A DNA stretch of 64,000 bases, from contig JAEYMU010000055.1 of assembly GCA_023407175.1 (NCBI GenBank), forward strand, positions 1-64,000, in the 5' to 3' direction. The notes under the pieces were generated by a model. That model was not told the origin of the DNA. It was given only the letters and a program-made list of their open reading frames with translations, and ran no database searches. Position 1 is the stretch's first letter, and every line of letters begins with the position of its first letter. The DNA comes from Bacillota bacterium (GTDB lineage: Bacteria; Bacillota_A; Clostridia; Lachnospirales; Lachnospiraceae). Shown here piece by piece: positions 1 through 64,000 of this stretch. Made by a program: the position numbers and the translations under genes.

Positions 1-3000
1 CACCGACACCATCCTGGTGGAAAAGGATGTTGACGCCAACCTCACCCTGAGCGGCGTGAACATCGACGTGAGCGGTACCTTCGGGCTGTGTGCCTTTGCC
101 ATTGCGGAGAACTCAAAAGGCAATGTAAACATCACACTCGCGGGGAACAACGTCTTAAAAAGCGGGATAAAATGCGCGGGGCTTCAGAAGAACGTCACCG
201 GAGACAATTTTCTGAATGCAGACATAGGCCTCCTTACCATCGATGTTGGCGATGGCGTTGCGGGCAGCCTGACAGCTGTCGGCGGAGGCGGAGGCGCGGG
301 CATCGGCGGAGGTTTATCTCGTAACAGCTGCAATATCACCATCAGCGGCGGTACGGTCACGGCTACCGGCGGCGATCGCGCACATAGCCCCGGCGACTAC
401 TTCTACAGAGGCGGCGCGGGTATCGGCGGCGGCGGCAGCAGCGGTACTTATAGCAATACCGCTGCAGGTGGAGCCCGTAATATTACCATCAGCGGCGGTA
501 CGGTTACAGCTACCGGCAACGAAGGTGGCGCGGGCATCGGCGGCGGAGGTAACTATATTGATACGTTTAATGTTCCCGGCGGCCCCGGCCAGTATATCAC
601 GATCAGCAGCGGTACGGTTATTGCTACCGGCGGCACGGGTATCGGCGGCGGCGGCTCTTATCATGGCAGCGGCGGCCTTGGCAGCTATATTACCATCAGC
701 AGCGGCACGGTTATTGCTACCGGCGATTGGGGCGCGGGCATCGGCGGCGGCGACGGCTATGGATATAGCCTCAACAGCCGTGGCGGCGATAGCAACTATA
801 TCACCATCAGCGGCGGTACGGTCACGGCTACCAGCAATTATGGCGCAGGCATCGGCGGCGGTCATTATGGCGGCGACGGCAAAAATATCACCATCAGCGG
901 CGGTATGGTTACAGCTACCAGCAGCGAGGGTGGCGCGGGCATCGGCGCAGGTGGGGGTTATGTCGATCATTTTAATCGTTACGGCGACGGCAGCAATATC
1001 ACCATCAGCGGCGGTACGGTCACGGCTGCCAGCAACGGCGCGGGCATCGGCGGAGGGGCGGGTGGCACGTGCGGCAATGTCACCATCAGCGGCGGCAGCG
1101 TCAAGACAAACCTGATCGGCGGAAAGGTCGGCGGTGTATATACCGATGCGACGGTTAAGGCGGCGGACGGGGTGCCTGTTTACCGCACCACGGTCACACT
1201 CCAGGGCGGCGATACTGTCAAGGCGGCGGTCAGCTCGCTGGGTGTAAGCCTAGACGGCGAAGCCCGTGACTACGGCGTAAAGGATATGTTCACCGACGCA
1301 AACGGCAGGCTGTACCTATACCTGCCCGGCAGCGCCATCACTACGGCGGCGCAGACCACGGACGCAGGGACGCCTCCCGTTCTCGCGAACTATACCGGCT
1401 CTATTGAAACCACGAATGACAATCAGGCGGCAGGCACGTTGGGCCTGGATACAACGGTCACCTTCGATTCCCAGGGGGGAAGTCCGGCAGTGAGTGTTAG
1501 CAATGTACCCTTCGGCTACCCTGTCAGTGAACCGGAAGCACCGGTACGGCCAGGCTATACCTTCGGAGGCTGGTATAAGGAAGCCTCCTGCACTAATGTA
1601 TGGAATTTCGGTACGGGTACGGTAACCGGCGATACCACCCTCTATGCAAAATGGACGGCTGTTTCCTATACGCTCACCTGTCATCTTGACGGCGGGGCGG
1701 TCAGTCCCGCTAATCCGGCGAGCTATACCATGGAAAGCGACGCTATTACCCTGAACAATCCCACAAGGTTAGGCTATACCTTCACCGGCTGGTCGGGCAC
1801 AGACATCACGGGAACCTCAATGAGCGTTGTCATCCTCAAAGGCTCCACAGGCAACCGGTCCTATACCGCGCACTGGACAGCAGTGTCCACGGCCGGAACG
1901 GTTACCATAATCTCAGGCGGCAACGGCACAGCAACAGGCGGAGGCACCTACAATCAAGGCCAAAGCGTGACCCTTGGCGCAGTCCCGGCAGCAGGCTACA
2001 ATTTTGACGGTTGGTATGAGGATACAGTAAAAGTTTCCTCTCTGCCCAATTACAGTTTTACAGTAACAACAGATATTACTCTGACCGCGAAGTTTACAGT
2101 CATGCAAAAGGATAGCCTGGAAGTCACCACCGTAGGGAACGGCACCGTGACGCTGAACGGCGGCAGCACGGCACTTCCGGCCTATTATCTCGCCCAGCAC
2201 ACAAGGGGCGACGTCATTACTCTGACAGCCACGGCGGGCAGCGGCAATGCCTTCGCTTACTGGCAGGACAGTCTTTCAGGAAGCATCCTCTCCACCAGTC
2301 CGGCCTATGAATTTGTCATGGGCGCGGGCGTATCACTGAAAGCGGTGTTTAGCAGGGTTCCGGACGCCAATACCTCAGAGTTTACAGTCATCTTCAAGGA
2401 TAAAAGCGGTAAAATCCTGCAATCCACCAATGTTGCAAAGAACGGGGCGGCAATCCCTCCGGCATCCCCCTCTCTGGTGGGCTACAGCTTTGCGGACTGG
2501 GATAAGACATTTAACGATGTAACCTCGGATATGACTGTCAACGCCCTGTATGAAAGACTGCCAACTACATATATGGTAACGGTTGTGGGCGGCACCTTGT
2601 CTGCAGGAGAAACCAGCGGCAGCTACAGGTATGACATGCCTGTAACGGTAGTAGCCGGTACAGCGGCCTCAGGACAAAAATTCAGCCATTGGGAGCAGGA
2701 CGGCGTGAAGATCAGTACCGACAGCACCTACAGCTTCTTTACCCCCATGAGGGCCACTACCCTTACCGCTGTGTTTGTATCAGCGGATACGGTCCTTGTG
2801 GAAGCACCGTTTATCACCCTGTCTGCGACAGTACAGGTGGATACGGTGGGCAAAAACATGCTCTTTACCGCCAACCGCACCGTACCTGCCGGATATACCC
2901 TGATCGAAAGCGGCGTCCTGCTGCTGAAGGCCAATACGCCACTATCCGGCGAGCTGACAGTGGACACGGCAGGCGTCATCCGCGGGAAGATCAAGAATGA

Positions 3001-3145
3001 TTCCACAGACCAGTTCCACATTCGGAAAAACAATATTACGGGCGGAGATACATGGTACGCAAGGGCATATCTGATTTACAGGGATGCGGACGGAAACATC
3101 ATCACGGTTTACAGTGCAAACACGGAAAGCCGTACAATGAATTAA
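1..3145 (+). CDS. Surface protein with Gly-rich beta-helix repeats and InlB-type repeats (5' end outside window)
   Basis: The frame is open to the left edge, so the N-terminus and any signal peptide are missing; about 1,047 residues are visible. The first part has about eight imperfect units of the form NITISGGTVTATG followed by GAGIGGG (bases about 330-1110), which suggests a right-handed beta-helix. From roughly residue 475 there are InlB/Listeria-Bacteroides repeats (GYTFGGWYKE, DTTLYAKWTA) and then divergent Bacterial-repeat modules (GYNFDGWYED, KFSHWEQDG). Such modules are typical of secreted or cell-wall proteins that bind surfaces or glycans. No LPXTG signal is seen at the C-terminus. 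The stop lies 17 bases before the start of the small peptide gene, so the two are probably co-transcribed. Function is inferred from repeats only. Confidence 0.85.
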   Translation, partial: TDTILVEKDVDANLTLSGVNIDVSGTFGLCAFAIAENSKGNVNITLAGNNVLKSGIKCAGLQKNVTGDNFLNADIGLLTIDVGDGVAGSLTAVGGGGGAGIGGGLSRNSCNITISGGTVTATGGDRAHSPGDYFYRGGAGIGGGGSSGTYSNTAAGGARNITISGGTVTATGNEGGAGIGGGGNYIDTFNVPGGPGQYITISSGTVIATGGTGIGGGGSYHGSGGLGSYITISSGTVIATGDWGAGIGGGDGYGYSLNSRGGDSNYITISGGTVTATSNYGAGIGGGHYGGDGKNITISGGMVTATSSEGGAGIGAGGGYVDHFNRYGDGSNITISGGTVTAASNGAGIGGGAGGTCGNVTISGGSVKTNLIGGKVGGVYTDATVKAADGVPVYRTTVTLQGGDTVKAAVSSLGVSLDGEARDYGVKDMFTDANGRLYLYLPGSAITTAAQTTDAGTPPVLANYTGSIETTNDNQAAGTLGLDTTVTFDSQGGSPAVSVSNVPFGYPVSEPEAPVRPGYTFGGWYKEASCTNVWNFGTGTVTGDTTLYAKWTAVSYTLTCHLDGGAVSPANPASYTMESDAITLNNPTRLGYTFTGWSGTDITGTSMSVVILKGSTGNRSYTAHWTAVSTAGTVTIISGGNGTATGGGTYNQGQSVTLGAVPAAGYNFDGWYEDTVKVSSLPNYSFTVTTDITLTAKFTVMQKDSLEVTTVGNGTVTLNGGSTALPAYYLAQHTRGDVITLTATAGSGNAFAYWQDSLSGSILSTSPAYEFVMGAGVSLKAVFSRVPDANTSEFTVIFKDKSGKILQSTNVAKNGAAIPPASPSLVGYSFADWDKTFNDVTSDMTVNALYERLPTTYMVTVVGGTLSAGETSGSYRYDMPVTVVAGTAASGQKFSHWEQDGVKISTDSTYSFFTPMRATTLTAVFVSADTVLVEAPFITLSATVQVDTVGKNMLFTANRTVPAGYTLIESGVLLLKANTPLSGELTVDTAGVIRGKIKNDSTDQFHIRKNNITGGDTWYARAYLIYRDADGNIITVYSANTESRTMN

Positions 3146-3162
3146 GTCAGGAGGTGTGAAGG

Positions 3163-3258
3163 ATGAAGAAAGCCTATGAAAAACCCGAAATTGAGATCAT
3201 CGTATTTGAGCCGGAGGACTTTTGCAACGTCAGCAGCCCGGATATCGGGGATTACTAA
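3163..3258 (+). CDS. 31-residue leader-like peptide, putative modified-peptide (RiPP) precursor
   Basis: ATG 3163 has a strong AGGAGG at 3149-3154 and the frame stops at TAA 3256-3258. The peptide starts MKKAYEKPEIEII, is acidic in the middle (FEPEDF) and ends CNVSSPDIGDY. The YxxPxI pattern near the start resembles the YxxP leader motif bound by PqqD-like recognition domains in lasso-peptide precursors. The short tail with one Cys and two adjacent Ser could be the modified part. The stop almost touches the TTG start of the kinase gene, which points to translational coupling. It is too short for homology to decide; the call rests on the RBS, the leader-like pattern and the neighbours (kinase, PqqD-like protein, peptidase, exporter, nucleotidyltransferase). 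Confidence 0.7.
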   Translation: MKKAYEKPEIEIIVFEPEDFCNVSSPDIGDY

Positions 3259-3259
3259 G

Positions 3260-3985
3260 TTGAACCGATATAAAATAGCAGATTTGACCGTTGCCATGGA
3301 ATGCTTTGGGGAAACCGTGCTTAAACAGGGAAAGCCCTATCAAACAGATGCCGGAAGCAATGCAGATATAAGAATAAGTATCGGCAAGGAAAGGCTGAGT
3401 GCCGTAAAGGAAAAGCATCCTCAGATGACCCTGGACGGATGGGAATATATCCTGACGGGCTTTGACTTTTCCCGTGAGCTTATAAGCTTTGATGGCTTTT
3501 GCCTTCACGCTTCTGCAGTGGGGCTGGATGGAAAGGCAGTGCTGTTTTCCGGACCCTGCGGCACGGGTAAATCCACCCATGCCAGGCTGTGGCGGGAGGT
3601 TTTCGGCAGGGATAAGGAAGTGATCGTAATCAATGACGACAAGCCCGCCCTGCGCTTGATAAGAGATGAGGTCTATGTCTATGGAACACCCTGGAGCGGA
3701 AAAAGCCATCTCCACACAAATATCAAAATGCCTTTGCAGGCCATTGTCTTTCTCAAACAGGCGGAGAAAAACGAAATCAGGCGTCTGACCAATAAGGAAG
3801 CGGTGCAAATGCTGGTCTACCAGAGCCTGCGTCCCGACAGGGACACTGAGAAGATGGAAAAGCTCTTGTCCCTTCTGGACCGGCTGCTGGTAAGGACGCC
3901 GGTATACCAGTTGGATTGCACCGTCAGCCATGAGGCTGTAAGGCTGGTCTATAACGAAATCAACAAGGTGGAAAAGAGGGATTGA
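3260..3985 (+). CDS. HprK-related serine kinase, putative peptide kinase
   Basis: The start is taken as TTG 3260, one base after the peptide stop, with GGGG at 3247-3250; this gives 241 residues beginning MNRYKIADLTV. The family is the C-terminal domain of HPr kinase. A P-loop (GPCGTGKST, residues 98-106) follows FCLHASAV, and NDDKPALRL and YGTPWSGK match the conserved second half of the family. Full-length HPr kinases are about 310 residues with an extra N-terminal domain, which is absent here. Short relatives sit in lasso-peptide clusters of paeninodin type, where they phosphorylate a Ser of the precursor. Here the likely substrate is the adjacent 31-residue peptide; this is inference from position. 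Confidence 0.8.
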   Translation: MNRYKIADLTVAMECFGETVLKQGKPYQTDAGSNADIRISIGKERLSAVKEKHPQMTLDGWEYILTGFDFSRELISFDGFCLHASAVGLDGKAVLFSGPCGTGKSTHARLWREVFGRDKEVIVINDDKPALRLIRDEVYVYGTPWSGKSHLHTNIKMPLQAIVFLKQAEKNEIRRLTNKEAVQMLVYQSLRPDRDTEKMEKLLSLLDRLLVRTPVYQLDCTVSHEAVRLVYNEINKVEKRD

Positions 3986-3988
3986 ACG

Positions 3989-4252
3989 ATGAAAATGAAA
4001 GCCGGTTACATAGTAAGAGAGGTTGCCGGGACCCATGTGGTGGTCCCCACCGGGGCGGCAGCGGTGGATTTCAGCGGAATGATCAACTTAAACGGCACAG
4101 GGGCGCTCCTGTGGAATCAGCTGGCAGAGGGGAAAACCGAACAGGAGCTGCTTACGGTCCTGCTTGAGGAATACGAAATTGACGAGGCAAGCGCAAAAGC
4201 CGACATTTCCGAGTTCCTTAAAAAATTAAAAGCGGCGGATCTCCTTGAATAA
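3989..4252 (+). CDS. PqqD-like peptide recognition protein
   Basis: 87 residues starting at ATG 3989, with GAGGG at 3976-3980 and three bases after the kinase stop. The fold is the PqqD/RiPP-recognition-element type: an N-terminal beta part (YIVREVAGTHVVVPTG), the hallmark LNGTGALLWNQL segment, then helices with EQELLTVLLEEYEID and a C-terminal FLKKLKAADLLE. Proteins of this family hold the leader of a precursor peptide and present it to modifying enzymes. The length is normal for a stand-alone PqqD. Its place between the kinase and a peptidase supports a scaffold role for the 31-residue peptide. The family call is firm; the partner is inferred. Confidence 0.85.
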   Translation: MKMKAGYIVREVAGTHVVVPTGAAAVDFSGMINLNGTGALLWNQLAEGKTEQELLTVLLEEYEIDEASAKADISEFLKKLKAADLLE

Positions 4253-4742
4253 AAAGGTATCCCTGTCGGAGCTGTCCTCTTTCCTCTTGGAAATTCTGCA
4301 AGACGGCGGAGAAGTCATCCTGACAGTAACCGGGTGCAGTATGGCCCCCATGCTGCGCCACCGCAGGGATAAGGTTTGCCTTGCTAAATCCCCCGAAGAA
4401 CCTTTGCAAAAATATGACCTTCCTCTCTTTATCCGAAGTGACGGCAGATACATCCTGCACCGGATTGTGGAGGTGGCACCGTCGGGCTATACCGTCATGG
4501 GGGATAACCAGTGCGTCAGGGAATATCCTGTGCTGCCCTCCCAGGTCATTGGCGTGGTCAGGGGCTTCTGGCGGGACGGCAGATACATTGCCTGCAATAA
4601 TCCCTTGTATCTGCTCTATTGCAGGCTTTGGTGTTTTTTGCATCCTGTTCGCCTGGCCTGTCTGAAAGGCAGGCATTTCATGAAAAGATGTGCCGCAAAG
4701 CTTTTTACCGGAAGCAGGGGAGATAAAAATAATGAAGGATAG
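4245..4742 (+). CDS. S24/S26-family signal-peptidase-like protease (Ser/His type)
   Basis: 165 residues from TTG 4245, which overlaps the last codons of the PqqD-like gene. The motif TGCSMAPML places the nucleophile at Ser32. YILHRIVEV gives a His at position 72 where bacterial type I signal peptidases have Lys; Ser/His is the pattern of the SipW/eukaryote-like S26B branch. TVMGDNQ near residue 84 is the conserved GD box. The N-terminal membrane anchor is missing and only a weak hydrophobic stretch (about 119-140) occurs near the C-terminus. Such short S24/S26 proteins recur in peptide-modification clusters, so it may cut the leader from the peptide before export. It overlaps the next gene by 11 bases. 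Confidence 0.75.
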   Translation: MNKKVSLSELSSFLLEILQDGGEVILTVTGCSMAPMLRHRRDKVCLAKSPEEPLQKYDLPLFIRSDGRYILHRIVEVAPSGYTVMGDNQCVREYPVLPSQVIGVVRGFWRDGRYIACNNPLYLLYCRLWCFLHPVRLACLKGRHFMKRCAAKLFTGSRGDKNNEG

Positions 4743-6429
4743 AAAGACTTTTTCATGGATATATAAAAATTCAAAAACACAGCTTTTCCCTCTGCTGGCT
4801 TTCCTGCTGGCAAATATACTGTTTGCAGGGTGCGGCATCCTGTTTGCCCTGGCCTGCCGGGGTGTCATTGATGCCGGCGCCGGGGGAGAAAAGAATATCC
4901 TGGTCACACAGAGCGCAGGCTTGTTTGCGGTGATCGTACTGCAGCTCGTCCTGCGCGTCCTCTGCCGGGGCCTGGAGGTACGGATACAGGGCAGGCTGGA
5001 AACGGGATATAAGCAAAAGCTCATGGGGCAGCTTTTCATCAAGGATTATGCCCATACGTCCCGATACCACACCGGTGAACTGATAAACAGGCTCACCAGT
5101 GATATTACGGTCGTTACAGAAGGAACCGCAGCCATTCTGCCCGAGCTTGCGGGTCTGCTTACAAAGCTCTCGGGAGCGCTGGCCGTGCTGTGTATATTCG
5201 ACCCGGCCTTTGCCCTTGTATTTGCCATGGGAGGTCTGCTCCTGTTTTTCAGTACAAAGTATTTCAGAGGAAAACTGAAGCATCTGCATAAAACCATGCA
5301 GGAAAAGGACGGCGCGGCCCGTTCCCTCCTGCAGGAGCTGTTGGAGAGCCTGATTGTTATAAAAATATTCGATGCCCAATATGAAATGGGAGAAAAAACG
5401 CGGGGAGTTTTGCAGGAGCACTACAAGGCGAAGCTTAGAAAAAATACCGTCAGCATTCTGGCCAATTCCGGCTTTAACTTTATTTTTTCCACCGGCTATT
5501 TATTTGCCCTGGTATGGAGCGCTTACCGGCTTGTTGCGGGGACGATGAGCTTTGGAACACTCACCGCCATTCTGCAGCTGGCGGGACAGGTCCAGTCGCC
5601 CTTTGCCGGGCTGTCGGGCCTGCTTCCCAGGACATACGGCGTCCTTGCCTCCGCCGAAAGGCTCATGGAGCTTGAAAGCCTGCCCGGTGAAGTTGACATT
5701 AACAAAAAAGAAATGAATGTGTCCGAGGTTTACGGACATTTACAGTATATACAGTTTGAAAAGGTTTCTTTTGAGTACGACAGGGAGCTGGTGTTTCAAA
5801 ATGCCGGTTTGACCATTGACAAAGGGGATTTTGTTATTGTTTCCGGACTGTCCGGGATCGGTAAGAGCACCCTGTTCAAGCTGCTGCTGGGCGTATTGGC
5901 CCCAGCCGCCGGGTCTATCTGCTTTGTGCTGGATACCAGCGAAAGGATACCGGCCGACAAGCATACGCGGAAGCTGTTTGCCTATGTACCGCAGGGAAAT
6001 CTGCTGCTGTCGGGAAGCATCCGGGACAGTATTGCCTTCGCCCGGGCAAAAGCAACCGATGCGGAAATCATGGCTGCCGCAGAGGCAAGCTGTGCCGCAG
6101 AATTTATACGCGCCCTGCCGGACGGCCTTAATACCGTCATCGGCGAAAAGGGGCTGGGCTTATCCGAGGGACAGATACAGCGTCTTGCCATTGCCAGGGC
6201 AGTTTTATACGGAGCGCCCATCCTGCTTTTGGATGAGGCCACCTCCGCCCTTGACGAGGCCACCGAAGAAAGACTGCTTGAGAATATCAAAGGAATGGCG
6301 GATAAGACCTGCATTCTCATCACTCACAAAAAAGCGGCGCTGTCCCTATGCAACAAAGAAATCCGCATACAGAACGGAATGCTTCAAACCATCGAAAGGG
6401 GGCTTCAAATTGCAATCCATACTGCCTGA
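4732..6429 (+). CDS. ABC exporter with fused membrane and ATPase domains
   Basis: ATG 4732 is chosen because AGGGGAG lies just upstream; an in-frame GTG further upstream lacks a good RBS. The 565-residue protein has a six-helix type I exporter domain (about residues 15-290) and an ATPase domain with Walker A GLSGIGKST (372-380), signature LSEGQ (about 477; the usual form is LSGGQ), Walker B ILLLDEATSALD and an H-loop THKK. This is a half-transporter that would work as a dimer. It lacks the N-terminal C39 peptidase of many peptide exporters, which fits with the separate S26-type peptidase upstream. The probable cargo is the modified peptide; this is inferred from the operon. Confidence 0.85.
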   Translation: MKDRKTFSWIYKNSKTQLFPLLAFLLANILFAGCGILFALACRGVIDAGAGGEKNILVTQSAGLFAVIVLQLVLRVLCRGLEVRIQGRLETGYKQKLMGQLFIKDYAHTSRYHTGELINRLTSDITVVTEGTAAILPELAGLLTKLSGALAVLCIFDPAFALVFAMGGLLLFFSTKYFRGKLKHLHKTMQEKDGAARSLLQELLESLIVIKIFDAQYEMGEKTRGVLQEHYKAKLRKNTVSILANSGFNFIFSTGYLFALVWSAYRLVAGTMSFGTLTAILQLAGQVQSPFAGLSGLLPRTYGVLASAERLMELESLPGEVDINKKEMNVSEVYGHLQYIQFEKVSFEYDRELVFQNAGLTIDKGDFVIVSGLSGIGKSTLFKLLLGVLAPAAGSICFVLDTSERIPADKHTRKLFAYVPQGNLLLSGSIRDSIAFARAKATDAEIMAAAEASCAAEFIRALPDGLNTVIGEKGLGLSEGQIQRLAIARAVLYGAPILLLDEATSALDEATEERLLENIKGMADKTCILITHKKAALSLCNKEIRIQNGMLQTIERGLQIAIHTA

Positions 6430-7603
6430 AAGAAACTATTTAATCCGGCTGCTGTCCTCTGTTATGGAGGACGCACAGCCGCCGGTCCCGCCGGAAGAAA
6501 TGGACCCGGAAAAGCTGTACAGGCTTTCGGCACGGCACAGCGTATCCAACATGGCATGGTATGGCTTAAAAAAGCTGGAACACGGCCACCAGCTGTCCCA
6601 GGAAGTAATGGAAAAATTCCGGAACGACTATAACAAGGCCGCCGGCAAGGAAGCCATGCAGCATATCATGTTGGAAAAGGTTCTGGCAGCCTTTGAGGAA
6701 AACCATATCGCCTGTATGCCGCTGAAAGGGTGTCTGCTCAAGTATCTATACCCTCATCCCAATATGCGGCTGATGGCCGATATCGACATTCTGTTTCAAA
6801 CAGAGCAGACGGAGCAGGTGAAGTCTCTGATGACGGATTTGGGCTTCACCGTGGATCATGTGGACGGAAACCATGACTGCTATGGCTTGCTTCCCTATAT
6901 GAAAATAGAAATGCACCATAGGCTGGTCCCGGAAGACAGTCCCTACAGCGATTATCTGGATAAAACCTGGAACAGGACCAGGCTGAAAGAAAACTGCCAA
7001 TACACCTATGAGTTATCCCATGAGGACTTTTTCATCTATCTGCTGATTCACCTTACCAAGCATTATATGGGCGGCGGAACCGGCATCCGTTCCTTCATGG
7101 ACCTATGGGTGTACCATCGCCACTATCAGTCTGAAATGGATTGGAACTATACGGAAGCCGAATTAACGAAAATCAAGCTCCGGGATTTCGTGGAAAATAT
7201 CCTCGGACTTTGCGAAGTATGGTTTGGGAACGCCCGGAGTAATGCGCTATGTGAAGAAATAGCGGAGTATGTATTGGATAGCGGTGTCTACGGGACAAAA
7301 AAACACGCAGTCGTGTCCTCTATGGGCATCAAGTCAGACAAAAAGCATTCTGTCAGGATGGCAAAATGGCGGTACAGCTTGAAGCTGTTCTTTCCACCCC
7401 TTGACATCATGAAAATCCAATACCCGTTCCTTGAAGCAGTGCTGTTCCTATTGCCGGCCTGCTGGGTGCTGCGGGGCATCCGGTGCATCGTATTCAAGCG
7501 CCAGCATACGCTGCAAATGATCAATCATGTCCACTGCGTGTCGGAGGAGGACATAAGAAAAATAGGAAGCCTGCATGAGAGGACCGGGCTTTTGAAGCAA
7601 TGA
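6410..7603 (+). CDS. Nucleotidyltransferase-fold family protein of the peptide cluster
   Basis: TTG 6410 is chosen because GAAAGGGGG lies at 6394-6401; it overlaps the exporter gene by 20 bases. The open frame runs much further upstream but that part only mirrors the exporter gene. The 397-residue protein has the PF14907-type nucleotidyltransferase core: PLKGCLLKYLY, then RLMADIDILF with the paired Asp125 and Asp127 that would bind metal. Relatives occur in lasso-peptide clusters beside HprK-like kinases, where a nucleotidyl group or sugar phosphate may be added to the peptide. The C-terminus has a hydrophobic stretch near LFLLPACWVL. It is the last gene of the operon. Confidence 0.75.
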   Translation: MQSILPERNYLIRLLSSVMEDAQPPVPPEEMDPEKLYRLSARHSVSNMAWYGLKKLEHGHQLSQEVMEKFRNDYNKAAGKEAMQHIMLEKVLAAFEENHIACMPLKGCLLKYLYPHPNMRLMADIDILFQTEQTEQVKSLMTDLGFTVDHVDGNHDCYGLLPYMKIEMHHRLVPEDSPYSDYLDKTWNRTRLKENCQYTYELSHEDFFIYLLIHLTKHYMGGGTGIRSFMDLWVYHRHYQSEMDWNYTEAELTKIKLRDFVENILGLCEVWFGNARSNALCEEIAEYVLDSGVYGTKKHAVVSSMGIKSDKKHSVRMAKWRYSLKLFFPPLDIMKIQYPFLEAVLFLLPACWVLRGIRCIVFKRQHTLQMINHVHCVSEEDIRKIGSLHERTGLLKQ

Positions 7604-7672
7604 GAAGGCGGGCCTATAGAAGTCAAGCTTTATGATATCTTCGGACTGGATACGGGATTACAGCCTCATAGG

Positions 7673-8305
7673 CTATATCAACCGTTGCAATTCCTCTATT
7701 GAATTTATTTTAATATCTGCTTTCCCATAACGTTTGGCATCTCCGATTGCTATCGCAACCATATCGGCTGCTTTCGCCGCATCGATTCCGGAACATGCAT
7801 CCTCAACCACAGCACATTCCGAGGGCCGGACATTAAGAAGATATGCGGCCTTCAAAAACACCTCCGGATTTGGCTTCGAATTATTTATGATCGTTCCGTC
7901 CGACACAGCATCAAAATAATTAAGCAGCTCCACCTTCTCCAATATATATCTTGCATTTTTGCTGGAGGAACCAATTGCTAATTTATAATTATTTTTTTTC
8001 AGGATTTCAAGAGTTTCTCTCACCGGCTTCTCAACATCTGCCGCTGTCATACCAAGTAAATACTCTTTATAATACTCATTCTTTTCCCTGGCCAGCTCTT
8101 CCTTATCCTCAAGGCTTATTGCAGGCCCTTGATAAGTTTCCAGAACAATTTCCAGGGATTCCATCCGGGATACTCCGCGCAGTCTGCTATTCATCTGCTC
8201 ATTAAAGCAAATTCCCAGCTTATCGGATATTTTCTTCCATGCCAGATAATGATAGCAGTCCGTATGCACAAGAACTCCGTCCAAGTCAAATATAAATGCT
8301 TTCAT
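7673..8305 (-). CDS. pgmB: Beta-phosphoglucomutase, HAD family
   Basis: 210 residues starting MKAFIFDLDGVLVHTD: the DLDG motif supplies the nucleophile Asp and acid/base Asp of HAD phosphomutases, followed by the helical cap (GVSRMESLEIVLETY). IGSSSKNA and VVEDACSGIDAAKAAD match the conserved Ser and acidic loops of beta-phosphoglucomutase. It converts beta-glucose 1-phosphate to glucose 6-phosphate. It lies 45 bases after the GH65 phosphorylase, whose product is beta-glucose 1-phosphate, so the two form the usual phosphorylase/mutase pair at the end of the operon. Confidence 0.92.
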   Translation of the reverse strand: MKAFIFDLDGVLVHTDCYHYLAWKKISDKLGICFNEQMNSRLRGVSRMESLEIVLETYQGPAISLEDKEELAREKNEYYKEYLLGMTAADVEKPVRETLEILKKNNYKLAIGSSSKNARYILEKVELLNYFDAVSDGTIINNSKPNPEVFLKAAYLLNVRPSECAVVEDACSGIDAAKAADMVAIAIGDAKRYGKADIKINSIEELQRLI

Positions 8306-8350
8306 TTGTTATTCTCCTACACAATGTCTGCTGAGGCTTAAATTGTAATA

Positions 8351-10678
8351 TTATTTCAATAAACTGACCGTAATTCTGTCTTCTACCTTTTTTTCTTCCC
8401 CATACAGTATAATATCAACCGGCTTTCCTTCTAACAGTGATAAGACACATTTCCCATCTGTCACCTCTACCATAATCCTGCTGTTTTCATAGGTTATTAC
8501 AAACCGGTAGCCCTTCCACTCCTTGGGCAGAGCCGGAGCACAGAATAAGCCCTTTTCTTTGATTCTTATCCCCGCAAAACCATAAACGATGGCCATATAG
8601 TTGCCTCCCATATTGGCCGTATGAATTCCGTCCTTGGTATTTTGATGTGTATTGAATAAATCAAGCTTGGCTGAATCGCCAAAATATCTGTAGGCCTTCT
8701 CCATCTGTCCGAGTCTGGAGGCAATGATACTGAAAATACAGGTGGACAGGGAGGAATCATGGGTAGTTATTTCTTCATAGTATTCAAAGGATTTACGAAT
8801 AGTTTCTTTACTCTGATAATCCTCCAGTATAAAATGGGACAATACGGTATCTGCCTGCTTGCAGACCTGATACCGGTACAGGGTCAACGGATGATAATGT
8901 AATAATAGCGGGAAATCCTTTCTTGGCGTTTTCTCAACATTCCATTTCTTTTTATGTAAAAAAGAATCATCCTGGGGATTAATCCCTAATTTTTCATCAT
9001 AGGGCAAATACATTCTATCGGCTGCCTGAGTGATTTCTTCCAGCTCCGCTTCAGTAAGCTCAAGCCGTTTCATCAATTCTTTTGCCCCGCTGCCCTCCAG
9101 CAGCCTGATAATTTTGACTGCCCATTCCATATTGTATTTGGCTAAAGCATTCGTATAATAATTATTATTCACCAGGCAGGTATATTCATCCGGTCCTGTT
9201 ACCTCATGAATTTCAAATCTTCCCTCCGAATATACACCGGTATCCAGCCACAGCCTTGCCGTTTCAAGTATTATTTCAGCGCCCATTTCATGTATAAAAT
9301 CCATATCCTTTGTAGCCAGGTAATACTGGATTACCGCATATGCGATATCTCCGCTTATGTGGTACTGAGCGGTTCCCGACGGAAAATAACCGGAACATTC
9401 TATTCCGTTAATCGTTCTCCAGGGATACAATGCCCCTTTTTTATGTCCCAATAGCCTGGCATTTTTCTTTGCATAGGGTAAGGTTTTATACCGATATGCA
9501 AGGCTGGCCCTGGCATATTCCGGATTTGTAAGAAGCATACAGGGCAGAATATACATTTCCGTGTCCCAGAAGAAATGTCCCTCATAGCCTTCACCGCTCA
9601 ACCCTTTTGCAGAGATATTACTGTATTCGTCTTTTCCTATTGATTGAAGAAGCTGGTATATGTTATAGGTAATTGCCAGGTCAAGCTCCCTGTCTCCTTC
9701 AATATCGATACTGCTGTTCTTCCAAAAACGTTCCAGATAATCCTTCTGCTCCCGGTATAGGCTCTCAACCGGAATATCCTTCAGACCATTTATTAGCTGC
9801 CCGCAATATTCCGAATAATCCGTATTCCTTACACTATCCGTAAAACAGCTGTACTGATATAAGGTATATTTTTCTCCTTGCTTCATCTCACCCATGATAT
9901 TTCCGTTTACACAGCCCTCGGCAGCCTGATAATAATTTACCGCCTGGGGTATATCGGTTCTGTGCATAACGGCAGAGCAAAGGGAAAGCTTAGATTTTAA
10001 AGTTTCAGACGTAATATAAGAAATATCATTATCGATTAATATACTCTTGATGTACAGATATTGCAGACTTTCATCTGCGACGCGCGGATCATTCGTATCG
10101 GAATAGTTAGTAACCATTCCATTATGAGTGGTAATAAACTGAAGCTTCCCGCTATAGTTTAAGGGTATAACAGAATACTCAATCAGAAACAGATTACGGC
10201 GTACAAAGGAGGTCATTCTTTTTATTTCTATTCTTGTATGTTTCCCCTCCGGAGACAGCCAATCGACAGTCCTTATCGTCACACCCGCATCCATATCTAT
10301 CGTCCTTCTGCTGCTTATAACTCTGCCGTGAAACATGCTGAACATTTCTCCGTCCAGAATAGCCTTTATACTCTGTGTATCTGCAACATTTACGATTGTC
10401 TGCTTATCCTCTACAAGGCCATATAGCTTTTCAGCCTGTTTCATATCTGTATAATCATAAAATGCATTAATATATTCACCTCGAATTGATACCAGGTCCT
10501 CAGGATACCCCTCTTCAAAGCCGCCTCGAATGCCAATATATCCGTTCGAATTATGAAACAGGGTTTCATTCGTTAAAAGCTCATTCTGTCCCAGTGAAAA
10601 ATCATTTATTGTATATTCTCTTGTGCCACGCATTATTTCTTTGTATGATGCATCATCAGACGGAACACATCGATACAC
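8351..10678 (-). CDS. GH65 disaccharide phosphorylase (maltose/kojibiose/trehalose phosphorylase type)
   Basis: 775 residues from GTG 10678; ATG 10633 (MRGTREYTINDF) is an alternative giving 760 residues, and neither has an ideal RBS distance. The N-terminal beta-sandwich has HNSNGYIGIRGGF. The (alpha/alpha)6 barrel has FWDTEMYILPCML and HEVTGPDEYTCLVNNNYYTNA; the Glu in GPDEY (residue 498) is the GH65 general acid. The enzymes cleave an alpha-linked glucoside with phosphate and release beta-glucose 1-phosphate, which suits the next gene, pgmB. The family has many specificities (maltose, trehalose, kojibiose, nigerose, glucosyl-rhamnose) and the sequence alone does not decide. Cytoplasmic; the substrate would enter through the operon's ABC transporter. 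Confidence 0.9.
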   Translation of the reverse strand: MYRCVPSDDASYKEIMRGTREYTINDFSLGQNELLTNETLFHNSNGYIGIRGGFEEGYPEDLVSIRGEYINAFYDYTDMKQAEKLYGLVEDKQTIVNVADTQSIKAILDGEMFSMFHGRVISSRRTIDMDAGVTIRTVDWLSPEGKHTRIEIKRMTSFVRRNLFLIEYSVIPLNYSGKLQFITTHNGMVTNYSDTNDPRVADESLQYLYIKSILIDNDISYITSETLKSKLSLCSAVMHRTDIPQAVNYYQAAEGCVNGNIMGEMKQGEKYTLYQYSCFTDSVRNTDYSEYCGQLINGLKDIPVESLYREQKDYLERFWKNSSIDIEGDRELDLAITYNIYQLLQSIGKDEYSNISAKGLSGEGYEGHFFWDTEMYILPCMLLTNPEYARASLAYRYKTLPYAKKNARLLGHKKGALYPWRTINGIECSGYFPSGTAQYHISGDIAYAVIQYYLATKDMDFIHEMGAEIILETARLWLDTGVYSEGRFEIHEVTGPDEYTCLVNNNYYTNALAKYNMEWAVKIIRLLEGSGAKELMKRLELTEAELEEITQAADRMYLPYDEKLGINPQDDSFLHKKKWNVEKTPRKDFPLLLHYHPLTLYRYQVCKQADTVLSHFILEDYQSKETIRKSFEYYEEITTHDSSLSTCIFSIIASRLGQMEKAYRYFGDSAKLDLFNTHQNTKDGIHTANMGGNYMAIVYGFAGIRIKEKGLFCAPALPKEWKGYRFVITYENSRIMVEVTDGKCVLSLLEGKPVDIILYGEEKKVEDRITVSLLK

Positions 10679-10720
10679 TCCTTTCTGATTACTTTATAAA
10701 AACCGATGCATTGATTATCT

Positions 10721-11596
10721 CTATCTTTCTTCGATAGATAAGTCCTTCTGAGTATGAATCCTGTTTTTATCATAGGCCACGCTGATACGCTTATGAACAG
10801 CCCGGTATGCTGCGCAGGCCGCGCTGGTTTCAAAGCTTTCATTTGCACAGCCGGCATATATCATTGCAATGCATTCCATATATTCGTCCAAAATATCCTT
10901 GCCGATCAGCCTGTCATGGTGTGCCGGCAGCATAATATCATATCTGTGTCCAATCGCTTTCATCTTCTCAAGCGTTTTCCTGTATTCCTCCACCGTCAAT
11001 GAGTAATCAATTGCCAGCAGTACTCCCATCGAACAGGCTGTGTCGCCGGTATACAGCCATCTGCGCTCTATATCCAGAAGACATAGGGAGCCGGGAGAAT
11101 GCCCCGGGGTTAATATCACTTCAACGCTGCGATTTCCCAGTAAAAACACCTGACCCTCTTCCGCATATTTGTAGGACGCACCGGCTTTCATTTTAGCCCG
11201 TTTTTTTATTATGCTTTCCAGCACAAAGGAATCAACCAGCCAATCCGCATAACCTTTTTCCTTTAGCAGACCTTTTATGAACTGGCTGCGATAAGCTGTA
11301 TCACTATGCTTTTTTACAACTTCCTCTTCCGATGAATGAATGTAAACCTCCTCAAAGAATGCATTCCTTCCGATATGGTCCAGATGTCCGTGGGTATTAA
11401 TGACAGTTACCGGCAGCGAGGTGAGCTTTCTTACAATCTTCTCCAGCTTTATTGAACCTATTCCTGTATCAATAAGCAGTGCCTTCCGTTCTCCCTCAAG
11501 TAAATACATATACACCCGGCCTGTTCCGGAACCTTCTTCAATCCTCCAGGTATGTGCATCCAGCTGATTGACTCTATGATAAGTTTTTGTATCCAT
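10721..11596 (-). CDS. MBL-fold metallo-hydrolase
   Basis: 291 residues from ATG 11596, which overlaps the deacetylase stop by one base (TAATG). The metal-binding motif THGHLDHIG (His69, His71, Asp73, His74) is intact. LTPGHSPGSLCLLD supplies the next His, LYTGDTACS the bridging Asp, and MLPAHHD the last His. This is a complete metallo-beta-lactamase-fold site for two zinc ions. The family includes thioesterases, lactonases, phosphodiesterases and other hydrolases, and the substrate cannot be read from the sequence. Its place inside a sugar-uptake operon suggests hydrolysis of a substituted sugar or a sugar lactone. Confidence 0.85.
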   Translation of the reverse strand: MDTKTYHRVNQLDAHTWRIEEGSGTGRVYMYLLEGERKALLIDTGIGSIKLEKIVRKLTSLPVTVINTHGHLDHIGRNAFFEEVYIHSSEEEVVKKHSDTAYRSQFIKGLLKEKGYADWLVDSFVLESIIKKRAKMKAGASYKYAEEGQVFLLGNRSVEVILTPGHSPGSLCLLDIERRWLYTGDTACSMGVLLAIDYSLTVEEYRKTLEKMKAIGHRYDIMLPAHHDRLIGKDILDEYMECIAMIYAGCANESFETSAACAAYRAVHKRISVAYDKNRIHTQKDLSIEER

Positions 11597-12411
11597 TAAA
11601 ATACCTCCACCAGCAGGTCATAGGTATCCTCTTGCGGTGCTGCATCATCATATCTCACCGTTGTGATATTTCTCTCCTTACATATCTGTTCCGCCATACC
11701 GCTGACCAGCAGCTGATATTCCATATCTCTTGCGATGGCAACCTCACCGTCGGGATAAAATCTATTTTTGCACAGGAGCATCTCCCGGCTATATTTTGCA
11801 GGATGCATTACCGAAAAATATAGTCCGTCTTTTAAGTATGAAATCCATTCTCTATAATAACTGGCGGCTTCCTCTATTGTTTTTCCCTTCCTGGGTTCAA
11901 ACTGCTCCTTCGGTGCCCGGTAATAATAGATTTGATTGATCAGTCCCTTTTTATCAGCCCAGTCGTCAAAGGCTTCTCTCAATCCCGTGATATATTTTAA
12001 AGGAAACATATGTGTATCCGCATACGTGATTTCAAATCCCAGCTGATGAAGATATTCAAGCTGGGCATCATATTCCCGTATAACCTCCTCCGCATCTATT
12101 CCCTTACCGGCAAACTCCGCCGTATCAGCTATAAATGCCCCGTTATGATCAACTAAATGAGGCACCTGGGCCGCGGGCAGAATAGGCATCCATTTAATCA
12201 AATCCCATTCCGCGTTAATGGTGGCATGTAATCCGTAGCATATTTTCTTGCATTTTAAGGCCATCTCCGCCGCCTCTTCAATCATGGGAGCAGGAGCCAT
12301 CACGGATACGTTTTTGATATAATTACCTTGACTTATTTCTTCATATATCGCTTTGTTCGCAGCATGGCTGGAACCAAAATCATCAGCTCTTGTAAGTAAT
12401 TTAATTGGCAT
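11596..12411 (-). CDS. ChbG/HpnK (YdjC) family carbohydrate deacetylase
   Basis: The start is ATG 12411 (MPIKLLTRADDFG) because GAAAGGAAG lies upstream; 271 residues. RADDFGSSHAANKAI carries the metal-binding Asp pair of the family, HATINAEWD the following His region, and EITYADTHMFPLKYI the conserved HxH-like segment. Known members remove acetyl groups from N-acetylated sugars such as diacetylchitobiose 6-phosphate or hopanoid glucosamine. It overlaps the esterase gene by 11 bases. In this operon it could deacetylate the imported disaccharide or its phosphorolysis product; the exact substrate is unknown. Confidence 0.82.
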   Translation of the reverse strand: MPIKLLTRADDFGSSHAANKAIYEEISQGNYIKNVSVMAPAPMIEEAAEMALKCKKICYGLHATINAEWDLIKWMPILPAAQVPHLVDHNGAFIADTAEFAGKGIDAEEVIREYDAQLEYLHQLGFEITYADTHMFPLKYITGLREAFDDWADKKGLINQIYYYRAPKEQFEPRKGKTIEEAASYYREWISYLKDGLYFSVMHPAKYSREMLLCKNRFYPDGEVAIARDMEYQLLVSGMAEQICKERNITTVRYDDAAPQEDTYDLLVEVF

Positions 12412-13303
12412 GGCTGCACTTCCTTTCAAAGAACTCCAATACAGGTATAATATTATCCTCCAGAAAGAATTCCGGTCCTGCACCTGCATGACTTACTCCG
12501 GAGAGAACCTTATATTCAAAATCATCTTTGCCAAGAATAAGCCGTACCTTCTCAGCAAATTCATTTGAATGTTCAATCGGTATAATCGGATCAGCATCTC
12601 CGTGCATAAGATATAAGGGTGTTATTCCATTTTTTATAAAATTGGTTGGGTTACACCGGTCCAGCACTTCTTTTCTCGGTTTGGCACTCCCGAACATTCT
12701 TTTCTTCATAACATAAATCATAGCATTCATTTTAAGCCGCTCAATCAGTCTGCCCTTTCCATAAATATGCTCTATATCGATAGCCGGACAGAAGGCTGCA
12801 GTTGCCATAAGCTTCAGTCCATAGGGGTACTGATTATTCTTCATCACCTCTAAGCCCTTGTGGCAGGCCGCCTGTAAAACCAGATTACCTCCGGCAGAGG
12901 TGCCCCACAGAAATACCTGGTCCATATTCAGAAGATACTCCCTTCCATGTCCGGCAATCCATTGCAGCGCACATATTACATCCCGCAGGTGCACCGGATA
13001 CTTTACTTCCGGTGACAATCGGTAATTAACCATGACAACAGCAAAATTTCTTCTTAAGGCATACATGGTCGGATACATATGAAAATCTCTTTTGTCACAA
13101 TGATTAAAACCGCCTCCGTGCACATTCACAATTACAGGAAAAGGGCCCTGCCCTTCCTCCGGCAGATAGATATCGAGCTTTTGCAGCTCATGCTCCTTAT
13201 CATAAGCAATATCCAGCCACCTTCTGCTAATCCCGTCTATCTTTGTTCTCGGTATTTTATAGGATAAATCGATCCACTTTTCCTCCAGTTTATCTAAAGA
13301 CAT
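12401..13303 (-). CDS. Alpha/beta hydrolase (esterase, HGGG type)
   Basis: ATG 13303 is chosen over an upstream TTG (13333) because GGAGG lies five bases before it; 300 residues. VHGGGF (residues 61-66) is the oxyanion-hole motif of the hormone-sensitive-lipase/BD-FAE-like group. GTSAGGN gives the nucleophile Ser136. HGDADPIIP supplies the acid and SGVSHAGAG the catalytic His. Without a signal peptide it acts in the cytoplasm. In an operon with a sugar transporter, a deacetylase and a phosphorylase, removal of O-acyl groups from an imported sugar is the simplest guess. Confidence 0.85.
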   Translation of the reverse strand: MSLDKLEEKWIDLSYKIPRTKIDGISRRWLDIAYDKEHELQKLDIYLPEEGQGPFPVIVNVHGGGFNHCDKRDFHMYPTMYALRRNFAVVMVNYRLSPEVKYPVHLRDVICALQWIAGHGREYLLNMDQVFLWGTSAGGNLVLQAACHKGLEVMKNNQYPYGLKLMATAAFCPAIDIEHIYGKGRLIERLKMNAMIYVMKKRMFGSAKPRKEVLDRCNPTNFIKNGITPLYLMHGDADPIIPIEHSNEFAEKVRLILGKDDFEYKVLSGVSHAGAGPEFFLEDNIIPVLEFFERKCSHAN

Positions 13304-13336
13304 ACCGTCCTCCGTTTCATGGGCATTACCCAATGC

Positions 13337-14161
13337 TTATCCTTTTATCGCACCTTCCGTATATCCTGCCATGACCTGCTTTTGTAAAATCAAATAGATA
13401 ATCAGCATAGGTGCAATCGTAACTACAATAGCAGCCATAATCAATTGCCACTCACTTAAATAGCTTCCGAAAAAATTACTCAAAGCCAGAGGAATTGTTT
13501 TTCTCTCCTTGCTGGACAGCATAATTAGCGGCAGTGTGAAATCATTATAAACCGCAAGCAAATTCAGTACTGCAACAGTGACTGTCATCGGCTTCATAAC
13601 AGGAAAAACGATTCCGAAAAACACCTGGTATTGATTGCAGCCATCGGTAAACGCGGCCTCCTCAATCTCTATCGGAATGCTCTTAACAAAACCCTGATAT
13701 AAAAACACGGCCATAGGCAGAAGGAAACCCCAGTACATAATCACTAAACCCATTTGAGAATTTACAATTCTCAAATGATTTGCCACTATTACAACGGGCA
13801 CCATCAGTACCTGGAATGGGATCGTCATCGATAATAGCAGCCCCAGAAAGATCAATTTACTGGCCAGGCATTTCTTTCGAACTATTTGGTAAGCTGTCAT
13901 ACTGCTGAACAGCAGTACGCCAATCAGGCTGAGCACCGTGATAAATAATGTATTCCGGAACGAAACCCCAAAATTCATGCGCCTGATAGCTTCTGAAAAA
14001 TTCTCCCAATGAATTTTTACCGGCAGGGACAGCATATTAAGTGTTACCTCCTGCAGACTCTTGACAGAGTTGATTGCAACAAAAAGCAAAGGAAATATTA
14101 CCAAAAGTCCCAGTGCTGTCATGATGACCTGAAGCAGCAGCATTCCCAGTTTCTTATTCAT
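13337..14161 (-). CDS. Sugar ABC transporter permease (MalG type)
   Basis: ATG 14161 (MNKKLGMLLLQ) has AAAGGAGAC upstream and overlaps the stop of the partner permease (TAATG); 274 residues. Six membrane segments are visible, starting with LLLQVIMTALGLLVIFPLLF. The ATPase-contact loop EEAAFTDGCNQYQVFFGIVFPVMKP is the EAA motif of CUT1 permeases. It pairs with the MalF-type permease to import an oligosaccharide. No ATPase gene is in the operon, so a shared MsmK-type ATPase encoded elsewhere is likely, as is common in Firmicutes. Confidence 0.92.
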   Translation of the reverse strand: MNKKLGMLLLQVIMTALGLLVIFPLLFVAINSVKSLQEVTLNMLSLPVKIHWENFSEAIRRMNFGVSFRNTLFITVLSLIGVLLFSSMTAYQIVRKKCLASKLIFLGLLLSMTIPFQVLMVPVVIVANHLRIVNSQMGLVIMYWGFLLPMAVFLYQGFVKSIPIEIEEAAFTDGCNQYQVFFGIVFPVMKPMTVTVAVLNLLAVYNDFTLPLIMLSSKERKTIPLALSNFFGSYLSEWQLIMAAIVVTIAPMLIIYLILQKQVMAGYTEGAIKG

Positions 14162-15039
14162 TATGCTTCTGTCTCCTTTCGTCTCATAAAAAATACCTGC
14201 AAAAGCGAGATAACAATAATCATAATACAAAATATGATAGCCTTCGCGGATGCGTAGGACAGCATATCCCTTTTAAATGCATCGGTATAGATTTGGAAGG
14301 ATATTGTATTGGTGGAACCAAAGGGCCCGCCCGATGTGAGGGAATATATCATATCAAAGGCCTTTAAACCATTGACAATACTCAGGAAAATACACACGGT
14401 AAAGGTCGGTCTGATAATCGGGACGGTAACGTGGAAGAATTTCTTCCATTTACTGGCTCCGTCAATTTCGGCAGCCTCAAGAAGCTCTCTGGGAACGGAT
14501 TGCAGACCTGTTAAATATATGATCATATAATAGCCAAAGGATTGCCAGACAGTTGCTATGATTAAAGCAGCATATGCCGTACCCGGATAAGCAAGCCAGT
14601 TTCTGGCAAGCATCTCTATGCCAAACAGATTTCCCAAATAGGGAAACAATTTGGATACAATAATATTCCACATATATCCGACAACCACGGCACTGATTAC
14701 AATCGGCACAAAGAATGCCGTCCTAAGGAGTCCCCGCAGCTTCAGCTTTGTATTAAGGGCCAATGCAGTTAATAAACCAATCAGATTAAGCAGGATTACC
14801 AGAACAGCCATATAGTTTAAGGTAAAGAGTATAGAGTTTATAAAGGCTTTTTCCTTAAATACATTAATATAGTTCTGAATCCCAACAAAATTATAAGCTG
14901 TGCTGATTCCATTCCAATCCTGCAAAGAGTAATAGATAGCAAGTCCGAGAGGCCATAGAATAAACAGGCAATAAAGTATAATTGACGGTCCGGTAAAAGT
15001 GAAATAAGTCAGCCCCTGTTTTATGTTTTTCTTTTTCAT
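14161..15039 (-). CDS. Sugar ABC transporter permease (MalF/UgpA type)
   Basis: ATG 15039 (MKKKNIKQGLTYF) has GAGGAAA upstream; 292 residues. TFTGPSIILYCLFILWPLGLAIYYSLQDWNG is the typical first helix and periplasmic loop of CUT1 permeases. The EAA loop reads LEAAEIDGASKWKKFFHVTVPIIRPT. It is the partner of the MalG-type permease and follows the binding-protein gene after a stable hairpin (15060-15110). Confidence 0.92.
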   Translation of the reverse strand: MKKKNIKQGLTYFTFTGPSIILYCLFILWPLGLAIYYSLQDWNGISTAYNFVGIQNYINVFKEKAFINSILFTLNYMAVLVILLNLIGLLTALALNTKLKLRGLLRTAFFVPIVISAVVVGYMWNIIVSKLFPYLGNLFGIEMLARNWLAYPGTAYAALIIATVWQSFGYYMIIYLTGLQSVPRELLEAAEIDGASKWKKFFHVTVPIIRPTFTVCIFLSIVNGLKAFDMIYSLTSGGPFGSTNTISFQIYTDAFKRDMLSYASAKAIIFCIMIIVISLLQVFFMRRKETEA

Positions 15040-15059
15040 TCGATTTCCTCGCTTTAGGA

Positions 15060-15110
15060 TAAGGCTGCTGCATAACAAAGGGTTATTATATTTATTCTGC
15101 AGCAGCCTTA
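15060..15110 (-). terminator. Stem-loop between binding-protein and permease genes
   Basis: A 12-bp perfect stem (15060-15071 with 15099-15110, TAAGGCTGCTGC and its complement) encloses a 27-base loop in the 79 bases between the solute-binding gene and the permease genes. There is no strong T-tract, so it probably protects the 3' end of the binding-protein message or gives partial termination. This would keep the binding protein more abundant than the permeases, a known pattern in such operons. Confidence 0.7.
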
Positions 15111-15118
15111 CATTTTAC

Positions 15119-16420
15119 TTATTCACTTGATTTCACACGATTATTGTATAAGGTTTGCAGCTCGGCTATTGCATCTTCCTTCGTCATAGAGCCGGCCGCA
15201 TAAGCCTGAAGGGGAGTTGCCACGTCAATATTGAAGCCGGCGGGCCAATAATCCGTACCAAATGAAGAATATGTCATATTTTTTTCTGCATAGGAGAACA
15301 TATCTGAATTGAGTGCTGTCAGTTGACTGGTATTAACCGTATCATAGGGAGCCATAACACCCATCGGATCTACTATATATTTCTGGATATTGTCACAAAA
15401 CCAGTCCAGGAATTTGCAGGCTTCCTCATAGTTTTCTGATTCCTTATTGACCGCAAAATATCTTGATGCCGAGGTCATAAGCTTTGTATCCTCCGGATTG
15501 TCATTCAAGGGTACAGCCATCAGCCCCATATTGATATCGGGATTTGCAGCTGTAATCATACTGTATAACCATGTGCCCTGTTTTATCATGGCCATCTTAC
15601 CGCTGGCGAAATCGGGAGCCTGGCTGGCATAGCCATATCCTATCGATTCTTTACCAAGTCCGTAATCTAATGTAAGATCGTATAATTCAAAAAAGTTATC
15701 CATATACTTCATATCATTTAATTTCATTTCGCCGCTGTTCAGCTTATCCGCCAATACCTTACAGTCTCCCTCATATGCAAAGGTTGTTCCGAAGATATGC
15801 ATTAAAAATCCCCATTCTCCCCAGGCTTCACCAAAGGCCTGATACCCGGCATCCTTAAGCTTTGCGCAGACATCCTTTAATTCTGACAGGGTGGTCGGCA
15901 CTTCTACCCCTGCATCCTCGAATATATCTTTGTTATAAATAATTCCGCTTCCTTCAAAGGCGTAGGGGAAACCGATAATTTCACCGTTAACCTTTGCAGG
16001 CTCCAGAGAGCTCTGAAATGCATGATTAACGAAATCACACTGTGACAGGTCTGCACAACGGTCCGACCAGGACGAGAAGTAAGCACTTTCCAAATCAAAG
16101 ATATCCGGAGCCTCGCCGCCTACAAATCTTGTTTTTAAAACGGTATAATAGTCCTCACCGCCTGTCTCAATTTCAACGGTAACTCCTGTCTCATTGTAAT
16201 AATCCTCAATAATAGCTGGTAATACCTCAGAGTACCCCGGTGTAAAGCCAAACAATTTTAATACTACATTGCCGTCATCATTTTTTGACTCATTACCGGC
16301 TTTATCAGTGGGGGTCTGATCCACGCCTTGGTTATCATCTGTTTTTGCACTGCATCCGGTTAATAATGTCAGTAGCAGCACCAAAGCCAATACCATGCTT
16401 AAAATTCTTTTTTCCCTCAT
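15119..16420 (-). CDS. Extracellular sugar-binding lipoprotein of ABC transporter
   Basis: 433 residues. The start is MREKRILSMVLALVLLLTLL followed by the lipobox LTGC, so the mature protein is lipid-anchored outside the membrane. An Asn/Asp-rich linker follows, then a solute-binding domain of the CUT1 family (ALKLFGFTPGY-like start, DIFDLESAYFSSW, MAMIKQGTWLYSMI, EEACKFLDWFC). It delivers the sugar to the two permeases and is the first gene of the LacI-controlled operon. The specificity cannot be read, but the operon's GH65 phosphorylase suggests an alpha-linked disaccharide, perhaps acetylated. Confidence 0.92.
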   Translation of the reverse strand: MREKRILSMVLALVLLLTLLTGCSAKTDDNQGVDQTPTDKAGNESKNDDGNVVLKLFGFTPGYSEVLPAIIEDYYNETGVTVEIETGGEDYYTVLKTRFVGGEAPDIFDLESAYFSSWSDRCADLSQCDFVNHAFQSSLEPAKVNGEIIGFPYAFEGSGIIYNKDIFEDAGVEVPTTLSELKDVCAKLKDAGYQAFGEAWGEWGFLMHIFGTTFAYEGDCKVLADKLNSGEMKLNDMKYMDNFFELYDLTLDYGLGKESIGYGYASQAPDFASGKMAMIKQGTWLYSMITAANPDINMGLMAVPLNDNPEDTKLMTSASRYFAVNKESENYEEACKFLDWFCDNIQKYIVDPMGVMAPYDTVNTSQLTALNSDMFSYAEKNMTYSSFGTDYWPAGFNIDVATPLQAYAAGSMTKEDAIAELQTLYNNRVKSSE

Positions 16421-16454
16421 AAGTCTTCTCCTTTGATAATTTTATGTTGATGTA

Positions 16455-16468
16455 ATAAAACGTTTTAT
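16455..16468. promoter_or_regulatory. LacI-family operator overlapping the operon start
   Basis: ATAAAACGTTTTAT is a perfect 14-bp palindrome with the central CG typical of LacI-family operators. It lies just downstream of the -10 box of the sugar operon, where a bound repressor would block transcription. A shorter copy of the core, AAACGTTT, is at 16600-16607 upstream of the promoter and could allow looping. The adjacent LacI-family gene is the likely binder. Confidence 0.75.
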
Positions 16469-16477
16469 ACATGCCTC

Positions 16478-16506
16478 ATCTTAACATCTTCATATATTAT
16501 CGTCAA
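16478..16506 (-). promoter_or_regulatory. Sigma-A-type promoter of the sugar ABC/GH65 operon
   Basis: On the minus strand TTGACG (16506-16501) and TAAGAT (16483-16478) are separated by exactly 17 bases. Transcription would start near 16471, about 50 bases before the binding-protein start codon, with the palindromic operator covering the start site. Confidence 0.75.
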
Positions 16507-16626
16507 TTATGCCTACTTTTTTTGTGTATTTTGTATAATTTTATTCAACTTATTCCCCTTAGATTAAACTTGATCTCATTATTATATCTAAGTTCATATA
16601 AACGTTTTACTAATATTTTTACTACA

Positions 16627-17610
16627 CTATTTATTTATTTTTCTCTTCCTTACCGAACTGCGCCATATTATCTTGGAAGGAACCTCAAAATTCTCGTATT
16701 TTCCTTCTCCCCTCATACTCTCAATCAAATATTGAGCCGCCAAATACCCTCTCTCATAATTCGGGACCGATATGGTTGTTAATCCCATAGAAGCCGCAAT
16801 ATCAATATCATCAAATCCGGTTACCGCAACATCCTCCGGTACCCTGATTCCATTTTCCTTGAATACCTTCATGGCACCAATTGCCATGCTGTCATTGGCA
16901 CATACCAGCACATCCGGCAATTGTCCGGAAAGCATCAGTATCTTTGCCGCTCTGGTACCGCTTTTTTCATTATAATCACCAGAAATATAATTTTTTTGCA
17001 GAAACTGTATCTTGTGATTTTCGAGAGCCTCCTTAAAGGCCTGATATCTCTCCAGATTATCCTCCGTGCTTTCGACTCCTCCTAAAAAGGCATATTTCCG
17101 ATACCCCCGGTTTACAAGCTCTTCCACCATTTTGTACATCGAATCATAATTGTTTACCAGAATGCTTTTTATATAAGGAGAATTAATTTTTCGGTCAAGT
17201 GCGATAATCGGATAATTCATACTGGCTTTGCTTAACAGGGTTTCACTTTGCATCCTCCGATCCAGCATAATACACCCGCTTGTGTATCCCGGATTCATGA
17301 ATCTTTCACAGGATTTGTTGGTGCTGATAATCAAATCATAGCCCTGGGCCTGCGCATAATCATTGATGCCTTTAATAATTTTCAAATAAAAGCTGCGGTC
17401 AAAGTCACTAAAATTAAAAAGTATTATATTGTTCAGCTCCAGATTTCTTAAGTTTTTACCATACATATTCGGGTAATAGTTATTGGCTGTGCAAATCTCA
17501 AGCACTCTTTTCTTTGTTTCTTCTCCTATATTCGCCCTGCCATTCAGTGCATTTGATACGGTGGAAGGTGATACTCCCGCCAATCTTGCTATGTCCTTAA
17601 TTCCTATCAT
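16627..17610 (-). CDS. LacI-family transcriptional regulator
   Basis: 327 residues. The N-terminus MIGIKDIARLAGVSPSTVSNALNG is the LacI helix-turn-helix with hinge residues to about 60. The C-terminal part is a ribose-binding-protein-like effector domain (IIALDRKIN, YRKYAFLGGV, VCANDSMAIGAMKVF, AVTGFDDIDIAASMGLTTI). It lies directly upstream of the sugar operon on the same strand and probably represses it, with the inducing sugar as ligand. Its own promoter has a large palindrome just downstream, which suggests autoregulation. Confidence 0.93.
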   Translation of the reverse strand: MIGIKDIARLAGVSPSTVSNALNGRANIGEETKKRVLEICTANNYYPNMYGKNLRNLELNNIILFNFSDFDRSFYLKIIKGINDYAQAQGYDLIISTNKSCERFMNPGYTSGCIMLDRRMQSETLLSKASMNYPIIALDRKINSPYIKSILVNNYDSMYKMVEELVNRGYRKYAFLGGVESTEDNLERYQAFKEALENHKIQFLQKNYISGDYNEKSGTRAAKILMLSGQLPDVLVCANDSMAIGAMKVFKENGIRVPEDVAVTGFDDIDIAASMGLTTISVPNYERGYLAAQYLIESMRGEGKYENFEVPSKIIWRSSVRKRKINK

Positions 17611-17641
17611 GTCTCCTCCTTATTCCTATATGAACTCACCT

Positions 17642-17669
17642 ATTGTTAGTAAAATATTTTACTAACAAT
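17642..17669. promoter_or_regulatory. Perfect 28-bp palindrome, probable operator of the LacI-type gene
   Basis: The two 14-base halves are exact reverse complements; the left half is ATTGTTAGTAAAAT. It begins three bases downstream of the lacI-type gene's -10 box, so a bound repressor would overlap the transcription start. It differs from the CG-centred operator of the sugar operon, so a second regulator or a relaxed site is possible. Confidence 0.7.
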
Positions 17670-17672
17670 GTT

Positions 17673-17701
17673 ATTTTACTCTATTTATCATAAAGTATCA
17701 A
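17673..17701 (-). promoter_or_regulatory. Promoter of the LacI-family regulator gene
   Basis: Minus strand TTGATA (17701-17696) and TAAAAT (17678-17673) with a 17-base spacer, about 65 bases before the start codon. The 354-base gap 17611-17964 holds this promoter, the palindrome next to it and the promoter of the divergent chemoreceptor; nothing else was recognised. Confidence 0.65.
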
Positions 17702-17879
17702 ATATTTGTCTATTAATTAAAATCCGGCATAAACACACGTGAAGGTTTGTGCCAGATTTTTCTATTTAATTTGGAAACAAAAATACAAATCTCCTCGAAT
17801 ATTATACATACTGCACAAATTACCCCTCTCATATCACAAATTATACATAAAATACAATAATTTTTATACCTTTTTGGTA

Positions 17880-17908
17880 TTGTAGTTTATGGCATATAAT
17901 GCTAAAAT
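17880..17908 (+). promoter_or_regulatory. Probable promoter of the chemoreceptor gene
   Basis: TTGTAG (17880-17885) and TAAAAT (17903-17908) with a 17-base spacer, about 70 bases before the start codon. The -35 box is weak. Confidence 0.45.
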
Positions 17909-17979
17909 AAATCAAATAAGTAGTTATTATGTCTTTTTTCATCTAGAGTAAGCGCCAAATAAATTTGGAGGATGATAAC

Positions 17980-20139
17980 ATGCAAAAGAAAATTTACAAA
18001 ATCAAAAAGTACCTTTTTGACAGAAACAATCTTCAGACCTTTATGATCCGTCTGTCTGCCGTTATACCGGGAATATTACTTTTTGTATCTCTGATAGGAA
18101 TAATCAGCCGCACCGTCTTTCGCTTCTTAATTCCTGTCGCCTTATTTGCTTCCTTCGTTTTATCGATCTACCTGATGCTTTTATTAATTCAATTTATAAA
18201 GGCTGTCCGCCTGATTGATAAGAATGCGATTATATTATCCCAGGGCAACCTTAATATCAGTGATATCATCGGGGAAAAAACGAGAGGCCTTGAAATTCTT
18301 ACATCGGCAATCAACGATTTGAAACGAAATCTCCTAAGCTATATCGAATCAACAAAAAGTAATGTTATTATCCTGTCGGATGCCGTGGGCAAGGTAACAA
18401 AAAGTATTGATATGACCTATAAGGGCAATGAACAGATAGCCTCCAATATCTCCATTGTCGCAGAAAAAGCTCAGGAGCAGTTAAAAATTGCAAAGGCTAC
18501 TCTGGAAGGAATCGAGAAGGTAAGTCTGGGTGCCAACCGTATCACTACGACTTTGGGTAATATTGAAAGCTTCGTAGGAAATACCGTTAAATTGACCTCC
18601 GACGGAGCAGAGCATCTGGGTAAATACAATGATCAGATGCAGCTGATTTCCGCCAACCTGGATGAAACCGCCAATTTTATTCAAACCCTGAATTCCAATC
18701 TGTCCGAGATCAGCGAATTCGGTAATCTGATTATGAATATCACAGGACAGCTTAACCTGCTCTCTCTTAACTCCCGTGTTGAAGCCGCCAGAGCCGGTGA
18801 AGCGGGCCGCGGCTTTTCCGTAGTTGCCCAGGAAATGAATAAGCTCTCCGATGCAACCAAGGACAGCGTAACACAGATCAACAACCTGCTTGCGAATATA
18901 TCAAAAAGCAATACCAAGGTTAGTGAAAGTATTGCAAACGTAACAAATACCTTTGACATGAGTAAGGAAATATTCCATTCCGTTAAGGTTTCCTTCGATA
19001 CCATTAACAGCAACGCCAATATCTTGAATAACGACATTAAGAAGGTATACGAAGAATCGGTAATGATCAGCGACAGCACGAAGGAAATCAGCGTACAAAG
19101 CTCCGTCCTGCATGATGCCACCAACGAAATTTCAAGTATCACACAGGATGTTGCAGCTGTAACAGAAGAAGAGCTGGCAGAGAATGAAGAGATCAACAGC
19201 CAGGCTATCTCCTTAAAGAAGATGCTCTCCAGTATTGAAAATCTTCTTAAGAAATACAAAACCTCCGTATTACCGGCTGGTGAAGCAAGTCAGAAGAGGT
19301 TAAAATTTGTAATGCTAAGCCCTGTCAACGAACCCTTCTGGGAGTCTGTAAGGCAAGGCGCTCTCTATGCACAGACCGAGCTGAAGGATAAGAATGTTGA
19401 GGTTGAATTTATTGGCTTTGATAAAATTGACCGCAGCTTCATTGACACCCTGAATGAAGTAATTAATACCGGCTGTGACGGCCTTATCCTGCCGGGCTTT
19501 GTGAAGGGTATCGAGGAATGTGTTGACCGGGCAGCTGTTAAGAAAATACCGGTTATGACCTTTAACTGTGATTTAACAAACGATACGAAGCGGCTTTCCT
19601 ATTTCGGACCGAATGTAGCCGCCGAGGGTTCTTTGGCAGGTGAAATTCTGGCAAGGAGCATTGATGAAAAGGGTGAGATCGTAATCTTTAACGGCAGCGA
19701 CAAATCCTCCATCCATGAGACAAGAAGAGAAGCAGTCAAGACCTCCCTTTACCGGTATGATGAGATAAAAATTGTAGGTACCATAGACAACATGGAAAAT
19801 AATATAGACGTATACAAAAAGCTTAAGGAAATGTTCTACTACCTGCCTAATATCAATGGCATACTCTTCATCGGACAGGGTGCTCCCGGTGCAGCAAGGC
19901 TGATCGAGGAGATGAAGCTTGTCGGTAAAGTAAAGCTTTTCTGCTTTGATTATAACGATGAAATTGTAGAATTAATTAAGAAGGGTATCGTACATAAGGT
20001 ATTTCGTCAGGATCCCTTCAGTCAGGGACATGATCCGATTATATATCTCTATAATTATCTTGTGGCCAATGAAGTACCGGAAAAAACGACCTATACCAGA
20101 ACTGAAGTACTCGATAAATACAGTGTATCCGATTTATAA
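17980..20139 (+). CDS. Methyl-accepting chemotaxis protein with C-terminal sugar-binding-protein domain
   Basis: ATG 17980 has GGAGG at 17966-17970; an in-frame TTG at 17965 is inside the RBS and is rejected. 719 residues. Two adjacent membrane helices (about 20-75) leave almost no extracellular domain. A cytoplasmic coiled-coil signalling domain follows, with the conserved hairpin tip NLLSLNSRVEAARAGEAGRG (about 257-276). From about residue 440 the chain continues as a periplasmic-binding/LacI-like domain (KFVMLSPVNEPFWESVRQGA, DGLILPGFVKGIEECVDRA, VMTFNCDL, IVIFNGSDKSS, NGILFIGQGAPG). By this topology the binding domain is cytoplasmic, so it would sense an internal sugar. The gene sits between two sugar operons. 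Unusual domain order; see findings. Confidence 0.88.
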   Translation: MQKKIYKIKKYLFDRNNLQTFMIRLSAVIPGILLFVSLIGIISRTVFRFLIPVALFASFVLSIYLMLLLIQFIKAVRLIDKNAIILSQGNLNISDIIGEKTRGLEILTSAINDLKRNLLSYIESTKSNVIILSDAVGKVTKSIDMTYKGNEQIASNISIVAEKAQEQLKIAKATLEGIEKVSLGANRITTTLGNIESFVGNTVKLTSDGAEHLGKYNDQMQLISANLDETANFIQTLNSNLSEISEFGNLIMNITGQLNLLSLNSRVEAARAGEAGRGFSVVAQEMNKLSDATKDSVTQINNLLANISKSNTKVSESIANVTNTFDMSKEIFHSVKVSFDTINSNANILNNDIKKVYEESVMISDSTKEISVQSSVLHDATNEISSITQDVAAVTEEELAENEEINSQAISLKKMLSSIENLLKKYKTSVLPAGEASQKRLKFVMLSPVNEPFWESVRQGALYAQTELKDKNVEVEFIGFDKIDRSFIDTLNEVINTGCDGLILPGFVKGIEECVDRAAVKKIPVMTFNCDLTNDTKRLSYFGPNVAAEGSLAGEILARSIDEKGEIVIFNGSDKSSIHETRREAVKTSLYRYDEIKIVGTIDNMENNIDVYKKLKEMFYYLPNINGILFIGQGAPGAARLIEEMKLVGKVKLFCFDYNDEIVELIKKGIVHKVFRQDPFSQGHDPIIYLYNYLVANEVPEKTTYTRTEVLDKYSVSDL

Positions 20140-20234
20140 TACTACTTTGACAAGACCCAGAATGAGCTTTGTTAATTAAATTTCTGTTCGATACACGGCA
20201 GATCATCTTATAGCTAAATATGTGCACACTGATA

Positions 20235-20266
20235 ATGGCCTAGTAATGGTACTAGGCCATATTTTT
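20235..20266 (+). terminator. Rho-independent terminator of the chemoreceptor gene
   Basis: An 11-bp perfect stem (20235-20245 with 20250-20260, ATGGCCTAGTA and complement), a four-base loop and ATTTTT after the stem. Confidence 0.85.
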
Positions 20267-20369
20267 AACCTTTCATGATGGACACTTCTTAGCTTTTCTT
20301 TTAAAGGATCAATCAAAATATTGGTCTCTTTTAATACCAAATATAAATCCAGGGTAATTCGTCATTGTA

Positions 20370-22646
20370 TTATTTACTTTTTATCATATAATAGCAATAT
20401 AGTATCCAGGCATGGGGATGGGCACAGAATATCGGTATATTTGCATAAGCTTCAGATTGATCCGGCAATCCTTCTTCCGGTATCAGAGAGGATTCTATAT
20501 TATCAGCTGCTGACCAGTAAGAGGACCAGTAGGAGGGAAATGCTTTTGAATAATTATCAAAGGTCATATTCCTAAGCAGATGCATAGCTTCTGCTTTGTC
20601 AAATTGAGAAACCCCCATTATAACCGGACCGTTCAAGGCCCACCAAAATCCCCCATTTTCACGGGATCCCTTATCAAAATGCTCGTCTTCAAATTCAGGA
20701 ACTTGCTGTTCGCGTGCCCCTAGCTTTTCACCAGAATAGATTCTGTTAAGCATCTCATTATATAAAACTCTTTTCTTCTCATCCGAGAATTCATCAATCA
20801 GCAAGGTATAACCCTGCGGCTCAAGGAACATGTTATCATCTCCATAAGCCTTTCCATTAAAATACATCCTGCGGGGAAAGGTTCTGTTTCCCATGTCCTT
20901 TATAAAGGCATCCAATATAGAAAAACGATATAGGGACATGCTTGTGCTGATCAGTTCAACTTCATTGCTAAACGATTTATTATGCAATTTCTTACCTGCA
21001 TTACGAAGTTCCGGTATCAAATTCTGAAGTATACTGATTGCCATAGCAGAATTCATATGGGATTCACCGGTAAATAATACTGTATTATAGGGGACCTTTA
21101 CAATATAATAAACAGCGTCGTTCCAATCAGAATTCAATAAACGTACTAATCCGTGTGCACCAGTACCAATTTCATCACGCAGAAACACAAAACACTTCTC
21201 AACAAATTTGAGTACGGTTGCCTTGACTCCCCCAGTAACGGGAAAATGCTCAACCTCTTCCGTTAAAAATACATAATCCTTTGTAACCCGCAGATATTCC
21301 GAAAGTAACAGAAAGAAAAATAGCTGTTGATCACTGGTAAAATACCTCTCATTGCCGGCATATCCGTTGCCGATTTCAACCAGTCGGATTTCTCCGAAAG
21401 GAGTAGTACGCTTAAGCATATAGCGCAGTACACTTTTTGCATGCTGAGGGTTATAATAAACAAGAGGCAATGCGTGCTGAAAATTATCCCTGGCACTGGC
21501 ATGAGCGCCCCAATCATAATCATATATGGTGCCTTGCGGAATTTTCGTTTCTTTGTAATATTCACTGTAGGTAGACATAGCTTCCAAATTATATGCATGC
21601 CATATCATTTCCTGTCTTAACTTATCATCTTCTTCGTTGTCAAAAGCGGGCAGAACCTTCCGCCATTCCCTGGCATATACAGAAACCGAAGTACCCTCTA
21701 AGGACACCTTACAACCTGCCGGCACCAATTGATTTTTGATGTCTGAAATGGCAGAACCGTCATCATTATCAAAGCAATATCCGATTATCATGCTAAATTG
21801 AGCTTTTTCGCCGGGTTGCAATGAATAAGTATATTTTGCTGCAATTTCATTATTACTGTCTGACAGAACTCCGTCACCGGTTACAGATTGAAGAAACAGC
21901 GAAGGTGGAAATCCTTCATATTTTGACATAGATTCCCTGGTGGTAAATAAAAGAGGGTCTTCTGCAGTACCGTTAATCTTAACACCCACCAGATTATTTT
22001 CCATATCGTAAAATGCTGTGTTAGCATATTGAACCTTATTACTCTCAATAGATTGGTATTGGTACTGTATCTCTCTATAATTAGCGGTCACCCCTTCTGT
22101 ATATGCAAAATCCTTCTCGCTCTCACTCCCATTACAGATTGTTACAGTCAATAGAAATGCCGAGGTCCCGTTAGAAGGAGAAAAGGAGGGCTTGACAGAT
22201 AAATTTCTCGTAACAGTAAGACCATTACCTATTGTATAAGAATATTCGGCAAAGCCGCAGCCGAAAATGCGACTGCACCGGGAAGGATCCGCCGCCAGAG
22301 AATTCATACCTGTCAGAGGAATAGACTCTTTTATACTCCCATTTTCAAACATCTCCAGAACTGAGCGGTTCTCCCCGGAGTTTGGCTTTGCTCCCTGATT
22401 TACTCGTCCCCAGGAACGTTGACCGGTAATCAATTCGTATTCACCGCTGACATGGGTGAATAGCGTCAGCTGGTAATTGCCCAGCAGGAACCAGGGATCT
22501 TCCGGCAGTTTTACCTTCCTGCCATCAGGCAGATAGGCCAAATACGGCACTTTACCGGTATACTTAAAACACGGCAGCTCATTATTATCCTTCATCCAGT
22601 TACCAATATCATTACTTTTTTCTTTTAGTTCGTTAATCTGTTTCAT
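20370..22646 (-). CDS. GH94-like glycoside phosphorylase/hydrolase
   Basis: ATG 22646 is chosen because GGAGGAG lies eight bases upstream; 758 residues. An N-terminal beta-sandwich (SGEYELITGQRSWGRVNQG, FGCGFAEYSYTIGNGLTVTRN) precedes an (alpha/alpha)6 barrel with SARDNFQHALPLVYYNPQHA and TSDQQLFFFLLLSEYL. SDWNDA puts an Asp at 510 where GH94 enzymes have their catalytic Asp in GDWNDG, and TGESHMNSAM follows as GRGESVW does in that family. The nearest relatives would be GH94 or related GH-Q families, which phosphorolyse beta-glucosides, but the match is distant and hydrolysis is possible. It is the last gene of the glycyl-radical operon, 23 bases after the activase. Confidence 0.7.
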   Translation of the reverse strand: MKQINELKEKSNDIGNWMKDNNELPCFKYTGKVPYLAYLPDGRKVKLPEDPWFLLGNYQLTLFTHVSGEYELITGQRSWGRVNQGAKPNSGENRSVLEMFENGSIKESIPLTGMNSLAADPSRCSRIFGCGFAEYSYTIGNGLTVTRNLSVKPSFSPSNGTSAFLLTVTICNGSESEKDFAYTEGVTANYREIQYQYQSIESNKVQYANTAFYDMENNLVGVKINGTAEDPLLFTTRESMSKYEGFPPSLFLQSVTGDGVLSDSNNEIAAKYTYSLQPGEKAQFSMIIGYCFDNDDGSAISDIKNQLVPAGCKVSLEGTSVSVYAREWRKVLPAFDNEEDDKLRQEMIWHAYNLEAMSTYSEYYKETKIPQGTIYDYDWGAHASARDNFQHALPLVYYNPQHAKSVLRYMLKRTTPFGEIRLVEIGNGYAGNERYFTSDQQLFFFLLLSEYLRVTKDYVFLTEEVEHFPVTGGVKATVLKFVEKCFVFLRDEIGTGAHGLVRLLNSDWNDAVYYIVKVPYNTVLFTGESHMNSAMAISILQNLIPELRNAGKKLHNKSFSNEVELISTSMSLYRFSILDAFIKDMGNRTFPRRMYFNGKAYGDDNMFLEPQGYTLLIDEFSDEKKRVLYNEMLNRIYSGEKLGAREQQVPEFEDEHFDKGSRENGGFWWALNGPVIMGVSQFDKAEAMHLLRNMTFDNYSKAFPSYWSSYWSAADNIESSLIPEEGLPDQSEAYANIPIFCAHPHAWILYCYYMIKSK

Positions 22647-22669
22647 ATATTTATCTCCTCCACAACTTA

Positions 22670-23581
22670 CTATCCTCCGATTTTTACTGTCAGACCCAGG
22701 CATTCTCCTTTTTCCTTTAAGTCATTTAATTCTTCGTTCCTAAGACTGATTTTGCTGCTTATAGGATATTTACGTCCCAATTGTTCATATTTGCTGACTC
22801 CCAGAGCATGATATGGTAAGAGATGAATTTCCTTAATAAATTTTTGCAACGCAAATTCAAAAATATCCGTAATATCCTTTTCGTTATAATTAAAACCAGG
22901 AATTACCGGAACCCTTATAATCAGTTTATCAGGATTGGACGCGGCAATAAACTCAAAGCATGCCAAAATTGTATTTAACTCACCTCCTGTATATTCTCGC
23001 AGTTTATCTGCATCAAGACTTTTTATATCAAAAAGAAATAAGTCAACAAACGGGAACGCGGTTATTACTTTATTCAACGAAACACATCCGCAGGTCTCAA
23101 CAGCAATATGGATCTCCTGTTTTCTGCAAGCAAGCAGCAGCGGTCTGATCTGTTCAATCTGTAGTAATGCCTCTCCGCCTGATAAGGTTAAGCCTCCCCC
23201 GCTTTCCGTGTAATAATCCTTATCCCTAATAATGATACGATATAATTCCTCACAGCTTATTATTTTTCCTGATATCCCGATTGCATGCTTCGGACAGACT
23301 TCCGCACATTTTCCGCAGGAATCACAAAGAGTCCGATTTATTATAGCTTTACCCTCCTCCAGGGTAATTGCTCTAAGAGGACATATAGAAGTACATTTTC
23401 CACAGCCGTTACATTTATTAGAGAAGGTCATAATATGTCTGCCCACTGCCTGTGACTCTGGATTAGCGCACCATTCACAGCGCAGCGGACACCCCTGCAG
23501 GAACACGGTCGTACGGATTCCCGGACCATCATGTATGGCAAATCTCTCTATTTCACAAACTGCTATTTTGTTTTCTTTCAT
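22670..23581 (-). CDS. Glycyl radical enzyme activating enzyme (radical SAM)
   Basis: 303 residues from ATG 23581, overlapping the stop of the glycyl radical enzyme by ATGA. GCPLRCEWCANPE gives the radical-SAM Cys31, Cys35 and Cys38 (CxxxCxxC). Two ferredoxin-type 4Fe-4S motifs follow (Cys57/60/63/67 and Cys86/89/92/96), as in the activases of dehydratase-type glycyl radical enzymes rather than plain pyruvate formate-lyase activase. GGGLTLSGGEALLQ is the SAM-binding GGE region. It makes the glycyl radical on the partner enzyme using SAM and an electron, and works only without oxygen. Confidence 0.93.
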   Translation of the reverse strand: MKENKIAVCEIERFAIHDGPGIRTTVFLQGCPLRCEWCANPESQAVGRHIMTFSNKCNGCGKCTSICPLRAITLEEGKAIINRTLCDSCGKCAEVCPKHAIGISGKIISCEELYRIIIRDKDYYTESGGGLTLSGGEALLQIEQIRPLLLACRKQEIHIAVETCGCVSLNKVITAFPFVDLFLFDIKSLDADKLREYTGGELNTILACFEFIAASNPDKLIIRVPVIPGFNYNEKDITDIFEFALQKFIKEIHLLPYHALGVSKYEQLGRKYPISSKISLRNEELNDLKEKGECLGLTVKIGG

Positions 23582-25890
23582 AAATCTGTTTTCTCTTCAT
23601 CATACAGAGTACGGCTCAGTATCTCTCTTTGTACCGTATGATCCAAATTAACAAATACAGCCGAATAACCGGCTACTCTCACAATAAGTTCAGGGTATTT
23701 TTCCGGATGTTCCATTGCGTCCTCCAAGGCTTTACTATCAACTACTGTTACCATCAAATGGCATCCCTTTTTCTTAAAATAGGTCTTGAACAGCGTCTTC
23801 ATCAACGGCTTGTTATTACGAAACATGCCGGTGGAAAACTTAATATTCTGAACGGAGCCGGCATGGTATCTGGCGTCAAATTTACACAGGGAATTCAGCA
23901 TGGCAGTAGGTCCGTTCTTATCCGCCCCGCCCTGGGGATTATTTGCCGGATTCATAAAGGTACCATTTAATCTTCCGTCGGGAGATGCTCCTGTTTTTAT
24001 CCCCCACTCCGTATTCAAGGAATTATTGCTGATAACTATCAGAAAATACTGCATTCCTTTTTTAATTCCTCTGTTCCTGATCCCTTGGGCAACATGTTCA
24101 TAGAGTTCATTCGCCATTTGGTCGGCAGTATCCAGGTCATTACCATATTTATCACTGTTTATGCAATCTCTTCTGACTTCTTCATAGCCAATGAAATCAG
24201 CGAGCATAGCCTCACAGATCTGATTCAGTGTATATTTTTTTTGCCGGAAAACAAGATCCCTGACAGCCCATAGAGAATCCGACGCATTGATATTACCATA
24301 AGTTTCACAGGTGCCTCCCAGATACCTTACGCCACCGTCCAGCAATGCCTTTCCGCGTTCAATACAATCATCCATCAGTATACTTGTAAACAGGAAGCCC
24401 ACCTGTTCATTCATAATTTCATAAGACCTATACTGGGCATCTGCAGATAAATCCATATAATAGTCAAGTACTTCCCTGTAGCCATCAAAAAATTCATCAA
24501 AGCTTCTGATATCAGACATCTTCCAGGGTTGAATCTCACCAAGCTTAAACCGTCCATCTACAGGGTCTTTTCCTTCATTCATGTAAATAGTCAGAAGCTT
24601 TAACAGGTTGATGCAAATATTTGGCGTTCCCGTGCTCTGTCCCCAAATTACAAATTCTGTACAACCAAAAGGTACATATCTTGCAGCTGTATCCTCATCC
24701 ACTCTCATACCAAAGGAAACCGCCGGAACATTTACTTCATCATTATAAATAGTTGGGTAGGTGGCCCCGGCACCTATGGCATCCAGTGCCTCATCCCATA
24801 TTTTCTCGGAGGTTTCATTATCAATGCGCAGCGTAAACTGCGGTTCCACATATCTGGTATTTTTACATACCTTCATGGCTATATGCAGAAAACGGTCAGC
24901 TTCCCTGGGGTGCTTTCTCCCTTTTCCACCAACAATAATACGGCCGTTTACCGTTGTCCTCCTGTTCTCAATCATGGTCCACAAAGATCGGATATATTCA
25001 TATGCCTCCTCTTCTGTAATTTTGCCGCTATCCAGATCAGCCGCCAAATAAGGTCCCAGAAAATCATCCAGCCTTCCATAATTTATTACCCCTGCCAAAA
25101 GCGCATACAACCACAAAAGCTGTAATGCTTCCAGAAATGTCTCCGGTCTGTCCGTTCTAACTTTCTTAAGTGCTGCTGCCATTTTCCGGAGTTCAATTTT
25201 TCTTTTTTTCCTGGAATCCGGTAAAGCTTCCATCTGCTTGATGGCCTGGACATAAAGATAGTCGGCACTATCCGTCAAAAGATCAAGACATTCCAAACTT
25301 GCTTTATAAAATTCATTATCCTGATATTGTGCAAGCATCCCTTCTATCTTTTTTTTCAGTCCGGTTACCCCATTATCCAAAAGTTTCGGATAATCCAGCA
25401 TCATTCCCGATAGCCTGGCAGTTGCTATCAGCGGATAGTTTACATCAATAAATCTTCCGATTGTAGTATCGGTAAGAATTTCCCTGCAGTAGATTGTCTT
25501 CAGGTCGTGATCCAGCCAGTAACGGTATAGACTCTCAACTCTTTCATGGTATTCAAGGCCCAGTTTCTCTAACTCTTTTTGAAAGCTCCTGAGCTTACCG
25601 AACACACAATAATGACCAACGCCACCCACAGAGGTTACAGCACCAAAACCAATGGGCAGGAAGTCCAGTCTGCCCGCTATCAAATCCTGTTCTTCTATTG
25701 TACGGAACATGACCGGAAAGATAACCTTGAGGCATTCCACTTCTCTTCTTTCCTTGGAGCAGCCTGTATATTTTTTATGTATTTGCGTATATTGCTCCAT
25801 TATTTCCAACTGCTGAACCAATGACTTCTCGCATTTAATCTTAATACTGACTTCTACATTCTGTCCCCCTTCAATATCAAAATTAACCAT
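23578..25890 (-). CDS. Glycyl radical enzyme of unassigned substrate (GCxE type, dehydratase/lyase-like)
   Basis: 770 residues from ATG 25890 with AGGAGG upstream. The active-site loop reads PFGCTEFVIWG with Cys410 and Glu412; the glycyl radical loop is VRVAGYSAVF with Gly741. The Cys-x-Glu pattern is that of glycyl-radical eliminases (glycerol, propanediol and choline types), where the Glu acts as base; pyruvate formate-lyase has adjacent cysteines instead. IPNICINLLKLLT-like segment, YLGGTCETYGNINASDSLWAV and GASPDGRLNGTFMNPANNPQGG fit the barrel of the family. Neighbours are a NanE-like epimerase and a GH94-like enzyme, so the substrate may be derived from a sugar or amino sugar. No microcompartment genes are nearby. 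Confidence 0.88.
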   Translation of the reverse strand: MVNFDIEGGQNVEVSIKIKCEKSLVQQLEIMEQYTQIHKKYTGCSKERREVECLKVIFPVMFRTIEEQDLIAGRLDFLPIGFGAVTSVGGVGHYCVFGKLRSFQKELEKLGLEYHERVESLYRYWLDHDLKTIYCREILTDTTIGRFIDVNYPLIATARLSGMMLDYPKLLDNGVTGLKKKIEGMLAQYQDNEFYKASLECLDLLTDSADYLYVQAIKQMEALPDSRKKRKIELRKMAAALKKVRTDRPETFLEALQLLWLYALLAGVINYGRLDDFLGPYLAADLDSGKITEEEAYEYIRSLWTMIENRRTTVNGRIIVGGKGRKHPREADRFLHIAMKVCKNTRYVEPQFTLRIDNETSEKIWDEALDAIGAGATYPTIYNDEVNVPAVSFGMRVDEDTAARYVPFGCTEFVIWGQSTGTPNICINLLKLLTIYMNEGKDPVDGRFKLGEIQPWKMSDIRSFDEFFDGYREVLDYYMDLSADAQYRSYEIMNEQVGFLFTSILMDDCIERGKALLDGGVRYLGGTCETYGNINASDSLWAVRDLVFRQKKYTLNQICEAMLADFIGYEEVRRDCINSDKYGNDLDTADQMANELYEHVAQGIRNRGIKKGMQYFLIVISNNSLNTEWGIKTGASPDGRLNGTFMNPANNPQGGADKNGPTAMLNSLCKFDARYHAGSVQNIKFSTGMFRNNKPLMKTLFKTYFKKKGCHLMVTVVDSKALEDAMEHPEKYPELIVRVAGYSAVFVNLDHTVQREILSRTLYDEEKTDL

Positions 25891-25902
25891 ACCGGAACCT
25901 CC

Positions 25903-26643
25903 TTAATGTTTGCTTCTTTCAGCAATCCGCCAGTTATCCTTAAGACCCGACATCAGATCAACAAATCTTTTAGCAATCAGATGGGGCCTTGTAATTGCAC
26001 TTCCTACCACCACTGCATCCGCACCAAGATAAAGGCATTTGATAGCATCCTCAGGAGTATAAACATGCCCCTCCATAATCATAAACGCTTTGTCACCAAA
26101 ATCACGGCACATTCTGGCAAATTCTCGAAGATCAGGTGAATCAATGTTTTTTGTAGCTTCCGTATAACCGTACAGTGTAGGTCCGACAATATCAGCACCT
26201 AATTCTATCGCCCTCTCAGCCTCATTATAATTTGATACATCCGCAAAAATAAGGGCCTGGGGAATTTCTTTTTTCACTATTGGCAGCAGTTCGTACGCAG
26301 GCCTTCCTTCATGGGTTATCTGTTCAGTGCAGTCCAATGCGATTATTTCAGCACCGGCTTCCCATACCTGCTTCGCCGCCTCCAGTGTTGGTGTAATAAA
26401 AACATCGGTATCATCATGCCATATCTTATATAATCCGATCAACGGCAAATCAACATTTTCCTTGATTAGTTTAATCTGCTCCGGAGAATTCGCCCTGATA
26501 CCTGCTGCGCCAGCCCACTGTGCTGCTTTTGCCATCTTAACTACAAATTCCTCTGAATAAACAGGATCATCCTGCTGCACCTGACAGGACACAATTAATC
26601 CTCCTTTCATACCCTTCAGTAAGTTACTTCTTTCAATACTCAT
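25903..26643 (-). CDS. nanE: Putative N-acetylmannosamine-6-phosphate 2-epimerase (NanE-like)
   Basis: ATG 26643 (MSIERSNLLKGMKGG) is chosen because GGAGG lies eight bases upstream; the ATG at 26658 contains that RBS. 246 residues forming a TIM barrel: GLIVSCQVQQDDPVY, AGIRANSPEQI, LPLIGLYKIWHDDTDVFITPT, EIIALDCTEQ, GADIVGPTLYGYT, EGHVYTPEDAIKCLYLGADAVVVGSAITRP. These match NanE, which converts ManNAc-6-P to GlcNAc-6-P. No other sialic-acid genes are in the window, so it may act on a related sugar phosphate made or used by the glycyl-radical pathway. First gene of the operon. Confidence 0.85.
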   Translation of the reverse strand: MSIERSNLLKGMKGGLIVSCQVQQDDPVYSEEFVVKMAKAAQWAGAAGIRANSPEQIKLIKENVDLPLIGLYKIWHDDTDVFITPTLEAAKQVWEAGAEIIALDCTEQITHEGRPAYELLPIVKKEIPQALIFADVSNYNEAERAIELGADIVGPTLYGYTEATKNIDSPDLREFARMCRDFGDKAFMIMEGHVYTPEDAIKCLYLGADAVVVGSAITRPHLIAKRFVDLMSGLKDNWRIAERSKH

Positions 26644-26729
26644 TCTTCTTACCTCCATAAAAATTTACATTATAATTATTCAATCCGCACATGTGTTGTC
26701 TACTTAAAATCCAATGTATTATCGAAATT

Positions 26730-26758
26730 ATTTTATCACAGTTTTTTATAATATTCAA
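26730..26758 (-). promoter_or_regulatory. Promoter of the nanE/glycyl-radical operon
   Basis: Minus strand TTGAAT (26758-26753) and TAAAAT (26735-26730), 17-base spacer with TGTGA before the -10 box. The same TGTGATAAAAT string stands upstream of the DeoR-family gene near 27682-27692. Confidence 0.65.
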
Positions 26759-26781
26759 TCATATTTTATCATTTTTAATCT

Positions 26782-26824
26782 TTTATTATCATCTATATGC
26801 TTTGTGCTATCATTTATTATCATC
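26782..26824. promoter_or_regulatory. Pair of 12-bp direct repeats, probable DeoR-type operator
   Basis: TTTATTATCATC occurs exactly at 26782-26793 and 26813-26824, 31 bases apart, that is about three helical turns. The pair lies upstream of the -35 box of the glycyl-radical operon and next to the DeoR-family gene. DeoR proteins often bind direct repeats, so this is a plausible site. Confidence 0.55.
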
Positions 26825-26830
26825 CAGTAC

Positions 26831-26867
26831 AAAAAAAGATCATCCTGCTCTTTTGCAGGATGATCTT
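26831..26867 (-). terminator. Rho-independent terminator of the DeoR-family gene
   Basis: A 13-bp perfect stem (26836-26848 with 26855-26867, AAGATCATCCTGC and complement), a six-base loop and seven T on the minus strand. It separates the regulator gene from the operon promoter. Confidence 0.9.
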
Positions 26868-26880
26868 AACGCTACGCTTC

Positions 26881-27648
26881 TTATACAAATAATATATTAT
26901 CCGGATATTCTTCCATCATATCCTTATCAGGCTTATTACAAATGATCTTTGTAAAATCAGAAACTTCTGTCATTTTCAAATAGCTGCGTCTGCCCAGCTT
27001 ACTGCTGTCAAGCAATAAATAAGACTCGGCCGCATTCTCCAGTGCTATTCTTTTCATTAAGAGGCTTTCCATCTCTGTCGTAAAAACTGTCTGCTGCTTT
27101 AAATCCACCCCAGAACAGCCAATGAACACCTTATCAAAATAGAACTGCTTTAAAACATCCTGGGCAACCGGTCCGACACTCATACAATAATCCGGCTGGT
27201 ACTGCCCTCCAATAATAAAAATCTCTGCTGCCGGTCTTCTCATGCTGTGAATGAGCAGTTGATTGTAAGTAACAATCTTTATCTTGCGCTGTTCCAAAAT
27301 CCGCATTAGCGGAAGCATGGAGGTTCCTGCATCAATAAATACACATTCATCATCTTTTACAAGAGCAGCAGCATGCTTAGCGATAAGCTCTTTTTCCTCT
27401 TTATTGAGCATGCGTTTTTCTTTCATAGTAAGCTCTGCTCTATCATTTTCCTCATTAATATCTTCCTCAAGAGTTGCCCCTCCAGGCACCCTTTTTAATT
27501 TACCTTCTGCTTCTAATTTTTCGAAGTCCCGTCTGACTGTTATTTCAGAGATTTTCAGTTCTTTCGCTATATCTTTAAGATTGATGATTCCCAGCTCATT
27601 TAGCCGTTTCAGAATATGCCTTTTCCGTTCAGATGCTATAATCTTCAT
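26881..27648 (-). CDS. DeoR-family transcriptional regulator
   Basis: 255 residues. The N-terminal helix-turn-helix reads ERKRHILKRLNELGIINLKDIAKELKISEITVRRDFEKLE, followed by the family hallmark VPGGATL. The C-terminal DeoRC sensor domain has AKHAAALVKDDECVFIDAGTS, YNQLLIHSM and FIGCSGVD, which usually binds a sugar phosphate. It is divided from the downstream glycyl-radical operon only by its terminator and is the likely regulator of that operon. Confidence 0.92.
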   Translation of the reverse strand: MKIIASERKRHILKRLNELGIINLKDIAKELKISEITVRRDFEKLEAEGKLKRVPGGATLEEDINEENDRAELTMKEKRMLNKEEKELIAKHAAALVKDDECVFIDAGTSMLPLMRILEQRKIKIVTYNQLLIHSMRRPAAEIFIIGGQYQPDYCMSVGPVAQDVLKQFYFDKVFIGCSGVDLKQQTVFTTEMESLLMKRIALENAAESYLLLDSSKLGRRSYLKMTEVSDFTKIICNKPDKDMMEEYPDNILFV

Positions 27649-27847
27649 CGCCTCCCATCATTATTACAATATCAAGGCGATTTTATCACATTTTTTCATT
27701 TTTGAACATACCATAATTTTTTACCAAATTTACTTGTATGCCTCTAATTTATGGAATACAATAAAGAAGATGGTAAATCTGCTTTTGGGAGGCTGATCCT
27801 GCCATCATCAAATCAAATTATGTTTTTCAAATAAAGGAGGGACTATA

Positions 27848-30187
27848 ATGTTACATACGAATCCGGCAAGCCGTTCTGCTGCTCCTGGATTAAAACTAAA
27901 ATTTATTACCGGAATTCTATTGCTTATCGCGATATTCCTGCTCACTGCGCTGCCCACTGTAGCCAAGGCTGGCACCTCGAAAGATTTCACAATCAAGAAT
28001 GGGGTACTGGTCGCATATAATGGAACGTCCAAGACGGTAACCGTACCAAACACTGTTACAGAAATTGGCAAGCGTGCATTTTATGGAAACACGAAAGTTA
28101 ACACAATCGTTCTGCCTGACACAGTTAAAGTAATTAACGAAGAAGCCTTCGCCCAATGCTACAATCTTACAAAAATCAATCTGCCGAAGGGAATTAAAAG
28201 GATACCGTACCATGCCTTTTACCTATGCTCCAGCCTGAAAAATGTAACTCTGCCCTCAGCCTTGACCTATATCGGTGAGGGTGCTTTTGCAAACTGCAGT
28301 GCGATAACTAAGGTGACCTTACCCGCCTCTGTAAAGATGATCAGCATTGAGGCTTATATGTGGTGCTATAAATTAAAGACGGTAAGCATTCCAAAGGACA
28401 GTAAGCTCAACTATATTGCCCGCCGGGCCTTCTCCGGCTGTAATGCCCTTACTGGCATTACCCTGCCGAATACCCTGACAACACTTGGCAAACAGGCTTT
28501 TCAATACTGCTCCAGTCTGAAGAAGCTGGTTGTCCCCGACGGAGTGACTGCAATCCAACCGTATACCTTTTCCGGCTGCAATTCCCTTACCACTGTATCG
28601 ATTCCCAAATCCGTACAGGATATTGGAGATTACGCCTTCGAAAACTGTTATAAGCTGACACAGCTCAAAATACCGGAGGGTGTATCCACCATATCGGAAG
28701 CAGCTTTTCGGAATTGTAAGGTGCTTACAAGCATTACTCTGCCCAGTAGTGTGACTAAAATTGAAGGCATGGCCTTCTTTGGCTGTAAGGCTTTAAAATC
28801 AATCAAGCTGCCTTCAGCCCTGACCAAAATTAACGATTATACCTTTTACGGGTGTACCCATATCACGAATATCGTTATTCCCGACAGCGTTACCTATATC
28901 GGAAATTATGCCTTCAGCAATTGTTCGAGACTCACTTCACTCACTCTGCCGGACTCCATCCAAAAGCTTGGAACAGCTGCCTTCTCCGGCTGCAAGAAGC
29001 TGACAGAGATTACTCTGCCTAAAAATATTACGCAGATAAGCCTGTCACTATTTTCTGACTGCTCCCTGCTTGATAAGGTTACCTTTGAAGGCAAAATCAC
29101 CTCCATTGGAGGGAGTGCTTTTTCCAACTGTAGAAGTCTTACGAGCATTCCCCTGCCGGCCACATTAAAATCCATCGGCTCCTCTGCTTTTTCAGGCTGC
29201 TACCAGCTTACCTCCATTACGGTTCCCGACTCTGTAACTGATCTGGGGACCTATGCCTTCGCGGAATGTGTCGGTTTAAAGAAAATAAAGCTGCCGGATA
29301 ATCTAACCGCCCTCCCGGACGGCTTGTTCAGTTCCTGTACCTCACTCACAGACCTTGAGCTTCCATCCAGCCTTGTAACAGTGGGCTACAGTACCTTCCG
29401 TACCTGCCGTTCTCTTACGGAAATCAAGGTGCCGGAGGGTGTGACCTCCATCGGCTCCTATACCTTCTATGGCTGTGCCTCCCTGGAGAAAATCACTTTG
29501 CCGTCTTCCCTGCAAGCCGTCGGACGTTATGTATTTACAGGAACAGTATGGATCCGTGAAAATGAAAAGGACGGCATGGTTATCACAAACAATGGTATTT
29601 TGGTAAAGTATACAGGAGCTGCAAACGAATTAACCATCCCTGACAATGTCACAGCCCTGGCACAGTATCTTTTCAGCAACAACACGGATTTGGAACGTAT
29701 TGTGCTGCCAGATAAGATTAAGGTAATTGCGGATGGAGCCTTCTCCCAATGCAGTAATTTAAAGGAGGTTGTACTTCCAAAGAAGCTGGAGCAGATAGGT
29801 ACCAATGCATTTTATTATTGTACCAGCCTGACCGGAATCACCTTCCCGAACACTCTGAAATCCATTGGTGACAATGCATTTTCCGGTAGCGGATTGATCA
29901 CAGTCAAGCTTCCTGAGGGACTCACTACCCTTAATAGCTATTCCTTCAGCAGCTGTAACAGTCTGGAGGAGGTATGGCTTCCTTCTACGTTAACAGCTAT
30001 CACAGATTATACCTTTGGCTGGAACCAGGTGCTCACCAAAATCCATATCCCGGATACAGTTACCTCCATCGGTGAATATGCCTTCTATTATTGGAATGCC
30101 GCTGTAAAGCCGACCATCTATTGCAGCTCGGGTTCCTATGCTGATAAATATGCACTGAAATATGGCTATAAGGTAAAATACGTATAA
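27848..30187 (+). CDS. Secreted BspA-like leucine-rich repeat protein (LRR_5)
   Basis: 779 residues from ATG 27848 with AAAGGAGGG upstream. A signal peptide (LKFITGILLLIAIFLLTALPT) ends at AKA near residue 41. The rest is about 28 repeats of roughly 23 residues with the pattern IGxxAFxxCxxLTxIxLPxxL (for example YIGNYAFSNCSRLTSLTLPD), which is the BspA/Treponema pallidum LRR_5 type. Such proteins are secreted or surface-attached and mediate binding to host or particles. A break in the pattern around residues 560-600 (WIRENEKDGMVITNNGILVKY) divides two repeat blocks. No anchor motif is seen. Confidence 0.9.
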   Translation: MLHTNPASRSAAPGLKLKFITGILLLIAIFLLTALPTVAKAGTSKDFTIKNGVLVAYNGTSKTVTVPNTVTEIGKRAFYGNTKVNTIVLPDTVKVINEEAFAQCYNLTKINLPKGIKRIPYHAFYLCSSLKNVTLPSALTYIGEGAFANCSAITKVTLPASVKMISIEAYMWCYKLKTVSIPKDSKLNYIARRAFSGCNALTGITLPNTLTTLGKQAFQYCSSLKKLVVPDGVTAIQPYTFSGCNSLTTVSIPKSVQDIGDYAFENCYKLTQLKIPEGVSTISEAAFRNCKVLTSITLPSSVTKIEGMAFFGCKALKSIKLPSALTKINDYTFYGCTHITNIVIPDSVTYIGNYAFSNCSRLTSLTLPDSIQKLGTAAFSGCKKLTEITLPKNITQISLSLFSDCSLLDKVTFEGKITSIGGSAFSNCRSLTSIPLPATLKSIGSSAFSGCYQLTSITVPDSVTDLGTYAFAECVGLKKIKLPDNLTALPDGLFSSCTSLTDLELPSSLVTVGYSTFRTCRSLTEIKVPEGVTSIGSYTFYGCASLEKITLPSSLQAVGRYVFTGTVWIRENEKDGMVITNNGILVKYTGAANELTIPDNVTALAQYLFSNNTDLERIVLPDKIKVIADGAFSQCSNLKEVVLPKKLEQIGTNAFYYCTSLTGITFPNTLKSIGDNAFSGSGLITVKLPEGLTTLNSYSFSSCNSLEEVWLPSTLTAITDYTFGWNQVLTKIHIPDTVTSIGEYAFYYWNAAVKPTIYCSSGSYADKYALKYGYKVKYV

Positions 30188-30245
30188 CCTGCTTCCATTA
30201 ATTACTTAAATTTCCATCCCCTATTGCTGTAAAGGAGCTGATATT

Positions 30246-31139
30246 ATGTTGAAAAAATATATTATTTTTACTATATTCATCCTTAGCCTTTGCTTATGCT
30301 CCGGCTGCAATAGGGGAACCTCTAAAAATGAAGAAGGATTGGATTTACAGACTCTGGTATGTGAGCTGCCCGATACCGGTATTCAGGGTATTACCATATA
30401 TACCTATGATTTTGAGAACCTCACAACAACGAGCAATTGGGTGTACCAGGAAGAGGAGATGGCCGACTTTCTTACCTATATCAGAGGATTATCGGGTACA
30501 AAAAATAATTCCCCCGACTTAACTAAGCTGGAAGGTCCATTTTATGGCATTCAGATTACTGCCGATAAGGAGTACCATCTTCTGCTTGCAGGTGACTATA
30601 TGATAACAGATACAGGCAATTATATCAGGATTCCCGCTTCAGAGGCTGTAGCCATGTGCCAGTCCATCACCGGGAATACCAGAAAACTTGACAATGTTAA
30701 TTATATTATAAACCACAGATATCTTTCCCTAGTTGACGATGCCTGGGATAGCCGCTATTTGGCAAAGAGCGGTTACACCGGCAAACCGCTGGAGCAGGTC
30801 GAAATGAGCCAAAGCCCTTCCACACCAGACCATAGCACCAATACCCTTGAGCTTACCATAACCAATCATACCGATACTACGCTGATATATGGAACACCTC
30901 TATTATTTGAGGTAAAGCTTGACGGCAGCTGGTATCTTATCGATGATATGCTCAACCGCAATATAAACCTTGGCTGGAATTCAATCGCTTTTTTATTGGA
31001 ACCGGATAAAACAAATTCAGAAACCTACTATAATCTGGCATACTATCAGCCGTTACCCTCCGGCCAATACCGGCTGGTGAAGGAAATAACCGCAGATAAC
31101 ACCACCGGCTACGCAGCATGTACCTTCAAGATAAAGTAA
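30246..31139 (+). CDS. Lipoprotein of unknown function
   Basis: 297 residues from ATG 30246 with AAAGGAG upstream, 58 bases after the LRR gene and probably co-transcribed with it. The start MLKKYIIFTIFILSLCLCSGC is a lipoprotein signal with lipobox CSGC. The middle region (ELTITNHTDTTLIYGTPLLFEVKLDGSWYLIDD) resembles the immunoglobulin-like domain found in Bacillus and clostridial lipoproteins that starts with LTITNxT and ends with GxYRLVKEI. No enzyme motif is visible. Confidence 0.8.
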   Translation: MLKKYIIFTIFILSLCLCSGCNRGTSKNEEGLDLQTLVCELPDTGIQGITIYTYDFENLTTTSNWVYQEEEMADFLTYIRGLSGTKNNSPDLTKLEGPFYGIQITADKEYHLLLAGDYMITDTGNYIRIPASEAVAMCQSITGNTRKLDNVNYIINHRYLSLVDDAWDSRYLAKSGYTGKPLEQVEMSQSPSTPDHSTNTLELTITNHTDTTLIYGTPLLFEVKLDGSWYLIDDMLNRNINLGWNSIAFLLEPDKTNSETYYNLAYYQPLPSGQYRLVKEITADNTTGYAACTFKIK

Positions 31140-31158
31140 CCGAAGAGCGGCCTTAGGG

Positions 31159-31776
31159 CTACGCATCCCTTTTGGTATATTCACCCGTAATATTACGGAC
31201 ATAGGAGCTTGGATCAACGGAAAGTATTCCGCTGCAATCAATATTCTCGATCTGGCAGTTCGGACCTATCTTGATATCCCGGCCATTAACGACATCTGCC
31301 CTTACTCCGCTTAACTCAATTGTTGTTGCCTCAATCATTCTTACCTTTGATTTGAAATAGTTAATAAAATGGAAGAATCTGTTTTTATGCCAGTGGGATA
31401 AAATTTTGATATTGTCTCCCACGATTTCATCCGCTTCGATACAGCCTTCGGCATTGATATAATCAGCCGAGATTTCACCGCCTGTTTTTATCACACCTTC
31501 ACAGGTGATTTCCTCAGCCTCAATCTTAGCGCCTCTTTTTTCATTGACCACACCCTCTACATATATTTTCTTCGCTCTGATATTTCCCTTAAAATTTGCA
31601 ACACCCTCACAGTAGAACTGCTCTGCTTCCACATCTCCCGAGCAGTTGAATACTCCCTCTATATGAAAATCCACGGCTTTGATACTGTTTGAGCAGTTTC
31701 CTACACCCTCCACATGTATTGTATTGAATTCCCCGCCATTTATATTGCCTACGCCTTCCATTCTAAAATCCTGCAT
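31159..31776 (-). CDS. Bactofilin-like polymer-forming protein
   Basis: 205 residues made of short beta repeats such as IHVEGVGNCS, FHIEGVFNCSGD, FYCEGVANFKGN and IYVEGVVNEKRG, in which each strand has the pattern xVEGVxNxxG. This is the right-handed beta-helix of the bactofilin family. A short basic insert (HWHKNRFFHFINYFKSKVRM) divides it and the C-terminal part has SGVRADVVNGRDIKIGPNCQIE. Bacillus YhbE/YhbF proteins are related and lie next to yhbD, as here. Probably a cytoskeletal or membrane-associated scaffold. Confidence 0.75.
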   Translation of the reverse strand: MQDFRMEGVGNINGGEFNTIHVEGVGNCSNSIKAVDFHIEGVFNCSGDVEAEQFYCEGVANFKGNIRAKKIYVEGVVNEKRGAKIEAEEITCEGVIKTGGEISADYINAEGCIEADEIVGDNIKILSHWHKNRFFHFINYFKSKVRMIEATTIELSGVRADVVNGRDIKIGPNCQIENIDCSGILSVDPSSYVRNITGEYTKRDA

Positions 31777-31802
31777 CTTTATTCTCCCTCCATATTCTTT
31801 AT

Positions 31803-32426
31803 TCAGAAAAGATTCTTATACTTCATTTTCAGGTTATCTACAATTTCACTTAGATGTATCTGATTCCTTATCAGAATTCCCGAATCGAATTCCAATTTGG
31901 CTGTGTTCTGGGTAAACAGGGCATGCACCTCATTGCCCACAGTAAATATCGTACAGATGATATTGATATTCCTATGAGCCAGCGCCGCCGCAACGCTTTT
32001 GCCAAACAGCTCTCCTGACTCCGCTTCCGACAGCCTTAGTTCGACTGCTGCCTTTGATATCGCCGTCATAAGTGCAACTTCCGTGAAATCATAATACTCC
32101 TTGGGATAAACCTGGGGAAGCTGTTCCAGCAGTGTTTTATCAATTTCTTCAATCTTCTTAAGATCTTCCCTGCTGATCTTTGAGGGAAATGCATCCGGTG
32201 AAAGCCGCTTAGCCAGCTCCTCCAGAGAATAGTCATCCTTTAAATCCAGAATGGATTTAATTCTGCTCAATATCTGCTCTCTTGGAAAGAAGGTTTCCTG
32301 CCCTGTATAGGAGGATTGCTTGATAAACCACTCCTCCGGGATCAGCCGCTCACGCTTCCAGCGGTAAAGCTGTCCATAGGAGATGCCGGTGATAGCAAGC
32401 AGGTCCTTTTTGGAAATTAAGTTCAT
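31803..32426 (-). CDS. yhbD: YhbD-type regulator (MerR-like HTH, DUF4004)
   Basis: 207 residues. The N-terminus [35 protein letters not shown] is a MerR-like helix-turn-helix, followed by [33 protein letters not shown]. The C-terminal part is a helical domain ending in a beta region about the signal [18 protein letters not shown]. The arrangement with a downstream bactofilin-like gene is the Bacillus yhbD-yhbE-yhbF order. The promoter carries AACATTGTT dyads that this protein could bind. Confidence 0.75.
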
Positions 32427-32444
32427 TTTATCACCCCATAACGT

Positions 32445-32498
32445 AACATTGTTTTATTGTGTTATTTATAATATAACATAACATTGTTACGCTGTCAA
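32445..32498 (-). promoter_or_regulatory. Consensus promoter with two AACATTGTT dyads upstream of yhbD
   Basis: Minus strand TTGACA (32498-32493), 17-base spacer and TATATT (32475-32470). The imperfect dyad AACATTGTT occurs at 32480-32488, inside the spacer as in MerR-type sites, and again at 32445-32453 downstream of the start. Spacing of the two centres is 35 bases. Autoregulation by the MerR-like YhbD protein is plausible. Confidence 0.7.
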
Positions 32499-32587
32499 TA
32501 ATTGAGGATAAAATTATTTTATAGTTTTCTTTTCTATCAAAATCCGTTATACTGAAAATATCAGTTCGCAGGAAAGGACAACCTCAA

Positions 32588-33370
32588 ATGAAAAATAATT
32601 TATTTACCATAGGACAATTTACTGTTCATGGTTACGGTCTTATGATTGCCATTGGCATCATAGCCGCTTACCTTACAGTTGAATACCGGGCAAAGAAAAA
32701 GGGCCTCAAATATGACCTTATTTTTAACCTTACCATATGGTGTGCCCTGGGAGGCATCCTGGGTGCCAAGCTTCTATATATCATTACCCAGTTTCAGAGC
32801 ATTCTGGCCAACCCCAAAAGCTTATTACAGGTATCGGAGGGTTTTGTTGTTTACGGAGGAATTATCGGAGGAATATTTGCAGGATTTCTCTTTTGCCGCA
32901 GACATAAATTAGAATTTTTTAAATACTTTGATCTGGTAATGCCCTCCATCGCTTTGGCACAGGGCTTTGGACGCATCGGCTGCCTGCTGGCAGGCTGCTG
33001 CTACGGAGTTGAGACAAACAGTTCCTTTTCCCTTGTATTCCATAATTCCGAATTTGCTCCAAGGGATGTCCAGCTGATTCCCACCCAGCCTATTTCCAGT
33101 GCCCTTGACTTCCTTAATTTTTTCGCCCTTCTCCTTATCTCAAGGCGGATTAAAGCAGATGGGCAGGTTGCAGGCTTTTATCTGGTATTTTACAGTGTGG
33201 GCAGGTTTATTCTGGAATTTTTCCGCGGAGACCTGGAGCGGGGCAGTATTGCCGGTATCTCCACCTCCCAGTTTATCTCCATATTCCTGTTCCTCATCGG
33301 TGTCGCTATTATTGTAATACGGGGCTTAAGTGTACGAAGAGCTCCCAAGGAAGATGATGCGAAGCATTAA
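32588..33370 (+). CDS. lgt: Prolipoprotein diacylglyceryl transferase
   Basis: 260 residues from ATG 32588 with GGAAAGGA upstream. The N-terminal FTVHGYGLMIAIGIIAAYLTVEYRAKKKG, the active-site region VVYGGIIGGIFAGFLFCR and GRIGCLLAGCCYGVE are those of Lgt, with seven membrane helices. The usual signature has GRIGNFxN; the GCLLAGCCYG form marks the second clostridial Lgt type. The enzyme adds diacylglycerol to the lipobox Cys of prelipoproteins, several of which are encoded in this window. Single-gene unit ending at a strong terminator. Confidence 0.9.
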   Translation: MKNNLFTIGQFTVHGYGLMIAIGIIAAYLTVEYRAKKKGLKYDLIFNLTIWCALGGILGAKLLYIITQFQSILANPKSLLQVSEGFVVYGGIIGGIFAGFLFCRRHKLEFFKYFDLVMPSIALAQGFGRIGCLLAGCCYGVETNSSFSLVFHNSEFAPRDVQLIPTQPISSALDFLNFFALLLISRRIKADGQVAGFYLVFYSVGRFILEFFRGDLERGSIAGISTSQFISIFLFLIGVAIIVIRGLSVRRAPKEDDAKH

Positions 33371-33415
33371 AAAACAATTGAAATAAAACGTGCGCCCGCC
33401 TGGCGCACTGGACAA

Positions 33416-33464
33416 TAAAAATGCTGCACTGTTAATTCTTTTCGATTAACAGTGCAGCATTTTT
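33416..33464. terminator. Bidirectional rho-independent terminator between lgt and the convergent gene
   Basis: A long stem (about 33420-33436 with 33445-33460; ATGCTGCACTGTTAAT and its complement) has a short loop and runs of T on both strands (CATTTTT on each side). It ends lgt (+) and the Pro/Gly-rich small protein (-). Confidence 0.85.
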
Positions 33465-33469
33465 CCATT

Positions 33470-33916
33470 CTAGAAGCAACGAAAATACAAAATCCTGTTT
33501 AGATTGATAAAATTGAATTCCCAGCGGTTTCTTCTCCAGCGGAAGCCCCGTACAAATTGATTGTCCATTCCGGTCGGGAAAAACCAGAAGCTGTTACCGT
33601 TACGCAGCCAGATGAAGGTAAAGTTGTTAATACATCTGCGAAGCTCTCTTCGGTTTGCCTGGGAATCAGGGAAGAACATAAACCCGTAGCCTGACGGGCC
33701 TCCCATCTGACCTCTTTCCATTCCGGGCGGCTCAGGTACAAAATCAGGCGGTGCTGTTCTTGGCATTCCCTCCATTCCAGGTCCGGGAGGACCAAAGCTT
33801 GGAGGCGCCGGCATCGGCTGTCCTCCCATTCCAGGTCTTTGCTGGGGCATCTGGCCCGGCCTTCTGCCTCTCCTGTCTCTCTGCTCATTTGGGATATTTT
33901 GATTATCTCTATTCAA
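33470..33916 (-). CDS. Small Pro/Gly/Met-rich protein of unknown function
   Basis: 148 residues from TTG 33916 with AAGGA nine bases upstream. The first half is disordered and rich in Pro, Gly, Met and Arg (RRGRRPGQMPQQRPGMGGQP). The second half is aromatic and basic (NFTFIWLRNGNSFWFFPTGMDN, RWRRNRWEFNFINLNRILYF) and looks folded. Similar Pro/Gly-rich small proteins with an aromatic tail occur as surface or spore-coat-like proteins in clostridia, but no family is recognised here. A second frame is open over the same stretch (33499-33888) and is judged a shadow. Confidence 0.6.
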   Translation of the reverse strand: MNRDNQNIPNEQRDRRGRRPGQMPQQRPGMGGQPMPAPPSFGPPGPGMEGMPRTAPPDFVPEPPGMERGQMGGPSGYGFMFFPDSQANRRELRRCINNFTFIWLRNGNSFWFFPTGMDNQFVRGFRWRRNRWEFNFINLNRILYFRCF

Positions 33917-34008
33917 AATATGAATTCCTTTCTACTTATAATTCTATAATATTTTATGAGAAAGGCAAAAAAAGGTGAGCTGGAATTGGCAGGTATCATA
34001 GTCTATCA

Positions 34009-34662
34009 TTAAAATTCTTTTTTTCGGTAAATTCTGATTGAAATCACATAGGAGATTGCTAATACGACCAGTAATACGACGGTTATAAAGATATATGCAT
34101 TCTTCCAAAAATACAAAGCCAGATCAATCACTTGCTCCGGCATCACAAGGGTTTTATCTTTTATTGCCTTGCCTATAAACACGACGGCTGCAAAAGGTAT
34201 CGCATAAACAGCAATCAGGACAAATCTCGCCTTCTCCACACCCGTTTTTGTAATAACCGGTATCGCTATACTATAGAATATAATTGCGGCGGCAGCTCCA
34301 AGGATACAGCCGCGTATGTTGTCAAGGGGTACACCAATGCCCGATGTAAGATAGATAAGTACGCTGAATACTGTTCCCAAAACCACACCGGACAGGGTGA
34401 GCAGAAGCATCATGATATATTTTTCCTGTACCATGGCATCCTTGGATACGGGCATGGTAAGTGCAAAGCTGTCCCATTTTGCTACCTCATCATAAGAGTA
34501 CAGGTTTAAGGTTAAAATTGCGCATACAATAGTAAAAACCGTGCTAAAGAGGCTTGAATCCTGCATGGCAAAGGACATAACACCATACACTGCGATAAAA
34601 ATAAGGAGTATTTTTATATTATTTCTTAAATTAATAAAATCCTTAATAATCATTCCTGTCAT
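34009..34662 (-). CDS. ABC-2 type transporter permease
   Basis: 217 residues with six hydrophobic segments, starting MTGMIIKDFINLRNNIKILLIFIAVYGVMSF and containing LYSYDEVAKWDSFALTMPVSKD, a stretch typical of the ABC2_membrane_5 permeases that pair with YtrB/BcrA-type ATPases. It begins one base after the ATPase stop. It probably exports a lipid, peptide or antibiotic-like compound under GntR control; the substrate is unknown. Confidence 0.85.
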   Translation of the reverse strand: MTGMIIKDFINLRNNIKILLIFIAVYGVMSFAMQDSSLFSTVFTIVCAILTLNLYSYDEVAKWDSFALTMPVSKDAMVQEKYIMMLLLTLSGVVLGTVFSVLIYLTSGIGVPLDNIRGCILGAAAAIIFYSIAIPVITKTGVEKARFVLIAVYAIPFAAVVFIGKAIKDKTLVMPEQVIDLALYFWKNAYIFITVVLLVVLAISYVISIRIYRKKEF

Positions 34663-34663
34663 G

Positions 34664-35614
34664 TTAAAGTGTCTCCCTTCCCCGGCTGATAAACAGCATA
34701 ATTTCTTCTATTGTGACACGCTCGGCATTAAACTGGCGATATCGCCTTTCAAAGGCTGCTTTCTCACGGATCAGCACATCCGCCCCAAAGCTGCTTTCCC
34801 GGATACCGGCAATAAATGCTTTGTCAATGCCGGCTACATCCTCCCTGCGGCAATGAACCATTCCGTGCCGATAGATCAAATCGTCCTTATTATCACTGAA
34901 TATAATATTTCCCTTATGAATGAAGGTAACATAATCAGCCACCTTTTCAATATCACTTATAATGTGTGAGGATAAAAGAATGGAATTCTCTTCATCCTGT
35001 ATAAATTCCAGGAAGATATCCAGTATCTCCTCCCGTACCATCGGATCAAGACCGCTGGTGGCCTCATCCAGAATTAATAGTCTGGAATGATGGGATAATG
35101 CAATTGCAATGGAAAGCTTCATTTTCATGCCTCGGGAATATTCCTTAATAACCTTTCGCTCCGGGAGTTGAAATTTCCTGACATAATCCTTGAATATTTT
35201 CTCATCCCAATTCCCATAAACATTTTTCATAATGATATTAAGATGGTTTACACTCAGTGTATCATGAAGATTGCTACCATCAAACACAACCCCGATCTTT
35301 TGCTTTATTTCATTGGGAAGCTCTCCTGAAGCTGCACCCATTACTGTAACATTTCCGCTGTCGATACGAATCAGCCCCAGAATCGCCTTTAGGGTCGTTG
35401 TCTTTCCGGCTCCATTTTCGCCTACAAAGCCCATAATTGAACCCTTCGGAACCTGAAAGCTGATTTTGTTCAAGTCGAAATCCTTATAATTCTTACTTAG
35501 ATTACTGACAGTAATCGCATTCTTTGCATTCTGACCAAGTGCCGCCTTATTCCCCATAAGCTCCTGTTCATTTTTTACTTTGCTGTCCTTAAATAATGTA
35601 GCTGTATCCGGCAT
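34664..35614 (-). CDS. ABC transporter ATP-binding protein (YtrB/BcrA type)
   Basis: 316 residues from ATG 35614 with AAAAGGAG upstream. A 38-residue polar N-terminal extension precedes the ATPase core: ITVSNLSKNYKDF, Walker A GENGAGKTT, Q-loop-like GVVFDGSNLHD, signature EYSRGMKMKLSIAIAL and Walker B LLILDEATSGLD. The signature lacks the LSGGQ form (YSRGM), as in many ABC-2 drug and antibiotic exporters. It works with the following permease and is the second gene of the GntR operon. Confidence 0.88.
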   Translation of the reverse strand: MPDTATLFKDSKVKNEQELMGNKAALGQNAKNAITVSNLSKNYKDFDLNKISFQVPKGSIMGFVGENGAGKTTTLKAILGLIRIDSGNVTVMGAASGELPNEIKQKIGVVFDGSNLHDTLSVNHLNIIMKNVYGNWDEKIFKDYVRKFQLPERKVIKEYSRGMKMKLSIAIALSHHSRLLILDEATSGLDPMVREEILDIFLEFIQDEENSILLSSHIISDIEKVADYVTFIHKGNIIFSDNKDDLIYRHGMVHCRREDVAGIDKAFIAGIRESSFGADVLIREKAAFERRYRQFNAERVTIEEIMLFISRGRETL

Positions 35615-35620
35615 ATTAAG

Positions 35621-35694
35621 CTCCTTTTCATGATTTATAAGTTTACAAAAAATTATATAAGGAGCTTTGGCTCCTTTTCATGATTTAAGTTTAC
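35621..35694. repeat. Duplicated ribosome-binding region between GntR and ATPase genes
   Basis: A 24-26 base unit (starting CTCCTTTTCATGATTTA) occurs at 35621-35646 and 35671-35694, the second copy lacking two bases. On the minus strand each copy ends in AAAAGGAG, the ribosome binding site of the ATPase gene; the first one read covers the GntR stop codon. Between them GGAGC and GCTCC can form a hairpin followed by a T-rich stretch. This looks like a tandem duplication that may modulate translation of the transporter genes. Confidence 0.7.
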
Positions 35695-36065
35695 TCTTCG
35701 TTATATAGCATACGTAAGATTTCCAGCAGCTCTTCCAGGCCGATACCGCCCGCCCTTGCTTCGGAAACCGCCCTCGTAAGATTATCTTCCACAATACGCA
35801 GCTGCTCTTCCCTCACAAATTCCAGGTTCTTCTCTGCTACGATGCTTCCTTTGCCGACGACTGTATGGATAAAACCATCCCGCTCCAGGTCTTCATAGGC
35901 CCGCTTTGTCGTTATGACACTGATGCGAAGCTCCTTTGCCAGGGTCCGCATAGAGGGGAGCATTGCTCCTGCTTCCAATTCGCCGCTGATAATCATCTGC
36001 TTTAGCTGAGTGGTAATTTGCTCATAGATTGGTTTTTCGCTGGAGTTGCTGATTAAAATATTCAT
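35691..36065 (-). CDS. GntR-family regulator (YtrA type)
   Basis: 124 residues from ATG 36065, with GGAGGTGG upstream. The winged helix reads PIYEQITTQLKQMIISGELEAGAMLPSMRTLAKELRISVITTKRAYEDLERDGFIHTV, followed by a short helical tail; there is no large effector domain. This is the YtrA subfamily, which regulates the ABC transporter genes it is encoded with. The perfect palindrome just upstream of the start is the expected operator. Confidence 0.9.
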   Translation of the reverse strand: MNILISNSSEKPIYEQITTQLKQMIISGELEAGAMLPSMRTLAKELRISVITTKRAYEDLERDGFIHTVVGKGSIVAEKNLEFVREEQLRIVEDNLTRAVSEARAGGIGLEELLEILRMLYNEE

Positions 36066-36081
36066 TGTCCACCTCCGGAGG

Positions 36082-36118
36082 TGTTATATTGTATATATCC
36101 GATATATACAATATAACA
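36082..36118. promoter_or_regulatory. Perfect 37-bp palindrome, probable YtrA-type operator
   Basis: Every base of 36082-36099 pairs with 36118-36101 around a central C at 36100; the left half starts TGTTATATTGTATATAT. It lies 17 bases upstream of the GntR start codon and contains TATA-rich promoter-like sequence, so regulator binding would block the operon. YtrA-family operators are long dyads of this type. Confidence 0.8.
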
Positions 36119-36161
36119 TCTCTTTTTTCTAAAGTCAACAAAAAGATTTCTCTGATAAAGC

Positions 36162-36220
36162 AAAAATAGGAGTATTGCAAATCAGTTTTTCTGAAAACTT
36201 GATTTACAATACTCCCATTT
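36162..36220 (-). terminator. Rho-independent terminator of the first cysteine synthase gene
   Basis: A stem of about 17 bp with few mismatches (36169-36185 with 36199-36215; GGAGTATTGCAAATCAG side) is followed on the minus strand by ATTTTTG. It ends the cysteine synthase gene that stops at 36246. Confidence 0.8.
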
Positions 36221-36245
36221 CTTTATCGAATGGATAAACATAGGT

Positions 36246-37184
36246 CTAATATTCCTGACTATATATGGGCATGGATAAATAACGTTCCCCGGTATCCGGT
36301 GCAATTGCCACAACGATTTTACCTGTTCCCAGCTCCTTGGCTACTTTAATGGCTGCAAATGCTGCCGCACCGGAGGAATATCCCAGCAGCAGCCCTTCTT
36401 CCCTTGCCAGCCTCCGGGCAGCCTCCATCGCCTGTTTGTCTCCTACATCAATGACCTTATGATAAACCTCCGTATTTAATACCTTTGGAATTGTACCGGT
36501 TCCGATTCCCTGAATTGAATGAAAACCGCGTTTTCCTCCGTTAAGTACCGCCGAGGATTTTGGTTCTACACCGATGATTTTGATTTCCGGATTGACCGAT
36601 TTCAAATACTCTCCGGCCCCGGTTATGGTACCTCCCGTACCAATTCCCGCAACAAATGCATCAGGCACCTCTCCGCCAAGGGCTTCCACAATTTCGGGTC
36701 CTGTTGTCATTCTATGGATTTCAGGATTATGTTCATTCTCAAACTGCCTTAAAGGAAAATAGCGAAATTTTTTGACTAGTTCCTCCATCTTTGCATAATC
36801 CGCTTCGATTCCCCGGGGTGAGGCCGGAACTAAAACCAATTCGGCACCGTAAGCCCGCAATATTTTCCTTCGCTCGATGCTTGCCTTTTCACTCATTACG
36901 ATAATCAGCCGATATCCTTTTACTGCGGCCACCAAAGCAAGGCCAATCCCCGCATTGCCGCTGGTCACATCAATCAGAGTCGTCTTACCGGGTTTAATTA
37001 AGCCTTCCTCCTCTGCCTTTTCAATCATGTTTAAGGCCATCCTGTCCTTTACACTGCCTCCTATATTAAGGTTTTCTAATTTCAGATAAACCTGTGCCGC
37101 TCCCTCCGGAACCACTCTGTTCAATCTCACCAAGGGTGTTTGTCCGATTAACTCCAACGCATTTTTTGTTCTTATTGCAGACAT
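36246..37184 (-). CDS. cysK: Cysteine synthase (O-acetylserine sulfhydrylase), copy 1
   Basis: ATG 37184 (MSAIRTKNALELIGQTPLV) has AAAAGGAGGG upstream; 312 residues. The PLP lysine is Lys46 in NIGGSVKDRMAL. The substrate loop reads TSGNAGIG, where the family normally has TSGNTG, so the second Thr is Ala. GTGGTITGAGEYLKS binds the phosphate of PLP and VEPKSS, GIGTGTIP and GYSSGAAA match the family. It makes cysteine from O-acetylserine and sulfide. It has its own promoter (37373-37401) with a 5' leader of about 180 bases. The second cysteine synthase is at 38975-39913. Confidence 0.93.
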   Translation of the reverse strand: MSAIRTKNALELIGQTPLVRLNRVVPEGAAQVYLKLENLNIGGSVKDRMALNMIEKAEEEGLIKPGKTTLIDVTSGNAGIGLALVAAVKGYRLIIVMSEKASIERRKILRAYGAELVLVPASPRGIEADYAKMEELVKKFRYFPLRQFENEHNPEIHRMTTGPEIVEALGGEVPDAFVAGIGTGGTITGAGEYLKSVNPEIKIIGVEPKSSAVLNGGKRGFHSIQGIGTGTIPKVLNTEVYHKVIDVGDKQAMEAARRLAREEGLLLGYSSGAAAFAAIKVAKELGTGKIVVAIAPDTGERYLSMPIYSQEY

Positions 37185-37264
37185 ATTTCCCTCCTTTTCT
37201 AAATAGAGCACTCTCGTGAACTCCCTTGTACGCATCCTTGCGGCTAAGTTTCTGAAAGTACTCA

Positions 37265-37305
37265 AATATCCGCAGCCTGGCTTTATGAATATCCGCAAGC
37301 CTGGC
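37265..37305. repeat. Two 17-18 base direct repeats in the cysK leader
   Basis: AATATCCGCA followed by GCCTGGC occurs at 37265-37281 and, with one extra A, at 37288-37305. The pair lies in the transcribed leader of cysK copy 1. Function unknown; either a duplicated binding site or part of a folded leader. Confidence 0.6.
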
Positions 37306-37335
37306 AAGCATACGGTTACAGATTTTACATTTTAT

Positions 37336-37353
37336 GTATTCATATATGAATAC
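37336..37353. promoter_or_regulatory. CATATATG-centred palindrome downstream of the cysK promoter
   Basis: GTATTCATATATGAATAC is a perfect 18-bp palindrome, 19 bases downstream of the -10 box. A closely similar palindrome occupies nearly the same position at the promoter of the ferredoxin/ABC operon (48663-48678), so both are probably bound by one regulator. Confidence 0.7.
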
Positions 37354-37372
37354 TATGTATTAATCCATCTTT

Positions 37373-37401
37373 ATTGTACCCCCATTCGCATAGACTGTCA
37401 A
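37373..37401 (-). promoter_or_regulatory. Consensus promoter of cysK copy 1
   Basis: Minus strand TTGACA (37401-37396), 17-base spacer and TACAAT (37378-37373). The 393-base gap 37185-37577 holds this promoter, the palindrome, the direct repeats and the hairpin at 37472-37507; the frame open across it on the plus strand is not judged a gene. Confidence 0.8.
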
Positions 37402-37471
37402 ACATTTATTGGCTTCCTGACAATCTGCCGGCAATTCTTACTTTTTAGGATATGCTCCTATAAAGTTAATA

Positions 37472-37507
37472 AGCCGGTTACCATGGTCAAATCCATGATA
37501 ACCGGCT
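37472..37507 (-). terminator. Hairpin after the GNAT/glutathione-transferase fusion gene
   Basis: A 15-bp stem with one mismatch (37472-37486 with 37493-37507, AGCCGGTTACCATGG side) and a six-base loop lies 70 bases after the stop of the fusion gene. The T-run after it on the minus strand is weak. Probably the operon terminator. Confidence 0.6.
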
Positions 37508-37577
37508 CTGTAGGCCGGAATGTTAAGCTGCGTCTGAAAGCTGCCAATGTTGTACTATTGCCGGACCAGACGTTTTA

Positions 37578-38894
37578 CTATAAAAATTTCTTCTGACGGT
37601 CATTTGGCTGTGTCCAGACAGAAGCATCCGGCCCATTGGCAACAATCTGATAAGGATTTTTTTCTTTTTCAGAGCTTAGCAGATAGCCGATTTTGATTGC
37701 CTCAAAATCCGTTGTCCCCCCAAACTGCGGAATACTGTACAAATCCTTTGCATAATTCCACAAATTCGGAAATTCTTTAATTGGATTGCGGTTTAAGCGA
37801 AAGGCGAAATAATAAGCCGCATCAAATCTTGCCAAAATCACATAGAGCCGAACATCCGAATCGGTAACATGGTTCCCGAAGAGATACCTGCTCCTTGATA
37901 ATCTCTCCTCCAGCCAATCCAGTCTTGTAAATACCAGCTCATAATTCTTTTCATATTCCTCCTGTGTTGTGGCAAGGCCCGCTTTATCAATCGCGTTATT
38001 AATTTCATGAAGCAGGATATGATTGAGTTCATCTATTTCTGTACGAAGCTCCTTCGGATACAAATCCGGCGCCCCTTCCTTATGAAAGGGCTTCCATACG
38101 GTCTCCCAAGCATTCGTTAATTTGAAATAGTCATTATTCACCACCCGGCGTGTTTCCAAATCTACTACTGCAGGTACCGTTGCCCGTCCGGTATAATCCG
38201 GATCGGTTTCTTCATAAATTTCGGTAAGATACCGGATTTTAAGCACCGGGTCTATACCCCCATCATCCAGAGAAAATTCCCAGCCCTTTTCCGTTCTTCG
38301 GGGATTTGCTGTCCCGATACTGATGACCTGATCAAGCCCTAACAGCTTCAGGACTATGATCTGGCTGTGTGCCCACGGACAAGCCGGTGTCCACAGCAGA
38401 CGGTAACGGTTTGCCGCAACCGGCAACTCCCCCTTTTCGGCACCAAAGGGTATGGTAAGGCATGAGATGTTTTTCTCTGTCAGGACGGTTGTAAATATAC
38501 CGCCCTTTTCCGTCTGGCTCCAATCCGCTTTATAACCAAGCTTCTCATAAAACCCTACCGCCTCATCCCTGCTCGTTATCAGGATTTTACGGATGCCAAG
38601 CTCCTCAAGCCAGCGTTCTGCTGCCTGTATCAGCTCCTTCCCGACCTTTTTGCCGCGGTATTGCTCCAACACACAGACTCTTTCAATCTTTGCGGTTGTC
38701 TCATCCAGAATATGCAATCTGCAGGTGGCAACCGGCAGTACATCATCCAGAGCCAAAACATATAAGGTATCCGGTGTATCATTCTGATCAAATTCCTTTT
38801 CAAGCGGTATGTGAAAGCCCTTTACCATTGCCTCTGTTCTTACATAATGGACCCCTGCCCGCTGCCATTCCTGCGTAACCCTTATTATATTCAA
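37578..38894 (-). CDS. Fusion of GNAT acetyltransferase and xi-class glutathione transferase (glutathionyl-hydroquinone reductase)
   Basis: 438 residues from TTG 38894 with AGGGA upstream. Residues 1-145 are a GNAT domain with the acetyl-CoA loop QYRGKKVGKELI and GFYEKLGYKADW. From about 155 the chain is an ECM4/YqjG-type glutathione transferase: YRLLWTPACPWAHSQ with Cys172, GRATVPAVVD, VNNDYFKL, DLYPKELRTEIDELN, RYLFGNHVTDSDVRLYVILARFDAAYYFAF. Xi-class enzymes use a Cys to reduce glutathionyl-hydroquinones and release glutathione. The fusion to GNAT is unusual. It lies between two cysteine synthase genes in an operon with a peptide-type importer, which suggests release of sulfur from thiol conjugates. 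Confidence 0.85.
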   Translation of the reverse strand: MNIIRVTQEWQRAGVHYVRTEAMVKGFHIPLEKEFDQNDTPDTLYVLALDDVLPVATCRLHILDETTAKIERVCVLEQYRGKKVGKELIQAAERWLEELGIRKILITSRDEAVGFYEKLGYKADWSQTEKGGIFTTVLTEKNISCLTIPFGAEKGELPVAANRYRLLWTPACPWAHSQIIVLKLLGLDQVISIGTANPRRTEKGWEFSLDDGGIDPVLKIRYLTEIYEETDPDYTGRATVPAVVDLETRRVVNNDYFKLTNAWETVWKPFHKEGAPDLYPKELRTEIDELNHILLHEINNAIDKAGLATTQEEYEKNYELVFTRLDWLEERLSRSRYLFGNHVTDSDVRLYVILARFDAAYYFAFRLNRNPIKEFPNLWNYAKDLYSIPQFGGTTDFEAIKIGYLLSSEKEKNPYQIVANGPDASVWTQPNDRQKKFL

Positions 38895-38974
38895 CGCAAT
38901 CCCTGCCTTTCTGTTTGTGTTCTTGCTCCCATGCCTCTTTGTTTCTCTGCCTTCCTGTTATATCACTCCATGCC

Positions 38975-39913
38975 TTATTGCTCTTCGTTATAGAGCGGCA
39001 TTGACAGATAACGCTCTCCGGTATCCGGTGCAATCACCACAACCGTTTTACCCGCTCCCAGCTCCTGTGCTGTTTTAATAGCTGCATAGATGGAGGCCCC
39101 GGAGGAATAACCCAGCAAAAGTCCTTCCTTCTTCGCCAGTTCTCTTGCCGTATCAATTGCCTGCTGGTCGGTAACGTCAATTACCGTATCATAAATACTG
39201 GTGTTTAATACCTTGGGAATGGTTCCCGTACCGATTCCCTGAATAGAGTGGGGCCCCGGCTTCCCTCCGTTTAAGACTGCGGAGGATGCGGGCTCCACAC
39301 CTACCACCTTGATCTTAGGATCTGCTGCTTTGAGGTATTCTCCCGCTCCGGTTATGGTTCCGCCGGTTCCGATTGCCGATACAAAGGCCTCCGGTACCCT
39401 TCCGTCAAAGGCCTCCACAATCTCCGGTCCCGTGATATTTCTATGAGCCTCCGGATTGTGTGCATTTTCAAATTGTCTTAAGGGATAATAACCCTTTGTC
39501 TGCACCAGCTCCTCCAGCTTGGCCAGATCAGCCTTGATCCCCTCCGGTGACGGAGGTACCAGAACCAGCTCGGCACCATAGGCCTTCATTAATTTTCTGC
39601 GCTCCACACTGGCCTTTTCACCCATTACGATTACAAGACGATAGCCCTTCACCGCTGCCACGAGGGCAAGACCGATGCCTGTATTACCGCTGGTTGCATC
39701 CACCAGAGTAGTTTTGCCCGGAGCTATCAGGCCCTCCCGCTCCGCCTTCTCAATCATATTCAGAGCAATTCTGTCCTTAATACTTCCTCCGATATTGAAA
39801 TTCTCTAATTTAACATAAATATCGGCCCCACCCTCCGGAGCCATCCGGTTCAGCTTTACCAGCGGCGTGCGCCCGATTAATTCCAGCGTATTTGCAGCCT
39901 TTATCAGTGACAT
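38975..39913 (-). CDS. cysK: Cysteine synthase (O-acetylserine sulfhydrylase), copy 2
   Basis: 312 residues from ATG 39913 with GGAAGGGAT upstream. It has the PLP lysine Lys46 in NIGGSIKDRIAL, the intact substrate loop TSGNTGIG and GTGGTITGAGEYLKA. It is the same length as copy 1 and clearly paralogous, differing by the intact Thr in the substrate loop. It is part of the large operon, after the stand-alone glutathione-transferase-like gene and before the fusion gene. Two cysteine synthases this close suggest different sulfur donors or expression conditions. Confidence 0.93.
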   Translation of the reverse strand: MSLIKAANTLELIGRTPLVKLNRMAPEGGADIYVKLENFNIGGSIKDRIALNMIEKAEREGLIAPGKTTLVDATSGNTGIGLALVAAVKGYRLVIVMGEKASVERRKLMKAYGAELVLVPPSPEGIKADLAKLEELVQTKGYYPLRQFENAHNPEAHRNITGPEIVEAFDGRVPEAFVSAIGTGGTITGAGEYLKAADPKIKVVGVEPASSAVLNGGKPGPHSIQGIGTGTIPKVLNTSIYDTVIDVTDQQAIDTARELAKKEGLLLGYSSGASIYAAIKTAQELGAGKTVVVIAPDTGERYLSMPLYNEEQ

Positions 39914-40020
39914 AATCTCATCCCTTCCGGTTTATAACGAAAACCTCTCTCATTTTCACTTCGGCCCCCCGCTTTTCTATCTGTTTTTCATATCGCGGGC
40001 ACAGTATTCTATTTTAACTG

Positions 40021-41049
40021 CTATCCCTGTTTTACTGTCAGGAATTTTTCATCCCCGTGCTTTGACAGCTCCTCACGTCCGTGGGGCAGCTCCCAGCCGC
40101 TTATATCAGGACCCTTTGCGTAGATTCCATGAATATTTCCCCATAAGGGTCTTAGATGCGGAGATAATTGATAATGTTTTTTAATTAAATCAAAATATGT
40201 AGTCTCCCCGAAGCCCTCTGTCTGATATAAATCCCTGGCATAGGGCCATAGATTCTTAAATTCCTCCAGCCTGGTCCGGTTCGCCCTGAAAACCTGGTAA
40301 TAGGTAACCTGAAAACGGGCCAGCGTAGGGTACAGACGCACATCGGAATCCGTAATATAATCACCAAATAAAAACCTGCGGTTCTCCAGATGCTTATCCA
40401 GGAAGTCCATTGCTTCAAAAAACCGTTCATACCCCAGATTGTAAGCCTCCTGGGAACGGGCAAAGCCGCATTTGTAGACTCCTTCATTAATTCTTTCATA
40501 GATAAATGTATTTAACTGGTCGATATCCTTTCTAAGCTTTACCGGGTATAAATCAGGGGCATTCTTTTTGTGATATTCCTTCCAATCGGTGTTCAGATAA
40601 ATGGGAATCCAAAAATGATCATTATTAACCCCCTTCCCCGTCTCCGGGTCCGTTATAATCGGAACCGTGGATCGACCGGTAAAATCAGGCACCTCCCTGG
40701 TATAGATATCGTGCAGGTAATGAATCTTAAGTACAGGGTCCACTTCTCCCGGGTCTTCACTGAAAACCCAGCCGATTTTACTGCGGAGGATTCCGGTGGT
40801 CCCCAGGCTGATTACCTTATCCAGTCCCAGAAGCTTTCTGGTTATTACAACCTTATGAGCATGGGGACAGCCCGGCATCCATATCAGCCGGTACCGGTTC
40901 GGTACAACAGGCCATTCCTCCGGTCCGTTGCCAAACCTTTTTGTAAACATATTCGGTTGCCTTTTTATCTCACCGTCGCTTTGAATCTGATGCTTGAAGG
41001 TATTTTCAAACAGTTCGATACCTTCAAAGGCTGTAGTATTTTCCGACAT
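40021..41049 (-). CDS. Xi-class glutathione transferase-like protein (ECM4/YqjG family), stand-alone
   Basis: ATG 41049 (MSENTTAFEG) has ATGAGG six bases upstream and is preferred to ATG 41061; 342 residues. The motif YRLIWMPGCPHAHK contains the family Cys61; the usual CPWAHR has become CPHAHK. GRSTVPIITD, VNNDHFWI, DLYPVKLRKDIDQLNTFIYE, RRFLFGDYITDSDVRLYPTLARFQVTYYQVF and the C-terminal extension GPDISGWELPHGRE fit the family. The fusion protein at 37578 ends in a similar way (GPDASVWTQP). Most clostridia do not make glutathione, so the substrate may be an imported thiol conjugate. Confidence 0.85.
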   Translation of the reverse strand: MSENTTAFEGIELFENTFKHQIQSDGEIKRQPNMFTKRFGNGPEEWPVVPNRYRLIWMPGCPHAHKVVITRKLLGLDKVISLGTTGILRSKIGWVFSEDPGEVDPVLKIHYLHDIYTREVPDFTGRSTVPIITDPETGKGVNNDHFWIPIYLNTDWKEYHKKNAPDLYPVKLRKDIDQLNTFIYERINEGVYKCGFARSQEAYNLGYERFFEAMDFLDKHLENRRFLFGDYITDSDVRLYPTLARFQVTYYQVFRANRTRLEEFKNLWPYARDLYQTEGFGETTYFDLIKKHYQLSPHLRPLWGNIHGIYAKGPDISGWELPHGREELSKHGDEKFLTVKQG

Positions 41050-41110
41050 ATTCAACCTCATTTCTGCGCTGTCGAATGCTCCCCTGCGGAAGCCGTGCGC
41101 ATTTTATTCC

Positions 41111-42133
41111 TTAAATCAAATATTCTGCTCCCGTATCCTTGCGCAGTCCCTTATCCTCCCTGCTCATTGGAAGCTCGCCTGCAAAATGGCAGGCTGCATA
41201 ATGCTTCTCACCGATCTCCCTAAGTTCCGGAAGCTCCTGAAAGCATATCTGCTTTGCATAGGGACACCTTGCCTGATAAGGACACCCTACGGGCGGCTTT
41301 AAGTGAGACGGAGGCTCCGTAACAGACTGTTCATCCTTTTCATCCCACTGAAGCGATGTGATCAGGTTAGATTTTATCAGCATCTGTGTATAGGGATGAA
41401 CGTAGTGATTTAATACCTCCGCTGCACTGGCATATTCCACGATATAGCCAAAATACATCACCGCAATGCTGTCACTTAAGAAGCTGACGCTTGCCATGTC
41501 ATGGGAAATAAATAGATAGGTGGTCTTATAAGCCTGCTGCGACTGCTTCAAAAGATTGAGGATCTGTCCCCGGACGGAAACATCCAGGGCAGATACCGGT
41601 TCATCCAAAATTAAAAGCTTCGGTGACATAATCAGCGCTCTCGCAATAGCAATGCGCTGTCTCTGCCCTCCGCTGAATTCACGCGGATAACGCTGCAGAT
41701 AATCCACGGCCAGGCCGACCTGGGTCATAACCCTGATTAGCTTCTCATCGATTTCCTTCCTGGTATACCTTTTTGATATCACCAGCGGTTCCGCTATGAT
41801 ATCTCTGATTTTCATGCTTGGGTCCAAAGAGCTGTAGGGGTCCTGAAAGACCACCTGGACATTCTTATGGTAATTACTATCCTCCTTCTGATCAAAGGCG
41901 GAAATATCCTTGCCGTTAAAATAAATCGTCCCACTTGATAGCTTCTCCTGCTTTAGGATCAGTCTTGTTGTAGTTGTCTTTCCCGATCCGGATTCTCCGA
42001 CTAAGCCCAGAGTCGTTCCCTCTTCAATGGAAAGGGTCACATCCTTTAATATATGCACCTCGGTGGTTTTTCCAAAAATACTTTTATTCGTATAAATTTT
42101 ATTAACTTTTTGCAGCTCCAGTGCTTTACTCAT
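41111..42133 (-). CDS. Peptide/nickel-type ABC transporter ATPase (OppF/DppF)
   Basis: ATG 42133 (MSKALELQKVNKIY) has GGAGGG upstream; 340 residues, overlapping the OppD-type gene by eight bases. Walker A GESGSGKTT, Q-loop VFQDPYSSLDP, signature EFSGGQRQRIAIARAL and Walker B LLILDEPVSALD are intact. The C-terminal oligopeptide-ABC motif reads CPYQARCPYAKQIC and may bind an Fe-S cluster as in Dpp ATPases. It energises import by the two permeases of the operon. Confidence 0.92.
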   Translation of the reverse strand: MSKALELQKVNKIYTNKSIFGKTTEVHILKDVTLSIEEGTTLGLVGESGSGKTTTTRLILKQEKLSSGTIYFNGKDISAFDQKEDSNYHKNVQVVFQDPYSSLDPSMKIRDIIAEPLVISKRYTRKEIDEKLIRVMTQVGLAVDYLQRYPREFSGGQRQRIAIARALIMSPKLLILDEPVSALDVSVRGQILNLLKQSQQAYKTTYLFISHDMASVSFLSDSIAVMYFGYIVEYASAAEVLNHYVHPYTQMLIKSNLITSLQWDEKDEQSVTEPPSHLKPPVGCPYQARCPYAKQICFQELPELREIGEKHYAACHFAGELPMSREDKGLRKDTGAEYLI

Positions 42134-43091
42134 CCGATACCCTCCAGCAATATACCTCATGCCCTTCCTTCACCGTAAATCTCGGCGGTCTGCTCTCCAT
42201 GCATCTTAGGTTACTGTAGGGACAACGGTCTGCAAACACACAGCCCTTCGGCTGTGTAACCAAATCCGGCGGCTGCCCGTCAATCGTCACATATTTATCC
42301 ACCGCCGCTCCCTCCAGGTTGGCGGAAGCAAACAGCGCCCTGGTGTAAGGATGCAGGGTATTATGAAAAAGCTCCTCCCTCTCTGCGGTCTCCACAATAA
42401 TTCCGGCATACATGACCGCAATCCGGTCGCACATCATGGAGATCACTTTGATATCATGGGAGATGAAGATAATAGCTGTCTTATACTTTTTTTGAATGCT
42501 CTTTAACAGCTTCAGATATTGAAGCTGTATTGTCACATCCAGTGCCGTCGTCGGTTCATCCGCAATAATCAAACGCGGGCGGCAGCTGATGGCTATGGCG
42601 CCTACAATCCGCTGCAGCATACCTCCGCTTAACTGAAAGGGATAGCAGGATAATTTCTCCCTGGAGATATTCAGCTGTCCGGCAATCTCCTGTACCTGTC
42701 TGGCACTTTCCTTCCGGCTGATTTTCTGATGGGTACGGATGGTTTCTATCATCTGGTTTTCCACCGTGTAAAGCGGGTCAAGCGCCGCCATCGGGTCCTG
42801 CAGGATAACTGCCACCTGCCTTCCATTATACCCTCGCAGCCTCCTTTTACTGAATTTCAGGACATCCTCCCCATCGAATAAAATCTCGCCGCCCACGGCC
42901 TTTAAGCCGATCCGTTCGCTGTAGCGCAATACAGAAAGGGCTGTCATGGTTTTCCCGCAGCCGGATTCTCCTATAATGCCAAAGCATTCCTCCTCATGAA
43001 CAAAGAAGCTGATGTCGTTAATTATATGCAGGGTTCCCTTAAAGGAGGGCATCTCTGCTACAAAGTTCTTCACTTCCAATAGCTTTTTCAT
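42126..43091 (-). CDS. Peptide/nickel-type ABC transporter ATPase (OppD/DppD)
   Basis: ATG 43091 (MKKLLEVKNFVAEM) has GGGGGG upstream and overlaps the permease stop by ATGA; 321 residues. Walker A GESGCGKTM, Q-loop ILQDPMAALDP, signature QLSGGMLQRIVGAIAI and Walker B LIIADEPTTALD are present. The C-terminal Cys motif CVFADRCPYSNLRC follows. Partner of the OppF-type ATPase. Confidence 0.92.
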   Translation of the reverse strand: MKKLLEVKNFVAEMPSFKGTLHIINDISFFVHEEECFGIIGESGCGKTMTALSVLRYSERIGLKAVGGEILFDGEDVLKFSKRRLRGYNGRQVAVILQDPMAALDPLYTVENQMIETIRTHQKISRKESARQVQEIAGQLNISREKLSCYPFQLSGGMLQRIVGAIAISCRPRLIIADEPTTALDVTIQLQYLKLLKSIQKKYKTAIIFISHDIKVISMMCDRIAVMYAGIIVETAEREELFHNTLHPYTRALFASANLEGAAVDKYVTIDGQPPDLVTQPKGCVFADRCPYSNLRCMESRPPRFTVKEGHEVYCWRVSDE

Positions 43092-43942
43092 CTGACTGTG
43101 CCCCCCTTTCCCTTTAACCATTCTCCCAGACGCTGGAAGGAAAGTACCGTAAGAATTGTCACCAGTGCAGGAAATACGGAAATCCACCAGGCCTTCAGAA
43201 AATAATTGTTACCGTCCGCTATCATCTGCCCCCAGGAGGGAGTTGGCGGCGATACACTAAGCCCCAGAAAGCTTAAGGAAGCCTCCAGGATGATTGCCAT
43301 ACCGATTTCCAGGGTGACCATTACAATTACAACGCTTGTAATATTAGGTATAATATGTCTCGCAATGATTCTTAGATCGGAAGCCCCCATAATTTTTGCC
43401 TGTTCCACAAAATTTTTCTTCTTCAGGGTAATAACCTCCGTCTTAATCGTCCTTGTATATTTCGCCCACATGGAAAAGGAGATGGAAATAATGGCCGACT
43501 TCACTCCTGCTCCCATACTGATTGCAAGCAGCAATGCCAGTAAAATGCTTGGAAATGCCAGCGACGCATCGGTCAGACGCATAATGAGCGTATTATGGAT
43601 ACCGCCGTAATATCCGGCAATAATACCCAGTGCGGTGCCAAGAAGCCCTCCCACCACAATTGCCGCCAGCGCCACAATTAAAGATATTTTGCCTCCAAGC
43701 ATAATTCTGCTAAGAATATCCCGGCCCAGCTCATCCGTTCCCAGCAGGTACCGGAAGGAGCCTCCCTCCATAAAAAACGGAGGTGTGAGCTTATTGGTCA
43801 AGCTCATGGCCAGGGGATCATGGGGCAGAAACAAAAAGCCTGCCACTCCGTTTACCAGGAATAATGCAATAATGAAAACCGCTATTACAGGGAGTTTCTT
43901 TGATGCCTTTACTGCTGTCGCCTTTTTGCTTTCTTTACTCAT
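43088..43942 (-). CDS. Peptide/nickel-type ABC permease (DppC type)
   Basis: 284 residues from ATG 43942. After a basic N-terminus (KESKKATAVKASKKLP) and a first helix comes the family segment FRYLLGTDELGRDILSRIMLGGKISL, then SLAFPSILLALLLA and the ATPase-contact loop EQAKIMGASDLRIIARHIIPN. Six membrane helices. It pairs with the DppB-type permease. Confidence 0.92.
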   Translation of the reverse strand: MSKESKKATAVKASKKLPVIAVFIIALFLVNGVAGFLFLPHDPLAMSLTNKLTPPFFMEGGSFRYLLGTDELGRDILSRIMLGGKISLIVALAAIVVGGLLGTALGIIAGYYGGIHNTLIMRLTDASLAFPSILLALLLAISMGAGVKSAIISISFSMWAKYTRTIKTEVITLKKKNFVEQAKIMGASDLRIIARHIIPNITSVVIVMVTLEIGMAIILEASLSFLGLSVSPPTPSWGQMIADGNNYFLKAWWISVFPALVTILTVLSFQRLGEWLKGKGGTVR

Positions 43943-43954
43943 TTTTTCTTCCCC

Positions 43955-44872
43955 CTATGTAAGATTTCGTACTCGGGGGTCCAAAACCGCCGCCAGATTA
44001 TCCACCAGAAAGGAAAGTAGAATTGTAAATGCCGAAAGTATCAGCACAATACCCTGTACCAAGGGAAAATCCCTTGATAAAACGGCCGTATAAGACAGGG
44101 TTCCGACTCCAGGCCAGGCAAAAATGGATTCTACCGCTACACTTCCGCTGATGAGATTTGCAAAAATAAAGGAGCTTAGGGAAAGCACGGAAGCAAAGGA
44201 GTTGCGAAGGGCATGCTTAAGGATTACAAGATATTCCCTAAGACCCTTCAGTCTTGCAAATTTAATGAATTCTCCTTCCAGTGCCGCAATCATATTATTG
44301 CGAAGCAGCATGACCATGCCGGAGGATATTGCCATACCAAGCAGGAGGCTTGGCAGAATGAAATGCCTCGGCGTACTTGCTCCGGATACCGGAAACCAGT
44401 GCAGCTTTACCCCCAGAATTTGAACAAAGATAATCGCGGAAAAGAAAATCGGACAGGATTGCCCCAGGGCGGCAAAGGCAATAATACCTTTATCTACCCA
44501 GGTATTTTTCTTGACAGCGGCTAAGGTACCGAAAACCAGGGTAAAAAGCATTGCCAAAAGAATGGCGGCAACGGCAAGAATCAGCGTATTGGGAAGCTTT
44601 TCTCCAATCACCTCAAGCACCGGACGCTTGCTGGCATAGGATTTTCCCAGATCACCGTGCAGGACATCTTTAATGAAAATCCCATACTGTACGATCAAGG
44701 GCTGATCCAGTCCAAGCTCATGGGTCAGATACTGCCGCTGCTCCTCACTAGCCTTGTCATCCAGCAGGCTTTGCAGCGGGTCCCCGCTGGAGCGGGTTGC
44801 AACAAAGATAACGATGGAAATGATAAATAATGTGACCACCGATTGTATCAGCTTATTTATTACATATTTCAT
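43955..44872 (-). CDS. Peptide/nickel-type ABC permease (DppB type)
   Basis: 305 residues starting MKYVINKLIQSVVTLFIISIVIFVATRSSGDPLQ, the usual first helix and GDP segment of DppB permeases. Later KLPNTLILAVAAILLAM, the loop FIKFARLKGLREYLVILKHALRNS and AVESIFAWPGVGTLSYTAVLSRDFPLVQG are conserved in the family. Lies 12 bases before the DppC-type gene. Confidence 0.92.
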   Translation of the reverse strand: MKYVINKLIQSVVTLFIISIVIFVATRSSGDPLQSLLDDKASEEQRQYLTHELGLDQPLIVQYGIFIKDVLHGDLGKSYASKRPVLEVIGEKLPNTLILAVAAILLAMLFTLVFGTLAAVKKNTWVDKGIIAFAALGQSCPIFFSAIIFVQILGVKLHWFPVSGASTPRHFILPSLLLGMAISSGMVMLLRNNMIAALEGEFIKFARLKGLREYLVILKHALRNSFASVLSLSSFIFANLISGSVAVESIFAWPGVGTLSYTAVLSRDFPLVQGIVLILSAFTILLSFLVDNLAAVLDPRVRNLT

Positions 44873-44897
44873 TCTCCCATCCTCCCTTCTTTGTCTG

Positions 44898-44941
44898 ACA
44901 GAGCTGTCGGAAAATTCATCCTGAATTTACAACAGCTCTGT
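44898..44941. terminator. Stem-loop between binding protein and permease genes
   Basis: A 10-bp stem (44898-44907 with 44932-44941, ACAGAGCTGT and complement) encloses a second inverted pair (AATTCAT with its complement). It sits between the binding-protein and permease genes, as does the hairpin at 15060-15110, and probably raises expression of the binding protein over the membrane parts. Confidence 0.6.
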
Positions 44942-44957
44942 TTTTCCATTTTCTTAT

Positions 44958-46586
44958 TTATTTTAATTTGAAGCTGTAGAACCAGTTGCCCCAATGAGCC
45001 GCATAGGCAGAATCCCAGCTTTCTACCTTGGAGCCTACTGCATAATCCTGACTCGGATATACCAGCGGAATTGAGACATTTGCTTCTGCCACAAGATCAA
45101 GTATTTTATTCACGGTATCGGAACGGTCACTGCCATCCAGGGCTGCAAGCTGTGTAATATCTCCATCCAGCTCCGTATTTCCCTGAATTAAACCAAAGGT
45201 GGAATTAGAGGGATAGAAGGCCTGGAACGCATCATGGGCACTGTATTTTTTCGGAGGGTCAAACAGGTATACGGAGCCTGAGAATTCACTGTCAAGAGGC
45301 TTCGCACTGTACAGGGCGCCTAAGGTGGCACGGTCTGTGGAAACAATTTCAACCTCCAGGCCTACTGCCTGCCAATAAGCCGCTACTGCCTGCACCACTT
45401 CCGAACTGTAAACCTTCGCAGCCGTATCATAGAACTTAATTACCGGGTTAGAGAATTGGTCAGGATATCCGGCCTCCTCCAACAGCTCCTTCGCCTTATC
45501 CGGGTCATACTGGGTAATCTCTCTTACCGTATCGTATCCCGTTGTGAAGGGGAACACACCCCAGGCTCCCGATGCCGTCGCCTTGCCCTCGAACAGGCCG
45601 TCTGCCAGCTCCTGGCGGTTAATTGCATAATTCATTGCTTCTCTGACTAAGGAATTTTGTGTGGCTGCCCCCGTACTGTCATAGGCTCCGCTGATGAAGA
45701 TTCCCAGGGAGGAGCTATAATCCACCGTATTAATTGTAACTGCTTCATCATTTTCAAATAAGGAGGCGCTGGTTGCTCCAATCGGTGCAAAATCGATATT
45801 TCCTGCCTGTAATTCTGATATTCTTGTGCTCTCCTCCGAAATTTGGCGGAAAATCAGCTTATTAATATCCGCAGCTCCTTGCCAGTAATCCTCGTTGGCA
45901 ACAAAGTCAATTTCCTCTCCTGCTGAGAATTTCTCCAGCTTAAAGGGACCGGTACCAATGGGATTTGCGGAAAATCCGTCAGCTCCCACCTTCTCAAAAT
46001 AGGCTTTGGGCAACACAATTCCGGTGCCCGTTCCTCCCTCAGATAACAAATACTCAAATTCGGTGCAAGGGGAATTGAAATTAATCACTACCGTCAGGTT
46101 ATCCGGTGTATCGATGCTCTTAACATATTCGATCAATAAATTCTTATCCGCCTGTTTTGAATCATCGGAAGCATAATACTCCAGAGTGAATTTTACATCT
46201 GCACTGGTAAGCTCGGAGCCGTCCTGGAACTTAACCCCCTCCCGAAGCTTCAGGGTAAAGGATAATTTATCCTCCGACAGGGTCCATTCGGTTGCCAGCC
46301 CGGGAATATAATTTCCGTCCTTATCTACAAAGATCAAGGTATCAAAAACCGGTTCAATCTGCTCTAAGCTGGATAATGCAATTGTTCCCGGATTAAAGGG
46401 CTGATCAGCTACGGAAATGACGCCTACGGTCAGTGTTTTGTCCGAGCTGTCTCCGGCAGCCGCCTCTGTGATGGTACCGCTGGGCTGTGATGTTGTTTCA
46501 TCCTTTTCTGTTTTCTTTCCGCAGCCGATCAGGGAAGCAGCCATTGTTACTATAAGTATTAATGTAATCCATAATTTTTTGTTCAT
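44958..46586 (-). CDS. Peptide-type ABC transporter substrate-binding lipoprotein (SBP_bac_5)
   Basis: 542 residues. The start MNKKLWITLILIVTMAASLIGC ends in a lipobox. The mature protein has ATEWTLSEDKLSFTLKLREGVKFQDGSELTSADVKFTLEY, the hallmark of family-5 binding proteins, and NSLVREAMNYAINRQELADG, PYPSNPV-like and AKELLEEAGYPDQ segments. The family binds peptides, nickel chelates, glutathione and other solutes. With thiol-conjugate enzymes and cysteine synthases in the same operon, glutathione or an organosulfur compound is the most likely ligand. Confidence 0.92.
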   Translation of the reverse strand: MNKKLWITLILIVTMAASLIGCGKKTEKDETTSQPSGTITEAAAGDSSDKTLTVGVISVADQPFNPGTIALSSLEQIEPVFDTLIFVDKDGNYIPGLATEWTLSEDKLSFTLKLREGVKFQDGSELTSADVKFTLEYYASDDSKQADKNLLIEYVKSIDTPDNLTVVINFNSPCTEFEYLLSEGGTGTGIVLPKAYFEKVGADGFSANPIGTGPFKLEKFSAGEEIDFVANEDYWQGAADINKLIFRQISEESTRISELQAGNIDFAPIGATSASLFENDEAVTINTVDYSSSLGIFISGAYDSTGAATQNSLVREAMNYAINRQELADGLFEGKATASGAWGVFPFTTGYDTVREITQYDPDKAKELLEEAGYPDQFSNPVIKFYDTAAKVYSSEVVQAVAAYWQAVGLEVEIVSTDRATLGALYSAKPLDSEFSGSVYLFDPPKKYSAHDAFQAFYPSNSTFGLIQGNTELDGDITQLAALDGSDRSDTVNKILDLVAEANVSIPLVYPSQDYAVGSKVESWDSAYAAHWGNWFYSFKLK

Positions 46587-46621
46587 CGTTTATTTTCCTT
46601 TCTTTGCTGTTGGTTGATAAT

Positions 46622-48409
46622 CTATACTGTTGCTTCTTCATTTATATGGGTGTTTACCTTAATGCTGCCGTCATCGTCCCTGTACAGACCATAAATTTCT
46701 GTCCGGGGAAGCACTCCGTCCTTAGGCGCTACCCGCTCACCATAAATCCGGCGGTCATCATCCGGGTATCGTTTGAAGGGGCCCAGATTTTCCTTGCGAA
46801 GCTTTGCCGCCGTGAAGATTGCCCGGGCAGTTTCAATCAGGGAAAGCACCTCAAAGCTTCTTGTAAGCTCATGTGCATCTGCCGCCTTCAGCTTGCCTCT
46901 GCTGCTTAAAGCATCAATCAGAGCAAGTGCCGTATCGATCTTATTATCAGAAAGGGGATAGACTCCAAATATCCCTATAATACTTTGCAGGGTACTTTGG
47001 ACATTCCTCCATTCCTCTCCGGTCTGGGTGCTTCTTATTTCCTCAGCCTTTTGAAGGATTTTTTCAATCTGTTCCTTTCGGGCCCCTGGAATCTCTGAAA
47101 TCGTCTTGGCCTTTTCGGCCGCCTGAAGTCCTGCTTCATACCCAAAGACTACCGCTCCCGGAGCGCACATCTGTCCGGCTCCTCCGATGGCATCACCGGC
47201 GGCATAGAGATTGTTTACTGTGGTTTCACATTTGACATTGACATAGGCTCCGGTACTGCTGCCGTGAATCGCTACCCGCTTTTTCAGCTGAAAGGGTATT
47301 TTCACCTTATGTAAATCAATCTTATCCTCCTTAAGATTTTGAAGATACAGCCAGCACTTTCCTTCATGGAACATGCTCCATTTGATGTATTCCACTTCCT
47401 CGGCGGTGGCCTCTGCCAGGTCCACATATAGCTGTTTTCCTTCCGCCATATATTTCCCCATGGATACCTTCTGTCTGGCATACTTATTCATCTGGTCCAC
47501 ATTCTTCTTAAGATAATCCGGCTCATTGATGTCATAATCAATGACTCTTTCCACAATGACATTCCCTTCGTCATCTATGACACGCCCTGCCGGCCACCAG
47601 GTACCGCCGGGGGCTCCTGCGGTGAAATTAAAGCCCGGAAATGCCAAGCCGCCGTTTTTGATATAAAACTCCAGATTGACTACCTCCGCTCCGGCATTCA
47701 TGGCAAGAGTAACACCATAACCGCAATTTGCCGCGCTTGGACCTTCAAAGAAATCATGGGTGGTATTAAAATTCTCCGATAACCTGGCGGCACCGCCGGA
47801 GGTGGCTATAATTGTTGTCTTTGCCTCTACCACCAACAGCTTATCCTCTCTGGTGGACAACGCGATTGCACCGGCCGCATTGCCTTGTTCATCCTTTAAG
47901 ACCTCTATGGCCTGGGCATGGTTTATAATCTGCACTCCGGCTTTTTGCATCGCCTCTGTCAGCTTCACCTTGACATCTCTTCCCTCAAAATGAAAGCTGG
48001 TGGGAACTGTATGAAACTGCGGCACCAGACGGAAGCCTTCCGCCAGATGGCTTTTCTCATAGCGGAAATTCAGGCCGTATTTTTCAAGGCTAAGAACTCT
48101 CTCATAGCTGGTTTCCACAAAATGATCCGTGAGCTCCTTATTTCCAAGCCCCAGGCCCATTAATTCCACTTCCACCATATCCTTTTTCATAAGCTCTTTG
48201 GTATAGCCCACCTTTTCATGCACCGGAGGTACATAGCTGTAGATATGGTCAAGCCCTGAGCCCGCATTTCCGCTGCGGTAGGTATTGGCCTTCTCAAGAA
48301 CAATTACCTTTGCTTCATGCTCTCTTGCCTGTAAGGCAGCCATAGCGCCGGATAATCCGCCACCGATCACAAGAACATCGGTCTGGTATCGCTCAATTGT
48401 ATAGGACAT
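46622..48409 (-). CDS. FAD-dependent oxidoreductase (AprA/fumarate-reductase flavoprotein type)
   Basis: 595 residues. The N-terminal dinucleotide fold TDVLVIGGGLSGAMAALQAREHEAKVIVLEK binds FAD; GSGLDHIYSYVPPVHEK, TIIATSGGAARLSENFNTTHDFFEGPSAANCGYGVTLAMNAGAEVVNLEF and NNLYAAGDAIGGAGQMCAPGAVVFGYEAG match the adenylylsulfate-reductase alpha/fumarate-reductase superfamily. It starts directly after the stop of a small two-cluster ferredoxin, the usual beta partner of AprA-like proteins. No sulfate-activation genes are nearby, so reduction or oxidation of an organosulfur compound is more likely than sulfate respiration. Confidence 0.85.
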   Translation of the reverse strand: MSYTIERYQTDVLVIGGGLSGAMAALQAREHEAKVIVLEKANTYRSGNAGSGLDHIYSYVPPVHEKVGYTKELMKKDMVEVELMGLGLGNKELTDHFVETSYERVLSLEKYGLNFRYEKSHLAEGFRLVPQFHTVPTSFHFEGRDVKVKLTEAMQKAGVQIINHAQAIEVLKDEQGNAAGAIALSTREDKLLVVEAKTTIIATSGGAARLSENFNTTHDFFEGPSAANCGYGVTLAMNAGAEVVNLEFYIKNGGLAFPGFNFTAGAPGGTWWPAGRVIDDEGNVIVERVIDYDINEPDYLKKNVDQMNKYARQKVSMGKYMAEGKQLYVDLAEATAEEVEYIKWSMFHEGKCWLYLQNLKEDKIDLHKVKIPFQLKKRVAIHGSSTGAYVNVKCETTVNNLYAAGDAIGGAGQMCAPGAVVFGYEAGLQAAEKAKTISEIPGARKEQIEKILQKAEEIRSTQTGEEWRNVQSTLQSIIGIFGVYPLSDNKIDTALALIDALSSRGKLKAADAHELTRSFEVLSLIETARAIFTAAKLRKENLGPFKRYPDDDRRIYGERVAPKDGVLPRTEIYGLYRDDDGSIKVNTHINEEATV

Positions 48410-48637
48410 TTACTTTCCTCCCTTCCCCAGGATAAAGACTGGCTTATTATTCGCATTATAAGTTACCTTAAGCGCCCCAACCGGACAGTCCATCTGACAT
48501 GCTCCGCAAAGCCAGCATTCCTCCGGATGTGCTACATATACCGTTCCATTCTTGTCTAGCCCATACAGTCCTTCCGGACATCGTTCATAACAGATTTTAC
48601 AATTGATACATTTGTTGTAATCAATTATGGAAGCCAT
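48410..48637 (-). CDS. Two-cluster 4Fe-4S ferredoxin-type subunit
   Basis: ATG 48637 (MASIIDYNKC) has AAGGAG eight bases upstream; two ATG/GTG codons before it lie too near that RBS. 75 residues. CINCKICYERCP and CWLCGACQMDCP supply eight Cys for two 4Fe-4S clusters. Directly abuts the flavoprotein gene, for which it probably transfers electrons (AprB-like). First gene of the large operon. Confidence 0.9.
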   Translation of the reverse strand: MASIIDYNKCINCKICYERCPEGLYGLDKNGTVYVAHPEECWLCGACQMDCPVGALKVTYNANNKPVFILGKGGK

Positions 48638-48662
48638 TTCCATCACTCCTTACTCTTTATAC

Positions 48663-48678
48663 AATACATATATGTATT
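48663..48678. promoter_or_regulatory. CATATATG-centred palindrome downstream of the operon promoter
   Basis: AATACATATATGTATT is a perfect 16-bp palindrome, 22 bases downstream of the -10 box. It matches the palindrome at 37336-37353. A related half-site, TACATATATGAATA, is at 48739-48752, upstream of the -35 box. Confidence 0.7.
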
Positions 48679-48700
48679 ATATGTTTTTATTGTAATTTTT

Positions 48701-48729
48701 ATTTTATAGCACTGGTTTGCATATGTCAA
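48701..48729 (-). promoter_or_regulatory. Promoter of the ferredoxin/flavoprotein/ABC operon
   Basis: Minus strand TTGACA (48729-48724), 17-base spacer and TAAAAT (48706-48701), about 60 bases before the ferredoxin start. The 293-base gap to the next gene also holds the two CATATATG sites and presumably the promoter of the divergent chemoreceptor, which could not be placed. Confidence 0.75.
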
Positions 48730-48930
48730 TACATTCTTTACATATATGAATAATATGGTATTGGCATCCTAATATTCTATGGTATATCTTTCCAACCCCG
48801 ATATTTCAATAAACTTTCACAATTGAAACACAAACTATCCACACACCTTCCATAATATTATAGCTAATAAATACCTTACTTACTAAATACCTGCAACACT
48901 ACAAGATAAAGGAAAAGCGAGGACCCCAAC

Positions 48931-51171
48931 ATGAAAAATGGAAAAGAGACAAAAGCTAAAAAAACCTTCTTCTCACTTAAGGCAAAAATCGCCTTGCTAT
49001 GCACATGCTCCATACTAATTGCAGTTACTGTTAATTTTATCTTCATGTTCAATGCAAGCAAAAATGCAATCACGGACAGCACTGAGATCATGATGAAGGA
49101 CCTGGCTTCTTCCTATAGCAGCAACATCTCCGAGGCTGTACAGCAGGCCAGCCAGTCGGCCAATTTTATCATGAGCTCCTCCTCCATCACCGATTATGTT
49201 AATTCGGGTGGTACCAAGGAAGCTGAAGCAGTTGAAGAATTGGTCAATCTATTTTTAAGCAGCAATTCCTCCAATGAAGATATTACCATTGTCGATGCGG
49301 ACGGCAAGGTTCTTTACAGTACCGACAGCAGTCTGACCGGTCAGGATATCTCAGAAGAAGATTATTTTACAAATATGGTATCAAGCGGTCTTAGCAGCCA
49401 GGGCGATGTATTTGTATCCGATAGCTCCGGAGAAGCCTGTGTCACCTTTGCTATCCCTCTTCGTACCGATTTGCAGGGAAATATTCCGACCAGCATCACA
49501 GGTACTGCTCCAACTGATACTGGAACAACGGGTACTACTGCCTCTTCCACAGAGACCGGCACCCCCTCTCCCGCGGCTGATACCACGATGCAGACAGAAG
49601 CTCCTGCTACCGGCAGCGCTGGAATTGAATCCGGTCTTGGAGCACAGGCAACGGCCGTTACAGAATTTACAGGAGCTATCATCACCTCGGTGAAGGTCTC
49701 CGCCTTCAGCAGTATCCTTGAGGGTGCCAAGGCTGGAAGCTATGACAGCAGCTATGCTTTTCTTCTTGACTCCTCAGGTAATTTTATCTATCATCCGGAT
49801 GAAAGCCTGATTGGAACCACCGTTGATATTACCAGCATCAATGACCTGATTGCACAGGTTGCAAACGGAACAAATGCAGAATCCGGCACAATTACCTACA
49901 CCTATAACGGTACGGAAGAATATGCCTCCTACACCGTGAATTCAGATAATCACTGGATATTATTTGTGGCTGCCGACCAATCCGAGGTGTTGGAATCACT
50001 GAATGTAGTAGCTACTAATACTATATTAATCAGTATCCTGCTGGTATTAATCTTAAGCCTGGCTGCCTACCTGCTTACCGGCACCTTAACAAAGTCCATC
50101 CGGCATATTACCAAATTAATCAATAAAACAGCAGAGCTTGATTTTACTGAGGATAATACCTTTTCCCATCTGTCCCTGCGAAAGGATGAAACCGGTGAGA
50201 TGAGCCGCGCCATCGAAAAGATGCGCAATTCCTTAAAAACGATGATTACCCATATCAGCAATGTCTCCGGCAAGATATCAGAAGCCTCCAGCAGCCTGGA
50301 TCAAATCGCACATGCGGTTAACGATCATGCTTCTGATAATTCAGCCACGGCACAGGAGCTGTCAGCCGGTATGCAGGAGACTGCGGCCACCACCGAACAG
50401 ATTTATGGAACAATTGAACAGATTGGTAATAACTCCAGAGATATTACCGAGCATGTATCCCACGGTACCAAGCTATCCACGGATTTAATGCACCAGGCTT
50501 CGGTTCTGAAGGGAAGTACCTCCGAGGCCACCGCTAAGACCAAACAAATTTATGAAGAGGTCAAACAAAAAACGGACTCTGCCATCGAACAATCAAAGGC
50601 AGTTGAAAAAATCAGCCTGCTCTCCCAGACCATTAAGGATATCGCCGGTCAGACAAGCCTGCTTGCCTTGAATGCTTCCATTGAGGCCGCCCGTGCCGGT
50701 GACAAGGGCAGCGGCTTCTCGGTTGTCGCCAGTGAAATCGGTAATCTGGCAAACCAGTCAAGTAAAACCGTCGCCCACATCACTGAGGTAGTAGCAGAGG
50801 TATATCAGGCAGTGGACAATATGTCAAAGAGTCTGGAACAAACTCTTCAATTTTTGGAAACCAATGTTATTCCGGATTATAATAACTTCTTAAACAGCAG
50901 TGAGGAATACTACAGCGGAGCCGGCACGATGAATGAAACCATGGAAAATATCCAAAAGCAGATCGATATGCTGAACTCGAATGTACAGGGCATCTCCGAA
51001 TCCATCGCTGAAATCAATACGATGGTCAGCGATTCCTCCAAGGGAGTAAATGACGTGGCAGAAAGCAATACCAATATCGTATCCCTGACCGGCAATACCC
51101 AGTCGATGGCTAAGGAAAGCACCCAGTATGCAGTGAGCCTGAAAGAAATCGTAGAGAAATTCAAGCTGTAA
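48931..51171 (+). CDS. Methyl-accepting chemotaxis protein with dCache-type sensor and Thr/Ser-rich insert
   Basis: 746 residues. A membrane helix (about 17-40) leads into an extracellular sensor of dCache type (about 41-355; DEYFTNMV-like [11 protein letters not shown] and [21 protein letters not shown] are conserved). About residues 185-245 are a low-complexity insert rich in Thr, Ser, Ala and Gly ([19 protein letters not shown]), not seen in most relatives. A second helix (361-386), HAMP and a signalling domain with tip [20 protein letters not shown] (about 577) follow. Ligands of dCache domains are often amino acids or other small metabolites. It is divergent from the organosulfur operon; a link is possible but unproven. 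Confidence 0.92.
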
Positions 51172-51218
51172 CCCAGCAACACTGTCCCTATCCCTTCTAT
51201 CTATAATAAAGGTAAATA

Positions 51219-51260
51219 ATTGCGAAACTCATAATGCACAAAACATTATGGTTTCGCAAT
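51219..51260 (+). terminator. Hairpin after the dCache chemoreceptor gene
   Basis: A stem of about 17 bp with one bulge (51219-51236 with 51244-51260, ATTGCGAAAC side), a short A-rich loop and a weak T-run (TTCCTATTT). It probably ends the chemoreceptor transcript. Confidence 0.6.
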
Positions 51261-51376
51261 TTCCTATTTAAAACGAGTTGAAAAGATAATTGATTATTTT
51301 GAATACTTATAATATAATGTAAAATAAATTCGTAATAATACAGCGCGATCAGTTATGCGTAGAAAGAGGATAGGAT

Positions 51377-52693
51377 ATGAATGATACGAAAGTGGTTAAA
51401 TTTGGCGGCAGTTCACTGGCTGATGCGAATCAGTTCAGGAAGGTAGCAGATATTATCCGTGCAGACAAAACAAGACGTTTTGTTGTTGCTTCTGCCCCCG
51501 GTAAACGTTTCTCCGAGGATATTAAAATTACCGACATGCTTTATAGCTGCTATGACAAAGCCTCCAAGGGTGAGAATTTTGATCAGGATTTCCAGGCAAT
51601 TGAAGAACGTTATAATTCGATTATAAAGGACCTAAGTCTTGATTTAACACTTGAAGAGGAATTCAAGTATATAAAGGCTTCCTTTGCACATAGTGCGGGA
51701 CGCGATTATGCGGCAAGCCGCGGTGAATATTTAAACAGTATCGTGCTGGCAAAATACCTTGACTTTCCCTTCCTTGATACTGTAGGCCTGCTTTATTTTA
51801 ATGAAAGCGGTGAGTTTGACCTGGAAAGAACCATTTCAAAGCTTGGTCCGAAGCTCGCTGAAATGGAAAATGCAGTAATTCCAGGCTTCTATGGCAGCAT
51901 GCCCAACGACACCATCAAAACCTTCTCCCGCGGCGGTTCGGATGTAACCGGCTCCATTGTTGCCAGAGCTGTAAATGCACAGCTATATGAAAACTGGACC
52001 GATGTCAGCGGCTTCTTAATCTGTGATCCTAAGGTTGTAAAGAACCCGAAGCCAATTACCACGATTACCTATCGGGAGCTTAGAGAATTATCCTATATGG
52101 GTGCAACCGTACTGCATGAGGATGCCATATTTCCGGTTCGTACCATGGGCATTCCGATTAATATCAAGAACACCAACCATCCTGAGGATCCCGGCACTAT
52201 GATCGTATCCCAGACGGTTGACAGCAGCAAATACATCATCACCGGTATCGCAGGCAAGAAGGGCTTCTCAGTTATCAATATTGAGAAGGACATGATGAAC
52301 AGTATGGTGGGCTTTGGCCGTAATGTACTGCGTGCTCTGGAAAAAAGCAATCTTTGCTTTGAACATATGCCCTCCGGAATTGATACCTTAAGCGTTATCG
52401 TCAATACCGAATCCATCAAGGGCAAGGAAAAAACCGTATTGGATGAAATCGTCACCAGAACACATCCTGATCATATCGAGATTGAGGATAATCTCGCATT
52501 AATCGCTGTTGTAGGCAGGGGAATGAGAAAGGCCAGAGGTACAGCGGCAAGAATTTTCTCTGCTCTTGCACAGGCCAAGGTTAATATCAAAATGATCGAC
52601 CAGGGCTCCTCCGAATTAAGCATCATCATCGGTGTATCCGAGGAAGATTTTGAGGAAGCAACCAAGGCAATTTACAATATATTTGTACAATAA
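51377..52693 (+). CDS. lysC: Aspartate kinase
   Basis: 438 residues from ATG 51377 with AGAGGATAGG upstream. The N-terminal KVVKFGGSSLADANQFRKVADII is the ATP/aspartate-binding start of aspartokinase. FSRGGSDVTGSIVARAV and TDVSGFLICDPKVV bind substrate. Two ACT domains follow (KGFSVINIEKDMMNSMVGF, NLALIAVVGRGMRKARGTAARIFSALAQAKVNIKMIDQG) for feedback control by lysine or threonine. First step of the aspartate pathway to lysine, threonine and methionine. No lysine riboswitch was recognised upstream. Confidence 0.93.
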   Translation: MNDTKVVKFGGSSLADANQFRKVADIIRADKTRRFVVASAPGKRFSEDIKITDMLYSCYDKASKGENFDQDFQAIEERYNSIIKDLSLDLTLEEEFKYIKASFAHSAGRDYAASRGEYLNSIVLAKYLDFPFLDTVGLLYFNESGEFDLERTISKLGPKLAEMENAVIPGFYGSMPNDTIKTFSRGGSDVTGSIVARAVNAQLYENWTDVSGFLICDPKVVKNPKPITTITYRELRELSYMGATVLHEDAIFPVRTMGIPINIKNTNHPEDPGTMIVSQTVDSSKYIITGIAGKKGFSVINIEKDMMNSMVGFGRNVLRALEKSNLCFEHMPSGIDTLSVIVNTESIKGKEKTVLDEIVTRTHPDHIEIEDNLALIAVVGRGMRKARGTAARIFSALAQAKVNIKMIDQGSSELSIIIGVSEEDFEEATKAIYNIFVQ

Positions 52694-52711
52694 TCGTTAT
52701 TTCTATGTTAT

Positions 52712-52758
52712 AAAACCTCCCGGATCAGGCCGCTAAGCCTAATCCGGGAGGTTTTGCT
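52712..52758. terminator. Bidirectional terminator between aspartate kinase and the GAF protein
   Basis: A perfect long stem (about 52712-52725 with 52742-52755; AAAACCTCCCGGAT and complement) extended by CAGG/CCTA, with TTTTGCTTTT on the plus side and TTTTAT on the minus side. Confidence 0.88.
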
Positions 52759-52768
52759 TTTCTCATTT

Positions 52769-53326
52769 TTAATTTGCTTGGGAAATTTGCTTTTGCAGAA
52801 TACTGTTCTCAATAGCAACCCCGATATGATTGCTGATGGAGGAAAGAAACCTCATATGGTATCCGGTAAAATAATTCATTTCCTTATGCTGTATTGCAAT
52901 AAAACCCAGTAGTCTGTCCTCTACCTTAATCGGAACACCCAGAACGGAATAGACACTCTCCTCCTCCGATTTATCAGCATAAACCGGAGTCTCACTGTGA
53001 ATGATAAATTCCTCCTGATTATGCGCCAGGATCAGCTGTTTCTCTTCCTCTGTAAAGGAGTAGTTCATATTCCGGGCAGCCGCCCCCAGCCCTTCCTTCC
53101 CCGCAATATAAATCGTCGAATATTTCGCTCCGAATACCCCCACGATCATATCATTGATAATTGAAAACAGGTTTGGGTCCTTAATATACTTATTTATGTA
53201 CTTACTTACCTCCAGAAGATTCGTAATTACATTTAGCTTATTCTCCAACTCGATTACTTTCTGTGATAAATCATAAATTGTTTTTTCTGTAAAATGCTGA
53301 TACTTGTCAAATTGTTCCTGATCCAT
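52769..53326 (-). CDS. GAF domain protein
   Basis: 185 residues from ATG 53326 with GGAGGAGAAGG upstream. The N-terminal 50 residues are a coiled coil (DLSQKVIELENKLNVITNLLEVSKYIN). A GAF domain follows (IINDMIVGVFGAKYSTIYIAG, ESVYSVLGVPIKVEDRLLGFIAIQHKE, LSSISNHIGVAIENSILQKQ). There is no output domain, so it may act as a stand-alone sensor or partner. Ligand unknown. Confidence 0.85.
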   Translation of the reverse strand: MDQEQFDKYQHFTEKTIYDLSQKVIELENKLNVITNLLEVSKYINKYIKDPNLFSIINDMIVGVFGAKYSTIYIAGKEGLGAAARNMNYSFTEEEKQLILAHNQEEFIIHSETPVYADKSEEESVYSVLGVPIKVEDRLLGFIAIQHKEMNYFTGYHMRFLSSISNHIGVAIENSILQKQISQAN

Positions 53327-53584
53327 AGACCTTCTCCTCCTGCAATTTATACTCCCTTTTCGTTATGGCTTCTGTACAAGGACATTTTATCATATTCTGT
53401 ATTTTTTTACTATCTTGAAATACACATCTAAGAAAAAATCAATAAAATTTTTTAGAATAATTGAAGATTTCTGTGTTGTACTTTCGTTTATATTAATGTA
53501 ACAAATGGAACAGAAAGGATGTATCAATAACATTCCAAAGAAACTGCATTCCATGCCGTAATCCTAGCAGACTGGAGGTATCAA

Positions 53585-53704
53585 ATGAAATTTTTTAAAT
53601 TAATATCCGTAGTAACCCTATTTATATTATCCCTATCCGTCATTAAAAAACTGATCATGTGTATGAAAAAGAAGAAAAAAAACCGTATGGCCAAATTAGC
53701 ATAA
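53585..53704 (+). CDS. 39-residue membrane-anchored basic peptide
   Basis: ATG 53585 has GGAGG at a good distance (about six bases) and the frame ends in TAA 53702-53704. The peptide starts MKFFKLISVVTLFILSLSV, one hydrophobic span, and continues KKLIMCMKKKKKNRMAKLA with a run of lysines, giving an in/out topology with the basic tail in the cytoplasm. No family is recognised. It precedes the ECF sigma operon by about 80 bases. The clean RBS and the sensible topology support it. Confidence 0.5.
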   Translation: MKFFKLISVVTLFILSLSVIKKLIMCMKKKKKNRMAKLA

Positions 53705-53827
53705 CCGCATTATAATATTTCTTCAAAATTGAAGATAAATAGATTATACTATCGTTATAATGCCTGTACGGTGATGAATACATGAAGGGAGGCGGAAATA
53801 ATCAGCAATGAGCAATATTATGAATAT

Positions 53828-54316
53828 TTGATCGACACCTATCAAAACCTGATTTACTCGATTTGCTATAAGATTGTCAGAGACTATTTTGATGCTGAGG
53901 ACCTTGTCCAGGAAACCTTCATTTCCGCCTATAAACACCTGTCCACCTTTGACCGACAGCATGAGAAGGCCTGGCTATGCCGGATAGCCACCAATAAATG
54001 CCTTGACTATCTGAAACGTTCCGACCGGCATAGCATTCCAACAGGAGAAGAATACTTCGTTACACAGACTGACAACACACCCTCACCGGAGGAAAGCGTT
54101 CTGGAGCTGGAGATAAAAAAACAACTGGCCGAACGCTGTAACAAACTAAAACCTCCGTACCGGGAGATTGCACTGGACTATTTCTACAGTGAATTGTCCG
54201 CAGCCGAAATTGCCGCTAATACAGGCAAGAACCTTAAGACCGTCCAAACCCAGATCTACCGGGCCAGGGCATTACTTCAGAAAACATACCGAAAGGGGGC
54301 TTACAGCAGTGAATGA
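53828..54316 (+). CDS. ECF-type RNA polymerase sigma factor
   Basis: 162 residues from the first usual start, TTG 53828. Region 2 (LIYSICYKIVRDYFDAEDLVQETFISAYKHLSTF) and region 4 (PPYREIALDYFYSELSAAEIAANTGKNLKTVQTQIYRARALLQK) are both complete. A strong RBS GGGAGGCGG (53788-53795) and an open frame NEQYYEYLIDTYQ before the TTG suggest the true start is upstream, but only ATA 53798 or ATC 53801 would fit it; TGA at 53783 closes the frame further up. The gene overlaps the anti-sigma gene. It probably controls an envelope-stress regulon. Confidence 0.85.
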   Translation: MIDTYQNLIYSICYKIVRDYFDAEDLVQETFISAYKHLSTFDRQHEKAWLCRIATNKCLDYLKRSDRHSIPTGEEYFVTQTDNTPSPEESVLELEIKKQLAERCNKLKPPYREIALDYFYSELSAAEIAANTGKNLKTVQTQIYRARALLQKTYRKGAYSSE

Positions 54317-54812
54317 AAAAGAACATATCTCCCAAGAAGCTTTTGAGGCTTTTCAGCAAGATCAGATGAATCCATCCGAACGGGAATTATTCCTTAGCCA
54401 TATCTGCTCCTGTGACTTTTGTGCCGACAGGTTTACGGCATGTATGGAAGAAGAAATCATAGCCGCCCCCAGAGATATGAAGGAAAATCTATTAAGGGCC
54501 GTACGAAAGCCGGAGGTACAACTGGCCATCCGGGTGCGTGAGACCTCAAAACGCCTGCAGCTTTTCATCTACAGCCTTAAGGTATGCACCGTTACCGTCT
54601 GTGCCCTGCTGCTTATGCTATTTACCATGAATGCACCGGCAGTATCGGATATTCTGCAAACCACCGGCAGTATTAAGACAGAAGCAACCGATAAAATGGA
54701 TCGTGGTTCCCTGTCTTCCTTTATACAAAACGGTATCAATAAAATCGGCAGCGGCATTGTAGATTTTTCCAATAATTTATTTGATAAGGAGGTAACTGAC
54801 AATGATCAGTAA
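54309..54812 (+). CDS. Anti-sigma factor with zinc-finger motif and one membrane helix
   Basis: GTG 54309 has GGGGG about eight bases upstream and overlaps the sigma gene; 167 residues. The cytoplasmic part has HICSCDFC, a HxxxCxxC anti-sigma zinc site (His31, Cys35, Cys38). A membrane helix (SLKVCTVTVCALLLMLFTMNA, about 97-117) follows and the outer domain is short and Ser/Asn-rich. It would hold the sigma factor at the membrane until a signal releases it. Confidence 0.82.
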   Translation: MNEKEHISQEAFEAFQQDQMNPSERELFLSHICSCDFCADRFTACMEEEIIAAPRDMKENLLRAVRKPEVQLAIRVRETSKRLQLFIYSLKVCTVTVCALLLMLFTMNAPAVSDILQTTGSIKTEATDKMDRGSLSSFIQNGINKIGSGIVDFSNNLFDKEVTDNDQ

Positions 54813-55365
54813 AAAGAACAGTTTTTTAACCTTTTGTTTTTCATTCTTACCTGGTGCAGGGCAAATGTATATGGGCTTCATGAAGCGTGGTGTCAGTCTG
54901 ATGTCCGGCTTCTTCCTGATAATATTCTTCACCGTCTGGTTTGAGATGCCCCTATTTGTATTTGCTGCAATCGTACTATGGTTCTATGCCTTTTTTGACA
55001 CCTTTAATCTGCGCGCCACTCCGGATGATGAATTCTACGCCATAGAGGACAAATATATATTCTTCCCGGGCATTGCAAAGGAAGGCTCTGACATCCTTAA
55101 AGGGAAATACCGTCAGGTATTGGCACTTGGATTAATCCTCTTCGGTACTGTGCTTCTGTGGCATAATATCATTGATCTGTTCGGTTCAATCCTGCCGGAC
55201 CAGGTACGGCAAATTATCCGGGACTTCGGATATTATTTCCCGCAGCTTCTGGTTGGCTTTGCAATTATTGCACTCGGTGTTTACCTGATTACCGGTAAGA
55301 AAAAGGAGCTGGATGCTATGGACCGCATCAACGAGCTCGAAGATAAGGGAGGTTACGACAAATGA
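54802..55365 (+). CDS. Membrane protein of the sigma operon (TM2-like)
   Basis: 187 residues from ATG 54802 with GGAGG upstream, overlapping the anti-sigma gene. The start KNSFLTFCFSFLPGAGQMYMGFMKRGVSLM is the TM2-domain motif (PGAGQMYMG). Four or five membrane helices are visible, and the C-terminal half has LALGLILFGTVLLWHNI and LLVGFAIIALGVYLITG. Function unknown; co-transcription with sigma and anti-sigma suggests an envelope role. Confidence 0.78.
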   Translation: MISKKNSFLTFCFSFLPGAGQMYMGFMKRGVSLMSGFFLIIFFTVWFEMPLFVFAAIVLWFYAFFDTFNLRATPDDEFYAIEDKYIFFPGIAKEGSDILKGKYRQVLALGLILFGTVLLWHNIIDLFGSILPDQVRQIIRDFGYYFPQLLVGFAIIALGVYLITGKKKELDAMDRINELEDKGGYDK

Positions 55366-55670
55366 CAAGAACTCACCGTGTCGGTACCTTTACTCTGGGC
55401 AGTATACTGGTTGCTTTCGGTACCCTGTTCCTGCTGCACCTGTTTATTCCGGCAATCGCTTACCATGTCATATTCAAGGTTTGGCCGATCATCTTTATCT
55501 TTCTGGGAATAGAAATACTCATTGCCAACTTTACGCAAAAGGGGGAGAAAATCCTCTATGATACGACCGCCTTTGCTTTAATCATCCTCCTCTCCTTCTT
55601 TGCTATGGGGATGGCCCTCGTCCAGGTTTGCTTTGAATATGCCGGTGCAAATTTCACCTTATATTTTTAA
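55362..55670 (+). CDS. Small membrane protein of the sigma operon
   Basis: 102 residues from ATG 55362, which overlaps the previous stop by ATGA. Three hydrophobic segments: LGSILVAFGTLFLLHLFI, VIFKVWPIIFIFLGIEILI and FALIILLSFFAMGMALV. The pattern GxxLxxxGxxxLL...WPxxxIxLGxE resembles the LiaF/DUF5668-type membrane domain of cell-envelope stress systems. Last gene of the operon. Confidence 0.75.
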   Translation: MTRTHRVGTFTLGSILVAFGTLFLLHLFIPAIAYHVIFKVWPIIFIFLGIEILIANFTQKGEKILYDTTAFALIILLSFFAMGMALVQVCFEYAGANFTLYF

Positions 55671-55702
55671 GCAACTATTCTATTCCTGCAAGCATATTAG
55701 GA

Positions 55703-55754
55703 AATCGGGACTGCCGCTCATGCGTCAGTCTCGATTATTTTTTGTTCTACCTTT
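55703..55754 (+). terminator. Terminator of the ECF sigma operon
   Basis: An 11-bp stem with one G-T pair (55703-55713 with 55736-55746, AATCGGGACTG side) followed by ATTTTTTG. The stem and part of the loop recur in the terminator at 56588-56632. Confidence 0.82.
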
Positions 55755-55813
55755 ATGATGTATTTATGGAACTTTAAGCGTTACCTTGGTGTTTTGAAAA
55801 TTATTATTTACTA

Positions 55814-55848
55814 TAGAAAAATTATGAAATTTGTTGTAATATTAATTT
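55814..55848. repeat. 35-bp direct repeat, copy A (upstream of the deaminase gene)
   Basis: The 35 bases starting TAGAAAAATTATGAAATTTG match 56719-56753 with a single difference. Both copies stand after similar terminators and before a gene start, so they may be duplicated promoter regions. The 375-base gap 55671-56045 holds this copy and the terminator at 55703; nothing else is clear. Confidence 0.8.
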
Positions 55849-56045
55849 TAGAAAATAGTACATATTGTTATTGTTTGTGAACTAAATATTTTATTATGGT
55901 TATCTCACCATTAGGTGATTTAATAAATAAACCTGAAGGGATGTTGATTATGGAAGTCGTTAAATTAGAATCAATTATATGTTATGGAGAAAATAAGAAA
56001 TTGTAGGAACATGAAATGATTCATGTTTCGAGAAAGGTATAAATA

Positions 56046-56558
56046 ATGAATTTTATTGAACATGAATTATATATGAAGAGATGTTATGAATTGGCAATTA
56101 CAGCAGGAAAGAAGGGTTATGATAGCTTCGGGGCAATTTTGGTAAGTGATGGTAAAATTCTTGAAGAGGCAGAGAATACTGCTAATTATGCGAAGGGACT
56201 TTTTGGGCATGCGGAATTTAATCTTATACACAAATGTGCCAATAAGTATGCCGATAACATTTTTGAAAATGCAACTCTATATACTAGTTGTGCACCATGT
56301 ACTCGTTGCCTGATGGCTATTTCTTCTTTAGGAATTAAAAATATAGTATATGGTGTCTCTTACAAATCGTTTAATTTATTGTTACCATTTGAGCCTAAGA
56401 TATTCGATTATGAAGCAATCATGCAAAAAATGGATGTATCAGTAAAATTAATTGGTCCAGTATTAGAAGACGAGGGAATGAGGACTTTTGAATATTGGGG
56501 TGGAGATTACAGACCTTTAGAAGAACTACTTCAGGAAAGTGCAAATATGAGAAAGTAA
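56046..56558 (+). CDS. Cytidine/deoxycytidylate deaminase-like zinc enzyme
   Basis: 170 residues from ATG 56046 with GAGAAAGG upstream. The zinc site is FGHAEFNLI (HAE) and SCAPCTRCLMAI (PCxxC), the CDA-like fold. The substrate could be a nucleoside, nucleotide or nucleobase such as guanine; it cannot be read. The gene is much richer in A+T than its neighbours and lies between two near-identical 35-bp direct repeats and two similar terminators, which suggests acquisition as a cassette. Confidence 0.8.
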   Translation: MNFIEHELYMKRCYELAITAGKKGYDSFGAILVSDGKILEEAENTANYAKGLFGHAEFNLIHKCANKYADNIFENATLYTSCAPCTRCLMAISSLGIKNIVYGVSYKSFNLLLPFEPKIFDYEAIMQKMDVSVKLIGPVLEDEGMRTFEYWGGDYRPLEELLQESANMRK

Positions 56559-56587
56559 GCGAAATAGAGTTTATGTCTCCAAATAAA

Positions 56588-56632
56588 AGAATCGGGATTG
56601 CCGCTGCGTCAGTCCCGATTCTTTTTATTTTT
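56588..56632 (+). terminator. Terminator of the deaminase gene
   Basis: A 13-bp stem (56588-56600 with 56610-56622, AGAATCGGGATTG side, one G-T pair) followed by TTTTATTTTT. Similar to the terminator at 55703-55754. Confidence 0.88.
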
Positions 56633-56718
56633 CCGCACAGATGTAGTGTTCCTAGATACTTCATCCTGCGATCTTAAGTATCCGGCTTTCAGACTTTTCC
56701 AAAAGCGTATATTTTCTG

Positions 56719-56753
56719 TAGAAAAATTATGGAATTTGTTGTAATATTAATTT
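56719..56753. repeat. 35-bp direct repeat, copy B (upstream of the zinc-ribbon gene)
   Basis: Starts TAGAAAAATTATGGAATTTG and differs from copy A (55814-55848) at one base. It lies 33 bases before the zinc-ribbon gene start; after both copies the text ATTGTTAT and CACCAT/TACCAT recurs less exactly. Confidence 0.8.
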
Positions 56754-56786
56754 GCAATTGTTATCTTACCATATGGAGGAAAAGCA

Positions 56787-58106
56787 ATGAAATATTGTAT
56801 AAAATGTACAACACCCTTAAACAATAATGACAGATTCTGCCCTGTCTGCGGTACTGAGCAAATGACGCAAAAAACAGTATTAAAAAGATTTTGCACCAGT
56901 TGCGGAGCGCAAATAAATAACACCGTACAGGTATGTCCGTTTTGCGGTAATCCGGCAGTGAATACTCAATCAGAGGAGTTATTAAAAAAAGCCGCTCCCG
57001 CCCTGATCTCCACCCTGATAAACAGGTTAACTGCCAGCGCTGTACTATGGTTTTGCATTTCCGGCATTCAATTAATGATAGCCCTGGCAATTTTTTGTAT
57101 AAATACATTAATTGACGATTGGAATACAGCCTCTGTCCGGACAATTTTTATTTCCGGTATCTTTGGAGGATTAAATATTTGGGGAGCGATACTAAATTTA
57201 AAAACAAAGAAATCAATTGTTACTGATTATGTCGGTATTGTATCGAAAAATCGAATACAATTTTCATCAGTTATAATTTATTTATGGAATGGGTATGTCA
57301 TATTTGGGCTTCTGGCTTCCAACAATTTTTTATCATTTTTATTTTTATTGCTTGTTATTGCGGCACTTATTGTAGACCTGTTCTTCATTAAGCTGTTTGT
57401 TATTCGAAATAAAGACAGCTTTTATGAGCTTGAACGCTCACAGCTACCGGATACTTCCTGCAACAATTGCGGAGCTGCTGTAAAGCTGGGTGCTGCCTAC
57501 TGTTCGCATTGTAAAACGAAATTGAATAATAATAACACCTACGGTAATAAGAAGCAAAGCTCAGAGTCAGTACATAAAAGCACGAAATTTCCAATAATTA
57601 TAACCATTGCTTCCATTCTGACCATTTTTGCTATCATCTTTACAATGGTAATTGGAACCATGAAACAAAACAGAACATCAGACTATGAAAGGCCGGTTTT
57701 AAGCATGCTAAACTCACTGGAGGCGGGTGACTCGGAGGAGCTGATTCATTGCTATCCATGGTATTATCAGGATGATATTACGGATAAGCTGGAACAGGAT
57801 TATGGCAGTACAAAAAAGGCGATGAGTGAAATGTCGAATATGATAGAAACGAAATATGGAGAACAATATAGACTTTCTTATGAGATTACAAATAGGGAGG
57901 AGTTAAGCAGCAACAATTTGAGAAAGATTATGGATGATGCAAAGGCCAATTGCCAAAAAACCTTGCTGATAACAGAAGGATATTTGCTTCAAGTAAAACT
58001 GACCATTGAAACGAAGGAAGGCACAACCTCCGTAGATGCGGATTACAATGTTATTAAAATCGGCTCCAGTTGGTATTTTTCTGACTGCAATATCGGATGG
58101 AATTAA
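56787..58106 (+). CDS. Zinc-ribbon membrane protein of unknown function
   Basis: 439 residues from ATG 56787 with GGAGG upstream. Two zinc ribbons open the protein (Cys4/7/18/21 and Cys36/39/50/53), then several membrane helices (about 80-215; MIALAIFCINTLI, FLFLLLVIAALIVDLFFI), a third zinc ribbon (TSCNNCGAAVKLGAAYCSHC), one more helix (FPIIITIASILTIFAIIFTMVIG) and an extracellular domain ending SWYFSDCNIGWN. Proteins with zinc ribbons plus a C-terminal helix and outer domain are common in Firmicutes but poorly understood. Confidence 0.78.
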   Translation: MKYCIKCTTPLNNNDRFCPVCGTEQMTQKTVLKRFCTSCGAQINNTVQVCPFCGNPAVNTQSEELLKKAAPALISTLINRLTASAVLWFCISGIQLMIALAIFCINTLIDDWNTASVRTIFISGIFGGLNIWGAILNLKTKKSIVTDYVGIVSKNRIQFSSVIIYLWNGYVIFGLLASNNFLSFLFLLLVIAALIVDLFFIKLFVIRNKDSFYELERSQLPDTSCNNCGAAVKLGAAYCSHCKTKLNNNNTYGNKKQSSESVHKSTKFPIIITIASILTIFAIIFTMVIGTMKQNRTSDYERPVLSMLNSLEAGDSEELIHCYPWYYQDDITDKLEQDYGSTKKAMSEMSNMIETKYGEQYRLSYEITNREELSSNNLRKIMDDAKANCQKTLLITEGYLLQVKLTIETKEGTTSVDADYNVIKIGSSWYFSDCNIGWN

Positions 58107-58254
58107 GGCAAATGAAGCACTTTTGGCTGTCCCAATCAAAGATTTGTTTTACGTGCTGTATAGAAAGAGGAGATAAATAAGCCTTAAGCAAGCTTGTATC
58201 TCAAGATTTTGGCAATAGATATATTCTGTGTAGATGATACGAAAGGAGTTTACC

Positions 58255-58875
58255 ATGTTAATTTTATCAGGCGGAGGAGATCCAGATAAAGTAACACCTA
58301 TTGATAGCTATTTTATAAGCATAATTGATAAGAATAAACCCGTGATATACATACCAGTAGCAATGGAAGAATCTTGTTTTACATATGAGGAATGTTTAAA
58401 CTGGTTTACTGACACCTATGAAAGATATGGTATAACTAAGATCGAAATGTGGACAGATTTATCAGGAAAAACCATATCAGATAATATTGCTGCTATATAT
58501 ATTGGTGGGGGCAATACTTATAAGCTCCTTAAAAAGATAAAAGATAGTAGCTTTGATAAAAAATGTATCACGTATTTAAAAAACAATGGAATTATATATG
58601 GCGGCTCTGCAGGAGCTATTATTTTTGGAAAAACTATCGACTCCGCAAAGCATGCAGACAAAAATATTGTAGATTTAGCGGATACACATGGACTCAATTT
58701 ACTGAATGATAGGGATGTATGGTGTCATTATACAGAAGCAGATAATGAGCTGATAAATAATTACGATAACAATTTATATATCCTTTATGAGGAATCAGGT
58801 ATTGTGTTTGATGGAGAAAGCATTATTTCATTGGGAAAAAAATACAAAACAAATGATATAATAAAGGCGAGATAG
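58255..58875 (+). CDS. S51-family peptidase/type 1 glutamine amidotransferase-like protein
   Basis: ATG 58255 (MLILSGGGDPDKV) has AAAGGAG upstream; 206 residues. GGGNTYKLLKKI and IIYGGSAGAIIFG place the nucleophile Ser118 in the GGSAGA box of peptidase E (S51), which cuts Asp-X dipeptides. The C-terminal LYEESGIVFDGESI is also conserved. A+T-rich like its neighbours. Stand-alone gene. Confidence 0.85.
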   Translation: MLILSGGGDPDKVTPIDSYFISIIDKNKPVIYIPVAMEESCFTYEECLNWFTDTYERYGITKIEMWTDLSGKTISDNIAAIYIGGGNTYKLLKKIKDSSFDKKCITYLKNNGIIYGGSAGAIIFGKTIDSAKHADKNIVDLADTHGLNLLNDRDVWCHYTEADNELINNYDNNLYILYEESGIVFDGESIISLGKKYKTNDIIKAR

Positions 58876-58978
58876 AATGATTATTTTTAAATTGTAACAA
58901 AATAGAAAATGTATCGTCCGTAAGTAGAAAAATCAACAAGAGTATGCTATACTATTTCTGTAAGGAGGTGACTTAGTC

Positions 58979-59305
58979 ATGAATCATATCATTACGAATG
59001 AACTAGTTGAGGGATTGAAAAATATTTTTAATGACAATTTAGTTAGCATAATTCTTTATGGCTCTGTTGCCAGAGGAACAGCTACCGAGGAATCTGATAT
59101 TGACATTGCAATAATATTGAAAGATGCAAAAAAGCAGTCGGCACAGGACAAGCTGATTGAATTTACTGTGGATTTAGACTTGAAGTACGATAAGGTATTT
59201 TCCATCATAGACATTGATTACAATGAATTTTTAATATGGGAAGAAATACTTCCATTTTATAAAAATGTAAATCGGGACGGTGTGGTGTTATGGAAGGCAG
59301 CGTAA
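58979..59305 (+). CDS. MNT-type nucleotidyltransferase, orphan
   Basis: 108 residues from ATG 58979 with AAGGAGGTGA upstream. The core reads IILYGSVARGTATEESDIDIAIIL: GSxARG and the paired Asp in SDIDI that bind metal. This is the MntA antitoxin type that normally pairs with a HEPN toxin and modifies it. No HEPN gene follows; the next gene is convergent. It may be an orphan or act on another target. Confidence 0.85.
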   Translation: MNHIITNELVEGLKNIFNDNLVSIILYGSVARGTATEESDIDIAIILKDAKKQSAQDKLIEFTVDLDLKYDKVFSIIDIDYNEFLIWEEILPFYKNVNRDGVVLWKAA

Positions 59306-59322
59306 AAACCAATGCCCGAATC

Positions 59323-59928
59323 TTATTTCTTAAAGAGTAATCGAACACCAAAATACAAAAGCACCAGCCCAACCGCTCCATTCAAAAGCTGGATTATGAT
59401 ACCCGAAAGAAAAATACCAAGCATATTCCCCAGCAATGCGACGCCGGAAAGGAATATCAAAGTTGACAGGACGCAGCCCATTCCAAAGAAAAAGAGCTGT
59501 TGTCTTGTCAGCGCATGCGCGGCAACCTGTGCGGAGAATACTCCGCTCCAAAATATGATCGTCAATGGATTGGAGGCCGTAAGTAACAAGCCTTTAAGAA
59601 AGATATTGCCGTTGGATACGGAGGGTGAGCTTATGCTTCCCGGAAAAATCGTCAGATCAAATATTCCTAATATGTTCTGAAGCCCAAACAGGATTAATAC
59701 ACTTCCGCCAAAGATTTTTATAGCCAGCTTGACCCTTTTTCTTCCGATGAAGGCCGCAACTCCCAGTCCCGACAGTACTATGTACAGGGCATCGATCAGC
59801 GCAATCGCTCCAACCAAAGACAGCCCTGATAATAAGCCCTGCTCTGTTGCAGTCGAAAATACCAGCAGACACATGGGTCCGACTGCAAGCTGCAGAAGCA
59901 TTCCAAATTTTAAGCCCTTCCATACCAT
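59323..59928 (-). CDS. LysE-family amino-acid exporter
   Basis: 201 residues from ATG 59928 with GAGGG upstream. Five or six membrane helices, with GMLLQLAVGPMCLLVFSTATEQG near the start (the PGP motif region reads VGP), IALIDALYIVLSGLGVAA and FLKGLLLTASNPLTIIFWSGVF (the second conserved NP region). It exports amino acids or related small molecules. Convergent with the MNT-type gene. Confidence 0.88.
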   Translation of the reverse strand: MVWKGLKFGMLLQLAVGPMCLLVFSTATEQGLLSGLSLVGAIALIDALYIVLSGLGVAAFIGRKRVKLAIKIFGGSVLILFGLQNILGIFDLTIFPGSISSPSVSNGNIFLKGLLLTASNPLTIIFWSGVFSAQVAAHALTRQQLFFFGMGCVLSTLIFLSGVALLGNMLGIFLSGIIIQLLNGAVGLVLLYFGVRLLFKK

Positions 59929-60016
59929 AGTTTACCCTCTTTCGCTCCGATACAGCATTGGTAAATAAGTTTTGTCCATTGTACTATGGTATTGTTCTTT
60001 TGTCTATGCTCCGGTT

Positions 60017-60700
60017 CTAATTTGTTACAGTATCCATCCCCACCTGGTCCATTTTCTCTAAGGATAGAGCCTCGATATAGTAGAACTCTCCTGCCTCGCT
60101 GTCCTGTCCCTTCCTTAATATTCCTTTCACCTTAATCCAGTCCTTATCAGATACATACTTACTTAAATCCTCGTCGGTCAGGAATTCAAAGCATACATAG
60201 CCTCCCTGACAGTAAGGGCAGGAGGGGCCAAATCTGCCGACAAAGCTATAGGGTGAATAATCGATATAATAGCCCTCTATCTCTACTGTTTTTCCGTCGT
60301 AATCCTTGAAATTTTCATACCAGTCATTAATCTGGGTTGCATAGTACTTATCCCCTACAACAATATCAATGGAGGAAGGGTCAAAATCCTCTTTATCCTT
60401 GCTGATATCACAGTCATAGGTTCCGGTTCCCTTGACAATCGCATTCTCATTAAGCTGCAAAGTGAAGCCCGCCGCCTCGGTTGGGACCGGTGTGACCGTC
60501 ACAGCAGCATTTGTATCCACATCTGCTTCTAAGTCTGTATCTATATTGCTATCTGATGCGGCATCTGTTACGACAGGCGTTGCCGCCTTATTCATTTTGT
60601 TGTTATAGGTTGCACTTTGCTGCTTCTGGCAGGCACAGGCCAATGCCGTCATTGTGATTAACAGCCCGAACAGCAGAATTCTTTGTTTCCTTACTTTCAT
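60017..60700 (-). CDS. Lipoprotein downstream of the metal ABC transporter
   Basis: 227 residues. The start MKVRKQRILLFGLLITMTALACAC is a lipoprotein signal with Cys at 22 or 24. An acidic linker (SDSNIDTDLEADVDTN) precedes a domain with VVGDKYYATQINDWYENFKDYDGKTVEIEGYYID and RFGPSCPYCQGGYVCFEF. The C-terminal part resembles the YcgQ/DUF1980 domain (TIGR03943 family), in which CxxC lies at the same place. The position after the zinc-type transporter genes suggests a role in metal uptake or sensing. Confidence 0.75.
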   Translation of the reverse strand: MKVRKQRILLFGLLITMTALACACQKQQSATYNNKMNKAATPVVTDAASDSNIDTDLEADVDTNAAVTVTPVPTEAAGFTLQLNENAIVKGTGTYDCDISKDKEDFDPSSIDIVVGDKYYATQINDWYENFKDYDGKTVEIEGYYIDYSPYSFVGRFGPSCPYCQGGYVCFEFLTDEDLSKYVSDKDWIKVKGILRKGQDSEAGEFYYIEALSLEKMDQVGMDTVTN

Positions 60701-60722
60701 GTCTATTTTCCTCCTATTTGGC

Positions 60723-60792
60723 GAGGCTTATCGGAAACCCCTGTATGCAGCCTTGTCTTGAAATGTACATACAGGGAATTTTCCGCAGCCTC
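60723..60792 (-). other. Long imperfect stem-loop between permease and lipoprotein genes
   Basis: GAGGCT (60723-60728) and TCGGAAACCCCTGTATG (60731-60747) pair with CATACAGGG and TTTCCG and AGCCTC (60768-60792), with small internal loops. There is no T-run, so it is more likely an mRNA-stability element or attenuator than a terminator. Confidence 0.5.
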
Positions 60793-60847
60793 TGTTGTTA
60801 TTCAGGAGCTCCACTCCCGTTACCTGAATTATAACCAGTAATATCCA

Positions 60848-61669
60848 CTACCTTCTTGCTCTGACTTTTTCAATACCGGCAAACAGAAAGAACACCAAAA
60901 TATCTGCAATTACGATGCTGGCTCCGGTCGGTGTGGATTTCAAGTAAGAAAAGTAAATACCTGCCACAAAGCAGAGCACGGACACCACCCCAGAGCACAC
61001 AATTACCGTAAGAAAACGCTTGCAGATACGCATGGCGGTCAATGCGGGAAATACAATCAGACTCGATATGAGCAGGGTTCCCATCATACGCATTCCCAGT
61101 ACTACCGTAACCGCCGTAAGTAAAGCAATCAGCATATTGTAAAGGTCCGTGTTAGTGCCGGTCGCCCTGGCAAAGGTTTCATCAAAGGTCACAGCAAAAA
61201 TCTTATGATAGAACAGGACATACAGCAATATCACAACGATGGATAGAATTATCGACAGCCGGACATCCGCCGTACTCATTGCCAGGATGCTGCCAAACAT
61301 ATAATTACATACGTCCGTATTCATTCCGGTGGTCAGGGATATCGTCATTACACCGACCGCCAGAGCTCCGCTGCAAAGCAGCGCCGTAGCGGCATCTCCC
61401 CTGATTTTACTGTTTTCCGACAGACGCAGCAGGAAAAATGCTGCTATGACACAAACCGGTATGGATACGGATAGGGGTGCCGCGTTCATGGCGTAGGCAA
61501 TCGCAAGGGAAGCAAAGCCCACATGGGATAAGCCGTCTCCAATCATGGAGTAACGCTTAAGCACCAGACTTACTCCCAGGAGGGAGGCACAAAGGGATAC
61601 CAGGATACCTACCACCAGAGCCCTTACCAGAAATGGATAAGAGAGCATTTCTATAAATGTACTAATCAT
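60848..61669 (-). CDS. znuB: Zinc/manganese ABC transporter permease
   Basis: ATG 61669 (MISTFIEMLSYPFLV) has GGGAGGG upstream; 273 residues and eight or nine membrane helices. RYSMIGDGLSHVGFASLAIAY and YMFGSILAMSTADV are the conserved ABC-3 permease segments, with GMRMMGTLLISSLIVFPALTA in the second half. Overlaps the ATPase gene by eight bases. Metal specificity (Zn or Mn) is not decided by sequence. Confidence 0.92.
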   Translation of the reverse strand: MISTFIEMLSYPFLVRALVVGILVSLCASLLGVSLVLKRYSMIGDGLSHVGFASLAIAYAMNAAPLSVSIPVCVIAAFFLLRLSENSKIRGDAATALLCSGALAVGVMTISLTTGMNTDVCNYMFGSILAMSTADVRLSIILSIVVILLYVLFYHKIFAVTFDETFARATGTNTDLYNMLIALLTAVTVVLGMRMMGTLLISSLIVFPALTAMRICKRFLTVIVCSGVVSVLCFVAGIYFSYLKSTPTGASIVIADILVFFLFAGIEKVRARR

Positions 61670-62369
61670 CTGATTTCCCTCCCAAAAACTTAAGCCCCGG
61701 TTCACTCACAATATAATCCCTCGTATTTCCGTAAAAAAGCTGGCTCTTTCCCAGGTGAAGAATGTGGCTTGCATATCTGACGGCGCTGTGAACATCGTGA
61801 GAAACCATGATGATTGTTATATTCTGCTCCCGGTTGATTTTGTAAAGCAGGGAATAGAAATCATTTGTCATAACCGGGTCAAGACCTGTGGCTGGTTCAT
61901 CCAGAAGCAGTAATTTCTTTGTTGCACAGAGTGCTCTCGCCAGTAACGCCCTTTGCTGCTGTCCTCCCGACAGCTCGCGAAAGCAACGGTCCTTAAGCTG
62001 CTCTATCCCAAGCTGTTTTAGCTGCCGCAGGGCCTCCCTTTTATCCTCTCTGGCATAAAAGGGCAGGAGTCCTCGTCTATTCAGGCGTCCTGAAAGCACA
62101 ACCTCATATACACTAGCCGGAAAATCCTTCTGCACCAGCGTCTGCTGGGGAAGATAACCGATTTCATCCTGCTTCAGCCCCTGAAACTCAATCTCTCCAC
62201 CCGATACCTTCTTAAGGTGAAGCAGCCCCTTGACCAGCGTGCTTTTTCCTGCGCCGTTTTCACCGACAACACACAGATAATCTCCGCTGTTTACTTCAAA
62301 ACTGATATCGGATAATACCGTATTCCCCTCATAGGAAAAGGCTACCTGCCTGCAGCTAATCAGCTTCAT
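61662..62369 (-). CDS. znuC: Zinc/manganese ABC transporter ATPase
   Basis: 235 residues. Walker A GENGAGKST, Q-loop YLPQQ, signature ELSGGQQQRALLARAL, Walker B LLLLDEPATGLD and the H-loop SHDVHSA are intact. It starts one base after the binding protein's stop. Confidence 0.93.
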   Translation of the reverse strand: MKLISCRQVAFSYEGNTVLSDISFEVNSGDYLCVVGENGAGKSTLVKGLLHLKKVSGGEIEFQGLKQDEIGYLPQQTLVQKDFPASVYEVVLSGRLNRRGLLPFYAREDKREALRQLKQLGIEQLKDRCFRELSGGQQQRALLARALCATKKLLLLDEPATGLDPVMTNDFYSLLYKINREQNITIIMVSHDVHSAVRYASHILHLGKSQLFYGNTRDYIVSEPGLKFLGGKSDD

Positions 62370-62370
62370 A

Positions 62371-63345
62371 TTAATTAAGCGCCTCCTTTAGTACCTCAAC
62401 ATTATGCTCCATTAAGTCAATATAGGTAACTCCTGCATCAAAATCCTTCTGACTGATATTATGAATCGCATTCAGCAGCTCCTTCTTTGCACCTGTGGCA
62501 TCACAGATGCTGTCACACATCTGCTCATTGGATAATTCGATATGAAATACAACCGGTATCTTATCCTCCTTGACCTTATCAATCAGGAAGGCCACCGTTG
62601 ACGCACTCGCCTCCGTCTCGGTGGAGCAGCCGGGAAATGCCGCATAATAGCTTAAGCCATATGCATCAACAAAATAGCGGAAGGGAAATCTGTCACCAAG
62701 GACTATCTCCTTGCGTACGGAATTCTCTACCACATCCTTAAATTTCTGATCAAGCTGATTTAATTTCTCGATATAGCTTTCCGCATTGGCCTTATAGTCT
62801 TTTGCATTATCCGGGTCAACTTCACACAGGGCATCCCGAAGCTTTTCTACAATCAAAACTGCATTCTGCGGAGAGGTCCATACATGCTCATCCAGTTCAG
62901 GACCTTCCTCCTCTTCCCCGTCTTCCTCTTCCTCGGCCTCCATGCCCTCTATCGTCTCTTCCTCAACCGTAGTAACACAGTCCATCAGTGTAACGATATG
63001 CATCTTATCCTGATCCATAGAGGATAAAATTTCATCCACCCAGTTGTCGGAATCACCTCCGACATAGACAAATAAATTTGAATTCTGCACATCTAAAATA
63101 TCCTGGGGCGTAGGCTCATAGCTATGGCTTTCCGCACCAGGGGAAAGAAGCATCTCAAGCTTTACGTTGTCACCGGCAATCTGCCTTATAAAATCATATT
63201 GCGGGAATATTGTAGTAACCACACTGATCTTATTATCCTGCTCTGAATCTGCCGAAGTACCGGCAGTATTTTTTGCACAAGCAGAAAGCGACACCGTAAG
63301 GATTAACAAGGTAACTAATATAAATAAACGATATTTCATTTTCAT
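62371..63345 (-). CDS. znuA: Zinc/manganese-binding lipoprotein (ZnuA/AdcA type) with acidic loop
   Basis: ATG 63345 (MKMKYRLFILV) has GGAGG six bases upstream; 324 residues. Signal with lipobox LSAC (Cys23). VVTTIFPQYDFIRQIAG starts the cluster-9 binding domain; His74 in GAESHSYEP and His154 in LDEHVWTSPQNA are metal ligands. Between them (about 127-153) lies a Glu/Asp-rich loop where zinc-binding homologues have a His-rich loop. The first gene of the metal operon. Confidence 0.92.
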   Translation of the reverse strand: MKMKYRLFILVTLLILTVSLSACAKNTAGTSADSEQDNKISVVTTIFPQYDFIRQIAGDNVKLEMLLSPGAESHSYEPTPQDILDVQNSNLFVYVGGDSDNWVDEILSSMDQDKMHIVTLMDCVTTVEEETIEGMEAEEEEDGEEEEGPELDEHVWTSPQNAVLIVEKLRDALCEVDPDNAKDYKANAESYIEKLNQLDQKFKDVVENSVRKEIVLGDRFPFRYFVDAYGLSYYAAFPGCSTETEASASTVAFLIDKVKEDKIPVVFHIELSNEQMCDSICDATGAKKELLNAIHNISQKDFDAGVTYIDLMEHNVEVLKEALN

Positions 63346-63412
63346 AAAAAGCCTCCAAAAATAGGTACAACAAAACAAGGTACTGTCATACCGTCAACAG
63401 TATCTGCACGAG

Positions 63413-63456
63413 ATTACTATGGAAAAAGCGCCCATAGTAATTGCACCTTCGGTGCA
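63413..63456 (-). other. Two adjacent hairpins before znuA
   Basis: ATTACTATGG (63413-63422) pairs with 63432-63441 and next to it TGCACC with GGTGCA (63442-63456). They lie in the 122-base gap between the small membrane protein and znuA, in the transcribed direction. The first has a T-rich loop on the minus strand. Could be an attenuator; no known riboswitch class was recognised. Confidence 0.45.
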
Positions 63457-63467
63457 TGACCGGGGCT

Positions 63468-63773
63468 TCAATTATTCAATCTTATTTTCTCTGTGATCAG
63501 AGAATGAACGGGAACAAAAACAGATGCAGCCGAGGCTTCTATTTTCAGAACAACGGCTACAAGGAAAACCAGAATGATGCTTAGGATACCGGAGGAAATC
63601 TGCTGAATTTGATTATCCGCCATTCGGATCTCATAGCAGACAGAACAGTGCCTACCGATACATTTGTGCTGGAGATGGTTCGCAAGATATACTTCCGATG
63701 CAGTATAGATCAGGAAGATGCATACGCATAGCAGGAGAGCCGCGATTTTGTGTGCGGTTTTTTGGTTTCGCAT
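63468..63773 (-). CDS. Small membrane protein with Cys/His motif upstream of the metal transporter
   Basis: 101 residues from ATG 63773 with GGAGGAG upstream. A membrane helix (AALLLCVCIFLIYTASEVYLA), a loop with HLQHKCIGRHCSVCYEI (His, Cys, His, Cys, Cys), and a second helix (GILSIILVFLVAVVLKI). The Cys/His loop between two helices looks made for metal binding, and similar small proteins stand beside zinc transporters in Clostridia. It precedes znuA on the same strand and is probably in its operon. Exact role unknown. Confidence 0.7.
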   Translation of the reverse strand: MRNQKTAHKIAALLLCVCIFLIYTASEVYLANHLQHKCIGRHCSVCYEIRMADNQIQQISSGILSIILVFLVAVVLKIEASAASVFVPVHSLITEKIRLNN

Positions 63774-63907
63774 AGATACTCCTCCTTTGCATTCCAGTTA
63801 ATTATGCCAGTCTCATTTTACGCCATCCCCTTTTTCCCGTCAAGAGGCCGGGGCAATCTTTATCCAGAATTCACAAATACAGAGTTTCCTTTGAATAAAG
63901 GTTAACA

Positions 63908-63948
63908 AAAATCCGGCGTAAAAGTTTATGTTCCAACTTTTACGCCGG
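63908..63948 (-). terminator. Terminator of a minus-strand gene beyond the right edge
   Basis: A perfect 14-bp stem (63913-63926 with 63935-63948, CCGGCGTAAAAGTT and complement) followed on the minus strand by ATTTTTG. The bases 63774-64000 hold this and no gene start was recognised apart from upstream of the 63773 gene. Confidence 0.8.
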
Positions 63949-64000
63949 GCTTTCTTCGCCGCTTTATTTAAAATATGCTATACCCGATTCAAAGATATAT

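Follow-up and report, generated by a model that had tools for sequence, protein, structure and literature searches.

A probable clostridial variant of linear polyphosphorylated peptide operons, without a cyclase and directly behind an exoprotein gene

Genes of the operon and of the adjoining exoprotein

The window (the whole 64,000-nucleotide stretch analysed) carries on its forward (+) strand a compact operon that opens with a short peptide gene and continues with genes for tailoring and export. The peptide gene (3163..3258), preceded by a Shine-Dalgarno sequence read as AGGAGGT (3149..3155), encodes a 31-aa, LppA-like precursor with a YxxPxI motif (MKKAYEKPEIEIIVFEPEDFCNVSSPDIGDY), recognized by reading the sequence and by profile searches. 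In the register of BsfA, its predicted leader (residues 1-21; 3163..3225) contains the RRE motif Y5-x-x-P8-x-I10 and would end at a putative cleavage site, followed by the predicted core NVSSPDIGDY (3226..3255), which is placed by alignment register (PMC13381572, PMC10368454). Within this core, Ser24 (core position 3; codon 3232-3234) is the predicted phosphorylation site; the core also has Ser25. The Lpp names refer to linear polyphosphorylated peptides (LPPs), described by Popov et al. in May 2026 (PMC13381572).

Downstream lie an HprK-like, LppK-like kinase (3260..3985; TTG start), assigned by alignment, AlphaFold2 model and fold search; a PqqD-type discrete RRE (LppB-like; 3989..4252), assigned by Pfam/NCBIfam (PF05402, E 7e-18) and homologue alignment; an S26/SpI-like Ser-His peptidase (LppS-like; 4245..4742), assigned by weak profile matches and homologue alignment; an ABC exporter of the MsbA/type I kind (LppD-like; 4732..6429) with ABC_membrane and ABC_tran matches, the NCBIfam matches shown falling below their cut-offs; and a nucleotidyltransferase (LppN/PsmN-like; 6410..7603; TTG start) matching Pfam NTP_transf_5 (PF14907) at E 7e-67. 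For the kinase, TTG 3260, separated from the peptide stop by 1 nt, is the most likely start, not ATG 3176 of the ORF list. An earlier note on this DNA had made the same gene calls, which Pfam/NCBIfam, fold and alignment evidence bears out; of the overlaps that it described, those of the S26, ABC and nucleotidyltransferase genes with their upstream neighbours stand, whereas the kinase and PqqD genes do not overlap theirs.

By starting the unit at 3149, that note missed an exoprotein gene ending at 3145 that seems to belong to it, 17 nt ahead of the peptide gene start. The 3' part of this gene (2..3145; frame open to the window start) encodes beta-helix, Listeria-Bacteroides and InlB repeats (Pfam), and its 118-aa C-terminal domain (CTD; 2789..3142), which has no Pfam match, is predicted to form an all-beta Ig/FnIII-like sandwich; a fold search with the CTD gave weak Ig/FnIII-like and other beta-sandwich matches, none at E<=0.001. 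The 5' end of the gene, and hence the signal peptide, falls outside the window.

Precursor family, tailoring enzymes and the question of a cyclase

A family profile that includes the window peptide finds it as its sole match in the window and matches 256 database proteins at E<=10. From the 120 of these matches listed, one (P0220, without a leader match) was dropped, and Ser occupies core position 3 in 100 of the remaining 119, the next-best core Ser column reaching 19%; the same position holds Ser in 21 of 34 peptides hand-listed and chosen by eye (next-best column 12%). This Ser is the one strongly conserved core residue, and no conserved ring residues appear in the cores of the database peptides listed. 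The leader consensus of the relatives reads YxxPxIExxxFExEDIxxxS. In four near relatives (L003, L005, L007 and L112), the Ser occupies position 2 rather than 3. Conservation of the short frame upstream of homologous kinases was also checked, and the peptide is kept before many, not all, of them: it was found in 13 of 17 loci with the kinase, PqqD, S26, ABC and nucleotidyltransferase genes present, and not in L002, L023, L031 and L074.

Profile matches of the kinase are weak only (ScmC, 41 bits against a cut-off of 125), and a search of solved structures by its sequence returned nothing useful. Its AlphaFold2 model (pLDDT 91) has HPr kinase/phosphatase as top fold-search match, and H83, G101, G103, K104, S105, D126 and D127, invariant in an alignment of 40 rows, are residues of the BsfK motif (PMC10368454). 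The protein combines the HprK/PEPCK fold with the His-Lys-Asp-Asp residues, by which the HPr kinase superfamily is recognized. For the peptidase, the S26 call is weak by profiles (Pfam E 0.19, NCBIfam E 1.8e-4), and Ser32, His72 and Asp87 are invariant across 78 homologues; LppS requires S29, H68 and D93 (PMC13381572), and Asp87 is probably the counterpart of D93. A cut after the conserved Ser, following the signal-peptidase (-3,-1) rule, was considered and dropped because LppS cleaves two residues before Ser3 (PMC13381572).

Consistent with the earlier note, which had reported neither a cyclase nor a transglutaminase-like peptidase, no Asn_synthase or Transglut_core3 match was found in the 48 window proteins scanned (a subset of the ORFs). 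A lasso peptide cluster with its cyclase encoded elsewhere in the genome would agree with the leader register and the -2 Ile/Val, both of which match BsfA lasso precursors, and at one of 121 kinase loci (L032) the kinase is followed, 2.3 kb on, by an Asn-synthetase-type gene. This gene, however, is AsnB-like, with 74% identity to an ordinary-looking synthetase and 27% to a lasso-type one, and the core lacks conserved ring residues. Moreover, lasso B2 (PF13471) is below cut-off in 21 of 22 cassette genomes and, in the sole positive one (that of L008), lies about 2.9 Mb from the cassette, while nine of the 22 have no Asn_synthase (PF00733) match of at least 50 bits. On these cyclase and B2 scans of relatives, we rejected a lasso cluster with a distant cyclase as very improbable. 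The lack of an operon cyclase extends to the neighbourhoods of relatives, in which the B2 protein of L008's genome, used as one tblastn query, had 0 matches across the 121 loci (these include two pairs with identical kinase over the last 180 residues, L079/L127 and L052/L055), the AsnB-like gene of L032 being the single synthetase-type gene noted. In LPPs, the S26 enzyme takes the place of B2 (PMC13381572).

Distribution, pairing with secreted proteins and proposed role

At E<=1e-30, 106 of 391 Clostridia-class genomes have a match to the kinase profile, which was built from clostridial-type sequences; in the order to which the Paenibacillus relative belongs, 4 of 296 genomes match it at E<=1e-15. 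By these counts, the LPP variant is common in Clostridia. Kinase and peptide occur together: the kinase is present in 34 of 35 Clostridia-class peptide genomes against the 106 of 391 overall (P 2e-20, kinship uncorrected), and in 27 of 28 against 99 of 384 when the seven profile-source genomes are removed (P 1e-16, kinship uncorrected). G281 is the one peptide genome without a kinase match, and 72 of the 106 kinase genomes have no peptide match at E<=1e-4. Some genomes contain 10-14 scattered peptide genes and one or two kinases. A scan of viral contigs gave one partial kinase locus, L081; loci L081-L111 were left out of the neighbourhood counts.

Almost all peptide entries (73 of 77) have a same-strand ORF of at least 120 aa within 300 nt upstream, with a gap of 10-50 nt in 56 entries and a median of 18 nt. 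By a rough secretion rule of our own, the upstream gene is secreted and on the same strand at 18 of 23 untruncated kinase loci, and secreted at 29 of 39 scattered peptide sites (same strand by construction), against a background of 81 of 412 genes. The kinase-locus count draws on 32 entries from 31 loci (L060 twice), with nine of the 32 upstream genes cut at a contig end, and omits L046, L067 and L076, where the peptide is encoded behind the kinase or on the opposite strand. The scattered-site set holds 45 peptides, those listed for G237, G381, G097 and G125, and also takes two of the four of G072, one of G281 and four of G009; L195 and L195b have one upstream protein in common. The CTD recurs in 15 of the 73 upstream neighbours (nine profile seeds and six new) versus 5 of 1131 other C-termini, and the remaining 58 upstream proteins have no match to the window CTD. 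L206 has a cassette and peptide and no upstream exoprotein, and the genome of L005 has several CTD exoproteins away from the single peptide found.

The position of the peptide gene directly behind a surface-type exoprotein gene hints at the role of the peptide. We consider it likely that this operon belongs with the LPP clusters as a clostridial variant and that its peptide partners the upstream exoprotein, most probably outside the cell through the CTD. The PqqD-type RRE would bind the leader at YEKPEI and present the peptide, the HprK-like kinase would phosphorylate Ser24, perhaps repeatedly, and the S26-type peptidase would cut the leader off near residue 21. Up to leader removal, these predicted steps follow, by homology, LPP and Bsf enzymes that have been tested experimentally, and homology likewise favours the phosphorylation, signal-peptidase-like leader removal and export that the earlier note had suggested. 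We further infer that the PF14907 transferase may cap the phosphate with a nucleotide or a sugar, that the ABC protein would export a short, linear, acidic phosphopeptide, and that this product would meet the exoprotein outside the cell, most likely through its C-terminal Ig-like domain.

A free product is the main competing explanation, namely a secreted signalling or antimicrobial LPP-type RiPP with the exoprotein as a merely co-regulated surface or biofilm gene. Several loci adjoin genes that we take to resemble capsule regulators, a setting counted in its favour, and the authors of the LPP paper describe clusters that are patchily distributed, move horizontally and lie next to capsule loci, and they leave the role open (PMC13381572). 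That peptide genes recur some 18 nt downstream of genes for secreted proteins, at scattered places in one genome and away from the enzymes, would be odd for a free product, an explanation that we regard as rather unlikely.

Partnership with the exoprotein may go further. Tentatively, and short of calling it probable, we propose that Clostridia make, in the cytoplasm, a private phosphopeptide for each member of a set of secreted proteins with one shared kinase-RRE-peptidase machine, also acting in trans, and after export assemble the peptide, perhaps capped, onto the Sec-exported exoprotein, which would possibly be docked to SLH, lipoprotein or membrane anchors showing a core look-alike. The same look-alikes could instead mean that the kinase, RRE and peptidase act on anchored surface proteins (SLH, lipoprotein or TM), with the peptide as regulator or decoy. 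Stretches resembling the peptide core occur in the anchored proteins of L027 (TQSDNDIADPWG / TNDDNDIADPWG), L157 (GDGVILPDE / GEGIVLPDD) and L134 (GLESSIF / GLEDSIF), but same-locus similarity of core and anchor is not significant overall, with p 0.29 and 0.033 in one test round and p 0.12, or 0.28 without L027, in a second. YxxP is absent from nine anchored proteins checked, a WxxP match lies inside the SLH part in five (L001, L003, L005, L007 and L033), and a profile search found no SLH match in the window; we regard action on anchored proteins as improbable. The tail mimicry itself is striking in L027 and good in L157 and L134.

If such private phosphopeptides exist, they would amount to a new way of maturing or anchoring proteins at the cell surface and would give LPPs a biological role. 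That precursor genes are paired with genes for secreted proteins, in some genomes as scattered pairs sharing one or two cassettes, offers a direct, testable lead to that role.

Relation to known systems

The window kinase is distantly ScmC-like (TIGR04249), at 41 bits under the curated cut-off of 125. Unlike the SynChlorMet cassette, the window operon has no radical SAM gene.

Phosphorylated lasso peptide clusters (paeninodin, pseudomycoidin and Bsf; PMC10368454, PMC9266682) have the kinase, RRE and transferase in common with the window, a kinship to paeninodin-type tailoring that the earlier note had recognized, and the Bsf leader has Y(-17), P(-14) and Ile/Val(-2), with Ser3, as in the window family (PMC10368454). 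In contrast to these clusters, the window operon has neither a cyclase nor a B2 cysteine peptidase.

A possible working analogue of the window peptide is QhpC, the gamma subunit of quinohemoprotein amine dehydrogenase, which is modified in the cytoplasm, loses its leader, is exported by its own ABC transporter and joins a larger exported subunit (PMC7876137). There, the chemistry is that of a radical SAM enzyme and a flavoprotein, with a subtilisin-like peptidase, and no sequence kinship is claimed.

The closest likeness is to the LPPs, although the earlier note knew of no described product of this gene set. The lppA-K-B-S-D-N cluster of Paenibacillus alginolyticus has the identical gene set in identical order (PMC13381572), and the genes by which LPP clusters are recognized (SpI, discrete RRE, HprK-like kinase, NTP transferase, MsbA-like exporter and precursor) are all present here, as are the SipW-like Ser/His peptidase and the lack of a cyclase. 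Shared precursor features are the YxxP leader and a Ser as third core residue, which is where LppA and BsfA are phosphorylated (PMC13381572, PMC10368454). This kind of peptide is thus already described; the pairing with an exoprotein is the part not found in the literature searched, and related terms occur 0 times in the main text of PMC13381572. Unlike the published LPPs, the window precursor has 31 aa, with a core of about 10 aa, against the 35-200 given in that paper, stands in an exoprotein/SLH setting instead of beside capsule loci, and has relatives with scattered precursors (PMC13381572). Its family also departs from the published leader consensus YxxPxVLxHQxIxFETxxS (PMC13381572), with a Tyr-to-Ser spacing one residue longer, as in BsfA, and because of this departure in the leader we call the operon a clostridial variant.

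The peptide operon and its relatives

The earlier reading of the genes at 3149-7603 (+) proved correct. The window start truncates a long exoprotein frame (2-3145, +), whose stop lies 17 nt ahead of a 31-aa peptide frame (3163-3258) with a full Shine-Dalgarno sequence. A TTG-started kinase gene begins 1 nt after the peptide frame, and then come the PqqD, S26, ABC and nucleotidyltransferase (NTase) genes, either 3 nt apart or overlapping. Pfam and NCBIfam support the PqqD, ABC and PF14907 (NTase) assignments well and those of the kinase and S26 protein weakly. The predicted HPr kinase type is settled by an AlphaFold2 model (pLDDT 91), which is matched best in the PDB by HPr kinases (E 3e-6), interspersed with PEPCKs, known relatives of this fold. 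Likewise, the predicted S26 identity is settled by Ser32, His72 and Asp87, invariant across 78 homologues.

A kinase protein search returned 6746 proteins at E<=0.001, and a one-genome-per-species scan gave at least 385 confirmed loci, of which the best 80 were retained; together with the window and 40 more from Clostridia-class genomes, these make up a set of 121 kinase loci, among which two pairs have identical kinases. Near the kinase lie PqqD (95 loci), S26 (76), both (74), ABC (38), NTase (31) or all four partners (17), some loci being cut by contig ends and divergent copies being missed by profiles that started from the window's own genes. A YxxP or FxxP peptide accompanies 13 of the 17 four-partner loci (the window, L001, L003, L004, L005, L007, L063, L073, L112-L115 and L147) and was not found in L002, L023, L031 and L074.

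The operon had been described as lacking a lasso cyclase, and neither an Asn-synthetase type nor a B2 peptidase occurs among the 48 window proteins scanned. Across the 121 loci, with the window searched in full, tblastn with proteins of five reference stretches found no B2 relative and a single gene of the Asn-synthetase type, at L032 (12040-13881), 2.3 kb past the kinase. Its product shares 74% identity with an ordinary-looking synthetase versus 27% with a lasso-type one, and looks AsnB-like. Genome-wide, 9 of 22 cassette genomes have no Asn_synthase match of at least 50 bits, and a B2 peptidase exceeds the cut-off in one of the 22, that of L008, at 6.33 Mb versus ~3.44 Mb for the cassette. 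These results speak against a lasso peptide cluster. The claim that no product of this gene set was described is superseded by the linear polyphosphorylated peptides (LPPs; lppA-K-B-S-D-N of Paenibacillus alginolyticus), published in May 2026 (PMC13381572); the operon is a real, conserved, clostridial variant of that kind.

The precursor peptide

With peptides aligned on the Tyr, counted as -17 as in BsfA, precursor of a phosphorylated lasso peptide, core +3 is the sole core position with a strong residue preference. Ser stands there in 21 of 34 hand-listed peptides, from scans that took no account of this position, and in 100 of 119 database peptides. Core Ser3 is reported to be phosphorylated in LppA (PMC13381572) and in BsfA (PMC10368454). 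The window peptide has Ser24 at core +3, with the adjacent Ser25 a possible alternative as predicted site. Leader -2 is I, V, L or M in 96% of database peptides, and its Ile, among the two commonest residues here, is shared with BsfA.

Pairing with secreted proteins

Most peptide genes sit downstream of secreted-protein genes, secretion being called by a home-made signal-peptide rule that missed several proteins which look secreted by eye. The upstream gene is same-strand and secreted in 18/23 untruncated cases at kinase loci, and secreted in 29/39 scattered sites (same-strand genes alone considered), versus 81/412 background genes (Fisher 9e-9 and 6e-12, kinship uncorrected). A same-strand ORF of at least 120 aa lies within 300 nt upstream of 73 of 77 peptide entries, 56 at 10-50 nt (median 18), and is absent from that interval at L054, L073, L145 and L183; L060 carries two consecutive exoprotein-peptide pairs. 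Genome-wide profile searching located 14 scattered peptides in G237 (two kinase matches), 10 each in G097 and G381 (one kinase match each) and five in G009.

At E<=1e-4 the peptide occurs in 35 of 391 Clostridia-class genomes, and the kinase in 34 of these 35 versus 106 of 391 overall; minus the 7/34 genomes that fed the peptide profile, the figures are 27/28 versus 99/384, some bias remaining from a profile built on kinase-locus peptides. Conversely, 72 of 106 kinase genomes have no match to this profile at E<=1e-4, G281 has a peptide without a kinase match, L206 has no exoprotein ahead of its peptide, and at L208, a more distant locus obtained in the same order-level search, the sequence around the cassette that was retrieved contains no CTD exoprotein (see below) and no matching peptide. 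Therefore, the pairing may be a clostridial habit rather than a property of all LPPs. No description of it was found in the literature searched.

The upstream exoproteins resemble each other at the C-terminus, not the N-terminus: the largest blastp group holds 10/69 for the last 130 residues versus 3/56 for frame residues 41-170 (some frames start-cut). The 118-aa C-terminal domain of the window exoprotein (CTD; 2789..3142, +), predicted to be Ig/FnIII-like, is modelled with high confidence as an all-beta sandwich (pLDDT 92.8), with no Pfam match and weak matches only among PDB structures. Its iterated profile matches 15/73 upstream proteins, nine seeds and six new (L027, L115, L137, L152, L154, L154b), and 5/1131 other C-termini at kinase loci, of which those of L041, L059 and L066 end just before the kinase gene and two lie near L005's cassette. 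L005's genome (G003), with a single peptide found, also has giant open frames of 6,607-7,273 codons (L158-L161) that end in the CTD far from the cassette. At L207 (8192-8490), just the final 56 residues of a frame for a CTD exoprotein stand ahead of the peptide, and that gene may be broken or misread. In the window, a BspA-type leucine-rich repeat protein and then a Big_14 protein (27848-31139) have no peptide-profile match behind them.

An SLH protein lies between peptide and kinase at L001, L003, L005, L007 and L112, ending in ADIVDL, ADMVDY, ADIVDY, ADTVEL and ADIVDY, respectively; Pfam confirms SLH for L003 and L005, and the window has no SLH match. At L027, L134 and L157, anchored proteins encoded in the operon (SLH, TM or lipoproteins) hold near-copies of the peptide core, with one peptide Ser replaced by Asp in L027 and L134; such likeness is not significant as a general rule. 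Similar ends occur on unrelated anchored-looking proteins near the kinase (DDNWTGLY on a putative lipoprotein of L116; DDGWTGIY and DEGWSGIY at L027).

Neighbouring genes, proposed pathway and known systems

HAD phosphatase, GH65 phosphorylase, sugar-type ABC transporter, YdjC-like and LacI-type genes (7673-17610) probably form a disaccharide locus unrelated to the peptide operon. A radical SAM protein beside a pyruvate-formate-lyase-like glycyl radical enzyme (22670-25890) is probably its activase. PLP-dependent enzymes at 37578-41061 are accompanied by a GNAT-GST fusion and another GST-like protein, a set that seems unusual for a clostridium. At L015, L021, L031, L063, L065 and L070, kinase-adjacent genes presumably encode capsule regulators (CpsC/CpsD/PHP-type). 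Such neighbours agree with PMC13381572, which reports LPP clusters beside capsule loci.

In the proposed pathway, the RRE would bind the leader, the kinase mark Ser24 and the S26 protein cut, steps tested in the LPP or Bsf systems that most likely carry over by homology. The transferase would then cap the peptide, a step uncertain even in those systems: PsmN is described as adding hexoses in pseudomycoidin, and LppN as having no visible effect (PMC13381572). Finally, the ABC protein would export the peptide, which would meet its exoprotein; for export and assembly we infer by analogy with QhpC, the gamma subunit of quinohemoprotein amine dehydrogenase, described in PMC7876137 as a modified small partner, separately exported, of a larger exported subunit. 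Compared with the LPP consensus published in PMC13381572, the leader here is off by one residue of spacing and differs in the HQ and FET letters.
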